Origin: an uncultured Alphaproteobacteria bacterium
Lineage (GTDB): Bacteria > Pseudomonadota > Alphaproteobacteria > HIMB59 > GCA-002718135
NCBI GenBank assembly: GCA_902625365.1
Contig: CACOAX010000005.1
Span: 1 to 55,610 of the forward strand
Direction of reading: 5' to 3'
Length of the DNA stretch: 55,610 nucleotides
A program made the position numbers and the translations under genes. The notes beneath the pieces were generated by a model. It was not told the DNA's origin. It did not search any database and saw only the letters and a list, made by a program, of their open reading frames with translations. Of the stretch, positions 1 through 55,610 are shown in pieces (positions within the stretch are counted from its first letter, which is position 1; every line of letters starts with the position of its first letter).

Positions 1-2
1 AT

Positions 3-977
3 AAATCGTATGATAAAAAATTAAGAAATCAAATACTTCTTACTTTTACTCATACTGAGACATTTGAAAAAATTTTTAATAAAATGCTAATGGATGATTT
101 GCCAATGATATTTTTAGAACATTTTGACAATTTTTTATCTTTATCATTAAAAATGTACAATTTTAAAGAATCAAAAATCATTTTTACAAGCCAATCTCAT
201 TTTTTTGACTCGATGTTTAAATTCTCCATTGCTTATAATCGTGAAAAATTTAATAAAAAACTTTATTTAATGCAACATGGTGGCTCATATTTTTATACTG
301 ATTTAGATACTCATTTGTTTTGGGAGCAAAGAATAGCTGATATTTTTTTCTGTTGGGGTAAGGCAGAAAACAATAAAAAAATTAAATATTTAGGAATCAA
401 TAGGATAAAAAAAGTAAAAAATAAGCCTGAATATCTTCTAATTATTTTAGATGATATTAATAGGAATTACTCTAGCTATGTTGCTCCAAATCCAGAAAAT
501 CTTTTTGATTATTTAGAAGAGATTTCAGATCTAATTTTTTCTTTGCAAAAAAAATATAAAATTAAAATAAGGTTACCAAGAAATGATATATTTTATAAAA
601 AATATTTGATAAAAAAAAATTCCAATATAACTTTTGACTATAATAAAAGTTCCTTTGATTCATATAAGAAATCAGCACTTGTCATTTCTTGTGCTTTTGC
701 AACTAGTGCCTTAGAAACAATTTATAACAATATTCCAACTATTATATTTATTCCTAAAAAAATGAATAATTATTATTATGAAAAAATCTATAAATTATTC
801 CATAAATCAATATTTTTTGAAAAAAATAATGAATTATCAAAATTTTTATTAGATGATAAATTTGAAATAAAAAGTTGGTGGTTCAGTAGTAGTATACAGT
901 CCACCATTAATGAATTTAATAAAAACTATTGTATAGATAATATATCTTTGTATGAAGAATTTAAAAAATATATTTAA
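3..977 (+). CDS. LIC12162-type surface polysaccharide transferase, 5' truncated
   Basis: The frame is open to the first bases of the window, so the gene starts upstream and the ATG at 84 is probably internal. The visible C-terminal part resembles the LIC12162 family of putative sugar transferases found in O-antigen and capsule clusters: an LMQHGGSYF segment, then a WEQRIADIFFCWG segment, and later a small-residue stretch SCAFATSALETI followed by IPTIIFI, as in the nucleotide-sugar side of GT-B folds. Known members are about 550-600 residues, so roughly half is missing here. Its place at the head of a run of glycosyltransferases supports a role in cytoplasmic glycan assembly. It ends 2 bases before the next gene, suggesting cotranscription. 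Donor and acceptor cannot be read. The family call is by remembered motif pattern, not by search. Confidence 0.55.
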   Translation, partial: KSYDKKLRNQILLTFTHTETFEKIFNKMLMDDLPMIFLEHFDNFLSLSLKMYNFKESKIIFTSQSHFFDSMFKFSIAYNREKFNKKLYLMQHGGSYFYTDLDTHLFWEQRIADIFFCWGKAENNKKIKYLGINRIKKVKNKPEYLLIILDDINRNYSSYVAPNPENLFDYLEEISDLIFSLQKKYKIKIRLPRNDIFYKKYLIKKNSNITFDYNKSSFDSYKKSALVISCAFATSALETIYNNIPTIIFIPKKMNNYYYEKIYKLFHKSIFFEKNNELSKFLLDDKFEIKSWWFSSSIQSTINEFNKNYCIDNISLYEEFKKYI

Positions 978-979
978 AT

Positions 980-2023
980 ATGAACAATATTAATTTTTCC
1001 ATAGTAATATGTTGTTATAATGAAGAAAAAAATATTAAAGACCTTTTTTTAAGTTTAAAAAATATTAAATATAGTAAAAATGATTATGAAATTATTATTA
1101 TTAATGATGGCTCTAAAGATGATACTATAAAATTAATAAAAGGTTACTCAAAGCTTTTTAGCTCTGATGTAAATTTCAAAGTTTATACTATCAATCATAG
1201 TGGATTGTCGGTTGCAAGAAATACAGGTTTCAATTTATCAAAAAATAATTTTTGTTTATTTTGTGATGCAGACGCAGTTATTGACCCGTATATTTTAAAT
1301 GCATACAAAAAAAAAATTATTGAACAAATTGATTATATTTATACTGGTAGAATTGAAAATCTAAATAAATTAGACTCTGTTTCTAACTTAATTTATAATT
1401 TACATAACGAGCCTAGTTTGAGTTTGGCCAAAAATAAATTAATTGGTGCAAATATGTTAATAAATAAAAAACTGGTAAATATTGAATTTCCTTTTTTTGA
1501 TGATTTTACTGCTAGAGGAGACGAAACTGCAATGTTTATGAATTTATTTCAAAAATATAAAATTACAGGCACAAATTATGTGAAAGAAGCTATTGTAAAG
1601 AATGAAACATCAAGTACTTTAAGAGACTGGTTTAAAAAAATGTTTATAGAAGGTTTTAATAATAAAATATTAGAAAGTTTTTTTACAAAAAAATACTTAA
1701 AATACTTAATATATTCTTTTATAAAAATTAATTCATTTTTTTTTGTTATTTTAATCTTTTTACTATTATTTAATATAAATCATATGATTATATTTATTTC
1801 ATTATTTTTATTTATCTTAAGACTGTTTCCAAGAAGAGAATATTTAAAAAAAGGAATACAAAATACCTTCAAAATAAATTTATTATCATCAATTTTATCT
1901 TTTTTTATTTCAGTTATTGGGATAATAATTTCTGATATTGGGTACAGTATAGCTTTTTTTAAAAATAAAAAAATGGAAAATAAACAAAGTAAAGCAAAAA
2001 TAATTAATGAAATTATAATATAA
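980..2023 (+). CDS. Family 2 (GT-A) glycosyltransferase with C-terminal membrane segments
   Basis: The N-terminal 230 residues are a GT2 domain: the opening strand FSIVICCYNEEKN, the nucleotide-binding NDGSKDDT at about 42-49, SVARNTGFNLS near 77-87, and the metal-binding DAD at 96-98. A GDETAMF segment about 100 residues later may carry the general base. Hydrophobic stretches near residues 237-285 and 300-330 probably anchor the C-terminus in the inner membrane, as in many GT2 enzymes that build lipid-linked oligosaccharides. The gene sits 2 bases after the preceding transferase and its stop overlaps the start of the next gene. The sugar transferred is unknown. Confidence 0.85.
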   Translation: MNNINFSIVICCYNEEKNIKDLFLSLKNIKYSKNDYEIIIINDGSKDDTIKLIKGYSKLFSSDVNFKVYTINHSGLSVARNTGFNLSKNNFCLFCDADAVIDPYILNAYKKKIIEQIDYIYTGRIENLNKLDSVSNLIYNLHNEPSLSLAKNKLIGANMLINKKLVNIEFPFFDDFTARGDETAMFMNLFQKYKITGTNYVKEAIVKNETSSTLRDWFKKMFIEGFNNKILESFFTKKYLKYLIYSFIKINSFFFVILIFLLLFNINHMIIFISLFLFILRLFPRREYLKKGIQNTFKINLLSSILSFFISVIGIIISDIGYSIAFFKNKKMENKQSKAKIINEIII

Positions 2024-2907
2024 TGAATAAAAATAAGAATACAGTTTTGGTAATTGGCGGTGCAGGCTTCATAGGATCAAATTTAATTGAAGAATTGATC
2101 AAAAGAAAAGATATAAAAAAAATATATTCATATGATGACTATTCTACTGGATTATCAATAAATCATTTTAAATCAAAAAAAGTAAATTATTTAAAAGGTT
2201 CATCGATGAAAATTAACAAAAATATAACTTTAAAAAGAATAAATTTTGATTACGTATATCATTTTGGTGAATTTTCCAGAATAGTTCCAAGTTTTGAATA
2301 TTTAGATAGTTGCTGGGAGTCAAATACTGAAGGTACATTTCAGGTATTAAAATTCTGTTTAGAAAAAAAAACAAAATTAATTTATTCTGGATCATCAAGC
2401 ACAATTGGTAAAAATAAAAATTTATCACCTTATTCATGGACAAAATATTGTAATAATGAGTTAATAAAAAACTTTAATAGATGGTATGGTTTAAACTATG
2501 TAATTGTATATTTTTATAATGTTTATGGTGGTCGTCAATTATATAAAGGACCTATGTCTGCAGTCATGGGTATATTTGAACAACAGTATAGAAATAAAAA
2601 ACCATTAACAGTAGTAAAACCTGGATCTCAAATTAGAGATTTTACTCATGTGAAGGACATTGTGTCAGGAACTATTCTTGCAGCATATAAAGCTAAAAAT
2701 GATGAGTTTCATATAGGTTCAGGAAAAAACTACTCAATTCTAGAAATTGCTAAGATGTTTGGTTCAAAATATGTTCTAGTTGCCGAAAGAAAAGGTGAGA
2801 GATTTTATAGTTTAGCAAAAAATTCAAAAGCAAAAAGAATATTAGGCTATCGTCCGTCACATAACTTAAAAGATTATATTAATGAATTCAAAAAATCATT
2901 TAAATAA
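2023..2907 (+). CDS. NAD-dependent sugar epimerase/dehydratase (extended SDR)
   Basis: An extended short-chain dehydrogenase acting on nucleotide sugars. The NAD-binding GGAGFIGS is at residues 12-19, the serine-rich strand YSGSSS at 121-126, and the catalytic YxxxK is Y137 and K141 in SPYSWTKYCNNE. A GSQIRDFTHVKDI segment near 200 is typical of UDP-glucose 4-epimerase and related enzymes. At 294 residues it is slightly short for GalE (about 330). It could be a UDP-hexose 4-epimerase or a dehydratase; the exact reaction cannot be decided. The start overlaps the previous stop by one base, and the 3' end overlaps the next gene by 26 bases. Confidence 0.8.
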   Translation: MNKNKNTVLVIGGAGFIGSNLIEELIKRKDIKKIYSYDDYSTGLSINHFKSKKVNYLKGSSMKINKNITLKRINFDYVYHFGEFSRIVPSFEYLDSCWESNTEGTFQVLKFCLEKKTKLIYSGSSSTIGKNKNLSPYSWTKYCNNELIKNFNRWYGLNYVIVYFYNVYGGRQLYKGPMSAVMGIFEQQYRNKKPLTVVKPGSQIRDFTHVKDIVSGTILAAYKAKNDEFHIGSGKNYSILEIAKMFGSKYVLVAERKGERFYSLAKNSKAKRILGYRPSHNLKDYINEFKKSFK

Positions 2908-4018
2908 TTTTACTGTAAATATTAATGAAAAAACTGAAAAACATATTTTTAAAGACATAAATAATATTAAAGAAATATTACTAAAGTCTAATATTAATAT
3001 ATTAGGAATTTATTTAGTTGGTGGTTTTGGTAGAGGTGAAGGTTCAACTTTAATAAAAAAAAATAAAATTTATATTATAAATGATTATGATTTAATTGTA
3101 GTTTATAAAAATTCAATAAATTCTAAAGAAAAAAATGATATTATAAAAAAATTAAAGAAAAAAGTTTCAATAAGACAAATTGATATTACATATTATGAAT
3201 TTAAAACTTTGAGAAAGCTAAAGAACTCAGTTTACAATTATGATTTCAAATACCATTCAAAAATTATCTATCAAAATAAAAATTATATAAAATTTATACC
3301 TGAATTTAATAAAGAGTTTAATATCTCTGAAGCTTATTTACCTCTCGAAGTTTATATGTCTGCTTTGATTTTATCATTGCCCACAAAAAATGATTTTAAT
3401 AATTTAAATAAATCAAAAAGATTTTGGGTTTTTCATCAAATATCTAAATCTATAATCGGGTGGTCTTTATCCGATATGATAGAAAATAATCTATATGAAC
3501 CTTTGTATTCAAATAGATTTAAAGTACTAAAAAAATTATATTTTAAATCAAATGATAAACATAAAAAAACAGAACTTGTAAAATTAGCATTAGATTTTAA
3601 ATTAAATACTTACTATGATATAAATTTAGAGTTAGACAAATTATGGTTTCAAACAAAAAAAATTCATATGGATGCTTTAATTCAAAAATATTTTATTATT
3701 TATAAAATAAATATTCCTTTTTATTTTTATAAATTAAAAATTAAAAACATTGCTAAGTTTTTATATGGCTTTGCATTTAATAAAAAATATTATTATGAAT
3801 ATTCTAATCTCTTTTTATCCAAGTTATTCTTTCTTTTATCAATTGACGGAAAAAATGTTGATAAAAATTATTTTAAGTCATGTATTAAATATTGCAAAAA
3901 AATTGGATTAAGTAACAAACATGAGTATAATTTTGATAACATATTAGAATTTTTAAAGAAAAAAGATCCTAACTGTATTCAATTTCTTGAGTCTACGGAA
4001 GATATTTTGCATGAATAA
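2882..4018 (+). CDS. Pol-beta-type nucleotidyltransferase domain protein of unknown role
   Basis: No characterised homologue is recognised. The N-terminal third carries a DNA polymerase beta/MNT-like nucleotidyltransferase signature: GGFGRGEGS at residues 47-55, NDYDLIVV at 67-74 with two candidate metal-binding aspartates (D68, D70), and a third (D101) in RQIDITYY. The rest, about residues 140-378, is helical-looking and lysine/tyrosine rich with no recognisable domain. There is no signal peptide, so it should be cytoplasmic. It overlaps the preceding epimerase by 26 bases and the following phosphatase-like gene by 8, so the pair is probably cotranslated. In this setting it may transfer a nucleotide or phospho-group to a small molecule or glycan precursor; that is inference. 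An antitoxin/toxin MNT role looks unlikely given its size and neighbours. Confidence 0.5.
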   Translation: MNSKNHLNNFTVNINEKTEKHIFKDINNIKEILLKSNINILGIYLVGGFGRGEGSTLIKKNKIYIINDYDLIVVYKNSINSKEKNDIIKKLKKKVSIRQIDITYYEFKTLRKLKNSVYNYDFKYHSKIIYQNKNYIKFIPEFNKEFNISEAYLPLEVYMSALILSLPTKNDFNNLNKSKRFWVFHQISKSIIGWSLSDMIENNLYEPLYSNRFKVLKKLYFKSNDKHKKTELVKLALDFKLNTYYDINLELDKLWFQTKKIHMDALIQKYFIIYKINIPFYFYKLKIKNIAKFLYGFAFNKKYYYEYSNLFLSKLFFLLSIDGKNVDKNYFKSCIKYCKKIGLSNKHEYNFDNILEFLKKKDPNCIQFLESTEDILHE

Positions 4019-5228
4019 TAAAAAATTTATATTTATTTTGCTTGATGCTTTTAGAAGTGACTACATTAATGAAAATAATACTCCTTTTTTAAATTCACTT
4101 AAAAAAAAATCAATTTATTATAAACAAGTAAATCCAAGTATAGGTTTTTGTGAAAGATCAGAAATTTTTACAGGAAAAAAATCATTGGAATTAGGTTTTT
4201 TAACTGCAATAAATCTATCAGATGAAAGTCCATATAAAAGAATTAAGAATTTTAGTATTTTAATTCATTATTTTTTAAAAATTTTTAATTTCACGATTTT
4301 TGATAAAATTACTAGAAGAATTTTATGGAAATATTCAAAATTAATTGGCAAACCTATGCATCCTCAAAATATTCCATTGAATAAATTGCATTTATTTGGT
4401 CTTACTGAGGATAAAAAAAAATATAGTGAAAAAAATAATTATAAATTTAAAACTATATTTGATTTAGCAAGAGAAAAAAATATTTCTATAAACTCTAAAA
4501 TTTTTACATCCCTCAATTATGTTACAAATTTTTCAGAAGAAAAGAGAATACAAATTTTATTCAATACTATTCATGAATACGATATGTTTCTTTTATATAT
4601 AGATGAAGCTGATAGAATAGGTCATAGCTTTGGACCTGATTCGAAAGAAATTATATATTCATGTTTAAGTATTGATAATAAAATAAATATAATTAACGAA
4701 TATCTCAAAAAAAATCTTAAAAATTATGAATTATTAATTGTTGGTGATCATGGAATGGAGAAAGTAAATCACGAATATGATATAATTTCTAAATTAAATT
4801 TAATTTTCAAAGAAAATAAAATAAATTTAAATAAAAATATTGATTATTTTGTAGATTCGACAATTCTTAGAATTTGGATTAAAAATAAAAGTAATTACGA
4901 AATAATTAAAAAAATAATAACTAATAATTCATTTCTAATTGATAAAGGTAAATTTATCCTGCCTTCTGAAAGTGATGATGATAAAATGAAGTATTCTAAC
5001 TATGGAGATATAATATGGTGGATTAAAAAAAATAATATAATAAATCCATCTTATTTTTCAAATAACAAAAAAAAGTGTAATGGTATGCATGGTTACTTAG
5101 ATAAAAATATTTCAAAAGGGACAGCCATCTATTACAATTCAAAAAATATTAAAAAAGAAAAAATAAATGAAATTGACTTGAACAAATTATTCGATCATTT
5201 TTCAGAATTTATAAATTCAAATGATTAA
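4011..5228 (+). CDS. Alkaline-phosphatase-superfamily hydrolase/phosphotransferase
   Basis: The metal-binding framework of the type I phosphodiesterase/sulfatase superfamily is visible: an early aspartate in FILLDAFRSD (D12), a candidate nucleophile region GFCERSEIFTGK (45-56), DEADRIGHSFGPD with D201 and H205, VGDHGME with D246/H247, and GMHGY with H360. There is no signal peptide, which is unusual because most such enzymes are periplasmic; a cytoplasmic phosphotransfer or phosphodiester-cleaving role on an activated precursor is possible. I chose ATG 4011 over an in-frame TTG at 3987 because it gives the normal 8-base overlap and puts the first beta strand at the N-terminus. Immediate linkage to the nucleotidyltransferase suggests the two act together. 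Substrate unknown. Confidence 0.65.
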   Translation: MNNKKFIFILLDAFRSDYINENNTPFLNSLKKKSIYYKQVNPSIGFCERSEIFTGKKSLELGFLTAINLSDESPYKRIKNFSILIHYFLKIFNFTIFDKITRRILWKYSKLIGKPMHPQNIPLNKLHLFGLTEDKKKYSEKNNYKFKTIFDLAREKNISINSKIFTSLNYVTNFSEEKRIQILFNTIHEYDMFLLYIDEADRIGHSFGPDSKEIIYSCLSIDNKINIINEYLKKNLKNYELLIVGDHGMEKVNHEYDIISKLNLIFKENKINLNKNIDYFVDSTILRIWIKNKSNYEIIKKIITNNSFLIDKGKFILPSESDDDKMKYSNYGDIIWWIKKNNIINPSYFSNNKKKCNGMHGYLDKNISKGTAIYYNSKNIKKEKINEIDLNKLFDHFSEFINSND

Positions 5229-6462
5229 AACTAACAATTTCATCATCATTTTTTTTTCAAGTATAATTTTTTTCATTACTTATTTTAGTATAGATAAATT
5301 TAAAGATGGAGATATTGTTAAATATAAAAAAGTTTATGATTTTTTTTACGCAGAAAAAGAAATAAGAGAAAATTATTTTACTATACATAATGATACAGAT
5401 ATTTGGGGAAGTAATACAAATTCTAAGCGAGAATATTACTCAAAATTTTTGACTTCGAAAGAATATATTCATTTTATAGTAATATATTTATTTTCATTAT
5501 TTTTAAACTATGAATTTTTTTTATCATCGATTAATTTTTTATTTGTTTTTATTTTATTAAAAATTTTAAATTCTTATAATGTAAATTTTTTTATATCTTT
5601 GTTATTAGTATTTACGAATTTTTATATTTTAAATTTATATTTTTCAATTGAAAGATTAAAAGTAGGTTTAATTATACTATTATTTTTTTTATACTTATCA
5701 CTGAAGTACAAAAACAAATATAATAAATTAATATCCATAGGTTTAATAACTGCCTGTTTAGCACATTTGCAAATGGTAATTGTTTTGGTTACACATTATT
5801 CACAAAAAATTATTATAGAATTTTATAATATTTTTTTCAAACATAAGGTTAGTACTATATTTTTTTCATCTATTTTTATTTCATTGATTCTATTTATTTT
5901 ATTACAAGAGCAAATGTTATATAAACTTAAATCAATTAGTGTAACAAATCTAAGTTTTTTATCTATTTTTTCTAATACTATTAAAATATCTATTTTTTAT
6001 ATTTTATCATTATTTTATAGTGAGAAAAAATATCATAAATACATCACTTCATTTTATTTTTTTATTTTTTTGATTTCCTTCATAATTGGTGGAAATAGAT
6101 TAATAATCGTATGTTTTTTCTTTTTCTTAATATTTGGTTTAAAAAATAATCGTGGATTAAATTTTGGAGTACTTTTAGTTTCAATCTATTTTTTATTTAA
6201 GAGTTATTCAATAGTTTATTCTTATGTTTATTGTAACTCTCTTAATTTTTCTGTGAGTGAGTGTCGTGTATTGTATAATGATCCTTATACTCGTTTAATT
6301 TTAAATTATCCAAATATTTGGACTTTCAGTCAAATTCATCCTAGTGATCCATATTATAAACATAAATTTCATTCAAAATTTAACCAGTTTGTTCTTAGAG
6401 CTAAAAAAACTCCTGAAGGCATTGAGCAAATTATTGAATTTTTAGCAAAGGCTAATGAATAA
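5221..6462 (+). CDS. Polytopic membrane protein, EpsG/Wzy-like polysaccharide polymerase candidate
   Basis: About ten hydrophobic segments alternate with short lysine/tyrosine-rich loops along 413 residues. The first segment is at residues 7-23, and a large loop of about 50 residues (24-75) follows. This layout, the IERLKVGLIILLFF stretch and the position among glycosyltransferases match EpsG/Wzy-type O-unit polymerases, which are known more by topology than by sequence. It would join lipid-linked repeat units on the periplasmic face. Overlaps of 8 bases on both sides place it firmly in the operon. A ligase or another membrane glycosyltransferase cannot be excluded. Confidence 0.55.
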   Translation: MIKTNNFIIIFFSSIIFFITYFSIDKFKDGDIVKYKKVYDFFYAEKEIRENYFTIHNDTDIWGSNTNSKREYYSKFLTSKEYIHFIVIYLFSLFLNYEFFLSSINFLFVFILLKILNSYNVNFFISLLLVFTNFYILNLYFSIERLKVGLIILLFFLYLSLKYKNKYNKLISIGLITACLAHLQMVIVLVTHYSQKIIIEFYNIFFKHKVSTIFFSSIFISLILFILLQEQMLYKLKSISVTNLSFLSIFSNTIKISIFYILSLFYSEKKYHKYITSFYFFIFLISFIIGGNRLIIVCFFFFLIFGLKNNRGLNFGVLLVSIYFLFKSYSIVYSYVYCNSLNFSVSECRVLYNDPYTRLILNYPNIWTFSQIHPSDPYYKHKFHSKFNQFVLRAKKTPEGIEQIIEFLAKANE

Positions 6463-7501
6463 TATTAAAGATAAATCTAATGAAAAAATAGTAATATTTG
6501 CACCAAATATATTTATTGGAGGTGGTCTAAATCAATTACTTGAAGTACTTAATGACTTTAATGATGTTAATATAAATTTATATCTAGTTCTTGATTCACG
6601 AATTAAAAATGAAATCAAGAAAATCATCAAAAACAAATTTACAAATACAACATTTATTTCAAAAAAATATCTCTTTGTTTTAATATATGATTTTTATATT
6701 AATTTTATTATAAAACCAAATAAAGTTATAGCTTTATCAAACTACCCATCTATATTTTGTTTTAAAAAAAATCAGTATTTATTTTTACAAAATAGATATT
6801 ACTTAAATGAAAAAATTGACAAAAGTTTTTTTAAAAAAATTAAAATATCTTATATTAAGTTTATTATTAATTTTAAAATAAAAACTTTTGTTAAAGTTAT
6901 AGTGCAAACTCAATTAATGAAAAATATTACAAATCAGTACCTTTTAAAGAATAAAGTACCAATAAGTATTTACTTCAGCTTCAAATACTTAAAAAAATAC
7001 AAAATAATAAATAAAGATAAGAAGTGGGATTTTATATACCCTGCTGATAATGCCATTCACAAAAACCACAATACATTGATACACGCAATTATAGAGCTTT
7101 CTAAAGAGTCGATCAGACCCTCTTTTTTATTTACAATTAAAGAAAAATCAAAACTTGATACTCTAATCTCATTAACTAATAATAAATATGAAACAAAAAT
7201 TAATAATTTAGGAGTTATTAGTGAAAAAAAATGTTTAGAAAATATTAATTGCTCAAGATATTTAATTTATCCCTCCCGTTTTGAATCTTTAGGATTGCCA
7301 TTAATTGAAGCTAATATTTTGAATATACCTATTATATCCTCTGATGAAGAATATGTAAAAGAAGTCTGTGAACCTATAGCAACCTTTGATTCATTGAGTA
7401 TCGAAGAAACAAAGAAAATAATTAAAAAATTTTATTTTAAAACAAATGTTATTCCTCCTAAAAAATTTTATAAATCAAATAATTTTCTAGAATTATTATG
7501 A
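6455..7501 (+). CDS. Family 4 (GT-B) glycosyltransferase
   Basis: A retaining GT-B transferase. The N-terminal glycine loop is GGGLNQL at residues 22-28; the C-terminal Rossmann domain has YPADNAIHKNHNTL near 190 and the family 4 EX7E-type donor site in YPSRFESLGLPLIEAN near 268-283, followed by IPIISSD. The protein is 348 residues and lacks membrane segments. It overlaps the polymerase-like gene by 8 bases and the RmlD-like gene by 4. It should add a sugar to the growing repeat unit on the cytoplasmic side; the donor cannot be inferred. Confidence 0.8.
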   Translation: MNNIKDKSNEKIVIFAPNIFIGGGLNQLLEVLNDFNDVNINLYLVLDSRIKNEIKKIIKNKFTNTTFISKKYLFVLIYDFYINFIIKPNKVIALSNYPSIFCFKKNQYLFLQNRYYLNEKIDKSFFKKIKISYIKFIINFKIKTFVKVIVQTQLMKNITNQYLLKNKVPISIYFSFKYLKKYKIINKDKKWDFIYPADNAIHKNHNTLIHAIIELSKESIRPSFLFTIKEKSKLDTLISLTNNKYETKINNLGVISEKKCLENINCSRYLIYPSRFESLGLPLIEANILNIPIISSDEEYVKEVCEPIATFDSLSIEETKKIIKKFYFKTNVIPPKKFYKSNNFLELL

Positions 7502-8403
7502 ATGAGCGCATAGTTATTCTCGGTGCTACTGGTATGATAGGGCACTATATTTATAAACAAATGGTAAATGATTTCAATCCAAGTAATATTTTTTATTTAA
7601 CCTCAAAGAGTTATAATAATATAAAAAAATTTAAATTTTATAGAGTTGACAATGGTTATTTTGAAATAAATTATTCTGAATTTAAAAATCTTAATAATTT
7701 AATTAACTATCTTAAGCCAGAGTTTATAATTAATTGCTGTGGTCTTACAAAAAAAAAATGTATTGATTCAAATATTGATCAAATAAATAATATTAATATT
7801 AGGCTACCAAAATTCTTATCTGAAAACGCTAAGATCAATAATTATAAATATATTCATCTAAGTTCAGATTGTGTTTTTTCTGGCAAAAAAGGTGAGTATA
7901 AAACTAATGATACAAAAGATGCATCAGATTTATATGGTGTTTCTAAATCAAATTCAGAATTTTTGAATAAATCCACATTAATTCTAAGAAAATCTACTAT
8001 TGGACTGGAACTTTTTGATGAAAAACATGGTTTAGTAGAATGGTTTTTATCACAAAATGGAGTTATTAGGGGATATAAAAATGCAATTTTTAATGGATTA
8101 ACTACAAAAGAATTATCAAAACTAATAGTTTTTATAATCAAAAAATTTCCAGATCTAAATGGGATCTATCATGTTGGTTCTGATAGTATAAGTAAATATG
8201 ACTTATTAATTAATATTATGTCAAATTTAAAAAATATTAAAAAAAACATCACAATAGAACCATATGAAGATTTTTATTGCAATAGATCATTGGATTGTAG
8301 TGATTTTTATAATATTACTAAATATATAAAGCCAAATTGGACAGAAATGCTTAATGATTTAAATACAGAAATTCTAAATAACTATTATTATGATTTTAAA
8401 TAA
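7498..8403 (+). CDS. RmlD-like nucleotide-sugar 4-reductase (UDP-2-acetamido-L-sugar branch)
   Basis: An SDR of the dTDP-4-dehydrorhamnose reductase type: ILGATGMIG at 7-15, HLSSDCVFSG at 120-129 and YGVSK at 146-150 with catalytic Y146 and K150. It is 301 residues and ends without the cupin domain that makes WbjC/FnlB/CapF about 370 residues. Because it is bracketed by FnlA-like and FnlC-like genes, it probably reduces the 4-keto intermediate made by the FnlA-like enzyme. Known UDP-L-QuiNAc pathways use an RmlD-like reductase here while UDP-L-FucNAc pathways use the cupin-containing one, so L-QuiNAc (or its precursor) is favoured. That last step is inference. Confidence 0.7.
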   Translation: MNERIVILGATGMIGHYIYKQMVNDFNPSNIFYLTSKSYNNIKKFKFYRVDNGYFEINYSEFKNLNNLINYLKPEFIINCCGLTKKKCIDSNIDQINNINIRLPKFLSENAKINNYKYIHLSSDCVFSGKKGEYKTNDTKDASDLYGVSKSNSEFLNKSTLILRKSTIGLELFDEKHGLVEWFLSQNGVIRGYKNAIFNGLTTKELSKLIVFIIKKFPDLNGIYHVGSDSISKYDLLINIMSNLKNIKKNITIEPYEDFYCNRSLDCSDFYNITKYIKPNWTEMLNDLNTEILNNYYYDFK

Positions 8404-9391
8404 TAAAACTTTATTAATAACAGGTGGCACTGGTTCATTTGGATCTACATTGGTTTCTAAATTACTTTCTTCTAGAATAAAGCAAATAAGAATTTTTAGT
8501 AGGGATGAAAAAAAGCAAGAAGATATGAGAAATCATTATAATAATTCTAAATTAAAATTTATAATCGGAGATGTGCGTGATGAGGAGGCTGTTTCAAATT
8601 CTCTAAATGGTGTAGATTACGTATTTCACGCGGCTGCTTTAAAGCAGGTTCCAACATGTGAATTTTTTCCAATGGAAGCATTTAAAACAAACGTCATAGG
8701 AACAAAAAACATAATTAATCACTCTATTGAAAATAAAATTAAAAGATTGGTTGTTTTAAGTACAGATAAAGCGGTATATCCTGTTAATACGATGGGTGTT
8801 ACCAAATCATTAGCAGAAAAACTCGTAATTTCAAATTCACTTGATTATTCTAAGTCTAAAACAATTATTTGCGCAACTAGATATGGAAATGTAATTGCTT
8901 CAAGGGGTTCAATGATACCTTTATTTATTAATCAAATAAAAGATGGAAAACATTTAACAATAACTAATCCAAAAATGACAAGATTCATGATGACTTTAGA
9001 GCAATCAGTTAAATTGGTACTACATGCTTTTGAAAATGGAAAAAATGGACAAATTTTTGTTCAGCAGTCTCCATCTGCTGATATAGAAACAATTGCTAAT
9101 ACTATAAAAGAGATTCTTAACTATAAAAAACCAAATAAAATTATAGGTGTAAGACATGGAGAAAAAATGTTTGAAACACTTGTTTCTTCAGAAGAAATGA
9201 GCAGATGTAAAAAAAATAAAAATTATTTTTGTATTAGTCCCGATACAAGAGATTTGAACTATGATAAATATTTTATAAAAGGAAAAAATAAAATTTATTC
9301 AGATTATAATTCTAATAATACAAAATTATTAAATAAAGATGAAATTAAAAAACTTCTTTTCTCTTCAGAAAACTTCAAGGCATTAATTTAA
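8390..9391 (+). CDS. fnlA: UDP-GlcNAc 4,6-dehydratase/5-epimerase (FnlA/WbjB/CapE type)
   Basis: The NAD loop TGGTGSFGS is at residues 11-19. The stretch ALKQVPTCEFFPMEA (83-97) is the hallmark of FnlA/WbjB/CapE rather than PseB, which has a different sequence after ALKQVP. The active site reads STDKAVYPVNTMGVTK (124-139), with methionine in the place of the usual tyrosine, as in the FlaA1/CapE group. A GVRHGEKMFETLVSSEEM segment near 262-279 also matches. It should convert UDP-D-GlcNAc to UDP-2-acetamido-2,6-dideoxy-beta-L-arabino-hexos-4-ulose in the cytoplasm, feeding the RmlD-like reductase upstream and the 2-epimerase downstream. It overlaps the upstream gene by 14 bases and the downstream one by 1. 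Confidence 0.85.
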   Translation: MILNNKTLLITGGTGSFGSTLVSKLLSSRIKQIRIFSRDEKKQEDMRNHYNNSKLKFIIGDVRDEEAVSNSLNGVDYVFHAAALKQVPTCEFFPMEAFKTNVIGTKNIINHSIENKIKRLVVLSTDKAVYPVNTMGVTKSLAEKLVISNSLDYSKSKTIICATRYGNVIASRGSMIPLFINQIKDGKHLTITNPKMTRFMMTLEQSVKLVLHAFENGKNGQIFVQQSPSADIETIANTIKEILNYKKPNKIIGVRHGEKMFETLVSSEEMSRCKKNKNYFCISPDTRDLNYDKYFIKGKNKIYSDYNSNNTKLLNKDEIKKLLFSSENFKALI

Positions 9392-10515
9392 TGTATAAAA
9401 TAATGACAATAGTTGGAACAAGGCCTGAATTAATAAAACTAAGTGTTTTAATTAATGAGCTAGATAATTATTCAAATCATATTTTAGTGCATACTGGTCA
9501 AAACTATGATTATGAATTAAATGAAATATTTTTCAAAGATTTAAATATTAGAAAACCAGATTATTTTTTGAATACTGGTTCAAAAACTGCAATCAAAACA
9601 ATCTCAAAGGTAATTGAAAAAAGTGAGGAAGTGATAATTAAAGAAAAACCTGATGCTGTGGTTATTTATGGCGACACAAATTCATGTTTATCTGTAATAT
9701 CAGCTAAGAGAAACAAAATACCAATTTTTCATATGGAGGCAGGTAATAGATGCTTTGATCAAAGAGTTCCAGAGGAAATAAACAGAAAAATAGTTGACCA
9801 TTTAAGTGATATAAATTTTGTATTAACTGAACACGCTAGAAAATATTTAGAATCAGAGGGGATTAATAAAAATTTGATTATTAAAACTGGATCACATATG
9901 TATGAAGTTCTTCAAAAATACAAAAAAAATTTTATAAAATCAAAGATTTTAGCAAAATTAAAACTTAAAAAAAATAAATATATTTTATTTAGTATTCATA
10001 GGGAAGAAAATGTTGATAACAAAAAAAATTTAAATTTAATTTTAGACACAATGAATGAACTATTTGAAGAATACAAATTTACTATTATTGTTTCAACTCA
10101 TCCAAGAACAAGGGAAAGGTTATCTAAAATTAATATTAATAAAAAAATTTTAAATAAAATAAAATTTTTAAAACCTTTTGGTTTTTTTGATTATATAAAT
10201 TTACAAATGAATTCATTTTGCGTTGTATCAGATAGTGGTACAATAACTGAGGAATCATCTATTTTAGGTTTTCCTGCAATAACAATTCGCAATATGCATG
10301 AAAGGCCTGAAGGAATGGATGAAGGAATAGTAATTATGTCTGGTTTAAAAGTATCAAATGTTATTCAATCTATAAAAATCACTGTAGATACATTTAAAAG
10401 AAAATTGAGAATGCAGCCTGTAAAAGATTATGAAGCAAAACACCCATCAATAAAAATTATAAAGGCAATACATAGTTACATAGAATACATAAATAAAAAT
10501 GTCTGGAAAAAGTAA
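9391..10515 (+). CDS. fnlC: UDP-HexNAc 2-epimerase (FnlC/WbjD/CapG type)
   Basis: A GT-B-fold non-hydrolysing UDP-HexNAc 2-epimerase: TIVGTRPELIKL at residues 6-17, VHTGQNYDYELNEIFF near 34-49, VIYGDTNSCLSV near 91-102, and MEAGNRCFDQRVPEEINR near 116-133. The GNRCFDQRVPEE form is the one found in WbjD/CapG/FnlC; WecB has a different sequence at this point. It performs the last step of the UDP-L-FucNAc or UDP-L-QuiNAc pathway (C-2 inversion). 374 residues matches the family. It overlaps the following WbuB-like transferase by 17 bases, the same order seen in several enterobacterial O-antigen clusters. Confidence 0.85.
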   Translation: MYKIMTIVGTRPELIKLSVLINELDNYSNHILVHTGQNYDYELNEIFFKDLNIRKPDYFLNTGSKTAIKTISKVIEKSEEVIIKEKPDAVVIYGDTNSCLSVISAKRNKIPIFHMEAGNRCFDQRVPEEINRKIVDHLSDINFVLTEHARKYLESEGINKNLIIKTGSHMYEVLQKYKKNFIKSKILAKLKLKKNKYILFSIHREENVDNKKNLNLILDTMNELFEEYKFTIIVSTHPRTRERLSKININKKILNKIKFLKPFGFFDYINLQMNSFCVVSDSGTITEESSILGFPAITIRNMHERPEGMDEGIVIMSGLKVSNVIQSIKITVDTFKRKLRMQPVKDYEAKHPSIKIIKAIHSYIEYINKNVWKK

Positions 10516-11701
10516 AAAAAAAATTCTTATTATTACTCCGTATTTCTATCCAGAGGATTTCCCAATAAATAATTTTGTTAAAGAATTATCTACAAGAAAT
10601 TATGATATTACAGTTTTAACTGGTTTTCCAAATTATAGAAAATTTGGTTTTTATAAAAATTATTCATTATTTGGTCCATATAATGAAAAATTTAATTCAT
10701 CGAAAATTATAAGAATGCCTATTATTCCCAGATTTTCTGATAGTTTTATTTCAATATTTTTTTTTTATCTTAGTTATTTTATTTCCTCTTTTTTTTTTAT
10801 ATTTGTTTATTCGTTAATATTTAGAAATAAGTTTTCTCATGTAATGACTTTTTGTGGATCCCCAGTATTTGTCGGTTTTTTAGGTACGATTTTTGCAAAA
10901 TTGGCGAATTGTAAAAGTTCACAGTGGATACAAGATATTTGGCCTGAAGCACTAATTTCATCATTAAATATAAAAAATAATATATTTTTAAAATTTATTG
11001 ACTACTTACAAACTAAAATGTGGAAGTCAGCTGATATAATTATTTCACAATCTGAATTACTAAATCAATATTTTAATAAAAATTTTACTAATTTACGTTC
11101 AGTATGTGTAAATAATCCATCTAGAGAAAATATAATTAATTATAAAATAACTCATCAATTAATTCCAAAAAAAAAAATTATTTCGTATTTTGGTAATATT
11201 GGAAATACACAAAATATTGAATTAATAATTGAGCTTTTAAAAAATGAAAATTTTATAATAAACATTTGTGGTACTGGATCTATATTGGATACATTAAAGA
11301 AAAAATATTTAACTTATAAAAATGTTGTATTTCATGGCTGGCTCAACCAAAATGAGATGACAAATATAGCTGAAAAAACTGATTTCTTTTATTTATCTTT
11401 GAAAAATCAAGGCAGACAAAATTATATTTTTCCAAGTAAATTCCAAACCTACTTAAATTATGCTAGACCAATAATTTTTGTAGGAGACCCAACTTTTTGT
11501 CATCTTATAGAAAATAATAAACTTGGTTATGCTTTAAATATAAATAAGCTGCAAAATCATGAGAAATTAATAGAAAAAATTAAAAATTTTGACCTCGAAG
11601 AAAAAATATTATTTTCTAAATCTACAAAAAAATATTTTAATGATAATTTTGATTTGAGAAATATAGTTAAAAAGTTTTGTAGAGACGTCTTAAATGATTA
11701 A
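10499..11701 (+). CDS. WbuB-like family 4 glycosyltransferase (L-HexNAc transferase candidate)
   Basis: The N-terminus reads IITPYFYPEDFPINNF and then VLTGFPNYRKFGFY, characteristic of the WbuB group of GT4 enzymes that usually sit next to fnlABC and transfer L-FucNAc or L-QuiNAc. Two hydrophobic segments at about 80-115 suggest monotopic membrane association. QDIWPEALISSL follows near 144-155, and the C-terminal domain has YFGNIGNTQNIELI near 228-241. An 11-base A run lies inside the gene at 11167-11177. Overlap with the next gene is 8 bases. It is the likely user of the L-sugar nucleotide made by the preceding three genes. Confidence 0.75.
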   Translation: MSGKSKKKILIITPYFYPEDFPINNFVKELSTRNYDITVLTGFPNYRKFGFYKNYSLFGPYNEKFNSSKIIRMPIIPRFSDSFISIFFFYLSYFISSFFFIFVYSLIFRNKFSHVMTFCGSPVFVGFLGTIFAKLANCKSSQWIQDIWPEALISSLNIKNNIFLKFIDYLQTKMWKSADIIISQSELLNQYFNKNFTNLRSVCVNNPSRENIINYKITHQLIPKKKIISYFGNIGNTQNIELIIELLKNENFIINICGTGSILDTLKKKYLTYKNVVFHGWLNQNEMTNIAEKTDFFYLSLKNQGRQNYIFPSKFQTYLNYARPIIFVGDPTFCHLIENNKLGYALNINKLQNHEKLIEKIKNFDLEEKILFSKSTKKYFNDNFDLRNIVKKFCRDVLND

Positions 11702-12623
11702 TATTTTTCCAATATTATTTTTTATTTTTCTAAACCTTTCTTACTTTTATATTTTAAAATATTTTAATTTTAAAGAAATTAAAGGAATTGGTTTTTTTAT
11801 TTCATTAATTCCATTAATACCATTCTACATAAATTTTGATATCCAAAATTTTGAATATTATTTTATATTTTATGCAATAATAGCATCATCATTAATTTAT
11901 TTTTTAGATGATTTATTTGGTCTTAATCCTTTTATTAGAATATTAATTCAATTCATTAGTGGCTTTATAATCCTAATGTTTTTTTTTAATTTAGATTATT
12001 TTTTAAAATATTATTTGCTAATTTCAATCCTTTTAGGTTTTTGGAATATTTTTTTAACTAATGTTATAAATTTTAATGATGGTAATGATGGTAATGTAGG
12101 CTCTTTGATATTATCATTGTCTATATGTTTATTATTTTATAATTTTTCTAATGAAATAAATAACTATATTATTTTCTATTTATTTTTATTTATTATTATA
12201 TTTTTATTTTTTAATTTTTATTTAACAAAATTTTATTTTGGTGACTCTGGTTGTTTTGCTTTTTCAATGTTAATAAATTATTTATTAATTATTGAGTGTA
12301 TAATAAATAGAAATTATTCTTTTCTAATCTTTTTATTTCCTTTAATATTTCTTTCAATCGATGTAATTTATGTAATTTTGTATCGAATTGCTAAAGGTCA
12401 AGATCTTCTAAAAAGAAATTATCTCCACTTATATCAACTAATCCAAATTAGATATGGTGGTTATTATTACTTATTAATCAATATTTTTATGCCTATCATT
12501 TTAGTGATTATTAATTATTTATTATTTTTATTTTATTTTGATAATTTATATTATTTGTTTCTTATTAACTTTATAATTTTGACCATTTTATATTTTATGT
12601 TTAAATATTTTCTAAAATTATAA
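11694..12623 (+). CDS. Undecaprenyl-phosphate HexNAc-1-phosphate transferase (WecA/WbpL type)
   Basis: About ten transmembrane segments over 309 residues, with the polyprenyl-phosphate sugar-1-phosphate transferase motifs on cytoplasmic loops: LDDLFGLNP with D72/D73, NFNDGNDGN near 127-134, FGDSGCFAFS near 182-191, and LHLYQL near 244-249, which matches the histidine-containing HxxHLYQ region of WbpL. It should start repeat-unit synthesis by moving a HexNAc-1-phosphate from UDP-sugar to undecaprenyl phosphate in the inner membrane. WbpL-type enzymes are often paired with WbpM (here at 15916), which would supply a 6-deoxy-4-keto precursor. The gene is 1 base from the next one. Confidence 0.8.
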   Translation: MINIFPILFFIFLNLSYFYILKYFNFKEIKGIGFFISLIPLIPFYINFDIQNFEYYFIFYAIIASSLIYFLDDLFGLNPFIRILIQFISGFIILMFFFNLDYFLKYYLLISILLGFWNIFLTNVINFNDGNDGNVGSLILSLSICLLFYNFSNEINNYIIFYLFLFIIIFLFFNFYLTKFYFGDSGCFAFSMLINYLLIIECIINRNYSFLIFLFPLIFLSIDVIYVILYRIAKGQDLLKRNYLHLYQLIQIRYGGYYYLLINIFMPIILVIINYLLFLFYFDNLYYLFLINFIILTILYFMFKYFLKL

Positions 12624-12624
12624 A

Positions 12625-13542
12625 ATGAAATATTGTATTATTGGAATTGGGAATCATGCTAAAACTAAAATTTATCCTAGTTTAATAAAAAATAAAAAAA
12701 ATATAGTTTATACAGTTACTAGAAGAAAAAAAAATTCAATTAAAAATTTAAAAAATTTTACCTCAATCCATAGTGCATATAAATTTCTTGGTAATAAAAC
12801 AATTTATATAATTTCAACTCCCCCATTTAAACATTTTTATTTCTTAGAATATCTATTAACTAAGAATGTACCATATATTTATTGTGAAAAACCATTACTA
12901 ACAAGATTAAAAGATTATCAAAAATTATTTAAGTTAATGAAGAATAATCAAAAAATAATTGAGATTTATCCTTATAAAAAAACATTAATGTATAAAAAGT
13001 TTAAAGAATTTTATAGAAATAATAAAAATAATATTTCTAAAATCAAACTTAAATTTACTATTCCTAAACTTCCTAATCAAACATTTAGAGATAAAAGTGG
13101 AATACAAAATTCATTATTATATGATATAGGTTGTTATCCTCTTGATTTATTAATTTCTTCCAGAATTATCAATGAAGTTGAAAAAATAAAAAATTTAAAA
13201 ATTAATAATTGTAAAAATCAATATATCATTAATTTCAACTATATTGATTTAAAAATAATAATAAATGTAGGTTTATCAAAATATTATTCAAATTATATAA
13301 AGCTAACTACAAAAAATAATTTTAAAATTGTTTTTAATAAATTCTTTTTTGCCAGAAATTCTAAAAAAAATATAACCTATTATAAACAAAATAATAAAAT
13401 AAAAAAAACAATTATAATTAATGATAAAAATACATTTGTAACTTATTTTGAAAATTTTAAGGATATAAGTTATAAGAAAATGCTAATCTTTTTAAAAACG
13501 TCATTTCTTAGTTTAAAAATTTTAGAATATATTAACAAGTAA
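12625..13542 (+). CDS. Gfo/Idh/MocA family oxidoreductase
   Basis: The N-terminal Rossmann strand KYCIIGIGNHAKTKIYPSL carries a GxGxHA-type NAD loop (residues 7-12). CEKPLL at 87-92 contains the EKP motif whose lysine is catalytic or NAD-contacting in this family, and YDIGCYPLDLL near 167-177 is the usual substrate-domain helix with the DxxxYxxD pattern. At 305 residues it is slightly short. In glycan clusters these enzymes oxidise or reduce a nucleotide-sugar position such as C-3. The substrate cannot be inferred. The 49-base gap after it (13543-13591) is the largest in this part of the cluster and may hold a secondary promoter. Confidence 0.7.
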   Translation: MKYCIIGIGNHAKTKIYPSLIKNKKNIVYTVTRRKKNSIKNLKNFTSIHSAYKFLGNKTIYIISTPPFKHFYFLEYLLTKNVPYIYCEKPLLTRLKDYQKLFKLMKNNQKIIEIYPYKKTLMYKKFKEFYRNNKNNISKIKLKFTIPKLPNQTFRDKSGIQNSLLYDIGCYPLDLLISSRIINEVEKIKNLKINNCKNQYIINFNYIDLKIIINVGLSKYYSNYIKLTTKNNFKIVFNKFFFARNSKKNITYYKQNNKIKKTIIINDKNTFVTYFENFKDISYKKMLIFLKTSFLSLKILEYINK

Positions 13543-13591
13543 TTTGATTTAATAGTATTATAAATAATAATTTAATATAATAAATATATCT

Positions 13592-14008
13592 ATGTATAAA
13601 AATTCTAAATTAATTAAATCAATTATTAGAAACAAAGATAAAAGAGGGTCAATCATCTCATTAGTTAACGAAGAAGTTAGTAATGTTTCAATAATTACAT
13701 GTAATAAAAATTCAATAAGGTCTAACCACTATCATTTAGAAGATTGGCATTATATATTTGTTTTAAAAGGATGTATTAATTACTTTTACTCAAACATAAA
13801 TTTAAAAAAAATTAATTACAAATTTATTAAAAAGAATCAAATAATTTTTACTCCACCACTAGAATTTCACGCTACACATTTTCCCGAACAAACTTCATTA
13901 ATTGTAATAAGTAAAAATAAAAGAAATAAAAAAATATATGAAAAAGATACAATAAGACTAAATGTAATAAATAATAAAAACTATAAAAAATACATAAATG
14001 TCGTTTAA
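13592..14008 (+). CDS. Small cupin protein (sugar isomerase/epimerase-like)
   Basis: A single-domain cupin of 138 residues. RSNHYHLEDWHYIFVLKG at 43-60 gives the first metal motif (H46, H48, with H53 nearby), and TPPLEFHATHF at 87-97 gives the second (H93). The overall pattern, RGSIISL then NHYH then an F-VLKG strand, recalls the WxcM/FdtA 3,4-ketoisomerase cupins and the C-terminal cupin of CapF/WbjC. It overlaps the following methyltransferase by 11 bases. A role in isomerising a keto-sugar before C-methylation is plausible but not shown. Confidence 0.6.
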   Translation: MYKNSKLIKSIIRNKDKRGSIISLVNEEVSNVSIITCNKNSIRSNHYHLEDWHYIFVLKGCINYFYSNINLKKINYKFIKKNQIIFTPPLEFHATHFPEQTSLIVISKNKRNKKIYEKDTIRLNVINNKNYKKYINVV

Positions 14009-15245
14009 AAATATTGCTTGTTGCAGACTTTGCGGATCAAAAAAAATTAAAAATTTCGTAGATTTTGGAAAAATTTCCCTCGGAAATAATCTTCAAACAA
14101 AATATCCTAATGCACTTAAAGCAAATAAATACAGTCTATCAGTAAATAATTGTTTAATTTGCAATCACTTTCAATTATCAATTTCTGTTTCTCCTAAAAT
14201 TCTTTATAAAACTAATTATACTTATCTGACAGGTATTTCTAATTCATTTAAAGATCATTTTGCATCCTATGTGTTGTGGATAGAAAAAAATACAAAACTT
14301 AATCCTTTAAAAAGTGCTATATTAGATATTGGTTCCAATGATGGAACGTGCCTTTCATTTTTTAAAAGAAGAGGTTTTAGAGTTTTAGGTGTTGATCCTG
14401 CTAAATTGCCATCTCAAATAGCAAATAAAAAAAATATAAAAACAATTAACAATTTCTTTTCTAGCAATGTTACAAATTCAATCATTAAAACTTATGGACA
14501 ATTTGATTTAATAACAAGTCATAATGTATTAGCTCATATTGATGATATTCATAATACATTTAAAAATGCATTTAAATCTTTAAAACTTGGCGGATTTTTT
14601 TGTTTTGAAATAGGGTATTTTTTGAAAGTTGTACAAAAAAATTTGTTTGATACAATTTATCATGAACACTTAGATTACCATCATGCAAACCCTTTAAGTA
14701 AATTTTTAAAAAAAATTGGTTTTAGTATAATTAATATTAGTACAAATTCTATCCAAGGTGGATCTTTAAGAATTTTATGCAAAAAAGAAATAAAACCCTA
14801 CCTATCTACCCAAGCTTCAAATTTTTTAAAAAATGAGAAAAAGACTGTATTATATGATAAAAAATATCTTAAGCTTTGGCAAAATAAAATACAGTCAAAT
14901 ATGATAAAGTTTGGTCAATTATTTAAAAGCTATTCAAAAAAAGATTATATTAAAATCGGTTATGGTTCACCAACGAAAATCGTATTATTAACAAAATTAG
15001 CTAATTTAAAAGGAAATGATATAGAATATATAATAGAAGACAATAAATTAAAAATTGGAAGATTTTTGCCGATGACAGGTATTAAAATTTCTAATTTTAC
15101 AAACGAAAAATTCAATAAACCTTTAGTTGTTTGTGTTTTTGCTTGGAACTTTTTTGAAGAAATAGTAAGTAATATTAAAAACAAGATACCACCAGATTCA
15201 GTAATATTATGTCCGTTACCAAAAATAAAAATTTATAAAATATGA
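13998..15245 (+). CDS. TylC3-type sugar C-methyltransferase
   Basis: Three-part architecture of the sugar C-methyltransferases. An N-terminal zinc-binding module has C9 and C12 (CCRLCG) and C52/C55 (CLIC). A central SAM-binding domain carries ILDIGSNDGTCLSFF near 108-122 and VLGVDP near 129-134. A C-terminal domain has IKIGYGSPTKIVLL, matching the Methyltransf_14 type. 415 residues is the family's usual length. Known relatives methylate C-3 of 4-keto-6-deoxy nucleotide sugars. With the cupin upstream and the deacetylase overlapping by 4 bases downstream, it suggests a branched or otherwise rare sugar in the polysaccharide. Confidence 0.75.
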   Translation: MSFKNIACCRLCGSKKIKNFVDFGKISLGNNLQTKYPNALKANKYSLSVNNCLICNHFQLSISVSPKILYKTNYTYLTGISNSFKDHFASYVLWIEKNTKLNPLKSAILDIGSNDGTCLSFFKRRGFRVLGVDPAKLPSQIANKKNIKTINNFFSSNVTNSIIKTYGQFDLITSHNVLAHIDDIHNTFKNAFKSLKLGGFFCFEIGYFLKVVQKNLFDTIYHEHLDYHHANPLSKFLKKIGFSIINISTNSIQGGSLRILCKKEIKPYLSTQASNFLKNEKKTVLYDKKYLKLWQNKIQSNMIKFGQLFKSYSKKDYIKIGYGSPTKIVLLTKLANLKGNDIEYIIEDNKLKIGRFLPMTGIKISNFTNEKFNKPLVVCVFAWNFFEEIVSNIKNKIPPDSVILCPLPKIKIYKI

Positions 15246-15913
15246 TTAAAAATATAAAAAAAGCATCAATTATTATTCCTCACCCAGATGATGAAACAAT
15301 AGCTGCTGGAGGTACACTATTATTATTTAAAAAATATAAAATAAAAGTATCAGCATTATTTATTAGTGGTCATTTACCTCCATTATATAAAAATAAAGAC
15401 TATGAAATTACAAAAAATGAAGCAAAAAAAGCATTAAAGTCATATTCAATTAGCAATCATAAGTTTTTAGATATACCAGCGACTAAAGTAAATGAAGTTG
15501 AGCATTATAAGCTTAACACAGTAATAAATAATTTTATTACTAAAAATAAACCAGATATTTTATTAATTCCTTTTCCAGATAGACATATAGATCATAGAAT
15601 TGTTTTTGAATCTTCTATTGTTGCTTCAAGACCTAATAATAATTATTTTCCAAGAATTGTTCTTGCTTATGAAACATTATCTGAGACACATTGGAATGCT
15701 CCAAATATAGAGCCAAATTTCAACCCAAACTTTTATTTTGATATTTCAAATACAATAAAAGATAAACTAAAAATACTTTCATATTACAAATCACAGATAA
15801 AAAACAATGACTCCAGATCAGTAGAAGCTGTTAAAGCATTATCAAAATTTAGAGGCAGTCAAAATGGATGTAATTATGCAGAAGCTTTTCAATTAATAAG
15901 ATTTGTTATTTGA
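15242..15913 (+). CDS. PIG-L/LmbE family deacetylase
   Basis: The zinc motif HPDDET is at residues 14-19 (H14, D17) and the second motif PDRHIDHR at 112-119 supplies a further histidine. These are the signatures of GlcNAc-PI/mycothiol-type N-deacetylases. The 223-residue length fits. In this context it may remove an N-acetyl group from a nucleotide sugar or glycan intermediate, leaving a free amine for further acylation. It overlaps the methyltransferase by 4 bases and is followed after 2 bases by the WbpM-like gene. Confidence 0.8.
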   Translation: MIKNIKKASIIIPHPDDETIAAGGTLLLFKKYKIKVSALFISGHLPPLYKNKDYEITKNEAKKALKSYSISNHKFLDIPATKVNEVEHYKLNTVINNFITKNKPDILLIPFPDRHIDHRIVFESSIVASRPNNNYFPRIVLAYETLSETHWNAPNIEPNFNPNFYFDISNTIKDKLKILSYYKSQIKNNDSRSVEAVKALSKFRGSQNGCNYAEAFQLIRFVI

Positions 15914-15915
15914 AA

Positions 15916-17757
15916 ATGTATGTTTTATTTAAAAATAAAATTAATAATTTATCCTATAAAATAAAACTATCTATACTTTTATTTATTGATCTATTAACAT
16001 TTATTATTTCGCATATATTTTCTAATTTTATCAGAGAAGAAACCTTTTGGTATTATCAAGTCAATTATAAATTTATTCTTTCATTTTCATTAATATTAAC
16101 TTTAGCAACATTATTTTATTTTGATGTTTATAGAAATTTTCTTAGATATACTAATTTAAAATTATTTTTGAGAATATTTTATTCAGTATTATTGAATTCA
16201 ATAATTTTTTTAATTTTTTTATTTTATTTTAATTTTTATAATTTTCCTAGATCAATTGGTTTAATTCAACCTTTTGTATTCTTTTTTTTATTAATCTTTT
16301 CAAGAATTCTGCTTAAAAATTTCTATTTAAATAGTTTTTCTCTGAAAAAAAATAATATAATTATCTATGGTGCTGGTTCAGCTGGTATATCATCAGTAGA
16401 AATACTAGATAAATATAATGTTATTGCTTTAGTAGATGATGACTCAAATAAAATAGGAAGAAAATATGGTAAAGTTCCAATTATTGGATTTAAAGATATC
16501 GGCTACTACATTGAGCGGTACAAGGTAAAAAAATTATTTACAGCCTTACCAAATTTAAATATTTTAAGTCATAGAGATTTAGTGAATAAATTAAAAATAT
16601 TTCCTGTTCAAATACTAAATTTACCTAATATCAAACAAATTTCTTCTAACTCAATTTCTTATATTGATTTTGAAAACCTAATTACAAGTGAATTATTAGA
16701 AAGAAATATTTATGATTATAATAAAATAAATAAGTTATTTTTTGATAATAAAAATATTCTTGTAACAGGTGGTGGCGGATCAATTGGTTCTGAGATCTGC
16801 TTACAATTAATAGACTCAAATTTTAAATCATTATCTATTTTAGATCACAGTGAAATCAATATTTATAATATCAAAAAATTAATAGAAGGATATGTAGGTA
16901 ATAAAAAAAATAATATTAATTATTATGTATGTTCAATTCAACATCAATCTGTCATAAAAAACATTTTGCAAGATAATCAAGTTAACATAATATTTCATGC
17001 TGCAGCTTACAAACATGTAGATCTGGTTGAAAATAATATAAATACTGCCATTATAAATAATGTAATAGGCACTGATATTTTATGTCAGCTTGCTCATAGA
17101 AATAATGTAGAAAATTTTATATTAATATCATCAGACAAAGCTGTCAAACCAACTAATATCATGGGCGCTACTAAAAGAATTGCTGAAAAAATAAATTATT
17201 ATTATTCAATTAACTCAAACACGATTTTTTCAACAGTAAGATTTGGTAATGTTATTAACTCTAGTGGTTCTGTAATACCCATTTTTAAAAACCAAATCAA
17301 AAATAACCAAAAACTTACTGTTACAAGTAAAGAAGTTGAAAGGTATTTCATGACTATTTCTGAAGCCGTTGCTTTAGTATTAGAGTCATGTATTTTATCA
17401 AAGGGTGGAGAAACTTTTTTTTTAAATATGGGAAAAAGAATAAAAATTTATGATTTGGCAAAAAAAATGCTAATTATTTCAAGTAATTCAAATACTAGGG
17501 AAAATATAAATTTTGATGAAAAAATTAACATAATCGGACTAAAGAAAGGTGAAAAATTATTTGAAGAATTGTCTATTGATGAAAAAATTTATAAATCAAT
17601 AAATAAAAATATTTTTATTGATCCACATAATTTAAAAATTAACATTTTGAATCCTAATAATTTTATTAAGGATTTTATATATTACTCAGATAAAAATGAT
17701 GAAAAAAATTTAGTGAAATTATTAGAAGATAATGTAGAAGATTTCAAATTCTATTAA
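15916..17757 (+). CDS. wbpM: Membrane UDP-GlcNAc 4,6-dehydratase (WbpM/PglF/CapD type)
   Basis: Four hydrophobic segments in the first 130 residues are followed by a CoA-binding-like Rossmann domain (IIYGAGSAGISSVEI near 149-163) and a catalytic SDR domain: ILVTGGGGSIGSEI near 280-293, then SSDKAVKPTNIMGATK near 409-424. The catalytic tyrosine is replaced by methionine, as in WbpM and FlaA1. The product is UDP-2-acetamido-2,6-dideoxy-D-xylo-4-hexulose, precursor of D-QuiNAc, D-FucNAc or diamino sugars. I take ATG 15916, just past the upstream stop, rather than TTG 15910. It closes the cluster, as wbpM does in Pseudomonas O-antigen loci, and ends 2 bases from a convergent gene. Confidence 0.9.
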   Translation: MYVLFKNKINNLSYKIKLSILLFIDLLTFIISHIFSNFIREETFWYYQVNYKFILSFSLILTLATLFYFDVYRNFLRYTNLKLFLRIFYSVLLNSIIFLIFLFYFNFYNFPRSIGLIQPFVFFFLLIFSRILLKNFYLNSFSLKKNNIIIYGAGSAGISSVEILDKYNVIALVDDDSNKIGRKYGKVPIIGFKDIGYYIERYKVKKLFTALPNLNILSHRDLVNKLKIFPVQILNLPNIKQISSNSISYIDFENLITSELLERNIYDYNKINKLFFDNKNILVTGGGGSIGSEICLQLIDSNFKSLSILDHSEINIYNIKKLIEGYVGNKKNNINYYVCSIQHQSVIKNILQDNQVNIIFHAAAYKHVDLVENNINTAIINNVIGTDILCQLAHRNNVENFILISSDKAVKPTNIMGATKRIAEKINYYYSINSNTIFSTVRFGNVINSSGSVIPIFKNQIKNNQKLTVTSKEVERYFMTISEAVALVLESCILSKGGETFFLNMGKRIKIYDLAKKMLIISSNSNTRENINFDEKINIIGLKKGEKLFEELSIDEKIYKSINKNIFIDPHNLKINILNPNNFIKDFIYYSDKNDEKNLVKLLEDNVEDFKFY

Positions 17758-17759
17758 TA

Positions 17760-19007
17760 TTAAATTTTTTCTAAAACTTTAATTAACTTTTCTGTATCAC
17801 TCATGTTATTGTAATGAGTCATACTTATTCTTATCACACCATCATTTGTATTTATTCCCAATGCTTTAAGGCATCTCCAGGCATAAAAATTATCATTTCT
17901 AGTTGCTATTTTTTTATCAATAAGTTTATTAGAAAAATTTTCAGAACTTATTTTATTGGAAATAAATGAAATTGTTGGTGCTCTATTTTTATTTTTTATT
18001 TTATTTTTACCTATAAGTTTAATATCTTCTCTATTATTCAAGTATTCTAATAAAGGATTTGCAATCATTTCTTCATGTTTTGCAATTAAATTATTTATTT
18101 TATTTATTTTTTTAAGAGTAGTCTTTTCACTTTGGTTAAAGTGATGCTTATATAGATTCTCAAAATATTCATATATACCTATTAAAGAAGCTAATTCTTC
18201 ATGATTTGGTCCACCAGGATTTAAGGTATATGGATATTGTCCATTTAAAAATTCATGATTTTGATTTGGCAAATCTTTCAATATTTCTTCTTTTCCATAC
18301 ATTAAAGCCAAGTGAGGTCCATATGTTTTGTATAAACTAAAAGTATAAAAATCTACTCCTAATTCCTTAACATCCGGAAAGCCATGTGGTGCGTATGAAA
18401 CACCATCACCAATAACAATTACATCATTTTTATGAGCAATTTCACATATTTTTTTTAAATTATTTATTGAACCAACTATATTTGAGCAATGAGTTACAGC
18501 TAAAATTTTTGTTTTATTACTAATTAATTTTTCTAGATCTTTTATTTCTAATTCATGATTATCTAAATTAAACTTCCATTCTTTAATTTTTACTCCAGCA
18601 TTTTTTAATCTTCTCCATGGACTTATATTCGCTTCATGATCTTGATTAGTTACAATTATTTCATCATTTTTATCAAGGATTTTTTTTAGAGCATTTGAAA
18701 GAACATATAAATTTATAGAAGTTGATCCTCCAATTAAAATTTCATTTTTTTTAGCATTTATCATTTCAGCAAAATATTCTGTAGCATTATCCATTTGTTC
18801 ACCAGCTAATTTAGACATTGGATAGTTTGCGTAAGGCTGAACTTTTGTTGATGTCATAAATTCAGTCAATCTATCAATTACATTTTTTGGAACATAACTC
18901 CCCCCGGCATTTTCAAAAAAAGACCAATTTTTTGATAAAGGATCATTAAATGCAGGAAACTGTGATCTTACATACTCTACATCAAGTTTTATATTTTCTA
19001 GTGTCAA
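17760..19007 (-). CDS. Class V aminotransferase, cysteine-desulfurase-like (VC1184 type)
   Basis: A PLP enzyme of fold type I. H124 (TNQDHEANISPWRR) would stack on the cofactor, D201 in VIGDGVSYAPHGFPD binds the pyridine nitrogen, and K227 in FSLYKTYGPHLA forms the Schiff base. FENAGGSYVP near 31-40 and the overall pattern match the family often annotated as cysteine desulfurase-like VC1184. No SufS/IscS partner is nearby, and the usual catalytic cysteine loop is not evident, so a desulfurase role is doubtful. Initiation is at TTG (complement of 19005-19007) with an AGAGG five bases upstream. It is divergent from the aldehyde dehydrogenase at 19087. Confidence 0.75.
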   Translation of the reverse strand: MTLENIKLDVEYVRSQFPAFNDPLSKNWSFFENAGGSYVPKNVIDRLTEFMTSTKVQPYANYPMSKLAGEQMDNATEYFAEMINAKKNEILIGGSTSINLYVLSNALKKILDKNDEIIVTNQDHEANISPWRRLKNAGVKIKEWKFNLDNHELEIKDLEKLISNKTKILAVTHCSNIVGSINNLKKICEIAHKNDVIVIGDGVSYAPHGFPDVKELGVDFYTFSLYKTYGPHLALMYGKEEILKDLPNQNHEFLNGQYPYTLNPGGPNHEELASLIGIYEYFENLYKHHFNQSEKTTLKKINKINNLIAKHEEMIANPLLEYLNNREDIKLIGKNKIKNKNRAPTISFISNKISSENFSNKLIDKKIATRNDNFYAWRCLKALGINTNDGVIRISMTHYNNMSDTEKLIKVLEKI

Positions 19008-19086
19008 TTGTGCCTCTTATTGTGTATTCTTTTATTCTAATATAAAAAAAAATAAATGAATAATTATTTTATTTTTCTAATCAATT
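19008..19086. promoter_or_regulatory. Divergent intergenic promoter region
   Basis: This 79-base gap separates the divergent aminotransferase and aldehyde dehydrogenase genes and must contain promoters for both. It is almost pure A/T apart from an AGAGG ribosome-binding site (read as CCTCT on the + strand) for the leftward TTG start. I see no clear operator or -35/-10 pair. Confidence 0.4.
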
Positions 19087-20517
19087 ATGCTTGATAAACG
19101 TAAATTTTACATAAATGGGTCATGGATTGACCCAGTAATAAAAAAAGATTTTGATGTTATTAATCCCTCTAATGAAGAGACGTATGCTACAATATCTTTA
19201 GGAAGTATAAAGGATGTAGATTTGGCTATTAGTGCTGCAAAGATAGCATATTCTAAATGGAGTCAAGTTGAAAAAAAAGAGAAAATAAATTTACTAGAAA
19301 AATTACTTCAAATTTATAAAAATAGATGGGATGAAATAACTCAAACAATGTCCAATGAGATGGGAGCTCCTTTAGACTGGTCGTCTTCAGCACAAACATC
19401 TTCAGGTGCAGATCATATAAATGATTTTATTTTAAGATTAAAAAATTTTGAATTTGAAAGAAAATTTAATAAAACATCTAATAATTATATTGTTTATGAG
19501 CCTATTGGTATTTGTGGTCTGATTACACCATGGAATTGGCCAATTAACCAAATCACATTAAAAGTGATTCCAGCCTTAGCCGCTGGGTGTACTATGATTT
19601 TAAAACCATCTGAAATAGCACCTTTGTCTGGAATGCTTTTTGCAGATCTTATTCATGAAGCAGGTTTTCCTCCGGGTGTTTTTAATTTAATAAATGGAGA
19701 TGGATCTGGAGTAGGTACAGATTTATCAACCCATAGACATATCGATATGATTTCATTTACTGGTTCAACAAGAGCTGGAAAACTTATATCTAAGAATGCA
19801 GCAGATACAATTAAAAGAGTTTGCTTAGAATTAGGAGGTAAAGGGGGAAATATTATTTTTAGCGACTCTCACCCCAAAGCAGTAAGAGAGGGTGTTAGAA
19901 ATGTTATGAGTAACTCTGGCCAATCCTGTGATGCACCGACTAGAATGTTGGTAGAAAAATCAATTTACAAAAGAGCTGTAGAAGAAGCTGCCGATGAAGC
20001 TAATAAAATTAAAGTTGATATTGCTTCAAAAAAAGGTGATCATATTGGACCAGTAATTTCAGAAACTCAATATAATAAAATCATAGATTTAATAAATAGT
20101 GGTATTAAAGAAGGAGCTACACTTGTTGCTGGAGGCCCTGATAAGCCAATTGGATTAGATAAAGGTTATTTTATAAAACCAACAATATTTACAGATGTAA
20201 AAAATGAAATGCGAATAGCTAAAGAAGAGATTTTTGGGCCAGTACTTTCTATAATTCCATTTGATGATGAAGAAGAGGCTGTATCAATTGTAAATGACAC
20301 ATCCTATGGTCTAGGAAACTATGTTCAAACTCAAGATAAAGAAAAGGCCAAAAGAATAGCAAGAAAATTTAGATCAGGGGGTGTTTATATAAATGGAAAA
20401 AGTGCTGATCCAGGAACTCCTTTCGGGGGCTATAGACAATCTGGTAATGGAAGAGAAGGAGGTGTCTGGGGTTTAGAAGAATATTTAGAAATTAAAACCA
20501 TCTGTGGATGGGAATAA
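19087..20517 (+). CDS. NAD(P)-dependent aldehyde dehydrogenase
   Basis: A full-length ALDH-superfamily enzyme. N150 lies in ITPWNWPINQ, the general base E248 in LELGGKGGN, and the nucleophile C281 in NSGQSCDAPTRM. A GPVLS segment near 380 and PFGGYRQSGNGREGG near 447-461 complete the set. It oxidises an aldehyde to a carboxylic acid in the cytoplasm. Substrate class cannot be read: it could serve 4-trimethylaminobutyraldehyde or another amine-derived aldehyde, given the dioxygenase next door, but that is a guess. It converges on the dioxygenase with one base between stop codons. Confidence 0.85.
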   Translation: MLDKRKFYINGSWIDPVIKKDFDVINPSNEETYATISLGSIKDVDLAISAAKIAYSKWSQVEKKEKINLLEKLLQIYKNRWDEITQTMSNEMGAPLDWSSSAQTSSGADHINDFILRLKNFEFERKFNKTSNNYIVYEPIGICGLITPWNWPINQITLKVIPALAAGCTMILKPSEIAPLSGMLFADLIHEAGFPPGVFNLINGDGSGVGTDLSTHRHIDMISFTGSTRAGKLISKNAADTIKRVCLELGGKGGNIIFSDSHPKAVREGVRNVMSNSGQSCDAPTRMLVEKSIYKRAVEEAADEANKIKVDIASKKGDHIGPVISETQYNKIIDLINSGIKEGATLVAGGPDKPIGLDKGYFIKPTIFTDVKNEMRIAKEEIFGPVLSIIPFDDEEEAVSIVNDTSYGLGNYVQTQDKEKAKRIARKFRSGGVYINGKSADPGTPFGGYRQSGNGREGGVWGLEEYLEIKTICGWE

Positions 20518-20518
20518 T

Positions 20519-21658
20519 TTAAACTTTAATATTATTAAAATAATTTAATCTTCCAATTATTTCATCTCTTTCAATATAATATCCTTGAAGATGTCTATTA
20601 CCAGAGTTTGGGTCAAATTCGGTTCTACCATGTAATACTCTTCTATTATTAAAACAAAAAATATCACCCGCCTCTAATCTAAAATCAATTTTAAATTTTT
20701 TGTTTTGAAGAAGTGATGCAAAATATTGATACGAATCATAAAACTTTTTCATTATTTTAGGCTCAACATCTACAGCACCCATTGCAGCCATACTAAATCT
20801 AATATCATTATAATCATTATCTTTTGTTAATGTAATTATTGGTGAATGAAGAACCCTAACTGCTTTTTGAGTATAATCTGTATCTTTAAATTTTACATAT
20901 GTTTGTGTTAAAATTTTAAAAACATCTTTTTCATTTTTTTTTAAATAATTTGCAACCGCAAAACCATCTACAACAGATGATAATCCACCATTGGCCTCAT
21001 TTACTAAACAATGAAGAAACTGATAACCGGGAGCATATTCAAAATATGGTAAATCCGTATGATTTCTTAATGCATCTGCTGTATAAGCAGTGTTATTTGG
21101 TTTTGGTATATTAATTACTTCAAAAGGCGTACCAAAAAATGTTTCCCTATGATGACTTATTCTATTTAATATTTTAAATGCTGATTTTTTTCTAGTTGGA
21201 GCATTTTTGATTAAAGCAAAACCATAAGTATGAAGTAAATTTAGCCATTTTCTTAAATATTTGTCATTATTTATTACACTATCATGATCAATAATAATTT
21301 TCTTTAAATTTATATTTAATTTACCATTCCAAAAAACATAAGGAGATTTATATTTTTGTTTATTTATTTCGGTATAACAATGATCTCTTAACCATTTTAA
21401 TTTGAATATACTAGTATGATCACCTTCACTCCAATCAATACTTAATTTATTTTTTTCAATTTTATATTTTTTAGGAAATATTTTTTTACTAACAGTTAAA
21501 ATATTAAATACTCTCATATTTGCAGTAGGATGTATTGCTGTTGGACAATTATCTCTTAGCCACATAAAATGGAATTTACTTTCAAAATTGTCTTTCCATA
21601 AAATACTTAAATGATCATTCTTTTTTTCTAATTTTTTTACATGATATTTGTTATTCAT
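20519..21658 (-). CDS. Gamma-butyrobetaine-hydroxylase-type Fe(II)/2-oxoglutarate dioxygenase
   Basis: Two-domain layout of gamma-butyrobetaine hydroxylase: an N-terminal DUF971-like domain with two WLRD repeats (33-36 and 89-92), then a TauD-like jelly roll with H200 and D202 (RNHTDLPYFEYAPGYQ) and distal H343 (NNRRVLHGRTEFDP). RLEAGDIFCF precedes the last histidine. Human BBOX1 binds zinc with three clustered cysteines in the N-domain; here only C38 of that group remains, so the zinc site is probably absent. The likely reaction is gamma-butyrobetaine to L-carnitine, which would feed the carnitine genes near 47-50 kb. The related enzyme TmpA, which hydroxylates a trimethylammonio-phosphonate, is a real alternative. 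Divergent from the EamA transporter. Confidence 0.75.
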   Translation of the reverse strand: MNNKYHVKKLEKKNDHLSILWKDNFESKFHFMWLRDNCPTAIHPTANMRVFNILTVSKKIFPKKYKIEKNKLSIDWSEGDHTSIFKLKWLRDHCYTEINKQKYKSPYVFWNGKLNINLKKIIIDHDSVINNDKYLRKWLNLLHTYGFALIKNAPTRKKSAFKILNRISHHRETFFGTPFEVINIPKPNNTAYTADALRNHTDLPYFEYAPGYQFLHCLVNEANGGLSSVVDGFAVANYLKKNEKDVFKILTQTYVKFKDTDYTQKAVRVLHSPIITLTKDNDYNDIRFSMAAMGAVDVEPKIMKKFYDSYQYFASLLQNKKFKIDFRLEAGDIFCFNNRRVLHGRTEFDPNSGNRHLQGYYIERDEIIGRLNYFNNIKV

Positions 21659-21708
21659 TATTAAATATTTATATCTGAATAAATTATCTTAGTATATTTA
21701 ATTAATAA

Positions 21709-22569
21709 ATGAAATCGAAAAATAATAATCTCTTAGGAATTACTTTCATGTTGTTGTCCATGTTTTCTCTAAGTATAAATGATATTACTTATAAATATTT
21801 AAGCTTTCATTTTCCTGTATGGGAATCAATATTCTTTCGAGCACTAAGTGGAAGTATTATTGCAACTTTCTTAGCAATGTATTTTGGGTTTGATAAATTA
21901 AAAACTAAAAAACCAGTTGGACATGCTATCCGAGCCCTTTCTGCCTCTGCTTGTGTTGTATTCTATATTTACGGAATTAATCATTTAATGTTATCAGAAA
22001 ATATTGCTATTGCACATTCTGCTCCCATTATTGCTGCATTTCTTGCTGTACCAATACTTGGTGAGAGAATTGGAATTTTTAGAACTACAGCAATTTTAAT
22101 TGGTTTTATTGGTGTATTAATAATAGTTAAGCCTGGTACTGATTTATTTAAATTTGAAACCCTTTACCCGCTTATATCTGCTGCCTTTATGGCCTCCGTA
22201 TATTTATCAACTAGATCTGTGATGAGTACTGATTCAAGTGTAGCAATAGTTTTTTATTATTCTTTTGCATTATTAATTACATCAATAATTTTTTTTCCAG
22301 ATAATTTTATTATGCCTAATGGAGTCCAATTAATATTAGCTATGAGTTTAGGTATTATGGGCTCACTAGGCCATTTATTTATGTCACAAGCAGCTAAGTA
22401 TGCTGACGTTGCAATTACTTCTCCATTTGAATACTCATCATTCATTTTTGTCGGAATAATGGGTTATTTAATTTATTCAGAGGTGCCAACTTTTAGTATT
22501 TATTTAGGAGGAACAATAATCGTTAGTACTGGAATATTTATAGCCTACAGAGAAAGAAAAAATAATTAA
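21709..22569 (+). CDS. EamA/DMT-family inner-membrane transporter
   Basis: Ten hydrophobic segments in 286 residues, made of two similar five-helix halves, as in the drug/metabolite transporter superfamily. LGERIGIFRTTAILIGFIGV near 106-125 and a second copy of the pattern near the C-terminus are typical EamA features. Substrate and direction cannot be read. It is divergent from the butyrobetaine-hydroxylase-type gene across 50 bases, so the two may be coregulated. The stop codon is one base from that of the convergent MmgE/PrpD gene. Confidence 0.85.
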   Translation: MKSKNNNLLGITFMLLSMFSLSINDITYKYLSFHFPVWESIFFRALSGSIIATFLAMYFGFDKLKTKKPVGHAIRALSASACVVFYIYGINHLMLSENIAIAHSAPIIAAFLAVPILGERIGIFRTTAILIGFIGVLIIVKPGTDLFKFETLYPLISAAFMASVYLSTRSVMSTDSSVAIVFYYSFALLITSIIFFPDNFIMPNGVQLILAMSLGIMGSLGHLFMSQAAKYADVAITSPFEYSSFIFVGIMGYLIYSEVPTFSIYLGGTIIVSTGIFIAYRERKNN

Positions 22570-22584
22570 ATTAAAAAATTATTT
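22560..22584. terminator. Possible bidirectional terminator between convergent genes
   Basis: An A/T-only inverted repeat, AAATAATT and AATTATTT, with a 9-base loop spans the stop codons of the EamA gene (+) and the MmgE/PrpD gene (-). In the + direction it is followed by a pyrimidine-rich run. The stem is weak because it has no G-C pairs, so function is uncertain. Confidence 0.3.
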
Positions 22585-23896
22585 CTTTTAGATTTTTCTT
22601 CTTATATTTTTGATTTCTTATTTTATTTAAAATAATTTTTTTACCTCCACACATTGAAAATTTATTATCGATATCATCATCTTTTAAAGGATAATTTTTT
22701 CCTCCTTTGATATGTGATATTTTTTCAATCAACTTACTTCCATCCTTCATTATTACTTTAATAATATCAGGATACCTAGGATCATAATCTTCAAAGTTAT
22801 TTGGCACTTTATAAGTAATGAGTTTAATTTTTCTAGTCATATTTAAACTTTTTTTATTTTTGGAAATATTTAAGCTACTTAAATCAAACTTTCCATTAAT
22901 GAGAGCAGTCGCTAAACAAAAACTTAATGAAAATCTAGCTTCAGTAGAATTTTTAGGTATATGAAATTTTGATACTCTAAACCAAGGTTCTGGAAACTCA
23001 ATTGTAATAGATTTAATATTTTTTTTTATAAAAATTTTTTTATTTAAAATTAATCCCCCTTGTATTACTCTTTGAGAATAACTACAAACTGGCCAAAGCT
23101 TAATGAAATTTGGATATTTAATTATAGAATTTCCAAAATCTGATTTTTTTAAATTATCATTTAATTTTTTAGAAAAATCACTACCATATAATTCAATAAA
23201 TCCTCTCTCAATATTCCAAATATTTTGATTAGCTGTCCCTCCATTTTTTGCAAGTAGGGCTGATTGTATACCTGCTTGGGCCGCGAAACCTATATGAAAC
23301 GCTTTTGTATCTTTTCCGAATTGTTGTTTTAAGCCAGATGAAAAACTTGTGGCAATAGAAATTGCATTTGCCATTTGATCCACATTTAATTTTAAAACTT
23401 TAGATACTGCAGCAGCAGTTCCAACCACTCCTATTGTATTTGCTGAATGCCACCCTTTATAATAATGATCATAACTAAGTGCTTGTCCTAATTTTATTAT
23501 TAATTCATATCCTATTACCCATCCTTGATATATTTCTTCAATTGAGATATTTTTCACTTGAGCGATAGATATAAGAGCTGAAAAAATAGGGGCACTAGGA
23601 TGAGATCCAGCTATATATTCGTAATCATCAAAGTCTATCGAAGCTGATCTTACTCCATGTAAAAAACTTGCAGCAGAAACAGATAATTTTTTTCCACCTC
23701 CAAAAACTTGAATTTTTCCCAAATTATTATTTTCTAAACAATATTTTAAAGCAACCTTTGATTGTTTTTCTTTAACACCTGATAATATGCAAGCTAGGGT
23801 ATCTATGAATGCATTTTCTGCTCTTTTATAAATTACCTTATTTAATTTAATTTTTTTTTGTGATGCCCAATAACAAAATTTTTTATGAAAACTCAT
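22571..23896 (-). CDS. MmgE/PrpD family protein
   Basis: 441 residues with the family's N-terminal helical domain. Recognisable stretches are FIDTLACILSG near 30-40, GVRSASIDFDDYEYIAGSHPSAP near 76-98 (dominated by the D and H of the active-site loop) and SFSSGLKQQFGKDTKAFHIGFAAQAG near 192-217. Known members include 2-methylcitrate dehydratase and cis-aconitate decarboxylase. No methylcitrate synthase or methylisocitrate lyase is in the window, so a classical propionate role is not supported. It overlaps the HTD2-type hydratase by 4 bases (ATGA), implying translational coupling and a shared pathway for a C5/C6 dicarboxylate or its CoA ester. The exact reaction is unknown. Confidence 0.75.
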   Translation of the reverse strand: MSFHKKFCYWASQKKIKLNKVIYKRAENAFIDTLACILSGVKEKQSKVALKYCLENNNLGKIQVFGGGKKLSVSAASFLHGVRSASIDFDDYEYIAGSHPSAPIFSALISIAQVKNISIEEIYQGWVIGYELIIKLGQALSYDHYYKGWHSANTIGVVGTAAAVSKVLKLNVDQMANAISIATSFSSGLKQQFGKDTKAFHIGFAAQAGIQSALLAKNGGTANQNIWNIERGFIELYGSDFSKKLNDNLKKSDFGNSIIKYPNFIKLWPVCSYSQRVIQGGLILNKKIFIKKNIKSITIEFPEPWFRVSKFHIPKNSTEARFSLSFCLATALINGKFDLSSLNISKNKKSLNMTRKIKLITYKVPNNFEDYDPRYPDIIKVIMKDGSKLIEKISHIKGGKNYPLKDDDIDNKFSMCGGKKIILNKIRNQKYKKKNLKEIIF

Positions 23897-24711
23897 TTTT
23901 GAAATTTTGTAATCATTGTAATTTCTTCTTTTTCATTAAGTATTCTTCCAATAATTTCATTTTCTAGATTTTTTCCAATTTCTACAAAAAAATTATTTTT
24001 ATATACAAGAGGCGCTGTAGCCCTATACTCAAAAGAATTGAATTCAATATCGTTTTTTCTTGCAAGATTTAAAAGATAAGTTGCTTGAAGAGGCGCATGG
24101 ACTAATAATCCAGTATGACCCTCAAAATTTTTTGTATAATCATTATCATAATGAATCTTATGTCCATTAAAAGTTAAAGCAGAATATCTAAATAGTAGAG
24201 TTGATGAGCTATAAATTTCTACTTTATCAATTAACTTTAATTCATCTTTTATTTTAGTTGTAATGGGGTTTTTATTTATTTTTTCTCTATAAACAGCAGT
24301 TTGATCTTCGGATATTATTAACTTATTTTTATTTAAATATTCATGATTAATATTAACAAAACATAGATTGCCTGATTTACCTTCCTTAAATTCAATACTA
24401 GAAATTGTTGAATTTTTTTTAATTTCAGATCCAATTTCAAATTTATCAAATATTTTTATTTTACCGCCAGCCCACATTCTAATTTTATAAGGTAACTCAG
24501 GTAAGAAAATTCCTAACTTTGCATTTCCGTCTTTGTCTAGATCAATTAGTGAAGCTATATCTGGGCATAAGCATAAAAAAATTCCCTCAGGTACGGTTTG
24601 ATCACTTAAACAGTTTTGATCGATTGTTTTTTTTAAGTGATTAACTAATCGAGGAGTAATAATATCACTTCTTGAAATTTTCTTTCCAATCCAATCTTTG
24701 TAGTTATCCAT
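23893..24711 (-). CDS. HTD2/mesaconyl-itaconyl-CoA hydratase type MaoC protein
   Basis: A double-hotdog hydratase. The N-terminal half has LPELPYKIRMWAGGKI near 81-96; the C-terminal half has LLFRYSALTFNGHKIHYD near 173-190 followed by GHTGLLVHAPLQATYLLN. This RYSALTFN-H-IHYD plus VHAPLQ pattern is that of the COG3777 family, which includes 3-methylfumaryl-CoA and mesaconyl/itaconyl-CoA hydratases and mitochondrial HTD2. It should add water to an enoyl-CoA in the cytoplasm. Coupled translation with a MmgE/PrpD gene points to a branched dicarboxylate route. No CoA transferase or lyase accompanies them here. Confidence 0.75.
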   Translation of the reverse strand: MDNYKDWIGKKISRSDIITPRLVNHLKKTIDQNCLSDQTVPEGIFLCLCPDIASLIDLDKDGNAKLGIFLPELPYKIRMWAGGKIKIFDKFEIGSEIKKNSTISSIEFKEGKSGNLCFVNINHEYLNKNKLIISEDQTAVYREKINKNPITTKIKDELKLIDKVEIYSSSTLLFRYSALTFNGHKIHYDNDYTKNFEGHTGLLVHAPLQATYLLNLARKNDIEFNSFEYRATAPLVYKNNFFVEIGKNLENEIIGRILNEKEEITMITKFQK

Positions 24712-24771
24712 ATTTAATATACTCGAGTTTACTTATAAATTAATTATTAGTATAATTTATATTTTTAAAAA

Positions 24772-26409
24772 ATGAAAAAAACATTTGACTATATAATAGC
24801 AGGAGGAGGCTCTGCTGGCTGTACATTAGCCTCAAGATTATCTGAAAATAAAGATATAAAGGTATTACTAATAGAAGCAGGGGGGTCAGGAAAAAGTTTA
24901 TTCACTCAAATGCCCGGTGGAAACGGATACATTTTTGGGAACCCAAAATTTGATTGGGGTTTTGAGTCCATACCTCAACCTTCTTTAAATAATAGAAAAA
25001 TTTTATATCCTAGAGGTAAAGGGCTAGGAGGATCCTCTATTTTAAACGGTATGATTTACATGAGAGGTGCTCCAGGTGATTTCAATAGGTGGAGACAAAA
25101 GGGCTTAGAGGGTTGGTCATATAATGATGTATTACCATATTTCAAAAGATCTGCCTCAGCTTTTCATAGAGAAAAAAATGAATTTCACTCGCATTCAGGC
25201 CCTTTAAAACTTACACCTGCCGGTAATTACAATTCTATTGATAAAGCATTTATTGATGCATGTGTTGAAGCAGGGGCAGAATTTAATAATGATTTTTACA
25301 ATGGCAATCTAAATGGAGTAGGCCGATATGATGTTAAAGTATGGAACGGAAAAAGACAATCATCTGCAGAAGCTTATTTGAAATTTAAACCTACAAACTT
25401 AACAATTTATAAAAATACATCTGTAATAAAAATTTTAATTGAGAAAAATAAAGCTAAAGGATTACTTTTATCAAATGGTGAAGTTTATGCATCATCAGAG
25501 GTAATATTATCTTTAGGAGCATTTGGTAGTCCAAAATGTTTAATGTTGTCAGGAATTGGCCCAGAAGAACATTTAAAAGAAAAAAATATAGAATTATTAA
25601 TTAACTTACCTGGAGTTGGTGAAAACCTTCACGATCATCCTGTTATGCCAATGAATTGGGGTTTTCAAAATAACAATTTAAGTTTCTCTAAGTATCAAAG
25701 GATAGATAGAGCTATCATTGTGGGATTAAAATATATTTTATTTAAAAAGGGATTAGCTGCAGCTCCTTTTTGGTCAACAAATCTATTTCATGCAATAAGA
25801 GAAAAAGATATGCCTGAAATACAAGTATTTATGACGCCTATGTGTTTTAAGGAAGAAAAAGATAACTGGTCTATGAGTTTAGACAATTTATTAAATTTTG
25901 GTTCATTATTTTTTTCTAGAGGTAAAAAAGCTTTTCCAGGATTACACTTTCAAATTAATTTATTAAGACCAAAGAGCACAGGAAGTGTAAAACTTAAAAG
26001 CTCAAATCCTAATGATGAACTTAATATAAATCCAAATTGGTTCATTGATCCATCTGATATGGAAGATATGATAGAAGGGATGAAGCATACAAGAGAAGTA
26101 TTGTCAAAACCCAGTTTAGCAAAAATTGTTTCGGAAGAATTACTTCCAGGAAAAAAAATAAAAAGTGATCAGGATTTAAAAGACTCAGTTCGAAATCATG
26201 TACAAACTGGCCATCATCCTGCATCTACTTGCGCAATGGGTTCAAGTAATAACAAAATGGCTGTACTTGATAATCAGCTTAAAGTTAGAGGAATAGACAA
26301 TCTGAGAGTAGTAGATGCTTCTTCTTTCCCAGATATGATAAGTGGAAATATAAATGCATCTGTAATTATGTTAGCAGAAAAAGCATCAGATATGATATTA
26401 AAAAATTAA
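24772..26409 (+). CDS. GMC-family FAD alcohol dehydrogenase (BetA-like), copy 1
   Basis: The FAD loop GGGSAGCTLASRL is at residues 11-23, a second FAD motif GKGLGGSSILNGMIYMRG near 82-99, and the catalytic histidine lies in TGHHPASTCAMGS near 480-492. The tail VVDASSFPDMISGNINAS gives the partner asparagine. 545 residues is standard for choline dehydrogenase and related alcohol dehydrogenases. It would oxidise an alcohol to an aldehyde, passing electrons to the respiratory chain. The aldehyde dehydrogenase 49 bases downstream would complete alcohol-to-acid oxidation; choline to betaine is possible but unproven. A second GMC gene lies at 43204. Confidence 0.85.
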   Translation: MKKTFDYIIAGGGSAGCTLASRLSENKDIKVLLIEAGGSGKSLFTQMPGGNGYIFGNPKFDWGFESIPQPSLNNRKILYPRGKGLGGSSILNGMIYMRGAPGDFNRWRQKGLEGWSYNDVLPYFKRSASAFHREKNEFHSHSGPLKLTPAGNYNSIDKAFIDACVEAGAEFNNDFYNGNLNGVGRYDVKVWNGKRQSSAEAYLKFKPTNLTIYKNTSVIKILIEKNKAKGLLLSNGEVYASSEVILSLGAFGSPKCLMLSGIGPEEHLKEKNIELLINLPGVGENLHDHPVMPMNWGFQNNNLSFSKYQRIDRAIIVGLKYILFKKGLAAAPFWSTNLFHAIREKDMPEIQVFMTPMCFKEEKDNWSMSLDNLLNFGSLFFSRGKKAFPGLHFQINLLRPKSTGSVKLKSSNPNDELNINPNWFIDPSDMEDMIEGMKHTREVLSKPSLAKIVSEELLPGKKIKSDQDLKDSVRNHVQTGHHPASTCAMGSSNNKMAVLDNQLKVRGIDNLRVVDASSFPDMISGNINASVIMLAEKASDMILKN

Positions 26410-26458
26410 TTAATCACAAATAAGTTGACCAATGAAAATATTTAAGTTTAAATAAATT

Positions 26459-27931
26459 ATGTCTGAAATTCAAACCTTCAAATTTTATGCAGGAAATAGA
26501 TGGCATGACCCTTCTTCTGAAAAATATTTTGAAAGTGAGGATCCATCTATAGGTAAAGTATGGGCAAAGGTCCCTGACTGTAATGAAAAAGATATTAATC
26601 TTGCAGTATCATCTGCTAAACGTGCTTATTATGATGGTCCTTATGGTAAAATGCATCCAACAGAAAGAGGCAGAACATTAATTAGAATTGGAGATATTAT
26701 TGCTAAAAATGCAGAACGCATTGGTCAAATAGAAACTAAAGACAACGGCAAACTTCCAAAAAATATCACTCCTTCTTTAACCAGCTGGCAGACTGAGAGT
26801 TTTTATTATTATGCAGGCATGTGTGACAAGTATGAAGGTAGATTGATACCTTCAGAAGTTCCAAATATGCATAATTATTTAAAATGGGAACCATTTGGAG
26901 TTGTTGCACTTATTCTTCCTTGGAATTCACCAATTGGAACATTAATCTGGAAATTAGCACCAGCAATAGCAGCAGGTAATACAGTTGTAATTAAACCTTC
27001 AGAAAGAGCATCATGCTCTACATTAGAGTTAATGAAAATTTTAGAAGAAGCTGATCTTCCAGAAGGTTTAATTAATGTTGTTACTGGTTTTGGTCCTACC
27101 ACTGGTGCACCTCTTATTGAACACCAAGATGTTAGAATGATAAGTTTTACAGGTGGAACAAAAGGGGGGAGTGCAGCTAGTTTAAGTGCATCCAAAAACG
27201 TTAAACCTATTATAATGGAGCTAGGAGGAAAATCCCCACAAATTATATTTAAAGATGCTGATTTAACTTTATCAGTTAATGGAGTTGTGTCAGGTATATT
27301 TCCAGTTTCAGGTCATAGTTGTATTTCAGGATCAAGAATATTAGTACATAAAGATATAAAAGATAAATTTACTCATAATTTATTAGAAGTTGTTAAAAAG
27401 GCTAAAGTTGGCCATCCAAATGATACTGCAACGCAAATAGGACCGATAGCAAATAAAGAACAATATGATTTTATTTTATCTAAAATAGAGTCTGCAGAAA
27501 AAAGAGGTTTAAAATTATTAATTGATGGAAGAAAAGAACAAAAATCTGAAGGATATTATATTGGACCAACTATTTTTGATAACGTTCCAAATGAAGATGA
27601 TTTAGCTCAAAATGAAGTATTTGGACCTGTTGCTTCAATACAAACTTGGGAGGATGAAGATGAAGTAATTAAAATTGCAAACGATACTATTTATGGACTT
27701 GCAGCAGGTATTTGGACTAAGGATACTAATAAAGCTATACGTTTAGCAGATAAGATAGAGGCTGGAACTGTTTATATAAATAATTATTTTAATGCTTCTA
27801 CTCAATCTCCAGTTGGAGGTTTCAAGCAATCAGGATATGGTCGAGAAAATGGATGGGAAGGAATGCAAAGTTACATGCAGACCAAATCTACATGGTTAGC
27901 AACTAATCCCTCTCAACCAGATCCATTTTAA
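26459..27931 (+). CDS. Aldehyde dehydrogenase, partner of GMC oxidoreductase
   Basis: ALDH superfamily, 490 residues. N156 is in ILPWNSPIG, E254 in MELGGKSPQ, and nucleophile C288 in PVSGHSCISGSRILV; SPVGGFKQSGYGREN near the C-terminus is canonical. A TTGACC and a TAAATA with 18-base spacing lie at 26425-26454, so close to the ATG that a transcript from them would be leaderless; this is a weak promoter guess. It most likely oxidises the aldehyde released by the upstream GMC enzyme. One base separates it from the membrane hydroxylase gene. Confidence 0.85.
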   Translation: MSEIQTFKFYAGNRWHDPSSEKYFESEDPSIGKVWAKVPDCNEKDINLAVSSAKRAYYDGPYGKMHPTERGRTLIRIGDIIAKNAERIGQIETKDNGKLPKNITPSLTSWQTESFYYYAGMCDKYEGRLIPSEVPNMHNYLKWEPFGVVALILPWNSPIGTLIWKLAPAIAAGNTVVIKPSERASCSTLELMKILEEADLPEGLINVVTGFGPTTGAPLIEHQDVRMISFTGGTKGGSAASLSASKNVKPIIMELGGKSPQIIFKDADLTLSVNGVVSGIFPVSGHSCISGSRILVHKDIKDKFTHNLLEVVKKAKVGHPNDTATQIGPIANKEQYDFILSKIESAEKRGLKLLIDGRKEQKSEGYYIGPTIFDNVPNEDDLAQNEVFGPVASIQTWEDEDEVIKIANDTIYGLAAGIWTKDTNKAIRLADKIEAGTVYINNYFNASTQSPVGGFKQSGYGRENGWEGMQSYMQTKSTWLATNPSQPDPF

Positions 27932-27932
27932 A

Positions 27933-28868
27933 ATGAGTTTAAAAAATCGTCATGAATGGAATTGGCAACCAACTTTACCAATTAAATTATCGCCAATATT
28001 AGATTGGCCACCAAATTTTTTATTGTTTTATAAATGGCTAGCTTCTTATTGGCTTCACATTAGTTCAATTATAATTGAAGTTTTACTTGCTATATTTATA
28101 TTCTATTTGTTTCACCCATCTGCCGAAGAAATGAAAAATTTTTCTTTTTCGTGGATTTCACAGTTATGGATTAGAAATTGTATTTTAATCACTCTTGTTG
28201 CCGGTTCTTTACACTTCTGGTTTTACTACTTAAAAGGACAAAGCAAAAAACTAAAATTTGAAAAAAAATTTATAGATGAAAAAGTTAAAAAATTTACTTT
28301 CAATAATCAACTTTTTGATAATATTTTTTGGACAATTATAAGTGGTGTTACTATTTGGACAATATTTGAAAGTTTTTATTTTTGGGCAGCAAGTAATGAT
28401 ATCGTTCCTATCATGTTTTGGTATGATAACCCTTTTTGGTATGGAATATTTTTTATTATAATTCCTATTTGGTCAAGTGCGCATTTTTATATTATTCATC
28501 GATTATTGCATTATACTTTTCTTTATAAAACTGTTCATAATTTACATCATAGAAATATAAGTCCAGGACCTTGGAGTGGTATATCTATGCATCCTATCGA
28601 ACATATTTTATACTTTTCAACTGTAGTTATACATTTTGTTGTTCCGTCAAGTCCAATACATGTGCTTTTTCATTTTTATCAACAAGGATTAAATCCAGCT
28701 TTTAGCCATTCAGGTTTTGATAGTATTGTGATCAAAGATAAAAAAAGATTAAAAGCAGGTGATTTCTTTCATCAACTTCACCACCGATACTTTAATTGTA
28801 ATTATGGAACTATAGAAATGCCTTGGGATAGATTTTTTGGAACTTTTAATGATGGTACAAAAAAATAA
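27933..28868 (+). CDS. Sterol desaturase/fatty acid hydroxylase family membrane protein
   Basis: Di-iron membrane hydroxylase of the PF04116 type. The histidine clusters are HRLLH (189-193), HNLHH (202-206), HPIEH (220-224) and HQLHH (280-284). Four or more hydrophobic segments (about 40-60, 80-100, 130-155, 165-190) place it in the inner membrane with the histidines on the cytoplasmic side. It hydroxylates or desaturates a lipid or a small hydrophobic substrate. It starts one base after the aldehyde dehydrogenase stop, so the three genes form an operon in which hydroxylation, alcohol oxidation and aldehyde oxidation could follow one another. Confidence 0.8.
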   Translation: MSLKNRHEWNWQPTLPIKLSPILDWPPNFLLFYKWLASYWLHISSIIIEVLLAIFIFYLFHPSAEEMKNFSFSWISQLWIRNCILITLVAGSLHFWFYYLKGQSKKLKFEKKFIDEKVKKFTFNNQLFDNIFWTIISGVTIWTIFESFYFWAASNDIVPIMFWYDNPFWYGIFFIIIPIWSSAHFYIIHRLLHYTFLYKTVHNLHHRNISPGPWSGISMHPIEHILYFSTVVIHFVVPSSPIHVLFHFYQQGLNPAFSHSGFDSIVIKDKKRLKAGDFFHQLHHRYFNCNYGTIEMPWDRFFGTFNDGTKK

Positions 28869-28872
28869 GAAA

Positions 28873-29664
28873 TTATTCTTTCCAATTTGGTTCTCGTTTT
28901 TCTAAAAAAGCATCAATGCCTTCTTTAGAATCATCATGTAACATATTTTCCGTCATTACTTTTGAAGTAAAAGCATATGCATCTTCTAAATTCATATCTT
29001 TTTGTTTGTAAAAAGCTTCTTTACCAATCTTAATAGTATTAGAAGATTTAGACGATATTTTTTTAGCAATTTGAAATACATTTTCTTCTAAACTATCTTC
29101 TTCAAAGACATCATTTATTAAACCAATCCTTAATGCTTTATTTGCATCAATAAGATCCCCAGTGAGAAGCATTTCCATTGCTTGTTTCTTACCTACAGTT
29201 CTTGATAATGGAACCATTGGTGTAGAACAAAATAATCCAATATTAACACCAGGAGTTGCATATTTTGATCTGCTACTTGAGTAAGCTAAATCACAGCTAG
29301 AAATTAACTGACAGCCTGCTGCAGTAGCAATACCATCAACCATAGCTATAACTGGTTTATTATTTTTATTAATTTTCAGCATAAGTTGAGAGCACATTTG
29401 AAATATTTTTTTAAAATAGCTTTCACCTTTGTCATTTTGCAATCTTTGTGAATTTAAATCTTTTAGATTATGTCCTGCACAAAAAATATTACCTTTTGAT
29501 GATAAAATAATTACTTTTACATCATTACCTTTATCAGCAATATCTAGTGCTGATGTTAATTCATTGATCATATTTTCGCTTAAAGTATTTTGGTTTTTCT
29601 GGTCGTTAAGAATAATATTAAAAATATTATTATTTTTTTCAGTTAATATTAGATTAAAATTCAT
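28873..29664 (-). CDS. Enoyl-CoA hydratase/isomerase-like protein of the ECHDC3 type
   Basis: A crotonase-fold protein with FCAGHNLKDL near 57-66 and GIATAAGCQL near 111-120 forming the oxyanion hole. The stretch YATPGVNIGLFCSTP (137-151) closely resembles human ECHDC3. Both positions where classical enoyl-CoA hydratases carry catalytic glutamates are non-glutamate here, so simple hydratase activity is unlikely; isomerase, thioester hydrolysis or binding are alternatives. It is the last gene of the nine-gene leftward unit, directly abutting the OsmC gene, and converges with the membrane hydroxylase. Confidence 0.75.
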   Translation of the reverse strand: MNFNLILTEKNNNIFNIILNDQKNQNTLSENMINELTSALDIADKGNDVKVIILSSKGNIFCAGHNLKDLNSQRLQNDKGESYFKKIFQMCSQLMLKINKNNKPVIAMVDGIATAAGCQLISSCDLAYSSSRSKYATPGVNIGLFCSTPMVPLSRTVGKKQAMEMLLTGDLIDANKALRIGLINDVFEEDSLEENVFQIAKKISSKSSNTIKIGKEAFYKQKDMNLEDAYAFTSKVMTENMLHDDSKEGIDAFLEKREPNWKE

Positions 29665-30111
29665 TTAATTGATTTGAATTTCAACATCTTTAGATAGTGA
29701 ATTAGCGATAAAACAATATTTATGTGATCTCTCTTTCATCTTTCTCATTTCTTCATCAGAAATATTAAAATTATCTTCAAATACTATAGCTGGATTTAGC
29801 TCTATTTTGTTGACATACATTCTTCCCTCTGCATTTTTTCCTAAATACGAAATTGCTTTATCTTTGTAATTAATAACTGGCCATTTCATTTTTGCAGCTA
29901 AAGCTAAAAACGTCATCATAAAACAACTACTCACAGCTGCAGCTAGTTTTTGCTCTGGATTAATATTAGTTTCACTTCCTCCATAATCTGGAGATGATCC
30001 CGCATCAATAGATACATTTTCGTTAAGCATTACTGTGTGATCAGTTAAGTATTTTCCAAATTCGAGTTTTTGATCTCCTAATTCCCACTTTAATTCAATT
30101 GAATGACTCAT
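29665..30111 (-). CDS. OsmC/Ohr family protein
   Basis: From ATG 30111 (148 residues) the protein begins MSHSIELKWE; a longer reading frame from 30159 is disfavoured because it overlaps the upstream gene and adds a non-homologous leader. The two redox cysteines are C63 (AVSSCFMMTFLA) and C133 (HKYCFIANSL), the usual peroxidatic/resolving pair of thiol peroxidases for organic hydroperoxides. One base separates it from the DmdA-like gene and it abuts the crotonase-like gene. OsmC proteins can also act on small thiols, which may matter if the pathway releases methylated sulfur compounds. Confidence 0.8.
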   Translation of the reverse strand: MSHSIELKWELGDQKLEFGKYLTDHTVMLNENVSIDAGSSPDYGGSETNINPEQKLAAAVSSCFMMTFLALAAKMKWPVINYKDKAISYLGKNAEGRMYVNKIELNPAIVFEDNFNISDEEMRKMKERSHKYCFIANSLSKDVEIQIN

Positions 30112-30112
30112 T

Positions 30113-31234
30113 TTAAGAATAATTAAAAGGTAGTGAGCACACTTTACCTTTTCTCTCAATATTATCTGGTGTTAATACGATAACATCCTGCCCATCATTC
30201 CAATAATCTCTATCAACCATAGATAGGCCAATATTGGTTTTTAAAAATGGTGAATAAATACCAGAGGTGATATTACCAATTTGAAATCTATTTTTTGAGT
30301 ATACAGGAAAAGGTATTGTGCACGGAGGAGTTGGTGACCCATCAAAAGTAATACCTTTTATTTTTTTTTCTATTCCATTTTTTAATATTTTTTTTAGTGC
30401 ATTTTTTCCAATGAAATCATGAGATAAATTGCTACAATAATTATCAAATCCACATTCAATTGGATTATTATCTAAAGTAAATTCATTACCATAGGATAAT
30501 AAACCACCTTCTATTCTATCAATTAAATTTGGACATCCAGGAGAAATATTAAAACCTTTTCCTGCTTCCCAAATAGTTTCCCAAAGTTTTTTTCCTAAAC
30601 TAAAACCTTTAAGATAAATCTCAAAACCATCTTGTTTGCTATATCCTGATCTTGCAATTATCTGCTTTGTTCCATCAAATTCAAAAAAAGAAAAATGAAA
30701 GAATTTTAATTTTTTAATTTTTTCACCAAATATTGATGACATTAATTCTTCAGATTTTGGACCTTGAATTGCTAGAGGGTAAACATCAGGCTCTATAATA
30801 TCAACTTTAAAATTTCTTCCTACAGACAATCCTTTTGCCCAAAGAAGAACATCTGAGTCTGCAACTGATAGCCAATATTTATTTTCACTTAATTTTAAAA
30901 GTACAGGATCATTTATCATCCCTGCATTTTCATCAATCATCGGATAATAGTAACATTTACCAATAGGCATATCTTTTATTGATCTTGGAGACATGAGTTG
31001 TATTAATTTTTTAGCATCTTCTCCTATTATTTGAACCTGACGTTGACATGAAACATCCCAAATTTGCGTATTTTTAGATAAGTGCCAATAATCTTCTTCA
31101 ACTGTTGCTTTATATGATTTTGGAAGAAGCATATGATTGACTACAGTAAAACCACTTACACCAGCTTCAATTACTTTCTCTGTGTAGGGAGTCCTCCTAA
31201 TACGTCTAGACATGTTTAATCCTGAATTACTCAT
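30113..31234 (-). CDS. DmdA-like aminomethyltransferase-fold demethylase
   Basis: GcvT fold, 373 residues from ATG 31234. The N-terminus (SRRIRRTPYTEKV then VVNHMLLP), QIWDVSCQRQV at 57-67, DENAGMINDPVLLKL near 101-115 and VYPLAIQGPK near 151-160 follow the dimethylsulfoniopropionate demethylase DmdA more closely than T-protein of glycine cleavage. DmdA transfers a methyl group from DMSP to tetrahydrofolate, giving methylmercaptopropionate. I cannot confirm substrate-contact residues, and downstream dmdBCD genes are absent here, so the substrate may be another sulfonium or a quaternary amine. The start is one base after the hydrolase stop; an internal ATG at 31213 is also possible. Confidence 0.65.
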   Translation of the reverse strand: MSNSGLNMSRRIRRTPYTEKVIEAGVSGFTVVNHMLLPKSYKATVEEDYWHLSKNTQIWDVSCQRQVQIIGEDAKKLIQLMSPRSIKDMPIGKCYYYPMIDENAGMINDPVLLKLSENKYWLSVADSDVLLWAKGLSVGRNFKVDIIEPDVYPLAIQGPKSEELMSSIFGEKIKKLKFFHFSFFEFDGTKQIIARSGYSKQDGFEIYLKGFSLGKKLWETIWEAGKGFNISPGCPNLIDRIEGGLLSYGNEFTLDNNPIECGFDNYCSNLSHDFIGKNALKKILKNGIEKKIKGITFDGSPTPPCTIPFPVYSKNRFQIGNITSGIYSPFLKTNIGLSMVDRDYWNDGQDVIVLTPDNIERKGKVCSLPFNYS

Positions 31235-31235
31235 T

Positions 31236-31571
31236 TTATTTAGACCACCATATTGAGTATCCATTTGGAGAAACAATTAAAGGTATGTGGTATTTTTTAA
31301 GAGGATCTTTCATTTTAAATTTAACAATTATTGTATTAATAATTTCACTGGTATTTCTAAAATATTTACCAGAATTAATTATCATTTCATAATCACTTTC
31401 ACAATCTTCTTTCGTTAATTCAAATTCTTTAAGCATTCTTCCAGAACTATCTGTTTTATCTTCTAGAAATACAACTTTGTTATTATTTTTTACTTTATAA
31501 ATAACAATTTCTACATCACTTGCATGTGTACCATCTATTGAGTTTAGTAAATGTGTAGAAAAAATTGCCAT
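31236..31571 (-). CDS. Transthyretin-like / 5-hydroxyisourate-hydrolase-like protein lacking YRGS
   Basis: A 111-residue transthyretin-fold protein. It keeps the HIUase N-terminal strand FSTHLLNS (H7), an arginine in TDSSGR (R45), and KYHIPLIVSPNGYS (H95). True HIU hydrolases end in YRGS after GYS-T; this protein ends IWWSK, so the defining catalytic tetrapeptide is lost. No urate oxidase, OHCU decarboxylase, allantoinase or other purine-degradation gene is in the window. Its position between the ThDP lyase and the DmdA-like gene suggests a hydrolytic or binding role in that pathway instead. Confidence 0.7.
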   Translation of the reverse strand: MAIFSTHLLNSIDGTHASDVEIVIYKVKNNNKVVFLEDKTDSSGRMLKEFELTKEDCESDYEMIINSGKYFRNTSEIINTIIVKFKMKDPLKKYHIPLIVSPNGYSIWWSK

Positions 31572-31574
31572 AAA

Positions 31575-33317
31575 CTACTCTATAGAAGCCTTATCTCTTT
31601 TATCACTAACTGCAGCAACTATTGGACTTATAACACCTTTAGCCTTAACATTTACACATGCAGTTTTACCACTTTCTAACGCTCTTTTTAAAGCGGGGCC
31701 TAAATCTTCTCTTTTAGTAACTAATTCTCCATGTCCTCCAAAACCTTCAAAAATTGAATGAAATGGAATATCTCTAAAATCAGTTGCAAAATGTTTCCCA
31801 CTTTCAAATAACCTTTCTTGTTGCTGAGAAATACAGTCAAGACCTCCATTATTATCTATAACAACAATAATAGGTTTTTTTTCTTGAAATGCAGCTTCAA
31901 TTGACAATCCGCCAGATAAAAATGCACCATCTCCACTTATCAAAACAACATTAGATTTAGGATTAAGATTTTTTGCTGATACTGCAAAAGGAACTCCAAC
32001 ACCTAACATACTGAAAGTGCCTGGATGTAATATTCCTCCAAGTTTTTTACCTTTTGATCCAGCAATATTAATTGCAATCTCGGACCAGAAATGTGTGTTA
32101 CCGCCATCAATAACTAACCAATCATTTTCAGTTAATACTTCTTGAACATCTAAAGCTAATTGAAGAGGATGAATTTTTCCACCTTCTTTTTTAGCCTTTT
32201 CAGTTTCTTTATTTAAGTCATCTAATGTTTTACTGATCCAATTTTTTTTCTCGTTTTTATTCTTATTAAACCATTCATTATTTAATTTCCATTTACTGTT
32301 TTTCTTTAAATCTATGAGTTTATCCAAAAAAACTCCAGGATCACAAAGTAAGTTAATATCTGCAGCTCTATTTAATTCTATTTCTTCATGCGATCCATTA
32401 ATGCAAACAAGCTTAGTGCTTTTTGGAAAAAGTGGAGGATTACCAAAATTCATTTGATTATCAAGACGTGCACCAATCATAAGAACTAAATCTGATTCAT
32501 GGAGAGCCATTTTTGATGGAGGATATTGATGAATATCTGCCAGACCCATGTATGTATCTGCCTCTTCGCCTAAAAGCTTTTGATGGTATGGTATATTAAA
32601 TATTGGAATGTTTAATTCAAAGCCAGCTTGCTCTAATTTTTTTTCTGCAATAGACCACCAAACACCATGTCCTCCAATAAAAACAGGTTTTTGTGCACTA
32701 ATTGCCAGATCAAATATTTCATTTAAACTCTCAGGATCAGGCCAAGCTTTTGCTAAAGGTTTCTTTTGATGAGTAAAAGGTCTTTCTTCTAAACCTGCAT
32801 CAACTGCAAATGATGAAAACATTATATCTACTGGTACACTTAAATGTACTGCGCCAGGATAGCCATTTGTTGCAATTCTATATGCTTTATCTACGAACTC
32901 TCTTATTCTATTGCCATCTGTAATACTTGCACTGTATTTTGTTAACGGTGCTGCAATAGATACATCATCTATTTCCTTAAAACCGCCTGCTCCTTGTCTT
33001 TTTAAGCTACTTGATCCAGTTATAAAAATAACAGGTGATCTTTCACCCCATGCTTCCATCATTGAAGGTACTGCATTTGCAAAACCTTCTGGCCCGACAA
33101 TACAAACTGATGGATTTCTTGATATTCTTGTATGACCATCAGCTAAATGACCAGCAATTTGTTCATGAGGACAATTAATTACATTAATTTGACACTCCAT
33201 AAATCCTTCAAGTGCTGGATTACAAAAACCTCCAGAAAGTGTAAAAACATTATCAATACCTTTGTCTCTAAGAGCTCTTGCAAGTAATGCCCCACCTCTA
33301 ATCTTTTTATCTCTCAT
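31575..33317 (-). CDS. Thiamine-diphosphate-dependent lyase/decarboxylase (ALS/HACL-like)
   Basis: Three-domain ThDP enzyme of 580 residues. E52 in CPHEQIAGHLADGHTR activates the cofactor; this rules out glyoxylate carboligase, which lacks that glutamate. QGAGGFKEIDDVSIAAPLTK near 117-136 resembles acetolactate synthase and 2-hydroxyacyl-CoA lyase. The ThDP-Mg motif is GDGAFLSGGLS through DNNGG near 451-480. It probably decarboxylates or cleaves a 2-keto acid or 2-hydroxyacyl-CoA. The upstream FMN enzyme (1-base gap) would provide a 2-keto acid. Substrate unknown. Confidence 0.8.
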   Translation of the reverse strand: MRDKKIRGGALLARALRDKGIDNVFTLSGGFCNPALEGFMECQINVINCPHEQIAGHLADGHTRISRNPSVCIVGPEGFANAVPSMMEAWGERSPVIFITGSSSLKRQGAGGFKEIDDVSIAAPLTKYSASITDGNRIREFVDKAYRIATNGYPGAVHLSVPVDIMFSSFAVDAGLEERPFTHQKKPLAKAWPDPESLNEIFDLAISAQKPVFIGGHGVWWSIAEKKLEQAGFELNIPIFNIPYHQKLLGEEADTYMGLADIHQYPPSKMALHESDLVLMIGARLDNQMNFGNPPLFPKSTKLVCINGSHEEIELNRAADINLLCDPGVFLDKLIDLKKNSKWKLNNEWFNKNKNEKKNWISKTLDDLNKETEKAKKEGGKIHPLQLALDVQEVLTENDWLVIDGGNTHFWSEIAINIAGSKGKKLGGILHPGTFSMLGVGVPFAVSAKNLNPKSNVVLISGDGAFLSGGLSIEAAFQEKKPIIVVIDNNGGLDCISQQQERLFESGKHFATDFRDIPFHSIFEGFGGHGELVTKREDLGPALKRALESGKTACVNVKAKGVISPIVAAVSDKRDKASIE

Positions 33318-33318
33318 C

Positions 33319-34482
33319 TTAATACTTAATATCCTTAAAAATTTTCTCTGCTATAATTTTTTTATCAACTTCATTTATGTCCGTTAATCCAACTAAGCCA
33401 AGATTTGTACTTAACTCTTCTTTAATTAAGTTGATAATTCTTCGAAGACCTCTTGCACCATCCGCACCGACGGCGTACATTAGAGGTCTGCCAAACATAA
33501 CAAAGTCAGCTCCCAGAGCTAATGCACGTAAAATATCACTACCACTTCTAATACCACTATCAAAAAGTATTGGAAAATCATTTCCTAAAGCTTTTCGAAT
33601 TAATGGTAAGGCATTAATTGAAGCAGTAGCACTATCTAATTGCCTTCCACCATGATTAGATACTTGTATTGCATCAGCACCAGCCTCTTTAATTTTTAAA
33701 GCATCTTCAGAATTCATTACTCCTTTAATTATTAATTTCCCCTTCCATGCATCTCGAATTCTTTTTAGAGTATTCCAATCAGTTGCTCCTCTACTTTCTT
33801 TTCGTCTAAAAATTTGATCACCACTTTTAGAAGTAGCATAATTCATTGGTTTTGGAGCTCCTTTTAATAAAGTCGTCAAACTCCATTGAGGGTGTAGTGC
33901 AAAATCAAAAAATTGTTTTGGACCTATTTTAAATGGATACCCAAAACCATTTCTATCATCCCTTGCTCTTCTTGAAAGAATAGGCACATCAACAGTAAGA
34001 ATTAAAACTTTGTATCCAATATTTTCTGCTCTTTTCAATAATTCCATAATAAATTCTTCACTTTGAAAAATATATATTTGCATCCACGAATGACCTTCTG
34101 AAAAAGTAAACATATCTTCAAGTGTTGTACTAGATGCCATTGAAACACATGTTGGAATATTATTATATGCACTTTCTTTTGCTATCATTTTATCTGCTTC
34201 AGGCCATGAAAGATTTGTCATACCCATTGGAGCAAATCCAAATGGATAATCAAAATCAAAATCAAATATTCTTTTTCTTAAATTTCTATTCTCGACATTT
34301 CTAAAAACCTTAGGCTCAAGTCTAATTTGATCTAATGCAGTACTATTAATTTCAGCAAGTTTATCATCTCCTGATGCTCCATCAATAAAATCAAAGACTA
34401 ATTTTGGTAATCTTTTTTTAGATAATCTTATTGCATCATCTATTGTATGGATTTTAGTGCTAGGTTTAATAAGATCATTCAT
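33319..34482 (-). CDS. FMN-dependent 2-hydroxy-acid dehydrogenase/oxidase
   Basis: TIM-barrel enzyme of the lactate dehydrogenase/glycolate oxidase/mandelate dehydrogenase family, 387 residues. K253 in IIKGVMNSED, catalytic H277 and R280 in VSNHGGRQLD, then DSGIRSGSDILRAL and GRPLMYAV are canonical. LTVDVPILSRRARDDRNGF near 162-180 is the usual loop. It oxidises an L-2-hydroxy acid to a 2-keto acid. Operon position, one base from the ThDP enzyme, suggests a 2-hydroxy acid to 2-keto acid to aldehyde sequence. Lactate itself is possible, but the neighbouring methyltransfer genes argue for a more specialised substrate. Confidence 0.85.
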   Translation of the reverse strand: MNDLIKPSTKIHTIDDAIRLSKKRLPKLVFDFIDGASGDDKLAEINSTALDQIRLEPKVFRNVENRNLRKRIFDFDFDYPFGFAPMGMTNLSWPEADKMIAKESAYNNIPTCVSMASSTTLEDMFTFSEGHSWMQIYIFQSEEFIMELLKRAENIGYKVLILTVDVPILSRRARDDRNGFGYPFKIGPKQFFDFALHPQWSLTTLLKGAPKPMNYATSKSGDQIFRRKESRGATDWNTLKRIRDAWKGKLIIKGVMNSEDALKIKEAGADAIQVSNHGGRQLDSATASINALPLIRKALGNDFPILFDSGIRSGSDILRALALGADFVMFGRPLMYAVGADGARGLRRIINLIKEELSTNLGLVGLTDINEVDKKIIAEKIFKDIKY

Positions 34483-34530
34483 TTTTATATTTGTATTCTA
34501 ATATAATTTATAATTCTATTACAAAATATA

Positions 34531-35760
34531 TTAGTTTTTTGAAATACCCTTCCAAGGTATTGGAATGGATGGAATATCTTCTTTTAAACCTCTTTGTATT
34601 TCACCTTTCTCATCATACATTGGTAAAGTACAGATTTGACCTTTTTGCACACTACCATCATCACAACTAACATCCACTATTGTGTCTGGTCCAAATTCTA
34701 CATTATCCATATGAACTATAGCAACACCACAAACTTGAAATGGTGACCATGTACTTGAAGTTACAATTCCAACTTTTTTATTATTAATAGAAATTTCAGA
34801 ATCAACTAATGCAAAACTATTTTCCACTCTCATACCCCATGTTAAACAATCTTTGCTTGCATTAAGTAAATAATCTCTTCCAATAAAATCTCCTTTATTA
34901 AAATCTATAAACTTTCCTAATCCAACAGCAAATGGAGATCGATCTCTTGTAAAATCTCTCCCTGCAGATAAGAGACCCGCCTCAATTCTTCTACATCTAA
35001 ATCCTGGTGATGCTGTTAGAATCATTCCCATTTCTTTGCCTTTACTGAGTATTAAGTCTCCAATTTTTTTTGAATCATTTTCTGGTCTTAAATAAATTTC
35101 CCAACCTAGTTCGTTCGTAAACCCAGTTCTACTTATAATTACTTTTTCTGATGCAATTGAAGCTTCAACCCAATCAAAATAATTAAAATTATTTTTTAAT
35201 GGTTGATCAACTAGTTTTTCTAAAAGTTTTAGAGATTTAGGGCCTTGTATTTGACTGACCCATACATTTGGATCTTTAATTTCAACATCTAAATTTTTCG
35301 AATGAGCTTTGTACCAACTATATAAATGTCCATCACCTTGTGCAAACCAAAATTTATTTTTTTCTAATCTTAATAATAATCCATCTGAAATCATTCCTCC
35401 ATCATGATAACAAGCAAATTGATAAGAACATCGTCCTATTTTTACTTTTGAAATATCTCTAGGAAATATTTGTTGAAGTAAATTTTCAGCATCTGGACCA
35501 GAAATTTCGTATGGATGCTCACCCGTATGTCGTAAAATTATTTCTTGTCTAGCTTTCCAATACATTTCATCTGCTGTAGCATGAGATAATTTTTCAAGCG
35601 TAAATCTACCATCGGCATAGTTAGTATATTCTGGGTTAAGTGGTAACTCTTGATATGTAAGAGGATGTATTTTCATGGGTCTAGCCAAATCTAGAGACCT
35701 ACCACTTTCTTTAATAACTGGTTTTACAACAAATCTGTAATTACTAACTAAATCTTCCAT
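34531..35760 (-). CDS. GcvT-fold aminomethyltransferase-like protein, second copy
   Basis: A folate-dependent GcvT/DmdA-fold protein of 409 residues, about 35 longer than its paralogue at 30113 because of an N-terminal extension (residues 1-55). HTGEHPYEISGPDAENLL, CYHDGGMISDGLLLRL, WVSQIQGPKSLKLL and RTGFTNELGWEIYL are the folate-binding core; FRCRRIEAGLLSAGRDF and GKFIDFNKGDFIGRDYL follow. It should move a one-carbon unit from an N- or S-methyl substrate to tetrahydrofolate. Substrate cannot be inferred. It is separated by 41 bases from the homocysteine methyltransferase and by 48 from the FMN enzyme. Confidence 0.7.
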   Translation of the reverse strand: MEDLVSNYRFVVKPVIKESGRSLDLARPMKIHPLTYQELPLNPEYTNYADGRFTLEKLSHATADEMYWKARQEIILRHTGEHPYEISGPDAENLLQQIFPRDISKVKIGRCSYQFACYHDGGMISDGLLLRLEKNKFWFAQGDGHLYSWYKAHSKNLDVEIKDPNVWVSQIQGPKSLKLLEKLVDQPLKNNFNYFDWVEASIASEKVIISRTGFTNELGWEIYLRPENDSKKIGDLILSKGKEMGMILTASPGFRCRRIEAGLLSAGRDFTRDRSPFAVGLGKFIDFNKGDFIGRDYLLNASKDCLTWGMRVENSFALVDSEISINNKKVGIVTSSTWSPFQVCGVAIVHMDNVEFGPDTIVDVSCDDGSVQKGQICTLPMYDEKGEIQRGLKEDIPSIPIPWKGISKN

Positions 35761-35801
35761 AAAATATATTCAGCTTATCACAAAATAATGAAAAAAAAAT
35801 T

Positions 35802-36725
35802 TTAAAATAAATTCTTAATAGCTTCAATATGTCGTGGCTTTACTTCACAGCATCCACCAACTAGAGTAACACCTTCATTTAAAGATTTTAAAACAAACTT
35901 TTTATATTTTTCTTCTCCAAATTCTTCATTTCGAGTTCCAAGTAACTCAACAGGATCAATATAATCATAATGTCCTTCAAAACCTTCTGAATTAAATTTT
36001 TCTTCATTACTAGTAGGCAGTTCTTTAAATAAATTCATTTTATAACCAAAAGGAAGCTTTTGTTTATTAAATATAGGAATACTCAAATTAACGATTTCAG
36101 GTGATACGCAGGCTGATACTATCCCGCAACAATTAAATTTTTGAATAGTTTCAAAAAGTTCATCAAGACTTTCTCCAGATGGTAATTTTCCATCATAACG
36201 TAAGTGTGCACCTACAAGAACTTGTTTATTAAATTCTTTTGAAGCTTCTAAAGCAATTTTTATTTCTTTGATGGAACACAAAACATCTAAGTAAAATATA
36301 TCGACATAATCTTTTAATATTTTTGCAATTTCATGAAAATAATTAAACATTGTTTCATCAGTTTCAAAATGTATTGGGGAATATGTATTACCTTGATTTG
36401 GCAATGAGCCTGCAATAATAACTTTTTTTTCACTTTCATTTTTTGCTTTTAATGCAAGTGCTCCAGCAGATCTTATTCCAAATTCAAATTTATCAAGTAA
36501 ATTATATTTTTTTAGTAGCCTCCTTCTAACACTAAAATTTGAAGTGACTATTAATTGTGATCCAGCATTTATAAAATTTTTATGCATTTCTAGGACCATT
36601 TGGTGATTATTTTCATTTAATAAAGCTTGTGCTGACCAAAGATCACCTGTTGTCTCTAAACCCATTTCCATTAAAGTTTGACCTGAACCTCCATCAAAGA
36701 GGTATTTCTTATTTTTTAAAAACAT
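35802..36725 (-). CDS. Homocysteine S-methyltransferase family protein (MmuM/BHMT-like)
   Basis: TIM-barrel methyltransferase with FDGGSGQTLMEMGL at the N-terminus and all three zinc cysteines of the family: C206 in GIVSACVSP and C292/C293 in GGCCEVKPRH. Known enzymes transfer a methyl from S-methylmethionine, dimethylsulfonium compounds or glycine betaine to homocysteine. At 307 residues it is MmuM-sized rather than BHMT-sized. It is the first enzyme gene after the solute-binding protein and may remove a methyl group from the imported compound, making methionine. Which onium compound is used cannot be told. Confidence 0.8.
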   Translation of the reverse strand: MFLKNKKYLFDGGSGQTLMEMGLETTGDLWSAQALLNENNHQMVLEMHKNFINAGSQLIVTSNFSVRRRLLKKYNLLDKFEFGIRSAGALALKAKNESEKKVIIAGSLPNQGNTYSPIHFETDETMFNYFHEIAKILKDYVDIFYLDVLCSIKEIKIALEASKEFNKQVLVGAHLRYDGKLPSGESLDELFETIQKFNCCGIVSACVSPEIVNLSIPIFNKQKLPFGYKMNLFKELPTSNEEKFNSEGFEGHYDYIDPVELLGTRNEEFGEEKYKKFVLKSLNEGVTLVGGCCEVKPRHIEAIKNLF

Positions 36726-36750
36726 TTTTTCGGAAGATTAGTAGAAATAG

Positions 36751-36774
36751 TGTGGCGCATTTAAATGCGCCACA
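36751..36774. repeat. GC-rich perfect palindrome in intercistronic gap
   Basis: TGTGGCGCA, then TTTAAA, then TGCGCCACA: a 24-base perfect palindrome that can fold as a 9-bp stem with a 6-base loop. It is markedly richer in G/C than its surroundings. It lies 16 bases downstream of the solute-binding protein stop on the leftward transcript and 25 bases before the next gene. There is no U-run after it, so it more likely protects or attenuates the mRNA than terminates it, which would keep binding-protein message above that of the enzymes. Confidence 0.65.
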
Positions 36775-36789
36775 AAGAAAATTAATATT

Positions 36790-38418
36790 TTATGCAAACC
36801 ACCAACGTTCAGAAAGTTTGTTACCGTCACTTTCCCAGTTACCAGCAACATCTTCACCATGAGCAAGTTTTTTAGAACCAGCACCAACGTATTGGTTAAA
36901 TGCATAAACAATTGCACCACCATCGTAGTTACAAAGAGCTTGTGCTTCCCAGTACATTGATTTTCTTTTTTCTGCATCAAGTTCTGATCTAGCAGATCTA
37001 ACAAGTTCATTGAAACGAACAGTTGAATCAGTTTGAACTAGATTACCCCAAGCAGCTTCGTTCCACTCTGTGTCATCTGTGAATGCAGCAGACCACATCA
37101 TATCTTCTGTAGGTCTTCCACCCCAAGAACTCATACTGAAACCTTTAGTGTTCCATACGTTACTCCAGTAACCATCTTCAGGTTCTTTTTTAACTCGAAG
37201 ATCGATACCACATTCTTGAGCAGATGCTGCTATCAAGTTAGTTGCATCTGTACATCCTGCATAAGGAACCTCAGAAGTACTAATTTCAATTGGTCCACTT
37301 ACTCCAGATTTTTTCCAGTGATAAGCAGCTTTATCAGCATCGAACTCTCTCTGCTCTAAAGCGCTATTATGGTATGGGTGAGCAGTAGAGATCGGATGAT
37401 CATTACCAACAGTACCATATCCAAGCATAATCTTATCAACAATTTCCTGTCTTTTGATTGCAAACTTCATTGCCATACGCACATCAAAGTTATCAAACGG
37501 TGGAACGTTCAATCTCATTGGAGCTGTATAGTGAGCGTAACCAGAAGCTGCTGTAATTTCTACACTAGGATTTCTAGTCAATAGATTAGCAGTTCTAAGA
37601 TCAACACCATTCATCCAGTCAATTTCACCGTTTAATAATGCTGCTTGTCTAGTAGCAGGATCATTAATTCCGATTACTTCAACTGAATCAAAGTGTGCAA
37701 CACTATCACCTTTGAAATAATTTGGATTTCTTTTTCCAAATTTTGCACCAACACCAGGATTGAATTCATCCATAATATATGGACCAGTTCCAATCGTTGA
37801 TTGAGCATCAACAACTCCATCTTTTGTTGGTTTAATCATAATGTGATAGTCAGTAGTTATTGCAGGCCAATCGGCATTTGCACCTTTTAGCTTAAAAATA
37901 ACTCTGTCGTTTCCATCAGCAGAAACTGTTTCAATTTGAGATAAAAGTCCACCTGCTGCCGAAGCAGTATCTGGATTCATATGATACTGATAGTTGAGTA
38001 CAACATCTTCTGCTGTCATTGATTTACCATTATGGAATTCAACACCTTTGCGAAGATTATATACCCATGTTTGAGCATCGTCTGATTCAATTGATTCAGC
38101 AAGCTCTCCAACAATTGTGTGATCTGAATCAACAACAGTTAGACAGTTCTGATATGACCAAGCAGTAGCTTGCATAAATGAGCTCTGATAAGTTGCTGGA
38201 TCAAGAGTATCAGTTGCATCTGCTGCACTATTACCCCATCTTAAATGTCCACCTTTTTTTGGTGTAGCTGCAACTGCTTTATCAGCTAATGATAATGCAA
38301 TTGGTAGCGTGACCCCGGTAGCAAGGACAGACATCATGAACTGTCTTCTATCAATAAGCCCTTTTGTTAGCTTTGAAGACTGTTCTTCAATGTATTTGTC
38401 TATTTTCTTATTTTTCAT
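36790..38418 (-). CDS. ABC transporter solute-binding protein, family 5, Tat-type signal
   Basis: A 542-residue peptide/opine/nickel-type (SBP_bac_5) binding protein. The N-terminus has DRRQFMMS at 23-30, a twin-arginine-like motif, then a hydrophobic stretch and AVA at about 48-50, so the mature protein is periplasmic and possibly exported folded. LDPATYQSSFMQATAW, VYNLRKGVEFHNGK and GTGPYIMDEF are typical family segments. I choose ATG 38418 because it has a GGGAGG four bases upstream; the 32-residue longer frame lacks these features. It is divergent from its permeases and heads the nine-gene unit. The ligand is unknown; the enzyme content suggests a methylated hydroxy acid or onium compound rather than peptides. 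Confidence 0.85.
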   Translation of the reverse strand: MKNKKIDKYIEEQSSKLTKGLIDRRQFMMSVLATGVTLPIALSLADKAVAATPKKGGHLRWGNSAADATDTLDPATYQSSFMQATAWSYQNCLTVVDSDHTIVGELAESIESDDAQTWVYNLRKGVEFHNGKSMTAEDVVLNYQYHMNPDTASAAGGLLSQIETVSADGNDRVIFKLKGANADWPAITTDYHIMIKPTKDGVVDAQSTIGTGPYIMDEFNPGVGAKFGKRNPNYFKGDSVAHFDSVEVIGINDPATRQAALLNGEIDWMNGVDLRTANLLTRNPSVEITAASGYAHYTAPMRLNVPPFDNFDVRMAMKFAIKRQEIVDKIMLGYGTVGNDHPISTAHPYHNSALEQREFDADKAAYHWKKSGVSGPIEISTSEVPYAGCTDATNLIAASAQECGIDLRVKKEPEDGYWSNVWNTKGFSMSSWGGRPTEDMMWSAAFTDDTEWNEAAWGNLVQTDSTVRFNELVRSARSELDAEKRKSMYWEAQALCNYDGGAIVYAFNQYVGAGSKKLAHGEDVAGNWESDGNKLSERWWFA

Positions 38419-38422
38419 TTGT

Positions 38423-38428
38423 CCTCCC
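38423..38428 (-). promoter_or_regulatory. Strong ribosome-binding site for binding-protein gene
   Basis: On the minus strand GGGAGG lies four bases before ATG 38418 and fixes that start. Most other starts I examined in the window have no such motif, so this gene is probably translated strongly. Confidence 0.75.
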
Positions 38429-38435
38429 TTATAAT

Positions 38436-38462
38436 TGAACAAAAACCTAAGATTTTTGTTCA
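38436..38462. repeat. Inverted repeat in binding-protein leader
   Basis: TGAACAAAAA and TTTTTGTTCA form a perfect 10-bp inverted repeat with a 7-base loop. It sits seven bases upstream of the GGGAGG of the binding-protein gene, so it could be an mRNA leader hairpin that modulates translation, or a dimeric operator. It does not match a riboswitch class that I recognise. Confidence 0.45.
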
Positions 38463-38518
38463 TAATTTCTAGAAATTTAACAAAAAACAAACTTAAGTTA
38501 ATATATAAAAACATATAT

Positions 38519-38538
38519 AACGTATTAATTCAACGTAT
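38519..38538. promoter_or_regulatory. Direct repeats in divergent regulatory region
   Basis: AACGTAT occurs twice, at 38519-38525 and 38532-38538, a 13-base period, in the middle of the 201-base gap between the divergent binding-protein and permease genes. Such a pair could be a regulator site controlling both directions. No cognate regulator gene is adjacent. Confidence 0.3.
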
Positions 38539-38562
38539 AAATTATTAATTTTAGCTTACATG

Positions 38563-38591
38563 TTGACCTAATTTAGACAAAACTTTAAGAA
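38563..38591 (+). promoter_or_regulatory. Candidate sigma-70-type promoter for the permease operon
   Basis: TTGACC at 38563-38568 and TAAGAA at 38586-38591 are 17 bases apart and lie just upstream of the ribosome-binding site at 38608. The -10 element is imperfect, so this is a weak call. Confidence 0.3.
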
Positions 38592-38607
38592 TTAAGATTG
38601 TATCTTT

Positions 38608-38615
38608 AAGGAGGG
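38608..38615 (+). promoter_or_regulatory. Strong ribosome-binding site that points to an ATT start
   Basis: AAGGAGGG is a near-perfect anti-16S match. The only codon in the permease frame at normal distance is ATT at 38620 (five bases after GGAGG). The first conventional start, TTG 38653, is 38 bases away and has no such motif. Confidence 0.6.
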
Positions 38616-38619
38616 TAAT

Positions 38620-39618
38620 ATTAGTAGAATTCATCCAATATTTAGAACAATTTTGTTAAGGCTTAGCCTTGGTCTCGTTACAGTTTTTGCTTTTTCGGTA
38701 ATAATATTTAGTACATTCTCTTTTTTACCGGGAGACTTTGCCACGGAAATATTAGGGCAAAGTGCAACAAAATCTGCAGTAAAAGCCCTAAGAGCAGAAT
38801 TGGGTTTAGATAAACCTCCGGTAACAAGATATTTTGATTGGTTAGGAAATGTTTTTCAAGGAGATTTTGGTAGTTCTTTCTCTGGAAGATCTAAAGTTCA
38901 AGGGGATCAAGGTGATAGGTCTAGAGAAGTTGTTGGTTTAATTGTCCCCAGATTAAAGAATACATTATTTTTAACAGGGGTTGCCGCCATGTTGGCTATT
39001 CCTCTATCTTTAATCTTAGGTATCTCAGCAGCATTATACAGAAACTCTTATTATGATAGGTCAGCAACTGGAGTTAGCTTAGTAACCGTATCTTCACCAG
39101 AATTTTTTACAGCCTATATTTTTATTCTTTTACTAGCGACACTGTTTCCAGTTTTTCCAACTATTTCTAATGTGGATGAAGCTTCAACTTTGGCTGAAAG
39201 ATTTTACAGGACTGCTCTTCCAGTTTTTACTTTGACATTAATTACTATGGGTCACATGATGAGAATGACAAGGTCAGCGATAATAAATATCTTATCAAGT
39301 GAATATATTGAAATGGCAAAATTATCGGGAGCTTCTAGATACGAGGTAATTGTTAAACACGCACTTCCAAATGCTTGGGCACCTATTTCTCAAGTAATTG
39401 CAATAAACTTAGCTTATATGTTGATTGGCTCAGTTGTTGTTGAATATGTTTTTAACTATCAAGGTATTGGTAGGTTGATGGTCGGATCAGTCTATAATCG
39501 AGATTTACCCGTTGTTCAAGCTTGTGCATTAATTTTTGCATCAACATATGTAATATTAAATTTAATTGCTGACTTGATCGGAATTATTTCTAACCCAAGG
39601 TTACTATACCCAAAATGA
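38620..39618 (+). CDS. ABC transporter permease, DppB/OppB type
   Basis: Inner-membrane permease with about six transmembrane segments. FLPGDFATEILG near residues 35-46 and the cytoplasmic EAA-type loop LSGASRYEVIVKHALPN are family marks. The frame is open upstream of TTG 38653, and starting at ATT 38620 adds MSRIHPIFRTI before ILLRLSLGLV, which gives the usual DppB N-terminus and puts the strong ribosome-binding site at correct spacing; 332 residues result. It overlaps the next permease by 4 bases and pairs with the divergent binding protein at 36790. Confidence 0.85.
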   Translation: MSRIHPIFRTILLRLSLGLVTVFAFSVIIFSTFSFLPGDFATEILGQSATKSAVKALRAELGLDKPPVTRYFDWLGNVFQGDFGSSFSGRSKVQGDQGDRSREVVGLIVPRLKNTLFLTGVAAMLAIPLSLILGISAALYRNSYYDRSATGVSLVTVSSPEFFTAYIFILLLATLFPVFPTISNVDEASTLAERFYRTALPVFTLTLITMGHMMRMTRSAIINILSSEYIEMAKLSGASRYEVIVKHALPNAWAPISQVIAINLAYMLIGSVVVEYVFNYQGIGRLMVGSVYNRDLPVVQACALIFASTYVILNLIADLIGIISNPRLLYPK

Positions 39619-40535
39619 GCGAAAATTTATCTTATTCTGCAAAAAGTGAAGTTGCAAATTTAATTAAAAGAAGAACTAGATTAGAAAGATTAAAAATTGC
39701 CTTATCAAAAGCTCCAATCTCAGCTTGGTTTGGTATGATTGTACTATTTATATATTTTTTTGCTGCAATATTTGCTCCCTTAATTGCTCCACATGGAGAA
39801 GCAGAAATATTCCCAGTAGCTTATGCTCCTTGGGGTGATGGTCATATATTTGGTACTGATCAAATTGGAAGAGATATTTTTTCTCGCATTATCTATGCTG
39901 CAAGAAATACAATTGGTATTTGTTTATTGGCTACTTTTATTGCTTTAGGAATTGGAACGGTATTTGGAATTATAGCTGCTCTGGATAGAAGGTATTTAGA
40001 TCAGCTATTAAGTAGAATAGTAGACACGCTTATGGCTATACCTGTAATGATTTTTACTTTTATACTTTTATCAGTTTTTGGACCTACTAATTTTAATTTA
40101 ATTGTCATTTTAGGAATTTTGGAGTCAACTAGATTTTTTAGAATATCAAGATCAGTTGCTGTTGGTCAAGTTGTTCTAGAATATGTAGAGGTCGCGAGAT
40201 TAAGAGGTGAAAATTTATCATATATTATTTTCAGAGAAATACTTCCTAATATAGCTTCACCTTTGATTATTGAGTTTGGTTTAAGGTTCATATTTATAAT
40301 TTTTACAATATCTAGTTTAAGTTTTTTAGGAATTGGCATTCAACCCCCTTCAGCAGATTGGGCATCAATGGTGAGGGAAAATGCAATACTTATTCAATAT
40401 GCGCAATATGATATAACAGCAGGTTTAACACCATTAATTCCAGCTGCTGCAATTGCTTTACTTTGTGTATCAATTAATTTTGTTGTTGATTGGTATCTTT
40501 ACATTACTAGCGGATTAAAAGATGACGTTAAATAA
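39615..40535 (+). CDS. ABC transporter permease, DppC/OppC type
   Basis: 306 residues with an N-terminal cytoplasmic region, then six hydrophobic segments. GTDQIGRDIFSRIIYAAR near 75-92 is the DppC hallmark, and LRGENLSYIIFREILPNI near 195-212 is the EAA loop contacting the ATPase. LSFLGIGIQPPSADWASM follows. It forms the heterodimeric channel with the preceding permease. The 14-base overlap with the ATPase gene suggests translational coupling. Confidence 0.9.
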   Translation: MSENLSYSAKSEVANLIKRRTRLERLKIALSKAPISAWFGMIVLFIYFFAAIFAPLIAPHGEAEIFPVAYAPWGDGHIFGTDQIGRDIFSRIIYAARNTIGICLLATFIALGIGTVFGIIAALDRRYLDQLLSRIVDTLMAIPVMIFTFILLSVFGPTNFNLIVILGILESTRFFRISRSVAVGQVVLEYVEVARLRGENLSYIIFREILPNIASPLIIEFGLRFIFIIFTISSLSFLGIGIQPPSADWASMVRENAILIQYAQYDITAGLTPLIPAAAIALLCVSINFVVDWYLYITSGLKDDVK

Positions 40536-42135
40536 ATCAAAAGAACTCCTGCTTGAAATGAAAAATATCCATATTGATGGATTTTCAGATGAGAGATGGC
40601 ATAAAATTTTAAAAGGTGTAGATTTGACTTTACACAGAGGAGAAATACTAGGATTAATTGGAGAGAGTGGTGCGGGAAAATCTACTATGGGTAAAGCTGC
40701 AATGGGCTATACCCAACCAGGTTGTAAGATTATAAAGGGAGAAATTAATTTTAATGGCATAGACCTCGCTAAACTAACTGAATTTGAAAAGAGAAAAATT
40801 TGGGGAACTAAAATATCTTATGTTGCTCAATCAGCAGCAGCATCTTTTAATCCTGCTCATAGATTAATGGACCAAACAATAAGTGCTGCTAATAGATTAA
40901 AGATAAATTCAACTGATGTATTAAAAAAAGATGCGGTTCAACTTTATGAATCACTACAGCTTCCAGATGCGGAAAATATAGGAGATAGATACCCGCATCA
41001 AGTATCTGGAGGGCAACTACAAAGAATAATGACTGCAATGGCTATGTCCCCAAGACCAGAGTTAATTATATTTGATGAGCCCACAACAGCTTTAGATGTA
41101 ACAACTCAAGTTGAAGTATTATCTGCTATGAGATCTATAGTAGATAAATTTAATACAGCAGCAATTTATATTACTCATGATTTAGCCGTAGTTGCGCAAA
41201 TGGCTGATAGAATAAAAGTTTTGCGATACGGTGAAGAAGTTGAAGAAGCTGAAACAAGAGATATGCTATCAAACCCAAAAGAAGAATACACCAAATCTCT
41301 ATGGTCAGTAAGATCACTGATCAAGCCTGAAGAAACTAATGAAGATTATATGTTGTCTATTAAAAATATTGATGCAGCATATGGCTCATCAAAGGTCTTA
41401 CACAATGTTTCTATAGATATTCCTAAAGGTAAAACAGTAGCTATAGTTGGTGAAAGTGGATCAGGAAAATCAACAACAGCAAGAGTAATTACAGGCTTAC
41501 TTCCTCAATTAAAAGGAGAAATAATTTTTGATGGAAAAAAATTGTCTCCAAAACTTGAGCAAAGGTCAAAAGAAGAATTAAGAAGAATTCAAATAATTTT
41601 TCAAATGCCTGATACTGCAATGAACCCTCGTCAAACTGTTGATGAAATAATAGGAAGGCCAATAGAATTTTATCAAGGTATAAAAGGGAAAGAAAGAGAA
41701 GCAAAAGTTATTGAATTATTAAAAATGATTGAGCTAGATGAAACTTTTTTAGATAGATTACCATCCGAATTATCTGGAGGTCAAAAACAGAGAATATGCA
41801 TTGCAAGAGCTTTAGCGGCTAACCCAGATTTAATTATTTGTGATGAAGTGACATCAGCGCTAGATCAAATTGTTCAAGAAGGAATATTAAAATTACTCCA
41901 AAAATTACAAAAAGATCTTGGTGTAACTTATATTTTTATTACTCATGATATAGCGACAGTTAAAGCAATCTCAGATGAAATAGTTGTTATGTATCAAGGT
42001 GAGGTAGTGGAACAGGGTTTGAAAAGTAAAATTTTAAATCCACCATATCCTGATTATACAGAACTTTTATTGTCTTCAGTCCCAGAAATGGATCCTGATT
42101 GGCTAACTAATCTTCTGAATAAAAGATCTTCATAG
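40522..42135 (+). CDS. Double ABC ATPase (DppD-DppF fusion)
   Basis: Two complete nucleotide-binding domains in one chain of 537 residues. Domain 1: Walker A GESGAGKST near 47-55, signature SGGQLQRI and Walker B LIIFDEPTTALD. Domain 2: GESGSGKST near 310-318, SGGQKQRI and LIICDEVTSALD. Each has an H-loop (YITHD, FITHD). Fused ATPases of this kind (YejF/GsiA-like) energise peptide- and opine-type importers. The fusion matches the single binding protein and two permeases of this locus. The small unknown gene begins 19 bases later. Confidence 0.9.
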   Translation: MTLNKSKELLLEMKNIHIDGFSDERWHKILKGVDLTLHRGEILGLIGESGAGKSTMGKAAMGYTQPGCKIIKGEINFNGIDLAKLTEFEKRKIWGTKISYVAQSAAASFNPAHRLMDQTISAANRLKINSTDVLKKDAVQLYESLQLPDAENIGDRYPHQVSGGQLQRIMTAMAMSPRPELIIFDEPTTALDVTTQVEVLSAMRSIVDKFNTAAIYITHDLAVVAQMADRIKVLRYGEEVEEAETRDMLSNPKEEYTKSLWSVRSLIKPEETNEDYMLSIKNIDAAYGSSKVLHNVSIDIPKGKTVAIVGESGSGKSTTARVITGLLPQLKGEIIFDGKKLSPKLEQRSKEELRRIQIIFQMPDTAMNPRQTVDEIIGRPIEFYQGIKGKEREAKVIELLKMIELDETFLDRLPSELSGGQKQRICIARALAANPDLIICDEVTSALDQIVQEGILKLLQKLQKDLGVTYIFITHDIATVKAISDEIVVMYQGEVVEQGLKSKILNPPYPDYTELLLSSVPEMDPDWLTNLLNKRSS

Positions 42136-42154
42136 TCAATCTATATTTTAAATT

Positions 42155-42421
42155 ATGAATATATTTAAATTTTTACTTAATTTTTTTTCTAGCAAAGAAA
42201 ATAGAATAGATAATCTAGAGGCAAAAAATATAATGATAATTGAGAACAATTTTAATAAAGATAATTTAACATTAGGTTCTATTTACAAAGTAAATCAAAA
42301 TATAAAACTAAAAAATTTTAAAAATAAAATTCTTGAAGACAACTTAACAATAGTAGTTACTGATAATAAAGGTAAAAATATTGGATATATTTCTAAAAAA
42401 GAGATAGATAATATTCAATAA
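42155..42421 (+). CDS. Small protein of unknown function
   Basis: 88 residues, not recognised. The first 12 residues are hydrophobic/aromatic (MNIFKFLLNFFS) and could associate with the membrane; the remainder is lysine/asparagine rich, with VTDNKGKNIGYISKKEI at the C-terminus. That ending loosely recalls the closing strand of HIRAN-type domains, but the match is too short to use. It sits between the ATPase gene and an SDR, with no gap before the latter, so it is very likely cotranscribed and real. Confidence 0.55.
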   Translation: MNIFKFLLNFFSSKENRIDNLEAKNIMIIENNFNKDNLTLGSIYKVNQNIKLKNFKNKILEDNLTIVVTDNKGKNIGYISKKEIDNIQ

Positions 42422-43204
42422 ATGAAAATTAATCTTAGTAAAAAAAATTATATTATTTCTGCTGGTGCAGATGGCTTAGGTTTTGCTATAGCAAATAAAA
42501 TAATCAGCACAGGTGGAAAAGTATATTTATCTGATATTAATAAATCAAAAATTGATAAAATAAATTTAAATAAAAAATATCGTAATAAAATATTTGCTAA
42601 ACACTTAGATTGCACAAATCCAAAAGACATTAAAGAATATTTTAAGTCTCTATCTAACTTAAAAAAAATAGATGGATTAATAAATAATATAGGCATTGCA
42701 GGACCTACAAAGTATCTTCAAAATATTTCAATAGATGAATGGGATAATACGATTAAAACCAATTTAAGTTCACATTTTTATTTCACAAAATTTGCTATTC
42801 CATTTTTAAAAAATGCTAAAAAAGGATCTATTATTAATTTATCTTCAACTGCAGGATTATATGGTTTTGCTCAACGTTCACCATATGCATCAAGTAAATG
42901 GGCAGTAATTGGATTAACTAAAACATTAGCAGTTGAATTAGGAAAATTTAAAATACGTGTGAATGCAATTTGTCCTGGTTCTGTTAATGGCGATAGAATG
43001 GATAGGGTAATAAATGCAAAAGCTAAATTAATAAATTCATCAAATAAAAAAGTAAGAAAAGAATTAGAGTCAATGGTTTCATTAAACACATTTGTAGAAA
43101 AAGAAGATATTGCATCAATGGCATTATTTTTATTGAGCGATGCTTCAGAAAATGTATCTGGTCAAATCATGACTGTTGATGGAAATACTGAAAGAATGAA
43201 TTAG
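42422..43204 (+). CDS. Short-chain dehydrogenase/reductase
   Basis: Classical SDR of 260 residues. The cofactor loop is a variant, SAGADGLGFAIA (13-24); NNIGIAG lies near 88-94, catalytic serine in NLSSTAGL near 140-147, and YASSK near 155-159 supplies Y and K. The C-terminus GQIMTVDGN is typical. It oxidises or reduces a secondary alcohol. The aspartate-rich strand YLSDINKSK after the first loop suggests NAD(H). The stop overlaps the GTG start of the GMC gene, implying a joint role in the same pathway. Confidence 0.85.
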   Translation: MKINLSKKNYIISAGADGLGFAIANKIISTGGKVYLSDINKSKIDKINLNKKYRNKIFAKHLDCTNPKDIKEYFKSLSNLKKIDGLINNIGIAGPTKYLQNISIDEWDNTIKTNLSSHFYFTKFAIPFLKNAKKGSIINLSSTAGLYGFAQRSPYASSKWAVIGLTKTLAVELGKFKIRVNAICPGSVNGDRMDRVINAKAKLINSSNKKVRKELESMVSLNTFVEKEDIASMALFLLSDASENVSGQIMTVDGNTERMN

Positions 43205-44805
43205 TGGATAAAAACGCTGACTACATCATTGTTGGAGCAGGGTCAGCAGGTTGTGTTTTAGCTAACAGATTGTCTTCACAATCAAAGAATTCTGTAATTT
43301 TATTAGAAGCTGGCCCATCCAGTAACACTTGGAAAGTTGATATGCCAAGTGCACTTCTATATGCAATGCATGACTCAAAATATAATTGGAAATATTATAC
43401 TGAGCCTGAGCCATTTCTAAATAATAGATCTTTATATTGTCCAAGAGGTAAAATGATTGGGGGATGCTCTTCGCATAACGGAATGGTTTTCGCTAGAGGT
43501 CATAAAGAGGATTTCGATAGATGGTCTTCAAGTGGTTTAACTAATTGGTCATATGAAAAAGTTTTACCTTTTTTTAAAAAACTAGAAACTTGGTCTCATG
43601 ATAGTAATGTAAGAGGTAAAGAGGGGCCATTAAAAGTAAATAAATCAAACATAGATAAGAAATACCCTCTATTTAAAAAAGTTTTAGAAGCTGCACAAGA
43701 AGCTGGATATAAAATATTTAATGACTCTAACAGTATTGATAAGGAAGGTTTTGGAACTTTTGATGTAACAATAAACAAAGGTGTAAGACAAAGTGTTGCT
43801 AAGGCATATTTAGAGCCAATCCAAAATAGAAAAAATCTAAGAATAATAAATAATATTGATGTTAAAAAAATTCTTTTTAAAAATAAAACTGCAATTGGTG
43901 TTGAAACGATTAAAAAAAATATAACCAATAATTATTTTGCCAATAAAGAAGTTATACTTTGTGCTGGTTCAATTAATTCTCCCAAAATTCTTCAATTATC
44001 TGGAATAGGTAATGAAACGTATCTTAAAAGCTTGGGAATAGAAGTAATTAATAATTTAATTGGGGTGGGAGAAAATTTACAAGATCATTTAGAGATGTAT
44101 ATTCAATATAAATCTAAAAAAAATGAAACATTACATACTTTAGCAACAAATTTTATCTATCAAGCAATAGAAGGATCAAAATGGTTTTTATTTAAAAAAG
44201 GTAGGTTAGCAAACTCACACTTAGAGCTAGGAGGTTTTGTAAAATCTGATAAATCATATAATCATCCAAACTTACAATTTCATTTTTTTCCCTACTTAGT
44301 TATTAATCATGGTTTAGAAAATCCTAATTTTGAAGCTTTTCAATTTCATGTTTGTCCAAATAGACCAAAAAGTAGGGGGTTTGTTAAAATTAAAACAAAT
44401 AACTATAAAGATGACCCTAAAATACAATTTAATTATCTTAAGCATGAAGACGATTTAAAACAAATGAGAGAAGGTGTAGGAATTGCTAAAAAAATTTTGT
44501 CTCAAAAATCACTACAAGAATATGTTGGCGCAGAAATTAGGCCTGGGAAGAATGTATCTAACCAATATGAGTTAGATGAAGTTATTAAAAATACATCCGA
44601 ATCTGCGTATCATCCGTCATGCACAAATAAAATGGGTGAGGACAAAACCTCAGTTGTAGACCAAAACCTAATGGTTCATGGAATTCAAAATTTAAGAGTT
44701 ATTGATGCTTCTGTAATGCCTGATATTGTTAGTGCAAATTTAAATGCAACAACAATTATGATTGCTGAAAAAGCTTACGACCAAATAAAAAGTACCGTTA
44801 GTTAG
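43204..44805 (+). CDS. GMC-family FAD alcohol dehydrogenase, copy 2
   Basis: The FAD loop GAGSAGCVLANRL is at 9-21; PRGKMIGGCSSHNGMVFARG near 80-99 is the second FAD motif; the catalytic histidine is in ESAYHPSCTNKMG near 471-483 and the partner asparagine in VSANLNATT. 533 residues. Starts with GTG overlapping the preceding stop (TAGTG). It should oxidise an alcohol to an aldehyde. It is a paralogue of the gene at 24772 but with clearly different sequence. As the last gene of the rightward unit, it probably acts on the imported compound or on an intermediate. Confidence 0.85.
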   Translation: MDKNADYIIVGAGSAGCVLANRLSSQSKNSVILLEAGPSSNTWKVDMPSALLYAMHDSKYNWKYYTEPEPFLNNRSLYCPRGKMIGGCSSHNGMVFARGHKEDFDRWSSSGLTNWSYEKVLPFFKKLETWSHDSNVRGKEGPLKVNKSNIDKKYPLFKKVLEAAQEAGYKIFNDSNSIDKEGFGTFDVTINKGVRQSVAKAYLEPIQNRKNLRIINNIDVKKILFKNKTAIGVETIKKNITNNYFANKEVILCAGSINSPKILQLSGIGNETYLKSLGIEVINNLIGVGENLQDHLEMYIQYKSKKNETLHTLATNFIYQAIEGSKWFLFKKGRLANSHLELGGFVKSDKSYNHPNLQFHFFPYLVINHGLENPNFEAFQFHVCPNRPKSRGFVKIKTNNYKDDPKIQFNYLKHEDDLKQMREGVGIAKKILSQKSLQEYVGAEIRPGKNVSNQYELDEVIKNTSESAYHPSCTNKMGEDKTSVVDQNLMVHGIQNLRVIDASVMPDIVSANLNATTIMIAEKAYDQIKSTVS

Positions 44806-44825
44806 AAAACTAAAATCTAATTTAA

Positions 44826-45005
44826 TTAGATCGTTTTTCTTCTAAGAGTCCAACCGTATCTTTCGCTGTAGTATGCTTCAATACCATCAGCAAGATTAAG
44901 GTCATAATTTGAGTCTATAGATCCTTCAAGAACCTTTTTCTCAATAGAACTCTGCTCTAGGCTGTCTTTTTGATTATTAATATTTTCTGTTAATTTACTA
45001 TTCAT
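44826..45005 (-). CDS. Small 59-residue protein of unknown function
   Basis: An open frame on the minus strand, ATG at 45005 to TAA at 44826, fills most of an otherwise empty 308-base gap. It is acidic in the middle, and its C-terminal half DLNLADGIEAYYSERYGW followed by a basic TLRRKTI tail looks like a folded motif rather than random A/T-rich coding. It has normal amino acid diversity and no low-complexity runs. It is transcribed divergently from the RamB/PrpR-type regulator and converges on the GMC gene with 20 bases between. Function is unknown; it may be a target of that regulator. Confidence 0.55.
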   Translation of the reverse strand: MNSKLTENINNQKDSLEQSSIEKKVLEGSIDSNYDLNLADGIEAYYSERYGWTLRRKTI

Positions 45006-45014
45006 ATTTACAGA

Positions 45015-45040
45015 TTTTACAAATACATAATAATGTAAAA
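45015..45040. repeat. Inverted repeat upstream of small protein and regulator
   Basis: TTTTACA and TGTAAAA form a perfect 7-bp inverted repeat separated by 12 bases. The right arm shares TGTAAA with the tandem repeats at 45097-45114, so the three sites may bind the same protein. It lies 9 bases upstream of the small protein start. Confidence 0.4.
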
Positions 45041-45096
45041 AAAAACTAGAGTTTTTCTTAGTTTTAATGTAAAGAAAATTACTTTGATTTTATTAT

Positions 45097-45114
45097 TTTT
45101 GTAAATTTTGTAAA
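45097..45114. promoter_or_regulatory. Tandem TTTTGTAAA operator candidate at regulator start
   Basis: TTTTGTAAA is repeated twice back to back, and the second copy runs into the ATG of the regulator gene. RamB/PrpR-type regulators are known to bind sites containing TTTGCAAA-like cores, so autoregulation is plausible. No ribosome-binding site separates the repeat from the ATG, so the transcript may be leaderless or weakly translated. Confidence 0.4.
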
Positions 45115-46553
45115 TGAATATTGAATCTGACATAAATTTTGGCCCAAGGTTGAAAAAACAAAGGATAAGTAGAGGTTTTTCACAGGCTGAATTATCAAAA
45201 ACAATTGGGATATCTCCTAGTTATTTAAATTTAATTGAAAGTGGAAAAAGAAAAATACCGCTTTCCTTACTAATTAAAGCAGCTGATAAATTAGATTTAT
45301 CAATTAAAGACTTCTCATCAGAATCTAGCAAACGACTTCTTTCAGACGTGATGGATGTTTTAAGCAATGAAATTTTTGATGATTTAAAGATAACCAATCA
45401 CGACACAAGTGACTTCATTGGTTCAAATCCTAACATAGCTAAAGCATTACTGACAATAAATGATTCTTTTAAAAGTTTTAAAGAAGATATGCAAAATCGA
45501 CTTGAAACGATGGATGTCAATGCAAATCAAATCGAAAAACCAACAAGACTACCTGTAGAAATAGTTTCAGATATACTTCAAGAAAATAAAAATTACTTTC
45601 ATGATTTAGAAGTAAGTTCTGAAAATCTAAGAAAAGAAATAGGTCTTGAAACTGGACCCAACATTGGTTCTGGATCTAAATTATCACTTTATCTCAAAGA
45701 AAAACATGGAATTGAAGTTAAAATAGTAACCATAAACGAAGATGAAAAAATAGTTAAAAGATTTGATGAAAAATCCAAGATTTTTTATCTTTCTGAAATG
45801 TTAACTTATACATCAAGAAACTTTCATTTAGCATCACAAGTTGCTTATTTAGAAGCTAATGATGTGATCAATAAAGTTATTAAAGATAATAATGTTGAGT
45901 CAGAAGAAGTAGAACCTTTGCTTAAACTATCTTTACTAAATTATTACGCTGCTGCTTTTATGATGCCTTATAACGATTTTTTAAAGAGTGCTAAATTACA
46001 TAAATATGATGTGGAAATTTTGATGCATCATTATGCTTGTAGTTTTGAACAAGTTACACATAGATTAACAAATCTACAAAGACCTGGAAACGAAGGAGTG
46101 CCATTTCATTTTTTAAAAACAGATATTGCTGGAAATGTGTCAAAGCGATTTTCTTTATCTGGTATTCATATACCAAGACATGGAGGTTCTTGTCCTAGAT
46201 GGAATGTGTATACTGCATTTTTAAATCCTGGAAAAATTCATCCTCAAATATCTAAAATGCCTGATGGACGAGTATATTTTTGTATCGCAAGAGCTTTTGA
46301 GAAAGGAATTGAAAAACATGGAATGCCTAAAAGCTTTGTTTCGATTGGCCTAGGTTGTGATATGAAATTCGCTAAAGATCTAATTTATTCTGAAGGAATT
46401 GATCTAAATAATAAAAAATTACAAATGCCAATTGGAGTTTCTTGTAGGATATGTCCTAGAGTTGAATGTCAGCAAAGAGCTTTTCCTCCAATTGATAAAG
46501 AACTCAAATTAGATATAAAATATAGGGGAACGTCTCCCTACGTTACAATTTAG
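45114..46553 (+). CDS. XRE-family acyl-CoA-responsive-type regulator (RamB/PrpR/ScfR)
   Basis: An N-terminal helix-turn-helix (LKKQRISRGFSQAELSKTIG then SPSYLNLIESGKRKIP, residues 13-48) is followed by a long region matching the IrrE/ImmA-like DUF955 domain without an intact HExxH, and a C-terminal DUF2083-type domain with HGGSCPRW and the cysteine cluster CRICPRVECQQRAFPP near 446-461. This is the architecture of RamB, PrpR and other short-chain acyl-CoA regulators. It probably senses an acyl-CoA and controls itself and neighbours such as the carnitine genes; targets are inferred from position and the repeats at its start. Confidence 0.8.
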   Translation: MNIESDINFGPRLKKQRISRGFSQAELSKTIGISPSYLNLIESGKRKIPLSLLIKAADKLDLSIKDFSSESSKRLLSDVMDVLSNEIFDDLKITNHDTSDFIGSNPNIAKALLTINDSFKSFKEDMQNRLETMDVNANQIEKPTRLPVEIVSDILQENKNYFHDLEVSSENLRKEIGLETGPNIGSGSKLSLYLKEKHGIEVKIVTINEDEKIVKRFDEKSKIFYLSEMLTYTSRNFHLASQVAYLEANDVINKVIKDNNVESEEVEPLLKLSLLNYYAAAFMMPYNDFLKSAKLHKYDVEILMHHYACSFEQVTHRLTNLQRPGNEGVPFHFLKTDIAGNVSKRFSLSGIHIPRHGGSCPRWNVYTAFLNPGKIHPQISKMPDGRVYFCIARAFEKGIEKHGMPKSFVSIGLGCDMKFAKDLIYSEGIDLNNKKLQMPIGVSCRICPRVECQQRAFPPIDKELKLDIKYRGTSPYVTI

Positions 46554-47561
46554 TTAAATTTTGACTAACATTTTACCTAAATTTTTACCATTAAGTAGAT
46601 CTATGAATGCTTTAGGAGCATTTTCTATATTTTCATAAATTGTTTCTTTAAATTTTATTTTTCCTTCCGAAAGCCAATTTCGCATATCAGTTTCAAAAGG
46701 CTCATTATCATTTTCATGATCAAAAATTAAAAAACCTTTTATTGTTAATCTTTTGACTAATACATGAGCCATATTTTTTAGTCCAGCAGGAGCAGAAGTT
46801 GAATTCATTTGAGATATTCTTCCACAAATTATAATTCTTCCAAAATTTTTCATTCGAAAAATTGCAGACTCTAAAAAATCACCTCCAACATTATCAAAGT
46901 ATAAGTCAAATCCTTCAGGACAAATTTCTTTTAAGTGAAGAACAAGGTTATCAATTTTTTTATAATTAAATGCTACATCGACATTTAATTCATTTTTTAA
47001 CCAATCAACTTTTTCATCTGATCCCGTACTAGCATAAACTTTACATCCTAAGTTTTTTGCAATTTGACAAACTGTTGATCCAACACTTCCTCCAGCTGAA
47101 GATACAAGAATACTTTGTCCCCTTTGTATTTTTCCATGGTTAAAAAGACCGATATATGCAGTCTGCCCTGTCATTCCTAAAGGCCCTAGATAAGTTTGTA
47201 ATGGAAGATCAGAATTTTTGATTTTTTTTAAATCACTTCTTTTGCAAATGAAATTATCTCTCATACCAAAATTACTGAAAACAATATCTCCTTCTTGAAA
47301 TTTTGAATCTTTAGATTTTTGAACTGAACCAATTGCATAACCTTCCATTTCCTCACCTAGTAAAAAGGGCGGTTTATAATTTTTACGTTCTGTCATTCTT
47401 GCCCTCATGTACGGATCAACAGATATCCATGAATTTAGGACATGAATATTATTTGTTTCATCTAATTCTAAAGTTTTAGATTTAATTTCAAAATCATCTT
47501 CTTTAGGTAATCCAGTTGGAATATAATTTTTTAAAGCTACATATTTTGAGATTATTGTCAT
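46554..47561 (-). CDS. NADP-dependent medium-chain reductase (CurA/PTGR type)
   Basis: Zinc-free MDR of 335 residues. LGEEMEGYAIGSV near 68-80, MTGQTAYIGLFNHG near 130-143, then the cofactor loop SSAGGSVGSTVCQIAKNLG near 154-172 and DLYFDNVGGDFLE near 219-231 match the curcumin/prostaglandin reductase family. It reduces an alpha,beta double bond or similar group with NADPH. It is 2 bases downstream of the carnitine dehydrogenase and so in the same leftward unit, though no such reductase is part of the known carnitine-to-betaine route. Confidence 0.85.
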   Translation of the reverse strand: MTIISKYVALKNYIPTGLPKEDDFEIKSKTLELDETNNIHVLNSWISVDPYMRARMTERKNYKPPFLLGEEMEGYAIGSVQKSKDSKFQEGDIVFSNFGMRDNFICKRSDLKKIKNSDLPLQTYLGPLGMTGQTAYIGLFNHGKIQRGQSILVSSAGGSVGSTVCQIAKNLGCKVYASTGSDEKVDWLKNELNVDVAFNYKKIDNLVLHLKEICPEGFDLYFDNVGGDFLESAIFRMKNFGRIIICGRISQMNSTSAPAGLKNMAHVLVKRLTIKGFLIFDHENDNEPFETDMRNWLSEGKIKFKETIYENIENAPKAFIDLLNGKNLGKMLVKI

Positions 47562-47563
47562 AA

Positions 47564-48484
47564 TTATAATTTATATTTTTTCTTTAATTCTAGCAAATCT
47601 ATTAAGAAATTATCTCTTATGTTACTTAAATCTTTTATAGAATTATTCTTTGATTGTTTTTTTGTGCCTTTGATGATTTTTTCTTTAAGTTTTTTTGTTA
47701 GTTCTGGAGATTTGAGTTTAGTCCATGGAAGTTTCAATGCTGGTCCAAATTGATCTAGCATATGTTTCATACCCATTTCTCCTCCTGCTAAGTGAAATGT
47801 CAAAAAGGTTCCCATTAGAGCCCATCTCATACCAGGACCATAAGTAATTGCTTCATCTAAATCTTTTGTTGAAGCATATCCATCATTTATAATATGTAAA
47901 CCCTCTCTCCACAAAGCTTCTTGTAATCTATCAGACAAAAAGCCTGGTAATTCTTTTTCTACCAATAATGTCTTCATTTTAATTTTTTGATAAAATTTTT
48001 TAGCTTTATTAAGATATAAATTTGTAGTTTTTTTACCTTTTACAATTTCAACTAATGGGAGAATATATACAGGGTTAAAGGGATGAGCTATGATTAATCT
48101 TTTTGGATTAATACATTTTGATTGTAAATCTGATGGAAGTAAACCAGAAGAACTTGAAGCAATTATCGAATTTGAGGGTGAATATTTACTTATATTTTTT
48201 ATAACATCTTTTTTTAAAGACAGTCGTTCAGGAACATTTTCTTGAATTAAATCTGCATTTTTCACTGCTTCCTCAATATTGTCTACAATTTCCAAATTTT
48301 TGAAATTGATTTTTGTATTATATAATTTTTTTACAATTAAGTTTGTTCTTGATATTTCTTTTTTTAAAAAATTTAATTGTTTAGAATTTTTATCAAATGC
48401 TTTGACTTTTATACCATTAGCGAGAAATCTAAGTATCCAGCCAGTACCAATTACACCAGTTCCAATGACAGCAATATTTTTCAA
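47564..48484 (-). CDS. lcdH: L-carnitine 3-dehydrogenase
   Basis: A 3-hydroxyacyl-CoA-dehydrogenase-fold enzyme of 306 residues: GTGVIGTGW at 7-15, ASSSSGLLPSDLQ near 109-121, HPFNPVYILPLVEIV near 134-148, and YGPGMRWALMGTFLTFHLAGG near 219-239. HPFNPVY-LPLVE and the GPG-RW-LMG run are characteristic of L-carnitine dehydrogenase rather than fatty-acid enzymes. It oxidises L-carnitine to 3-dehydrocarnitine with NAD. In many relatives a thioesterase is fused at the C-terminus; here it is a separate gene at 49419. The BKACE gene immediately upstream would take the product. Confidence 0.85.
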   Translation of the reverse strand: MKNIAVIGTGVIGTGWILRFLANGIKVKAFDKNSKQLNFLKKEISRTNLIVKKLYNTKINFKNLEIVDNIEEAVKNADLIQENVPERLSLKKDVIKNISKYSPSNSIIASSSSGLLPSDLQSKCINPKRLIIAHPFNPVYILPLVEIVKGKKTTNLYLNKAKKFYQKIKMKTLLVEKELPGFLSDRLQEALWREGLHIINDGYASTKDLDEAITYGPGMRWALMGTFLTFHLAGGEMGMKHMLDQFGPALKLPWTKLKSPELTKKLKEKIIKGTKKQSKNNSIKDLSNIRDNFLIDLLELKKKYKL

Positions 48485-48485
48485 A

Positions 48486-49376
48486 TTAAAAATGTTTTTT
48501 TAGTTTTAATTTTTTTCTTGTCTGTTGCGGGGATAAAATAGAAGCGCCCATATCTTCAACAATGCATCTAGCCTTTTCAACTAATTGTGCATTTGATGCA
48601 AAAACTCCTTTCTTTAAATAAAGATTGTCTTCCAGTCCTACACGAACATTGCCTCCTAAAATAACCGCTTGTGCAGCCATGGGCATTTGCGATCTCCCTA
48701 TTCCAAATCCAGACCAAATACCTTCAGAAGGAACCATTTCAGCCATTGCTTTCATTGCACTTGTTGTTGCTGGTGATCCCCATGGTATACCAAGACATAT
48801 TTGATAAAAAGGAGGGCCGTCAATTAAACCTTCTTTATAAAGTTGGTTAGCAAACCATAAATGACCCATTTCAAAAGCTTCCATTTCCGGTTTAACTCCA
48901 AGCTCCTGCATTTTTTTTGCTGCAGTTCTGAGTTGTATCGGTGTATGAATAAAAGTCATATTTGAGTCACCAAAATTTAGTGATCCGCAGTCTAAAGTAC
49001 AAATTTCAGGTAATAACTCTTCAACATGTTCTAATCTGCTTAATGCGTCGATCATATCTGTATTTGCTCCCACTGGATTTAAGGGATTTTTACCTGTTCC
49101 AACCTCAAAATCACCACCCATGCCTGTGGTAAAATTTAAAACTACATCGGTGTCAGAAGAACGAATTCTATCAGCTACTTCTTTATAATAATTTAAATTT
49201 CTAGAAGGTTTGCCATCAGGTTCCCTAACATGTACGTGAGCTATTGCTGCACCTGCTTTGGCCGCTTCTATTGAAGCAGTAGCAATTTGTTTTGGTGTTA
49301 TTGGTAATTCAGGATGTTTACCTGCCGTATCTCCTGATCCAGTTACTGCGCATGAAATTATTACTTCATTATTCAT
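48486..49376 (-). CDS. BKACE enzyme, probable 3-dehydrocarnitine:acetyl-CoA trimethylamine-acyl transferase
   Basis: Beta-keto acid cleavage enzyme (DUF849 family), 296 residues. The zinc ligands H48 and H50 are in [10 protein letters not shown] and TGSGDT at 12-17 forms part of the active site; [15 protein letters not shown] near 163-177 and [15 protein letters not shown] near 250-264 are typical. With L-carnitine dehydrogenase next to it, the likely reaction is 3-dehydrocarnitine plus acetyl-CoA to betainyl-CoA plus acetoacetate. Divergent from the thioesterase across 42 bases. Confidence 0.85.
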
Positions 49377-49418
49377 AATTTTAAACTACTATATTTTTTG
49401 AATTAATAAAGAAAAACA

Positions 49419-49886
49419 ATGAAGATATATTTAAATTCAGGAAGAGTTAAAAAGGAATGGACAGATTACAATGGTCATATGAATTTGGCATTTTATATTC
49501 ATCTTTTTGATGCTGGATGGGAAGTTCTTTTACAAAAATTTAATATGGGTGAAACTTCAGCAAAAACAGAGAAGAAAACCACTTTTGCCGTAGAGTCACA
49601 CACAACTTATGACAAAGAAGTCAAAGAGGGCGATGAAGTAGATATTAATTTGTTATTTCTTGATAGGGATAAAAAAAGATTAATTTATAAATTAGAAATG
49701 ACACATAAGCTTGAAGGTTATAGGGCAGCAACAACAGAGGTTTGCTCTTTGTATGTTGATTTAAATATTAGAAAAGTTTCAGAATTAGAATTAGAAAAGC
49801 AACAAGATATAGATAAATTTATTCAAGAAAATAAAAATAACTTTGATCCAGGAAACCTTACACTAATCCAAAAGCTCAAGAAGTAA
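49419..49886 (+). CDS. Betainyl-CoA thioesterase (hotdog fold)
   Basis: 155-residue 4HBT-like thioesterase. WTDYNGHMNLAFY at 14-26 holds the catalytic D16 and the family GHMN; TTYDKEVKEGDEVDI near 62-76 is the core strand. The same domain is fused to L-carnitine dehydrogenase in other bacteria and hydrolyses betainyl-CoA to glycine betaine. Together with the divergent BKACE and dehydrogenase genes it completes carnitine to glycine betaine. It converges on the HD-domain gene with no gap. Confidence 0.8.
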   Translation: MKIYLNSGRVKKEWTDYNGHMNLAFYIHLFDAGWEVLLQKFNMGETSAKTEKKTTFAVESHTTYDKEVKEGDEVDINLLFLDRDKKRLIYKLEMTHKLEGYRAATTEVCSLYVDLNIRKVSELELEKQQDIDKFIQENKNNFDPGNLTLIQKLKK

Positions 49887-50450
49887 TTATAAATTTCTAT
49901 AAGGTGTTCTATTAAATATTCTTTGAACCATAGGAACAAATTCTTTTAAAGGTACAGTATCATAATTTGGGTCAAATGAAGATTGATCCCATCTTTCACA
50001 AAAATTTATAGTATCATTAAAGAATTCATGTCCAACAAATTTGTCACGAAGATTTCTATCTTTGCCATAGTGGTGATTATAATAATACGCTTGAAATAAA
50101 CCATGTTGTTCAACTATCCATCTAGTTTTTTCTGAAACAAATGGTTTTAAGACAGCTGCAGCTAGTTCAGAATGATTTAATGGAGCTATTTCATCACCAA
50201 TATCATGTAATAGTGCAGCAACTACCATCTCTTCAGAAGCCTGTTCTCTTAGTGCTCGTGAAGCTGTTTGAAGAGAATGTTCCAATCTTGAAACCTTATA
50301 TCCACCCATTGATTTATCTAAACCTTGAAGTACTCTAACAATTCTATCTGCTGTTCCTTCAATATATTTGTCTTCAAAATTTGCTAAAAGATCATAATCT
50401 TCTTTATCACCATGTTTCATTTCAGTGAATTTTACTTCATCTTTAGACAT
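49887..50450 (-). CDS. HD-domain mixed-valent di-iron oxygenase candidate (PhnZ/TmpB type)
   Basis: 187 residues from ATG 50450. A longer frame from 50540 overlaps the divergent agmatine deiminase and is rejected. The ligand pattern of PhnZ/TmpB/inositol oxygenase is complete: H58 in RLEHSLQTA, H82 and D83 in LLHDIGDE, H93 in PLNHSELAA, H116 in VEQHGLFQAYYY, and D155 in CERWDQSSFDP. Simple HD phosphohydrolases do not keep all six. TmpB cleaves a hydroxylated trimethylammonio-phosphonate to glycine betaine. At the positions where I recall PhnZ has Y24 and E27, this protein has M48 and Y51, so the substrate probably differs. It sits beside carnitine genes. Confidence 0.7.
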   Translation of the reverse strand: MSKDEVKFTEMKHGDKEDYDLLANFEDKYIEGTADRIVRVLQGLDKSMGGYKVSRLEHSLQTASRALREQASEEMVVAALLHDIGDEIAPLNHSELAAAVLKPFVSEKTRWIVEQHGLFQAYYYNHHYGKDRNLRDKFVGHEFFNDTINFCERWDQSSFDPNYDTVPLKEFVPMVQRIFNRTPYRNL

Positions 50451-50478
50451 GAAATAATTATACATATTTTTATATTTT

Positions 50479-51462
50479 ATGAAACTAATTCCTGAATGGT
50501 ATGAGCACCAATATTGTCTTATTGCTTGGCCATGCAACAAAGATCTTTATGGAGATATTATCAATAATGCTAGAGATGAGGTTGCCAACGTAATTAATGA
50601 AATCGCAAAAACTGAACGTGTAATTGTCTTATCAAACAAAGAAGATATTAATGAAATTGAAAATAAAACCAATCATGAAAATATAGATATTTTAAAATGT
50701 AAATTAGATGATTCTTGGATGCGAGATATTGCCCCAATTTTTTATAAAGAAGATGAAAAATTAAAATCAATTAGTTTTGAATTTAATGGTTATGGAAAGT
50801 ATCCAGATTATTTAAATGATAATAAAATATCAAAATTTATTTCAAACTATTTAAATGTCCCAACAAAAATTTCTGATTTAGTAATTGAAGGAGGAGCAAT
50901 AACTTATGATGATAAAAAAAATTTATTTAGCACTAAAAATGTAATATTTAATAAAAATAGAAAACAAAAACATAATAGTGAATATATTATTAAAGAATTA
51001 AAGCTCTTGTTTGAATTAAATTATATTTTTTTATTTGAAAATGGGCTAATGGAGGATGATACAGATGGTCATGTAGATAATTTATTATGCCCGATAGGAA
51101 AAAATAAATATTTAATTGCTACAACTCACAAATTAGATCCTAATTATGAAATATTAGAAAAAAACAAAGCTGATCTTATTAAATTTTTTAAAGATACTAA
51201 TCAGACATTTGATTTAATTGAAGTTCCTTTACCTACAAGAAAAAAGATTAATAATAAGAATATTATTAGCTCATATATAAATTTCTATTTCAGTAAAAAT
51301 AAAATTATCTTACCTAAATTCAATGTTAAGGAAGACAATGAGGTAAAATTAACTTTTGAAAAGTTATTCCCAAATCGAGAAATTATAATGTTGGAAACAG
51401 AAAATATAAATTATGGTGGAGGAAATATTCATTGTATAACAATGAATGTACCAAAAATATGA
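50479..51462 (+). CDS. aguA: Agmatine deiminase
   Basis: Pentein-fold guanidine-modifying enzyme of 327 residues. LIAWPCN near 14-20, DDSWMRDIAPIF near 76-87 (D and R binding the guanidine), EGGAI, MEDDTDGHVDNL (catalytic H) and GGGNIHCITMNVP at 313-325 with nucleophile C319 are all present. It converts agmatine to N-carbamoylputrescine and ammonia. The last four bases overlap the next gene, the amidase of the same pathway. 327 residues is slightly short of the usual 360-370 but no motif is lost. Confidence 0.9.
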   Translation: MKLIPEWYEHQYCLIAWPCNKDLYGDIINNARDEVANVINEIAKTERVIVLSNKEDINEIENKTNHENIDILKCKLDDSWMRDIAPIFYKEDEKLKSISFEFNGYGKYPDYLNDNKISKFISNYLNVPTKISDLVIEGGAITYDDKKNLFSTKNVIFNKNRKQKHNSEYIIKELKLLFELNYIFLFENGLMEDDTDGHVDNLLCPIGKNKYLIATTHKLDPNYEILEKNKADLIKFFKDTNQTFDLIEVPLPTRKKINNKNIISSYINFYFSKNKIILPKFNVKEDNEVKLTFEKLFPNREIIMLETENINYGGGNIHCITMNVPKI

Positions 51463-52316
51463 AAGTAAAAGTAGCAACATCACAATTTGAGGCTATTAAA
51501 AGTGATTTTGATTCTAATTTAAATAAAGCAATCAGTTTAGTTGAAAAAGCTTCCAAGGAAAATGTAGATATTTTGCTTCTACAAGAATTATTTCAAGATT
51601 ATTATTTTTGCTCAACAAAAAATGATAAATTTTTTGATCTTGCAATTGATTTTCCTTCTCATCCAATGTTTGAAAAATTATCAAACATATGCAGAGAAAA
51701 AAAAATTTCATTACCTATTAGTTTTTTTCAAAAAAAAGATAATAATTTTTTTAACTCACTAGTTATGATTGATTCTTCCGGTAAAATAAGTGAAGTTTAT
51801 AATAAGTCTCATATTCCTGAAGGTCCTGGATATAATGAGAAATATTATTTTGAAAAAGGTAATACTGGTTTCATGGTCTTTGATACACCAAAAGCAAAGG
51901 TTGGCTGTGCAATTTGTTGGGATCAGTGGTTTCCTGAATGTGCAAGAATATTAACTTTAAAAGGTGCAGATTTAATTTTTTATCCATCAGCAATTGGTTC
52001 TGAACCACACATGCCTGAATTAAATTCAAAAGATCATTGGATTAATACAATGGTAGGACATGCTGCTGCAAATCAAATCCCAATAATAACTTCGAATAGA
52101 ATAGGGAAGGAGGTCGAGGCTAATATTGAATTAAATTTTTATGGTAATTCTTTTATATTGGATCATCTTGGAAATGTAATAAATCGTATGAATGATAAGG
52201 ATGAGGGAATAATAACTGCGACTTTAGATTTATTAATTTCAAGAGAATATAGAAAATTATGGGGTAACTTTAGAGATAGAAGGCCCGATCTATATAAAAA
52301 AATTCTCGATTTTTAA
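51459..52316 (+). CDS. aguB: N-carbamoylputrescine amidase
   Basis: Nitrilase superfamily, 285 residues from ATG 51459, which gives the ATGA overlap; a TTG at 51432 would add nine unrelated residues. The catalytic triad is E43 (LLLQELFQDYYF), K116 (YNKSHIPEGPGY) and C153 (GCAICWDQWFPE). QELFQDYYFC and CWDQWFPE are characteristic of AguB. It hydrolyses N-carbamoylputrescine to putrescine, CO2 and ammonia. The polyamine-type transporter follows on the same strand. Confidence 0.92.
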   Translation: MKVKVATSQFEAIKSDFDSNLNKAISLVEKASKENVDILLLQELFQDYYFCSTKNDKFFDLAIDFPSHPMFEKLSNICREKKISLPISFFQKKDNNFFNSLVMIDSSGKISEVYNKSHIPEGPGYNEKYYFEKGNTGFMVFDTPKAKVGCAICWDQWFPECARILTLKGADLIFYPSAIGSEPHMPELNSKDHWINTMVGHAAANQIPIITSNRIGKEVEANIELNFYGNSFILDHLGNVINRMNDKDEGIITATLDLLISREYRKLWGNFRDRRPDLYKKILDF

Positions 52317-52344
52317 TTTATTTTATTTATTGTCACTATTATTT

Positions 52345-52350
52345 AGGAGG
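52345..52350 (+). promoter_or_regulatory. Strong ribosome-binding site for polyamine-binding protein
   Basis: AGGAGG is six bases before ATG 52357 and three before ATG 52354, so it fixes the start near the signal peptide and rules out the TTG at 52330. Confidence 0.7.
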
Positions 52351-52356
52351 AGAATG

Positions 52357-53403
52357 ATGCTTAAGTATTTTATATCTCTATTAGTTTTTATCTCTTTTTC
52401 AGCTCAGGCTAAAGAAGAATTATTTATTTACAATTGGTCTGATTATATTGCGGAAGATACAATTGAAAATTTTGAAAATGAATTTGGCATTGATGTGACT
52501 TATGATGTTTTTGATTCAAATGAAGTTCTTGAAGCTAAACTTTTAGCAGGTGGTTCTGGTTACGACATAGTCGTGCCTTCAGGTTCTTTTTTAGAAAACC
52601 AAATCAAGGCTGGTGTTTTTCAAAAACTTGATAAATCAGAATTATCCAACTTGGGAAATTTGGATCCTGAAGTTCTTGCAAAAATTGATGCACATGATCC
52701 TGGCGGTCAATATTCTGTAAATTATATGTATGGCACAACCGGTATTGGTTACAATACTGATAAAGTTGATGAGGATGAAGTCACTAGTTGGAGTATTTTA
52801 TTTGATCCAGCTATTGCGGCAAAATATGAGGATTGTGGAATAGCTATGTTAGATGCTCCATCTGAAGTAATGGAAATTGCTCTAAAATATATAGGTAAAG
52901 ACCCTTATACTGAAAATGAAAGTGACTATGAAGCTGCGCTGTCAATGTTACAGGAAATTAGACCTTTTATAAGATATTTTGATTCTTCTCAATATATCGA
53001 TGATCTTGCTAATGGTGAAATTTGTCTAGCTATGGGTTGGTCAGGTGATGTTTTTATTGCCGCTTATGAAGAAATAGAACCTGTCTGGTATTCTATTCCT
53101 TCTGAAGGAACTGTAATTTGGTTTGATATGATGGCAATTCCAGCTGATGCAAAAAATGTTCTAAACGCACATAAGTTTATAAATTATATTATGCGTCCTG
53201 AAGTTGCTGCTGATATTACAAATTATGTTTGGTATTCAAATCCAAATAAAGCCGCAAATGAATTTGTTGATCCTGAAATTTTAGGAGATCCAGCAATTTA
53301 TCCAGATGAAGCAACTTTAAGTATGCTTTTTGCTGATACTGCTGACTCGCCTAAAAAAGCACAGTTATCAAGTAAATATTTTAATAAGTTTAAATCAAAT
53401 TAA
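52357..53403 (+). CDS. Putrescine/spermidine-type periplasmic binding protein (PotF/PotD)
   Basis: 348 residues starting with a clear signal peptide (LKYFISLLVFISFSAQA, cleaved after about residue 18). The mature protein begins KEELFIYNWSDYI, which is the start of PotD/PotF proteins, followed by YDVFDSNEVLEAKLLAGG, GYDIVVPSG and NYMYGTTGIGYN. I chose ATG 52357 for spacing from AGGAGG; 52354 is equally possible. It delivers a polyamine to the permease encoded downstream. With agmatine deiminase and carbamoylputrescine amidase upstream, agmatine or putrescine is a likely ligand. Confidence 0.88.
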   Translation: MLKYFISLLVFISFSAQAKEELFIYNWSDYIAEDTIENFENEFGIDVTYDVFDSNEVLEAKLLAGGSGYDIVVPSGSFLENQIKAGVFQKLDKSELSNLGNLDPEVLAKIDAHDPGGQYSVNYMYGTTGIGYNTDKVDEDEVTSWSILFDPAIAAKYEDCGIAMLDAPSEVMEIALKYIGKDPYTENESDYEAALSMLQEIRPFIRYFDSSQYIDDLANGEICLAMGWSGDVFIAAYEEIEPVWYSIPSEGTVIWFDMMAIPADAKNVLNAHKFINYIMRPEVAADITNYVWYSNPNKAANEFVDPEILGDPAIYPDEATLSMLFADTADSPKKAQLSSKYFNKFKSN

Positions 53404-53418
53404 AAAATATACATAATT

Positions 53419-53448
53419 TCAGCACTAATATATTAATATTAGTGCTGA
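53419..53448. repeat. Perfect hairpin between binding-protein and ATPase genes
   Basis: TCAGCACTAATAT, ATTA, ATATTAGTGCTGA: a 13-bp perfect stem with a 4-base loop, 15 bases after the binding-protein stop and 6 before the ATPase ATG. It has only a short T run after it, so it is more likely a partial terminator or mRNA stabiliser that favours binding-protein expression. Confidence 0.7.
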
Positions 53449-53454
53449 TTTAAA

Positions 53455-54522
53455 ATGGATAAAAATTTTCTTGTCATTGAAAACATTTCTAAATCTTTTG
53501 GAGAAAACAAGGTTTTAGAAAATATTAATTTAAATATTTCTAGATCTGAATTTTTTGGACTTTTAGGATCATCTGGTTCGGGTAAAACTACATTATTAAG
53601 AATATTAGGTGGATTTGAAAAACCAGATACAGGACGAGTAATCTTAGATGGAGTTGATATAACAAATCTTGAACCCTTTGATAGGCCGTTGAATTACATG
53701 TTTCAATCGTACGCTTTATTCCCTCACCTGAATGTATTTAATAATTTAGCTTTTGGGATAAAAGAAAATTTTAGTAATAAAGAAATTGAAACTAAAGTAA
53801 AAGATATTGCTGCGCTTTTATCAATTGAAAATTTATTGAATAGAAGAATTAAGCAACTTTCAGGAGGAGAGCAACAGAGAATTGCCCTTGGTAGATGTTT
53901 AATAAAGCAACCTAAATTGTTATTACTAGATGAGCCTCTTGCTGCACTAGATAAAAAACTTAGATCAAAAACACAATTAGAGTTAACAACACTCCAAAAG
54001 AAACTTAAAATTACATTTGTTTTCGTCACCCATGATCAGGAAGAGGCAATGTCCTTGTCTGATAGAATGGCAATAATGAAGAATGGTCTAATTTTGGAAT
54101 GTTCTAGCCCTGAAAAGATTTATGAAAATCCTAAAAGTCTTTATACTGCCAACTTTATAGGAATTGCAAATATAATTGAGATTTATAAGAAAGATGAAAA
54201 TTTTTATTCTGACGATTTAGATATAAATTTTAAATTAAACAAAGAATTAAAAAATACAAAAACTAATATTTTACTAAGACCAGAGAAAATAAAAATTCAA
54301 TCATCAAATAATTCTAATATAAATTCATTTAATTCTTTTTATGGAGATATTTTAGAAAAATCATATTTGGGAAGTTTTACACGTTATGAAATTAAAATTA
54401 ATAATAAGATTATTTCAGTTTTAGATCAGAATTTTAATTCAAACTCTAACTATAACTTTCCAATAGGTGGAAAGGTTGTCTGTAGTTGGGAGAAAGAATC
54501 AATTAAAATATTAGAGGATTAA
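53455..54522 (+). CDS. Polyamine-type ABC transporter ATPase (PotA/PotG)
   Basis: 355 residues. Walker A GSSGSGKTTL near 37-46, Q-loop NYMFQSYALFPHL, signature LSGGEQQRIALGR, Walker B LLLLDEPLAALD, H-loop FVFVTHDQEEAM, then a C-terminal TOBE region (LLRPEKIKIQ). This matches spermidine/putrescine ATPases. It would drive import together with the two following permeases. It is preceded by the hairpin at 53419 and ends exactly where the TTG start of the next gene begins. Confidence 0.9.
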   Translation: MDKNFLVIENISKSFGENKVLENINLNISRSEFFGLLGSSGSGKTTLLRILGGFEKPDTGRVILDGVDITNLEPFDRPLNYMFQSYALFPHLNVFNNLAFGIKENFSNKEIETKVKDIAALLSIENLLNRRIKQLSGGEQQRIALGRCLIKQPKLLLLDEPLAALDKKLRSKTQLELTTLQKKLKITFVFVTHDQEEAMSLSDRMAIMKNGLILECSSPEKIYENPKSLYTANFIGIANIIEIYKKDENFYSDDLDINFKLNKELKNTKTNILLRPEKIKIQSSNNSNINSFNSFYGDILEKSYLGSFTRYEIKINNKIISVLDQNFNSNSNYNFPIGGKVVCSWEKESIKILED

Positions 54523-55410
54523 TTGAAAAATAAATTATTTGAAAAATATTTTGTTTTCACTCCATATTTTTGGCTAGTTTTATTTTTTTTCATTCCATTA
54601 GCTATAATCTTTAAAATATCAATATCAGTATCTGAATGGGGGATGCCTCCTTATCAAGAAATTATTCTTTTTAATGATGGTTTTAAAATTAACACAACTT
54701 TTGAAAACTATGTTTATATATTTACTGATTATTATTATATTGGGTCTTTTATAAATTCATTGATTTTGGCTCTAATATCTACTTTTTTTTGTTTACTTAT
54801 TGGGTTTCCATTGGCATTTTATATTGCGACTTCAAAAATTAGATTAAGAAATATTTTATTAGTTTTAGTAATTATTCCTTTTTGGTCATCATTTTTATTA
54901 AGAGTATATGCATGGAAAATAATTTTACAGAATAATGGGCTTTTAAATTCAATGCTTATAAATCTTGGCATAACATCAGAGCCATTTCAGTTATTATATA
55001 ATCAATATGCGGTAATCATGGGTATTGTATATACTTATTTACCTTTGATGATTTTACCACTTTATGGATACTTAAATAAATTTGATTTAAATTTAATTGA
55101 AGCATCAAAAGATTTGGGGCTAAATCGTTTTAAAACCTTTTTTAAAGTTATACTTCCTTTGTCTGTTCCTGGAATTGTTGCCGGGTCTTTATTAGTTTTT
55201 ATACCTGTTGTTGGTGAATTTATTATACCTGAAATGTTAGGTGGTAGTGATAGGTTGTATTATGGAAAGATATTATGGGAGGAATTCTTTGTTAATAGAA
55301 ATTGGCCAGGTGCTAGTGCTTTAGCTTTTAGTGGAATTATTATTTTGGTTTTACCAATTGTTATTTTTCAAATACTTTATTCTCGTTGGAGTCAAAAAAA
55401 TGAAATCTAG
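54523..55410 (+). CDS. Polyamine-type ABC permease (PotB/PotH)
   Basis: 295 residues with six transmembrane segments. FFIPLAIIFKISISVSEWG near 20-38 and the EAA loop EASKDLGLNRFKTFFKVILPLS near 193-214 are typical of PotB/PotH. Translation probably starts at TTG 54523, right after the previous stop, with AGAGG five to six bases upstream; there is no ATG nearby. It forms the inner-membrane channel with the PotC/PotI-like protein that overlaps its end by 11 bases. Confidence 0.9.
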   Translation: MKNKLFEKYFVFTPYFWLVLFFFIPLAIIFKISISVSEWGMPPYQEIILFNDGFKINTTFENYVYIFTDYYYIGSFINSLILALISTFFCLLIGFPLAFYIATSKIRLRNILLVLVIIPFWSSFLLRVYAWKIILQNNGLLNSMLINLGITSEPFQLLYNQYAVIMGIVYTYLPLMILPLYGYLNKFDLNLIEASKDLGLNRFKTFFKVILPLSVPGIVAGSLLVFIPVVGEFIIPEMLGGSDRLYYGKILWEEFFVNRNWPGASALAFSGIIILVLPIVIFQILYSRWSQKNEI

Positions 55411-55610
55411 TTTAATTAAAAGTACAGTTATTTTTTTAGGTTTATTTTTTTTATATTTCCCAATTTTAGTTTTAATTTTTTACTCATTTAACGAAAATAA
55501 GAGAGTAATGGTTTGGAAAGGATTTTCTTTAAGATGGTACAATGAATTATTTAATAATGAACAAATAATTGAGGCATTTATTATTAGTATTAAAATTGCA
55601 GCTTTGTCTG
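55400..55610 (+). CDS. Polyamine-type ABC permease (PotC/PotI), 3' truncated
   Basis: ATG at 55400, inside the end of the preceding permease gene, opens a frame that runs off the window after about 70 codons. It begins with a basic residue and a long hydrophobic segment (FLGLFFLYFPILVLIFYSF) followed by GFSLRWYNELFNNE, the N-terminal signature of PotC/PotI permeases. It completes the transporter. The C-terminal three quarters, including the EAA loop, are outside the window. Confidence 0.85.
   Translation, partial: MKSSLIKSTVIFLGLFFLYFPILVLIFYSFNENKRVMVWKGFSLRWYNELFNNEQIIEAFIISIKIAALS

Follow-up and report, generated by a model that had tools for sequence, protein, structure and literature searches.

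HD-X, a subfamily of predicted HD-domain di-iron oxygenases in Alphaproteobacteria, and its gene neighbourhoods

The HD-X gene and its neighbours in the window

The gene under study, P0001, lies in a window of 55,610 nucleotides (the whole stretch of DNA that was analysed) from a genome, G000, whose assembly measures 1.03 Mb and is 55% complete. We use HD-X as a working name for the subfamily to which its product belongs. The open reading frame expected at this place was found on the minus strand, with its ATG at 50450 and a stop codon ending at 49887 (Table 1). The frame is kept in 76 loci at 47-100% identity and is thus not a chance ORF, and in an alignment of 11 sequences the start sites of its relatives fall at about the same place.

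The original prediction had placed the gene beside carnitine genes, which is borne out: genes for a carnitine dehydrogenase-like protein (CDH), a BKACE-family enzyme and a thioesterase are indeed close by, but their scores are either below curated cut-offs or have none to be set against. The thioesterase gene and P0001 abut stop to stop, a convergent arrangement found in 7/7 close-relative loci in the tree, and because this opposite-strand gene stands between them, HD-X and the BKACE-CDH pair are probably not co-transcribed in the window. No hydroxylase gene adjoins HD-X there. Farther away, the GMC oxidoreductase gene at 43204-44805 and the aldehyde dehydrogenase gene are relatives of those in plasmid-borne HD-X clusters, relatives of this GMC also lying near HD-X in other lineages, and the TauD protein encoded in the window is of another kind than the TauD neighbours of HD-X elsewhere. 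The window further holds a homocysteine methyltransferase-like ORF (35802-36725; 86.8 bits, below cut-off) and, at 24772-27931, a second GMC oxidoreductase gene beside a betaine-aldehyde-type dehydrogenase gene, both under the choline/BADH cut-offs. On the other side of P0001, 28 bases away, a divergent ORF starts at 50479 that presumably resembles agmatine deiminase, and we take the divergent run 50479-55410 to comprise agmatine deiminase-, N-carbamoylputrescine amidase- and polyamine ABC transporter-like ORFs.

Table 1. Features of the window and of two further contigs of the same genome (G000)
Feature	Position	Strand	Remarks
HD-X gene (P0001), predicted HD-domain di-iron oxygenase-like protein	49887..50450	minus	187 aa
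H58 codon	50279-50277	minus	
H82 codon	50207-50205	minus	
D83 codon	50204-50202	minus	
H93 codon	50174-50172	minus	
H116 codon	50105-50103	minus	
D155 codon	49988-49986	minus	
Thioesterase	49419..49886	plus	59.8 bits to thioesterase part (345-480) of carnitine 3-dehydrogenase NF005716
BKACE-family enzyme, candidate 3-dehydrocarnitine cleavage enzyme	48486..49376	minus	no NCBIfam model over cut-off
Carnitine dehydrogenase-like (CDH)	47564..48484	minus	341.8 bits to L-carnitine dehydrogenase NF005471, cut-off 414
NADP-dependent oxidoreductase, CurA type, downstream of CDH	46554..47561	minus	306.7 bits, cut-off 440
GMC oxidoreductase, choline dehydrogenase subfamily	43204..44805	plus	697.9 bits, cut-off 605
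DMSP demethylase equivalog	30113-31276		529.6 bits, cut-off 410
Gamma-butyrobetaine dioxygenase-like TauD protein	20519..21658	minus	319 bits, cut-off 414.75
Aldehyde dehydrogenase	19087..20517	plus	48-52% identical to ALDHs of HD-X clusters L166, L339
PhnZ/TmpB-type HD protein of G000 (L002/L313)	contig C1 about 34172-34735		158.7 bits on TmpB model, cut-off 300
TmpA-like TauD protein of G000	contig C40 834-1904		316.6 bits on TmpA model, 268.9 on gamma-butyrobetaine dioxygenase model

Profiles, predicted fold and active-site residues

Pfam recognised P0001 as an HD protein (26 bits, cut-off 22), and its MIOX model (PF05153) matched under the gathering cut-off (17.4 bits, cut-off 25). The three best NCBIfam models were all HD oxygenases, scoring far under their cut-offs: Phn-HD (TIGR03276; 41.8 bits vs 214.6), TmpB (NF049941; 41.5 vs 300) and hydroxymethylphosphonate dioxygenase (32.7 vs 300). 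A single-sequence search of the PDB returned PhnZ (E 1.6e-5), a designed mini-binder (0.0038) and TmpB (0.0045). With a profile the values for PhnZ and TmpB fell to 2.7e-9 and 8.5e-7, and with a more diverse profile to 3.4e-11 and 1.3e-8, followed, up to E 10, by Cas10 (0.085) and a lipase (0.28). PhnZ and TmpB were the only matches below E 0.01 in these profile searches, and no HD hydrolase was found under that value.

The AlphaFold model of P0001, built from 11 sequences (mean pLDDT 86.2, pTM 0.81), matched PhnZ and TmpB with Z scores of 16.8-16.3 over 153-156 residues, and MIOX with 10.6 and 9.3. Outside these three proteins the best chain was a PPX/GppA protein at Z 7.4, and the predicted HD hydrolases 3ccg and 2pq7 reached 6.6 and 6.5, values that, being below 8, may by the structure comparison tool's own warning reflect only a common structural arrangement. 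Foldseek placed ten PhnZ/TmpB chains first (E 2e-6 to 1e-5); the next match, 2pq7 (E 0.03, TM 0.32), came just before MIOX (0.055, TM 0.56), both far behind PhnZ/TmpB. Fold similarity in itself shows no function; the predicted fold and the PDB profile search together support the view that P0001 resembles oxygenases and not phosphohydrolases. Clustering with HD phosphohydrolases was sought by fold and by profile and none was found, which leaves the oxygenase reading standing. The suspicion that such proteins are misnamed as phosphohydrolases proved justified, since plasmid-borne relatives carry that annotation, others being called 'HD domain-containing protein' or 'inositol oxygenase family protein'.

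All six predicted di-iron ligands (H58, H82, D83, H93, H116 and D155, numbered from the ATG at 50450) are present at the positions first proposed, and they are invariant in the 11/11 aligned sequences and in 144/144 members of the HD-X family. Because dinuclear HD hydrolases such as YqeK carry the same motif, as the excerpted text of the review PMC8177086 states, the six ligands are necessary for assignment as an oxygenase but not enough to establish it. The same excerpt holds that cofactor and substrate are not inferable solely from sequence or crystallography.

The pocket residues of 144 HD-X proteins and 31 proteins of the PhnZ/TmpB type were aligned and compared. P0001 residues 45-87 align ungapped to PhnZ 21-63 (HMMER), which confirms that M48 and Y51 take the places of PhnZ Y24 and E27. 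These two PhnZ residues belong to the YxxE loop (PMC8177086, section 1.4, in excerpt), a substrate gate of PhnZ/TmpB that is thus absent from P0001; at the loop positions, Tyr occurs in 12/144 and Glu in 4/144 HD-X proteins, against 31/31 and 24/31 PhnZ/TmpB relatives. The residue after HDxG (D86 in P0001) is Asp in 134/144 HD-X proteins and His in 29/31 of the PhnZ/TmpB type, and four positions beyond the fourth His ligand (Q120) the two sets have Gln in 143/144 and Lys in 31/31, respectively. This His and this Lys of the PhnZ clade presumably contact phosphonate. With D86 and Q120 in their places, a phosphonate substrate is unlikely for P0001 and is disfavoured here. A "fifth conserved histidine" is given as a mark of the phosphonate clade (PMC11203657, in excerpt), and we infer that it is the His after HDxG. 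On these sequence grounds and by its NCBIfam scores, P0001 is neither a PhnZ nor a TmpB, and HD-X is a separate subfamily.

The strongest point against the oxygenase reading is R55, three residues before the first His, where Arg is found in 134/144 HD-X and 0/31 PhnZ/TmpB-type proteins and is described as common to all HD phosphohydrolases (PMC8177086, in excerpt). Together with the YqeK motif and the place of 2pq7 just ahead of MIOX, it speaks for a dinuclear HD hydrolase (a phosphatase, a phosphodiesterase or other) in which R55 binds phosphate and the oxygenase-like fold is only inherited. We regard such a hydrolase as unlikely: no HD hydrolase came below E 0.01 by profile, every chain beyond PhnZ, TmpB and MIOX stops at Z 7.4 against 16.8 for PhnZ, and the hydroxylase neighbours described below would have no clear role beside it. 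R55 may alternatively bind a substrate carboxylate. The original di-iron oxygenase prediction thus stands on the predicted fold, the profiles and the hydroxylase neighbours of relatives; the six ligands are insufficient by themselves, and R55, of the hydrolase type, counts against it.

Distribution and gene neighbourhoods of HD-X relatives

HD-X is apparently a widespread, uncharacterised subfamily. At E 1e-10 it was found in 111/385 sampled genomes of the class Alphaproteobacteria, 40/299 genomes of the phylum and 15/72,556 plasmid records, with no match in 50,697 phage records. The fetched loci held 145 HD ORFs, 144 of which entered the tree and the alignment after the short fragment L173 was dropped. 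HD-X forms one group in this tree, joined by a long branch to PhnZ/TmpB (support 0.73); since only these two sets and no hydrolase outgroup are in it, the tree does not decide between oxygenase and hydrolase. Four loci (L199, L213, L222, L224) carry two HD-X genes in tandem, the last three of them beside Rieske oxygenase genes. In CABZFN010000011.1 (L054, L056) and in G016 C11, two opposed HD gene copies lie near both ends of one contig, perhaps through an assembly inversion artefact.

An upstream ORF on the same strand was present for 108/145 HD ORFs, and 94 of these were scanned, which left out 11 ORFs (L066, L068, L070, L073, L074, L075, L078, L167, L175, L176, L177) and 3 tandem HD paralogues; downstream, 71/87 were scanned. 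Oxygenase families accounted for 23 of the 94 upstream neighbours (TauD 9, PhyH 6, Rieske 6, DIOX_N 2), a tally made per Pfam family that takes the four families as 23 different proteins, and the other 71 fell outside them. Since the ORF calls were mechanical, spurious frames may be among the neighbours, and several neighbours, being from related genera, do not count as independent. None of the four families was among the 25 listed for 91 control genes 2.5-6.5 kb away, where 50 further families had at most one member each. Downstream of HD-X, PhyH was found in 2/71, and the first member scanned matches a fatty acid hydroxylase. Where an oxygenase gene lies upstream, the layout is the hydroxylase-HD order of PhnY-PhnZ and TmpA-TmpB.

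Seven scanned TauD partners near P0001 in the tree reached 334-357 bits on the TmpA model (cut-off 400) and 250-269 bits on the gamma-butyrobetaine dioxygenase model (cut-off 414.75); the TmpA-like TauD of the window's own genome is encoded on a different contig. The TmpA motif HTDNPYR was found in 11/13 TauD rows compared, the G000 copy reading HSDNPYR and L293 (G123), a row of the TauD model, having neither form. TmpA-like TauD proteins of at least 419 bits occurred in 18 genomes, 17 of which also have HD-X (the single miss being G037); 11 of the 18 are rows of the TauD model, most of them picked for having HD-X, and among the 7 non-model genomes 6 have HD-X, against 111/385 overall. We rejected this co-occurrence as proof of partnership, since HD-X also accompanies carnitine dehydrogenase (47/64 genomes) and other TauD proteins (35/46 genomes), so that genome content confounds it, and since most of the model rows were preselected. 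The TmpA likeness of the partner would point to a substrate of the size of TMAEP.

Genes for small onium compounds recur in these neighbourhoods. The six listed genomes of genus g279 with an HD-X hit (hit-less g279 genomes may exist beyond them) share a run of regulator, BKACE, HD, CDH, acyl-CoA dehydrogenase, what we take to be an acyl-CoA synthetase, and a CaiD-like gene, in which HD and CDH overlap by at most 10 bases. At L257 of this genus, the GbdR-like regulator scored 203.7 of 480 bits and the CaiD-like protein 314.6 of 500; CDH is over the carnitine 3-dehydrogenase cut-off (596.1 vs 592) and matches this model only to position 346 of 495, and no hydroxylase adjoins HD-X. The g279 genome G589 has a second HD-X copy, L258, outside the carnitine operon. 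The carnitine route and a divergent AraC-type regulator are described in the excerpted texts of PMC5806209 and PMC12482172.

On a P. aeruginosa plasmid, HD-X comes second in a run that starts with TauD and continues with a choline-binding protein, a member of the choline dehydrogenase subfamily and an aldehyde dehydrogenase; the choline-binding protein (457.7 bits, cut-off 379) and the choline dehydrogenase subfamily member (755.8 bits, cut-off 605) are over their cut-offs. On a Rhizobium plasmid (CB3060), HD is preceded by genes for a GbcB-like reductase (304.1 bits, cut-off 500) and a small NirD-like protein and followed by a related GMC, a binding protein and an ALDH; NXC24 carries the same GMC. 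In family f2, which belongs to the window's order, locus L196 (6402-11636) encodes on one strand a DMSP demethylase (DmdA), an MFS protein, an ORF that we take to be RidA-like, TauD and HD, with gaps of 38, 8, 65 and -4 bases. DmdA scored 483.2 bits against a cut-off of 410, the model being scored on one of the two f2 loci; the other, L197, has relatives of these genes in the same order, and a presumed glutathione-peroxidase-like ORF lies on the same strand in both runs. In Pelagibacteraceae, the HD gene follows what is presumably a purF-like ORF in five loci (L073, L074, L075, L175, L176), a nearby MFS gene shares its family with the one in f2, and ORFs that we assume to be of glutathione synthesis come after HD-X in L075, L175 and L176.

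A phosphonate oxygenase, that is, a diverged TmpB cleaving a hydroxylated trimethylammonio-phosphonate, would fit the nearest solved relatives (PhnZ and TmpB), the TmpA-like TauD partner and a PBP_like_2 gene, presumably of the phosphate-binding type, which follows HD at a distance of 64-86 bp in L183 and L193. It is nonetheless very improbable for P0001, given the low scores on the TmpB and Phn-HD models, the replacement of the clade His and Lys by D86 and Q120, and the absence of phosphonate families from the 25 listed for upstream and the 25 listed for downstream neighbours. Moreover, G000 already has a PhnZ/TmpB-type HD protein in a separate phosphonate-type locus, next to ORFs that we take to be a PhnW-like aminotransferase and a phosphatase, so the two kinds of HD protein coexist in one genome.

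We also weighed a dedicated carnitine enzyme, which would turn carnitine and O2 into glycine betaine and glycolate in a single step, bypassing CDH, BKACE and thioesterase. The equation balances, HD-X keeps its place beside carnitine genes in the window's close relatives and lies between BKACE and CDH in the six g279 genomes with a hit, and carnitine already has the hydroxyl that L257, with no adjoining hydroxylase, would need; yet such an enzyme would duplicate the CDH-BKACE pair of its own operon, is probably not co-transcribed with that pair in the window, and belongs to a pairing seen within 10 kb in only 2/64 class genomes with a CDH match (E 1e-80, positions compared by eye), which makes it highly unlikely. 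The same count led us to reject carnitine as the general context of HD-X: both genomes (G000 and G220) are of the window's genus, and in four genomes of genus g38 HD-X lies 31-48 kb from CDH. The carnitine link is therefore tight in g279 and rare overall, and the substrate hint drawn from the carnitine neighbours is weak in the window and strong only in that genus. Replacement of the betainyl-CoA thioesterase by HD-X, an idea prompted by the short CDH match at L257, was likewise rejected, the window having both proteins.

Proposed reaction and comparison with known HD oxygenases

We conclude that P0001 probably belongs with PhnZ, TmpB and MIOX among the O2-dependent di-iron oxygenases of the HD fold, in a subfamily of its own, rather than with the phosphohydrolases, and that it is probably not a phosphonate oxygenase. 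The oxygenase assignment is well supported by computation; the cofactor, the use of O2, the reaction and the substrate class are inferred. By analogy with PhnZ and MIOX, the six ligands would bind an Fe(II)/Fe(III) pair, D83 bridging the two irons, and the substrate hydroxyl would sit on one iron and O2 on the other. A superoxo species would take the carbinol hydrogen, and the adjacent C-C bond would be cleaved in a four-electron oxidation that yields a carboxylate with no external reductant. R55 would bind the substrate carboxylate, D86 replacing the His of the phosphonate clade. In many relatives an adjoining hydroxylase would introduce the substrate's hydroxyl; relatives with no such neighbour could act on a compound, carnitine for instance, that already carries one.

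Since the recurrent partners are hydroxylases and small-onium genes, the simplest reading is that HD-X uses O2 to cleave a C-C bond in a hydroxylated onium acid. The substrates are likely to be quaternary-ammonium or sulfonium acids that bear a hydroxyl, and a likely product is glycine betaine. A more specific proposal, which we put forward as a distinctly long shot, is an as yet unrecognised oxidative route of two enzymes in SAR11-type ocean bacteria, in which a TmpA-like dioxygenase would alpha-hydroxylate onium propionates (DMSP, beta-alanine betaine) and HD-X would cleave the C-C bond, giving CO2 and an onium acetate (dimethylsulfonioacetate or glycine betaine).

As oxygenases, the HD-X proteins would correct 'phosphohydrolase' annotations and, with their spread, their different pocket residues and their varied hydroxylase partners, would add to the fold a new branch that probably cleaves C-C bonds. 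Published estimates put phnZ in anything from <1% to about 20% of cells (PMC10574752, in excerpt), and loose phnZ searches in ocean surveys might pick up HD-X-like proteins. No title among the listed matches in the open-licence literature concerned an HD oxygenase that acts on carnitine, betaine or DMSP; an earlier prediction of the subfamily is possible. Because HD-X shares operons with carnitine, choline and DMSP genes, candidate substrates can be put to a direct test.

Three HD-domain oxygenases are named in the excerpted text of PMC8177086, the two bacterial ones, PhnZ and TmpB, cleaving C-P bonds. HD-X has in common with PhnZ, the (R)-2-amino-1-hydroxyethylphosphonate oxygenase, the HD fold (Z 16.8), the six-ligand motif, the LEHSLQ helix and, in many relatives, a hydroxylase partner, which for PhnZ is a 2OG enzyme; PhnZ and Phn-HD (TIGR03276) have the YxxE loop, His, Lys and Gln where P0001 has no loop, D86, Q120 and R55. 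TmpB, the (R)-1-hydroxy-2-trimethylaminoethylphosphonate oxygenase, likewise agrees with P0001 in ligands and fold (Z 16.3) and is paired with TmpA, much as a TmpA-like dioxygenase gene lies next to HD-X in several relatives of P0001, but its clade His and Lys are not kept in HD-X and P0001 stays far below its model cut-off. MIOX (PF05153) has the same ligands, a related fold (Z 10.6), no YxxE loop and the C-C cleavage proposed for P0001; its solved chains are longer (241-258 residues vs 187) and its model scores P0001 under the cut-off. The PhnHD of Achromobacter was also first annotated as a phosphohydrolase and re-read as an oxygenase; it differs in belonging to the TIGR03276 clade, with that clade's fifth His, and in lying beside phosphonatase operons (PMC11203657, in excerpt). 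Next to the TmpA-TmpB phosphonate route, the tentative route of a TmpA-like dioxygenase and HD-X would be its carboxylate counterpart.
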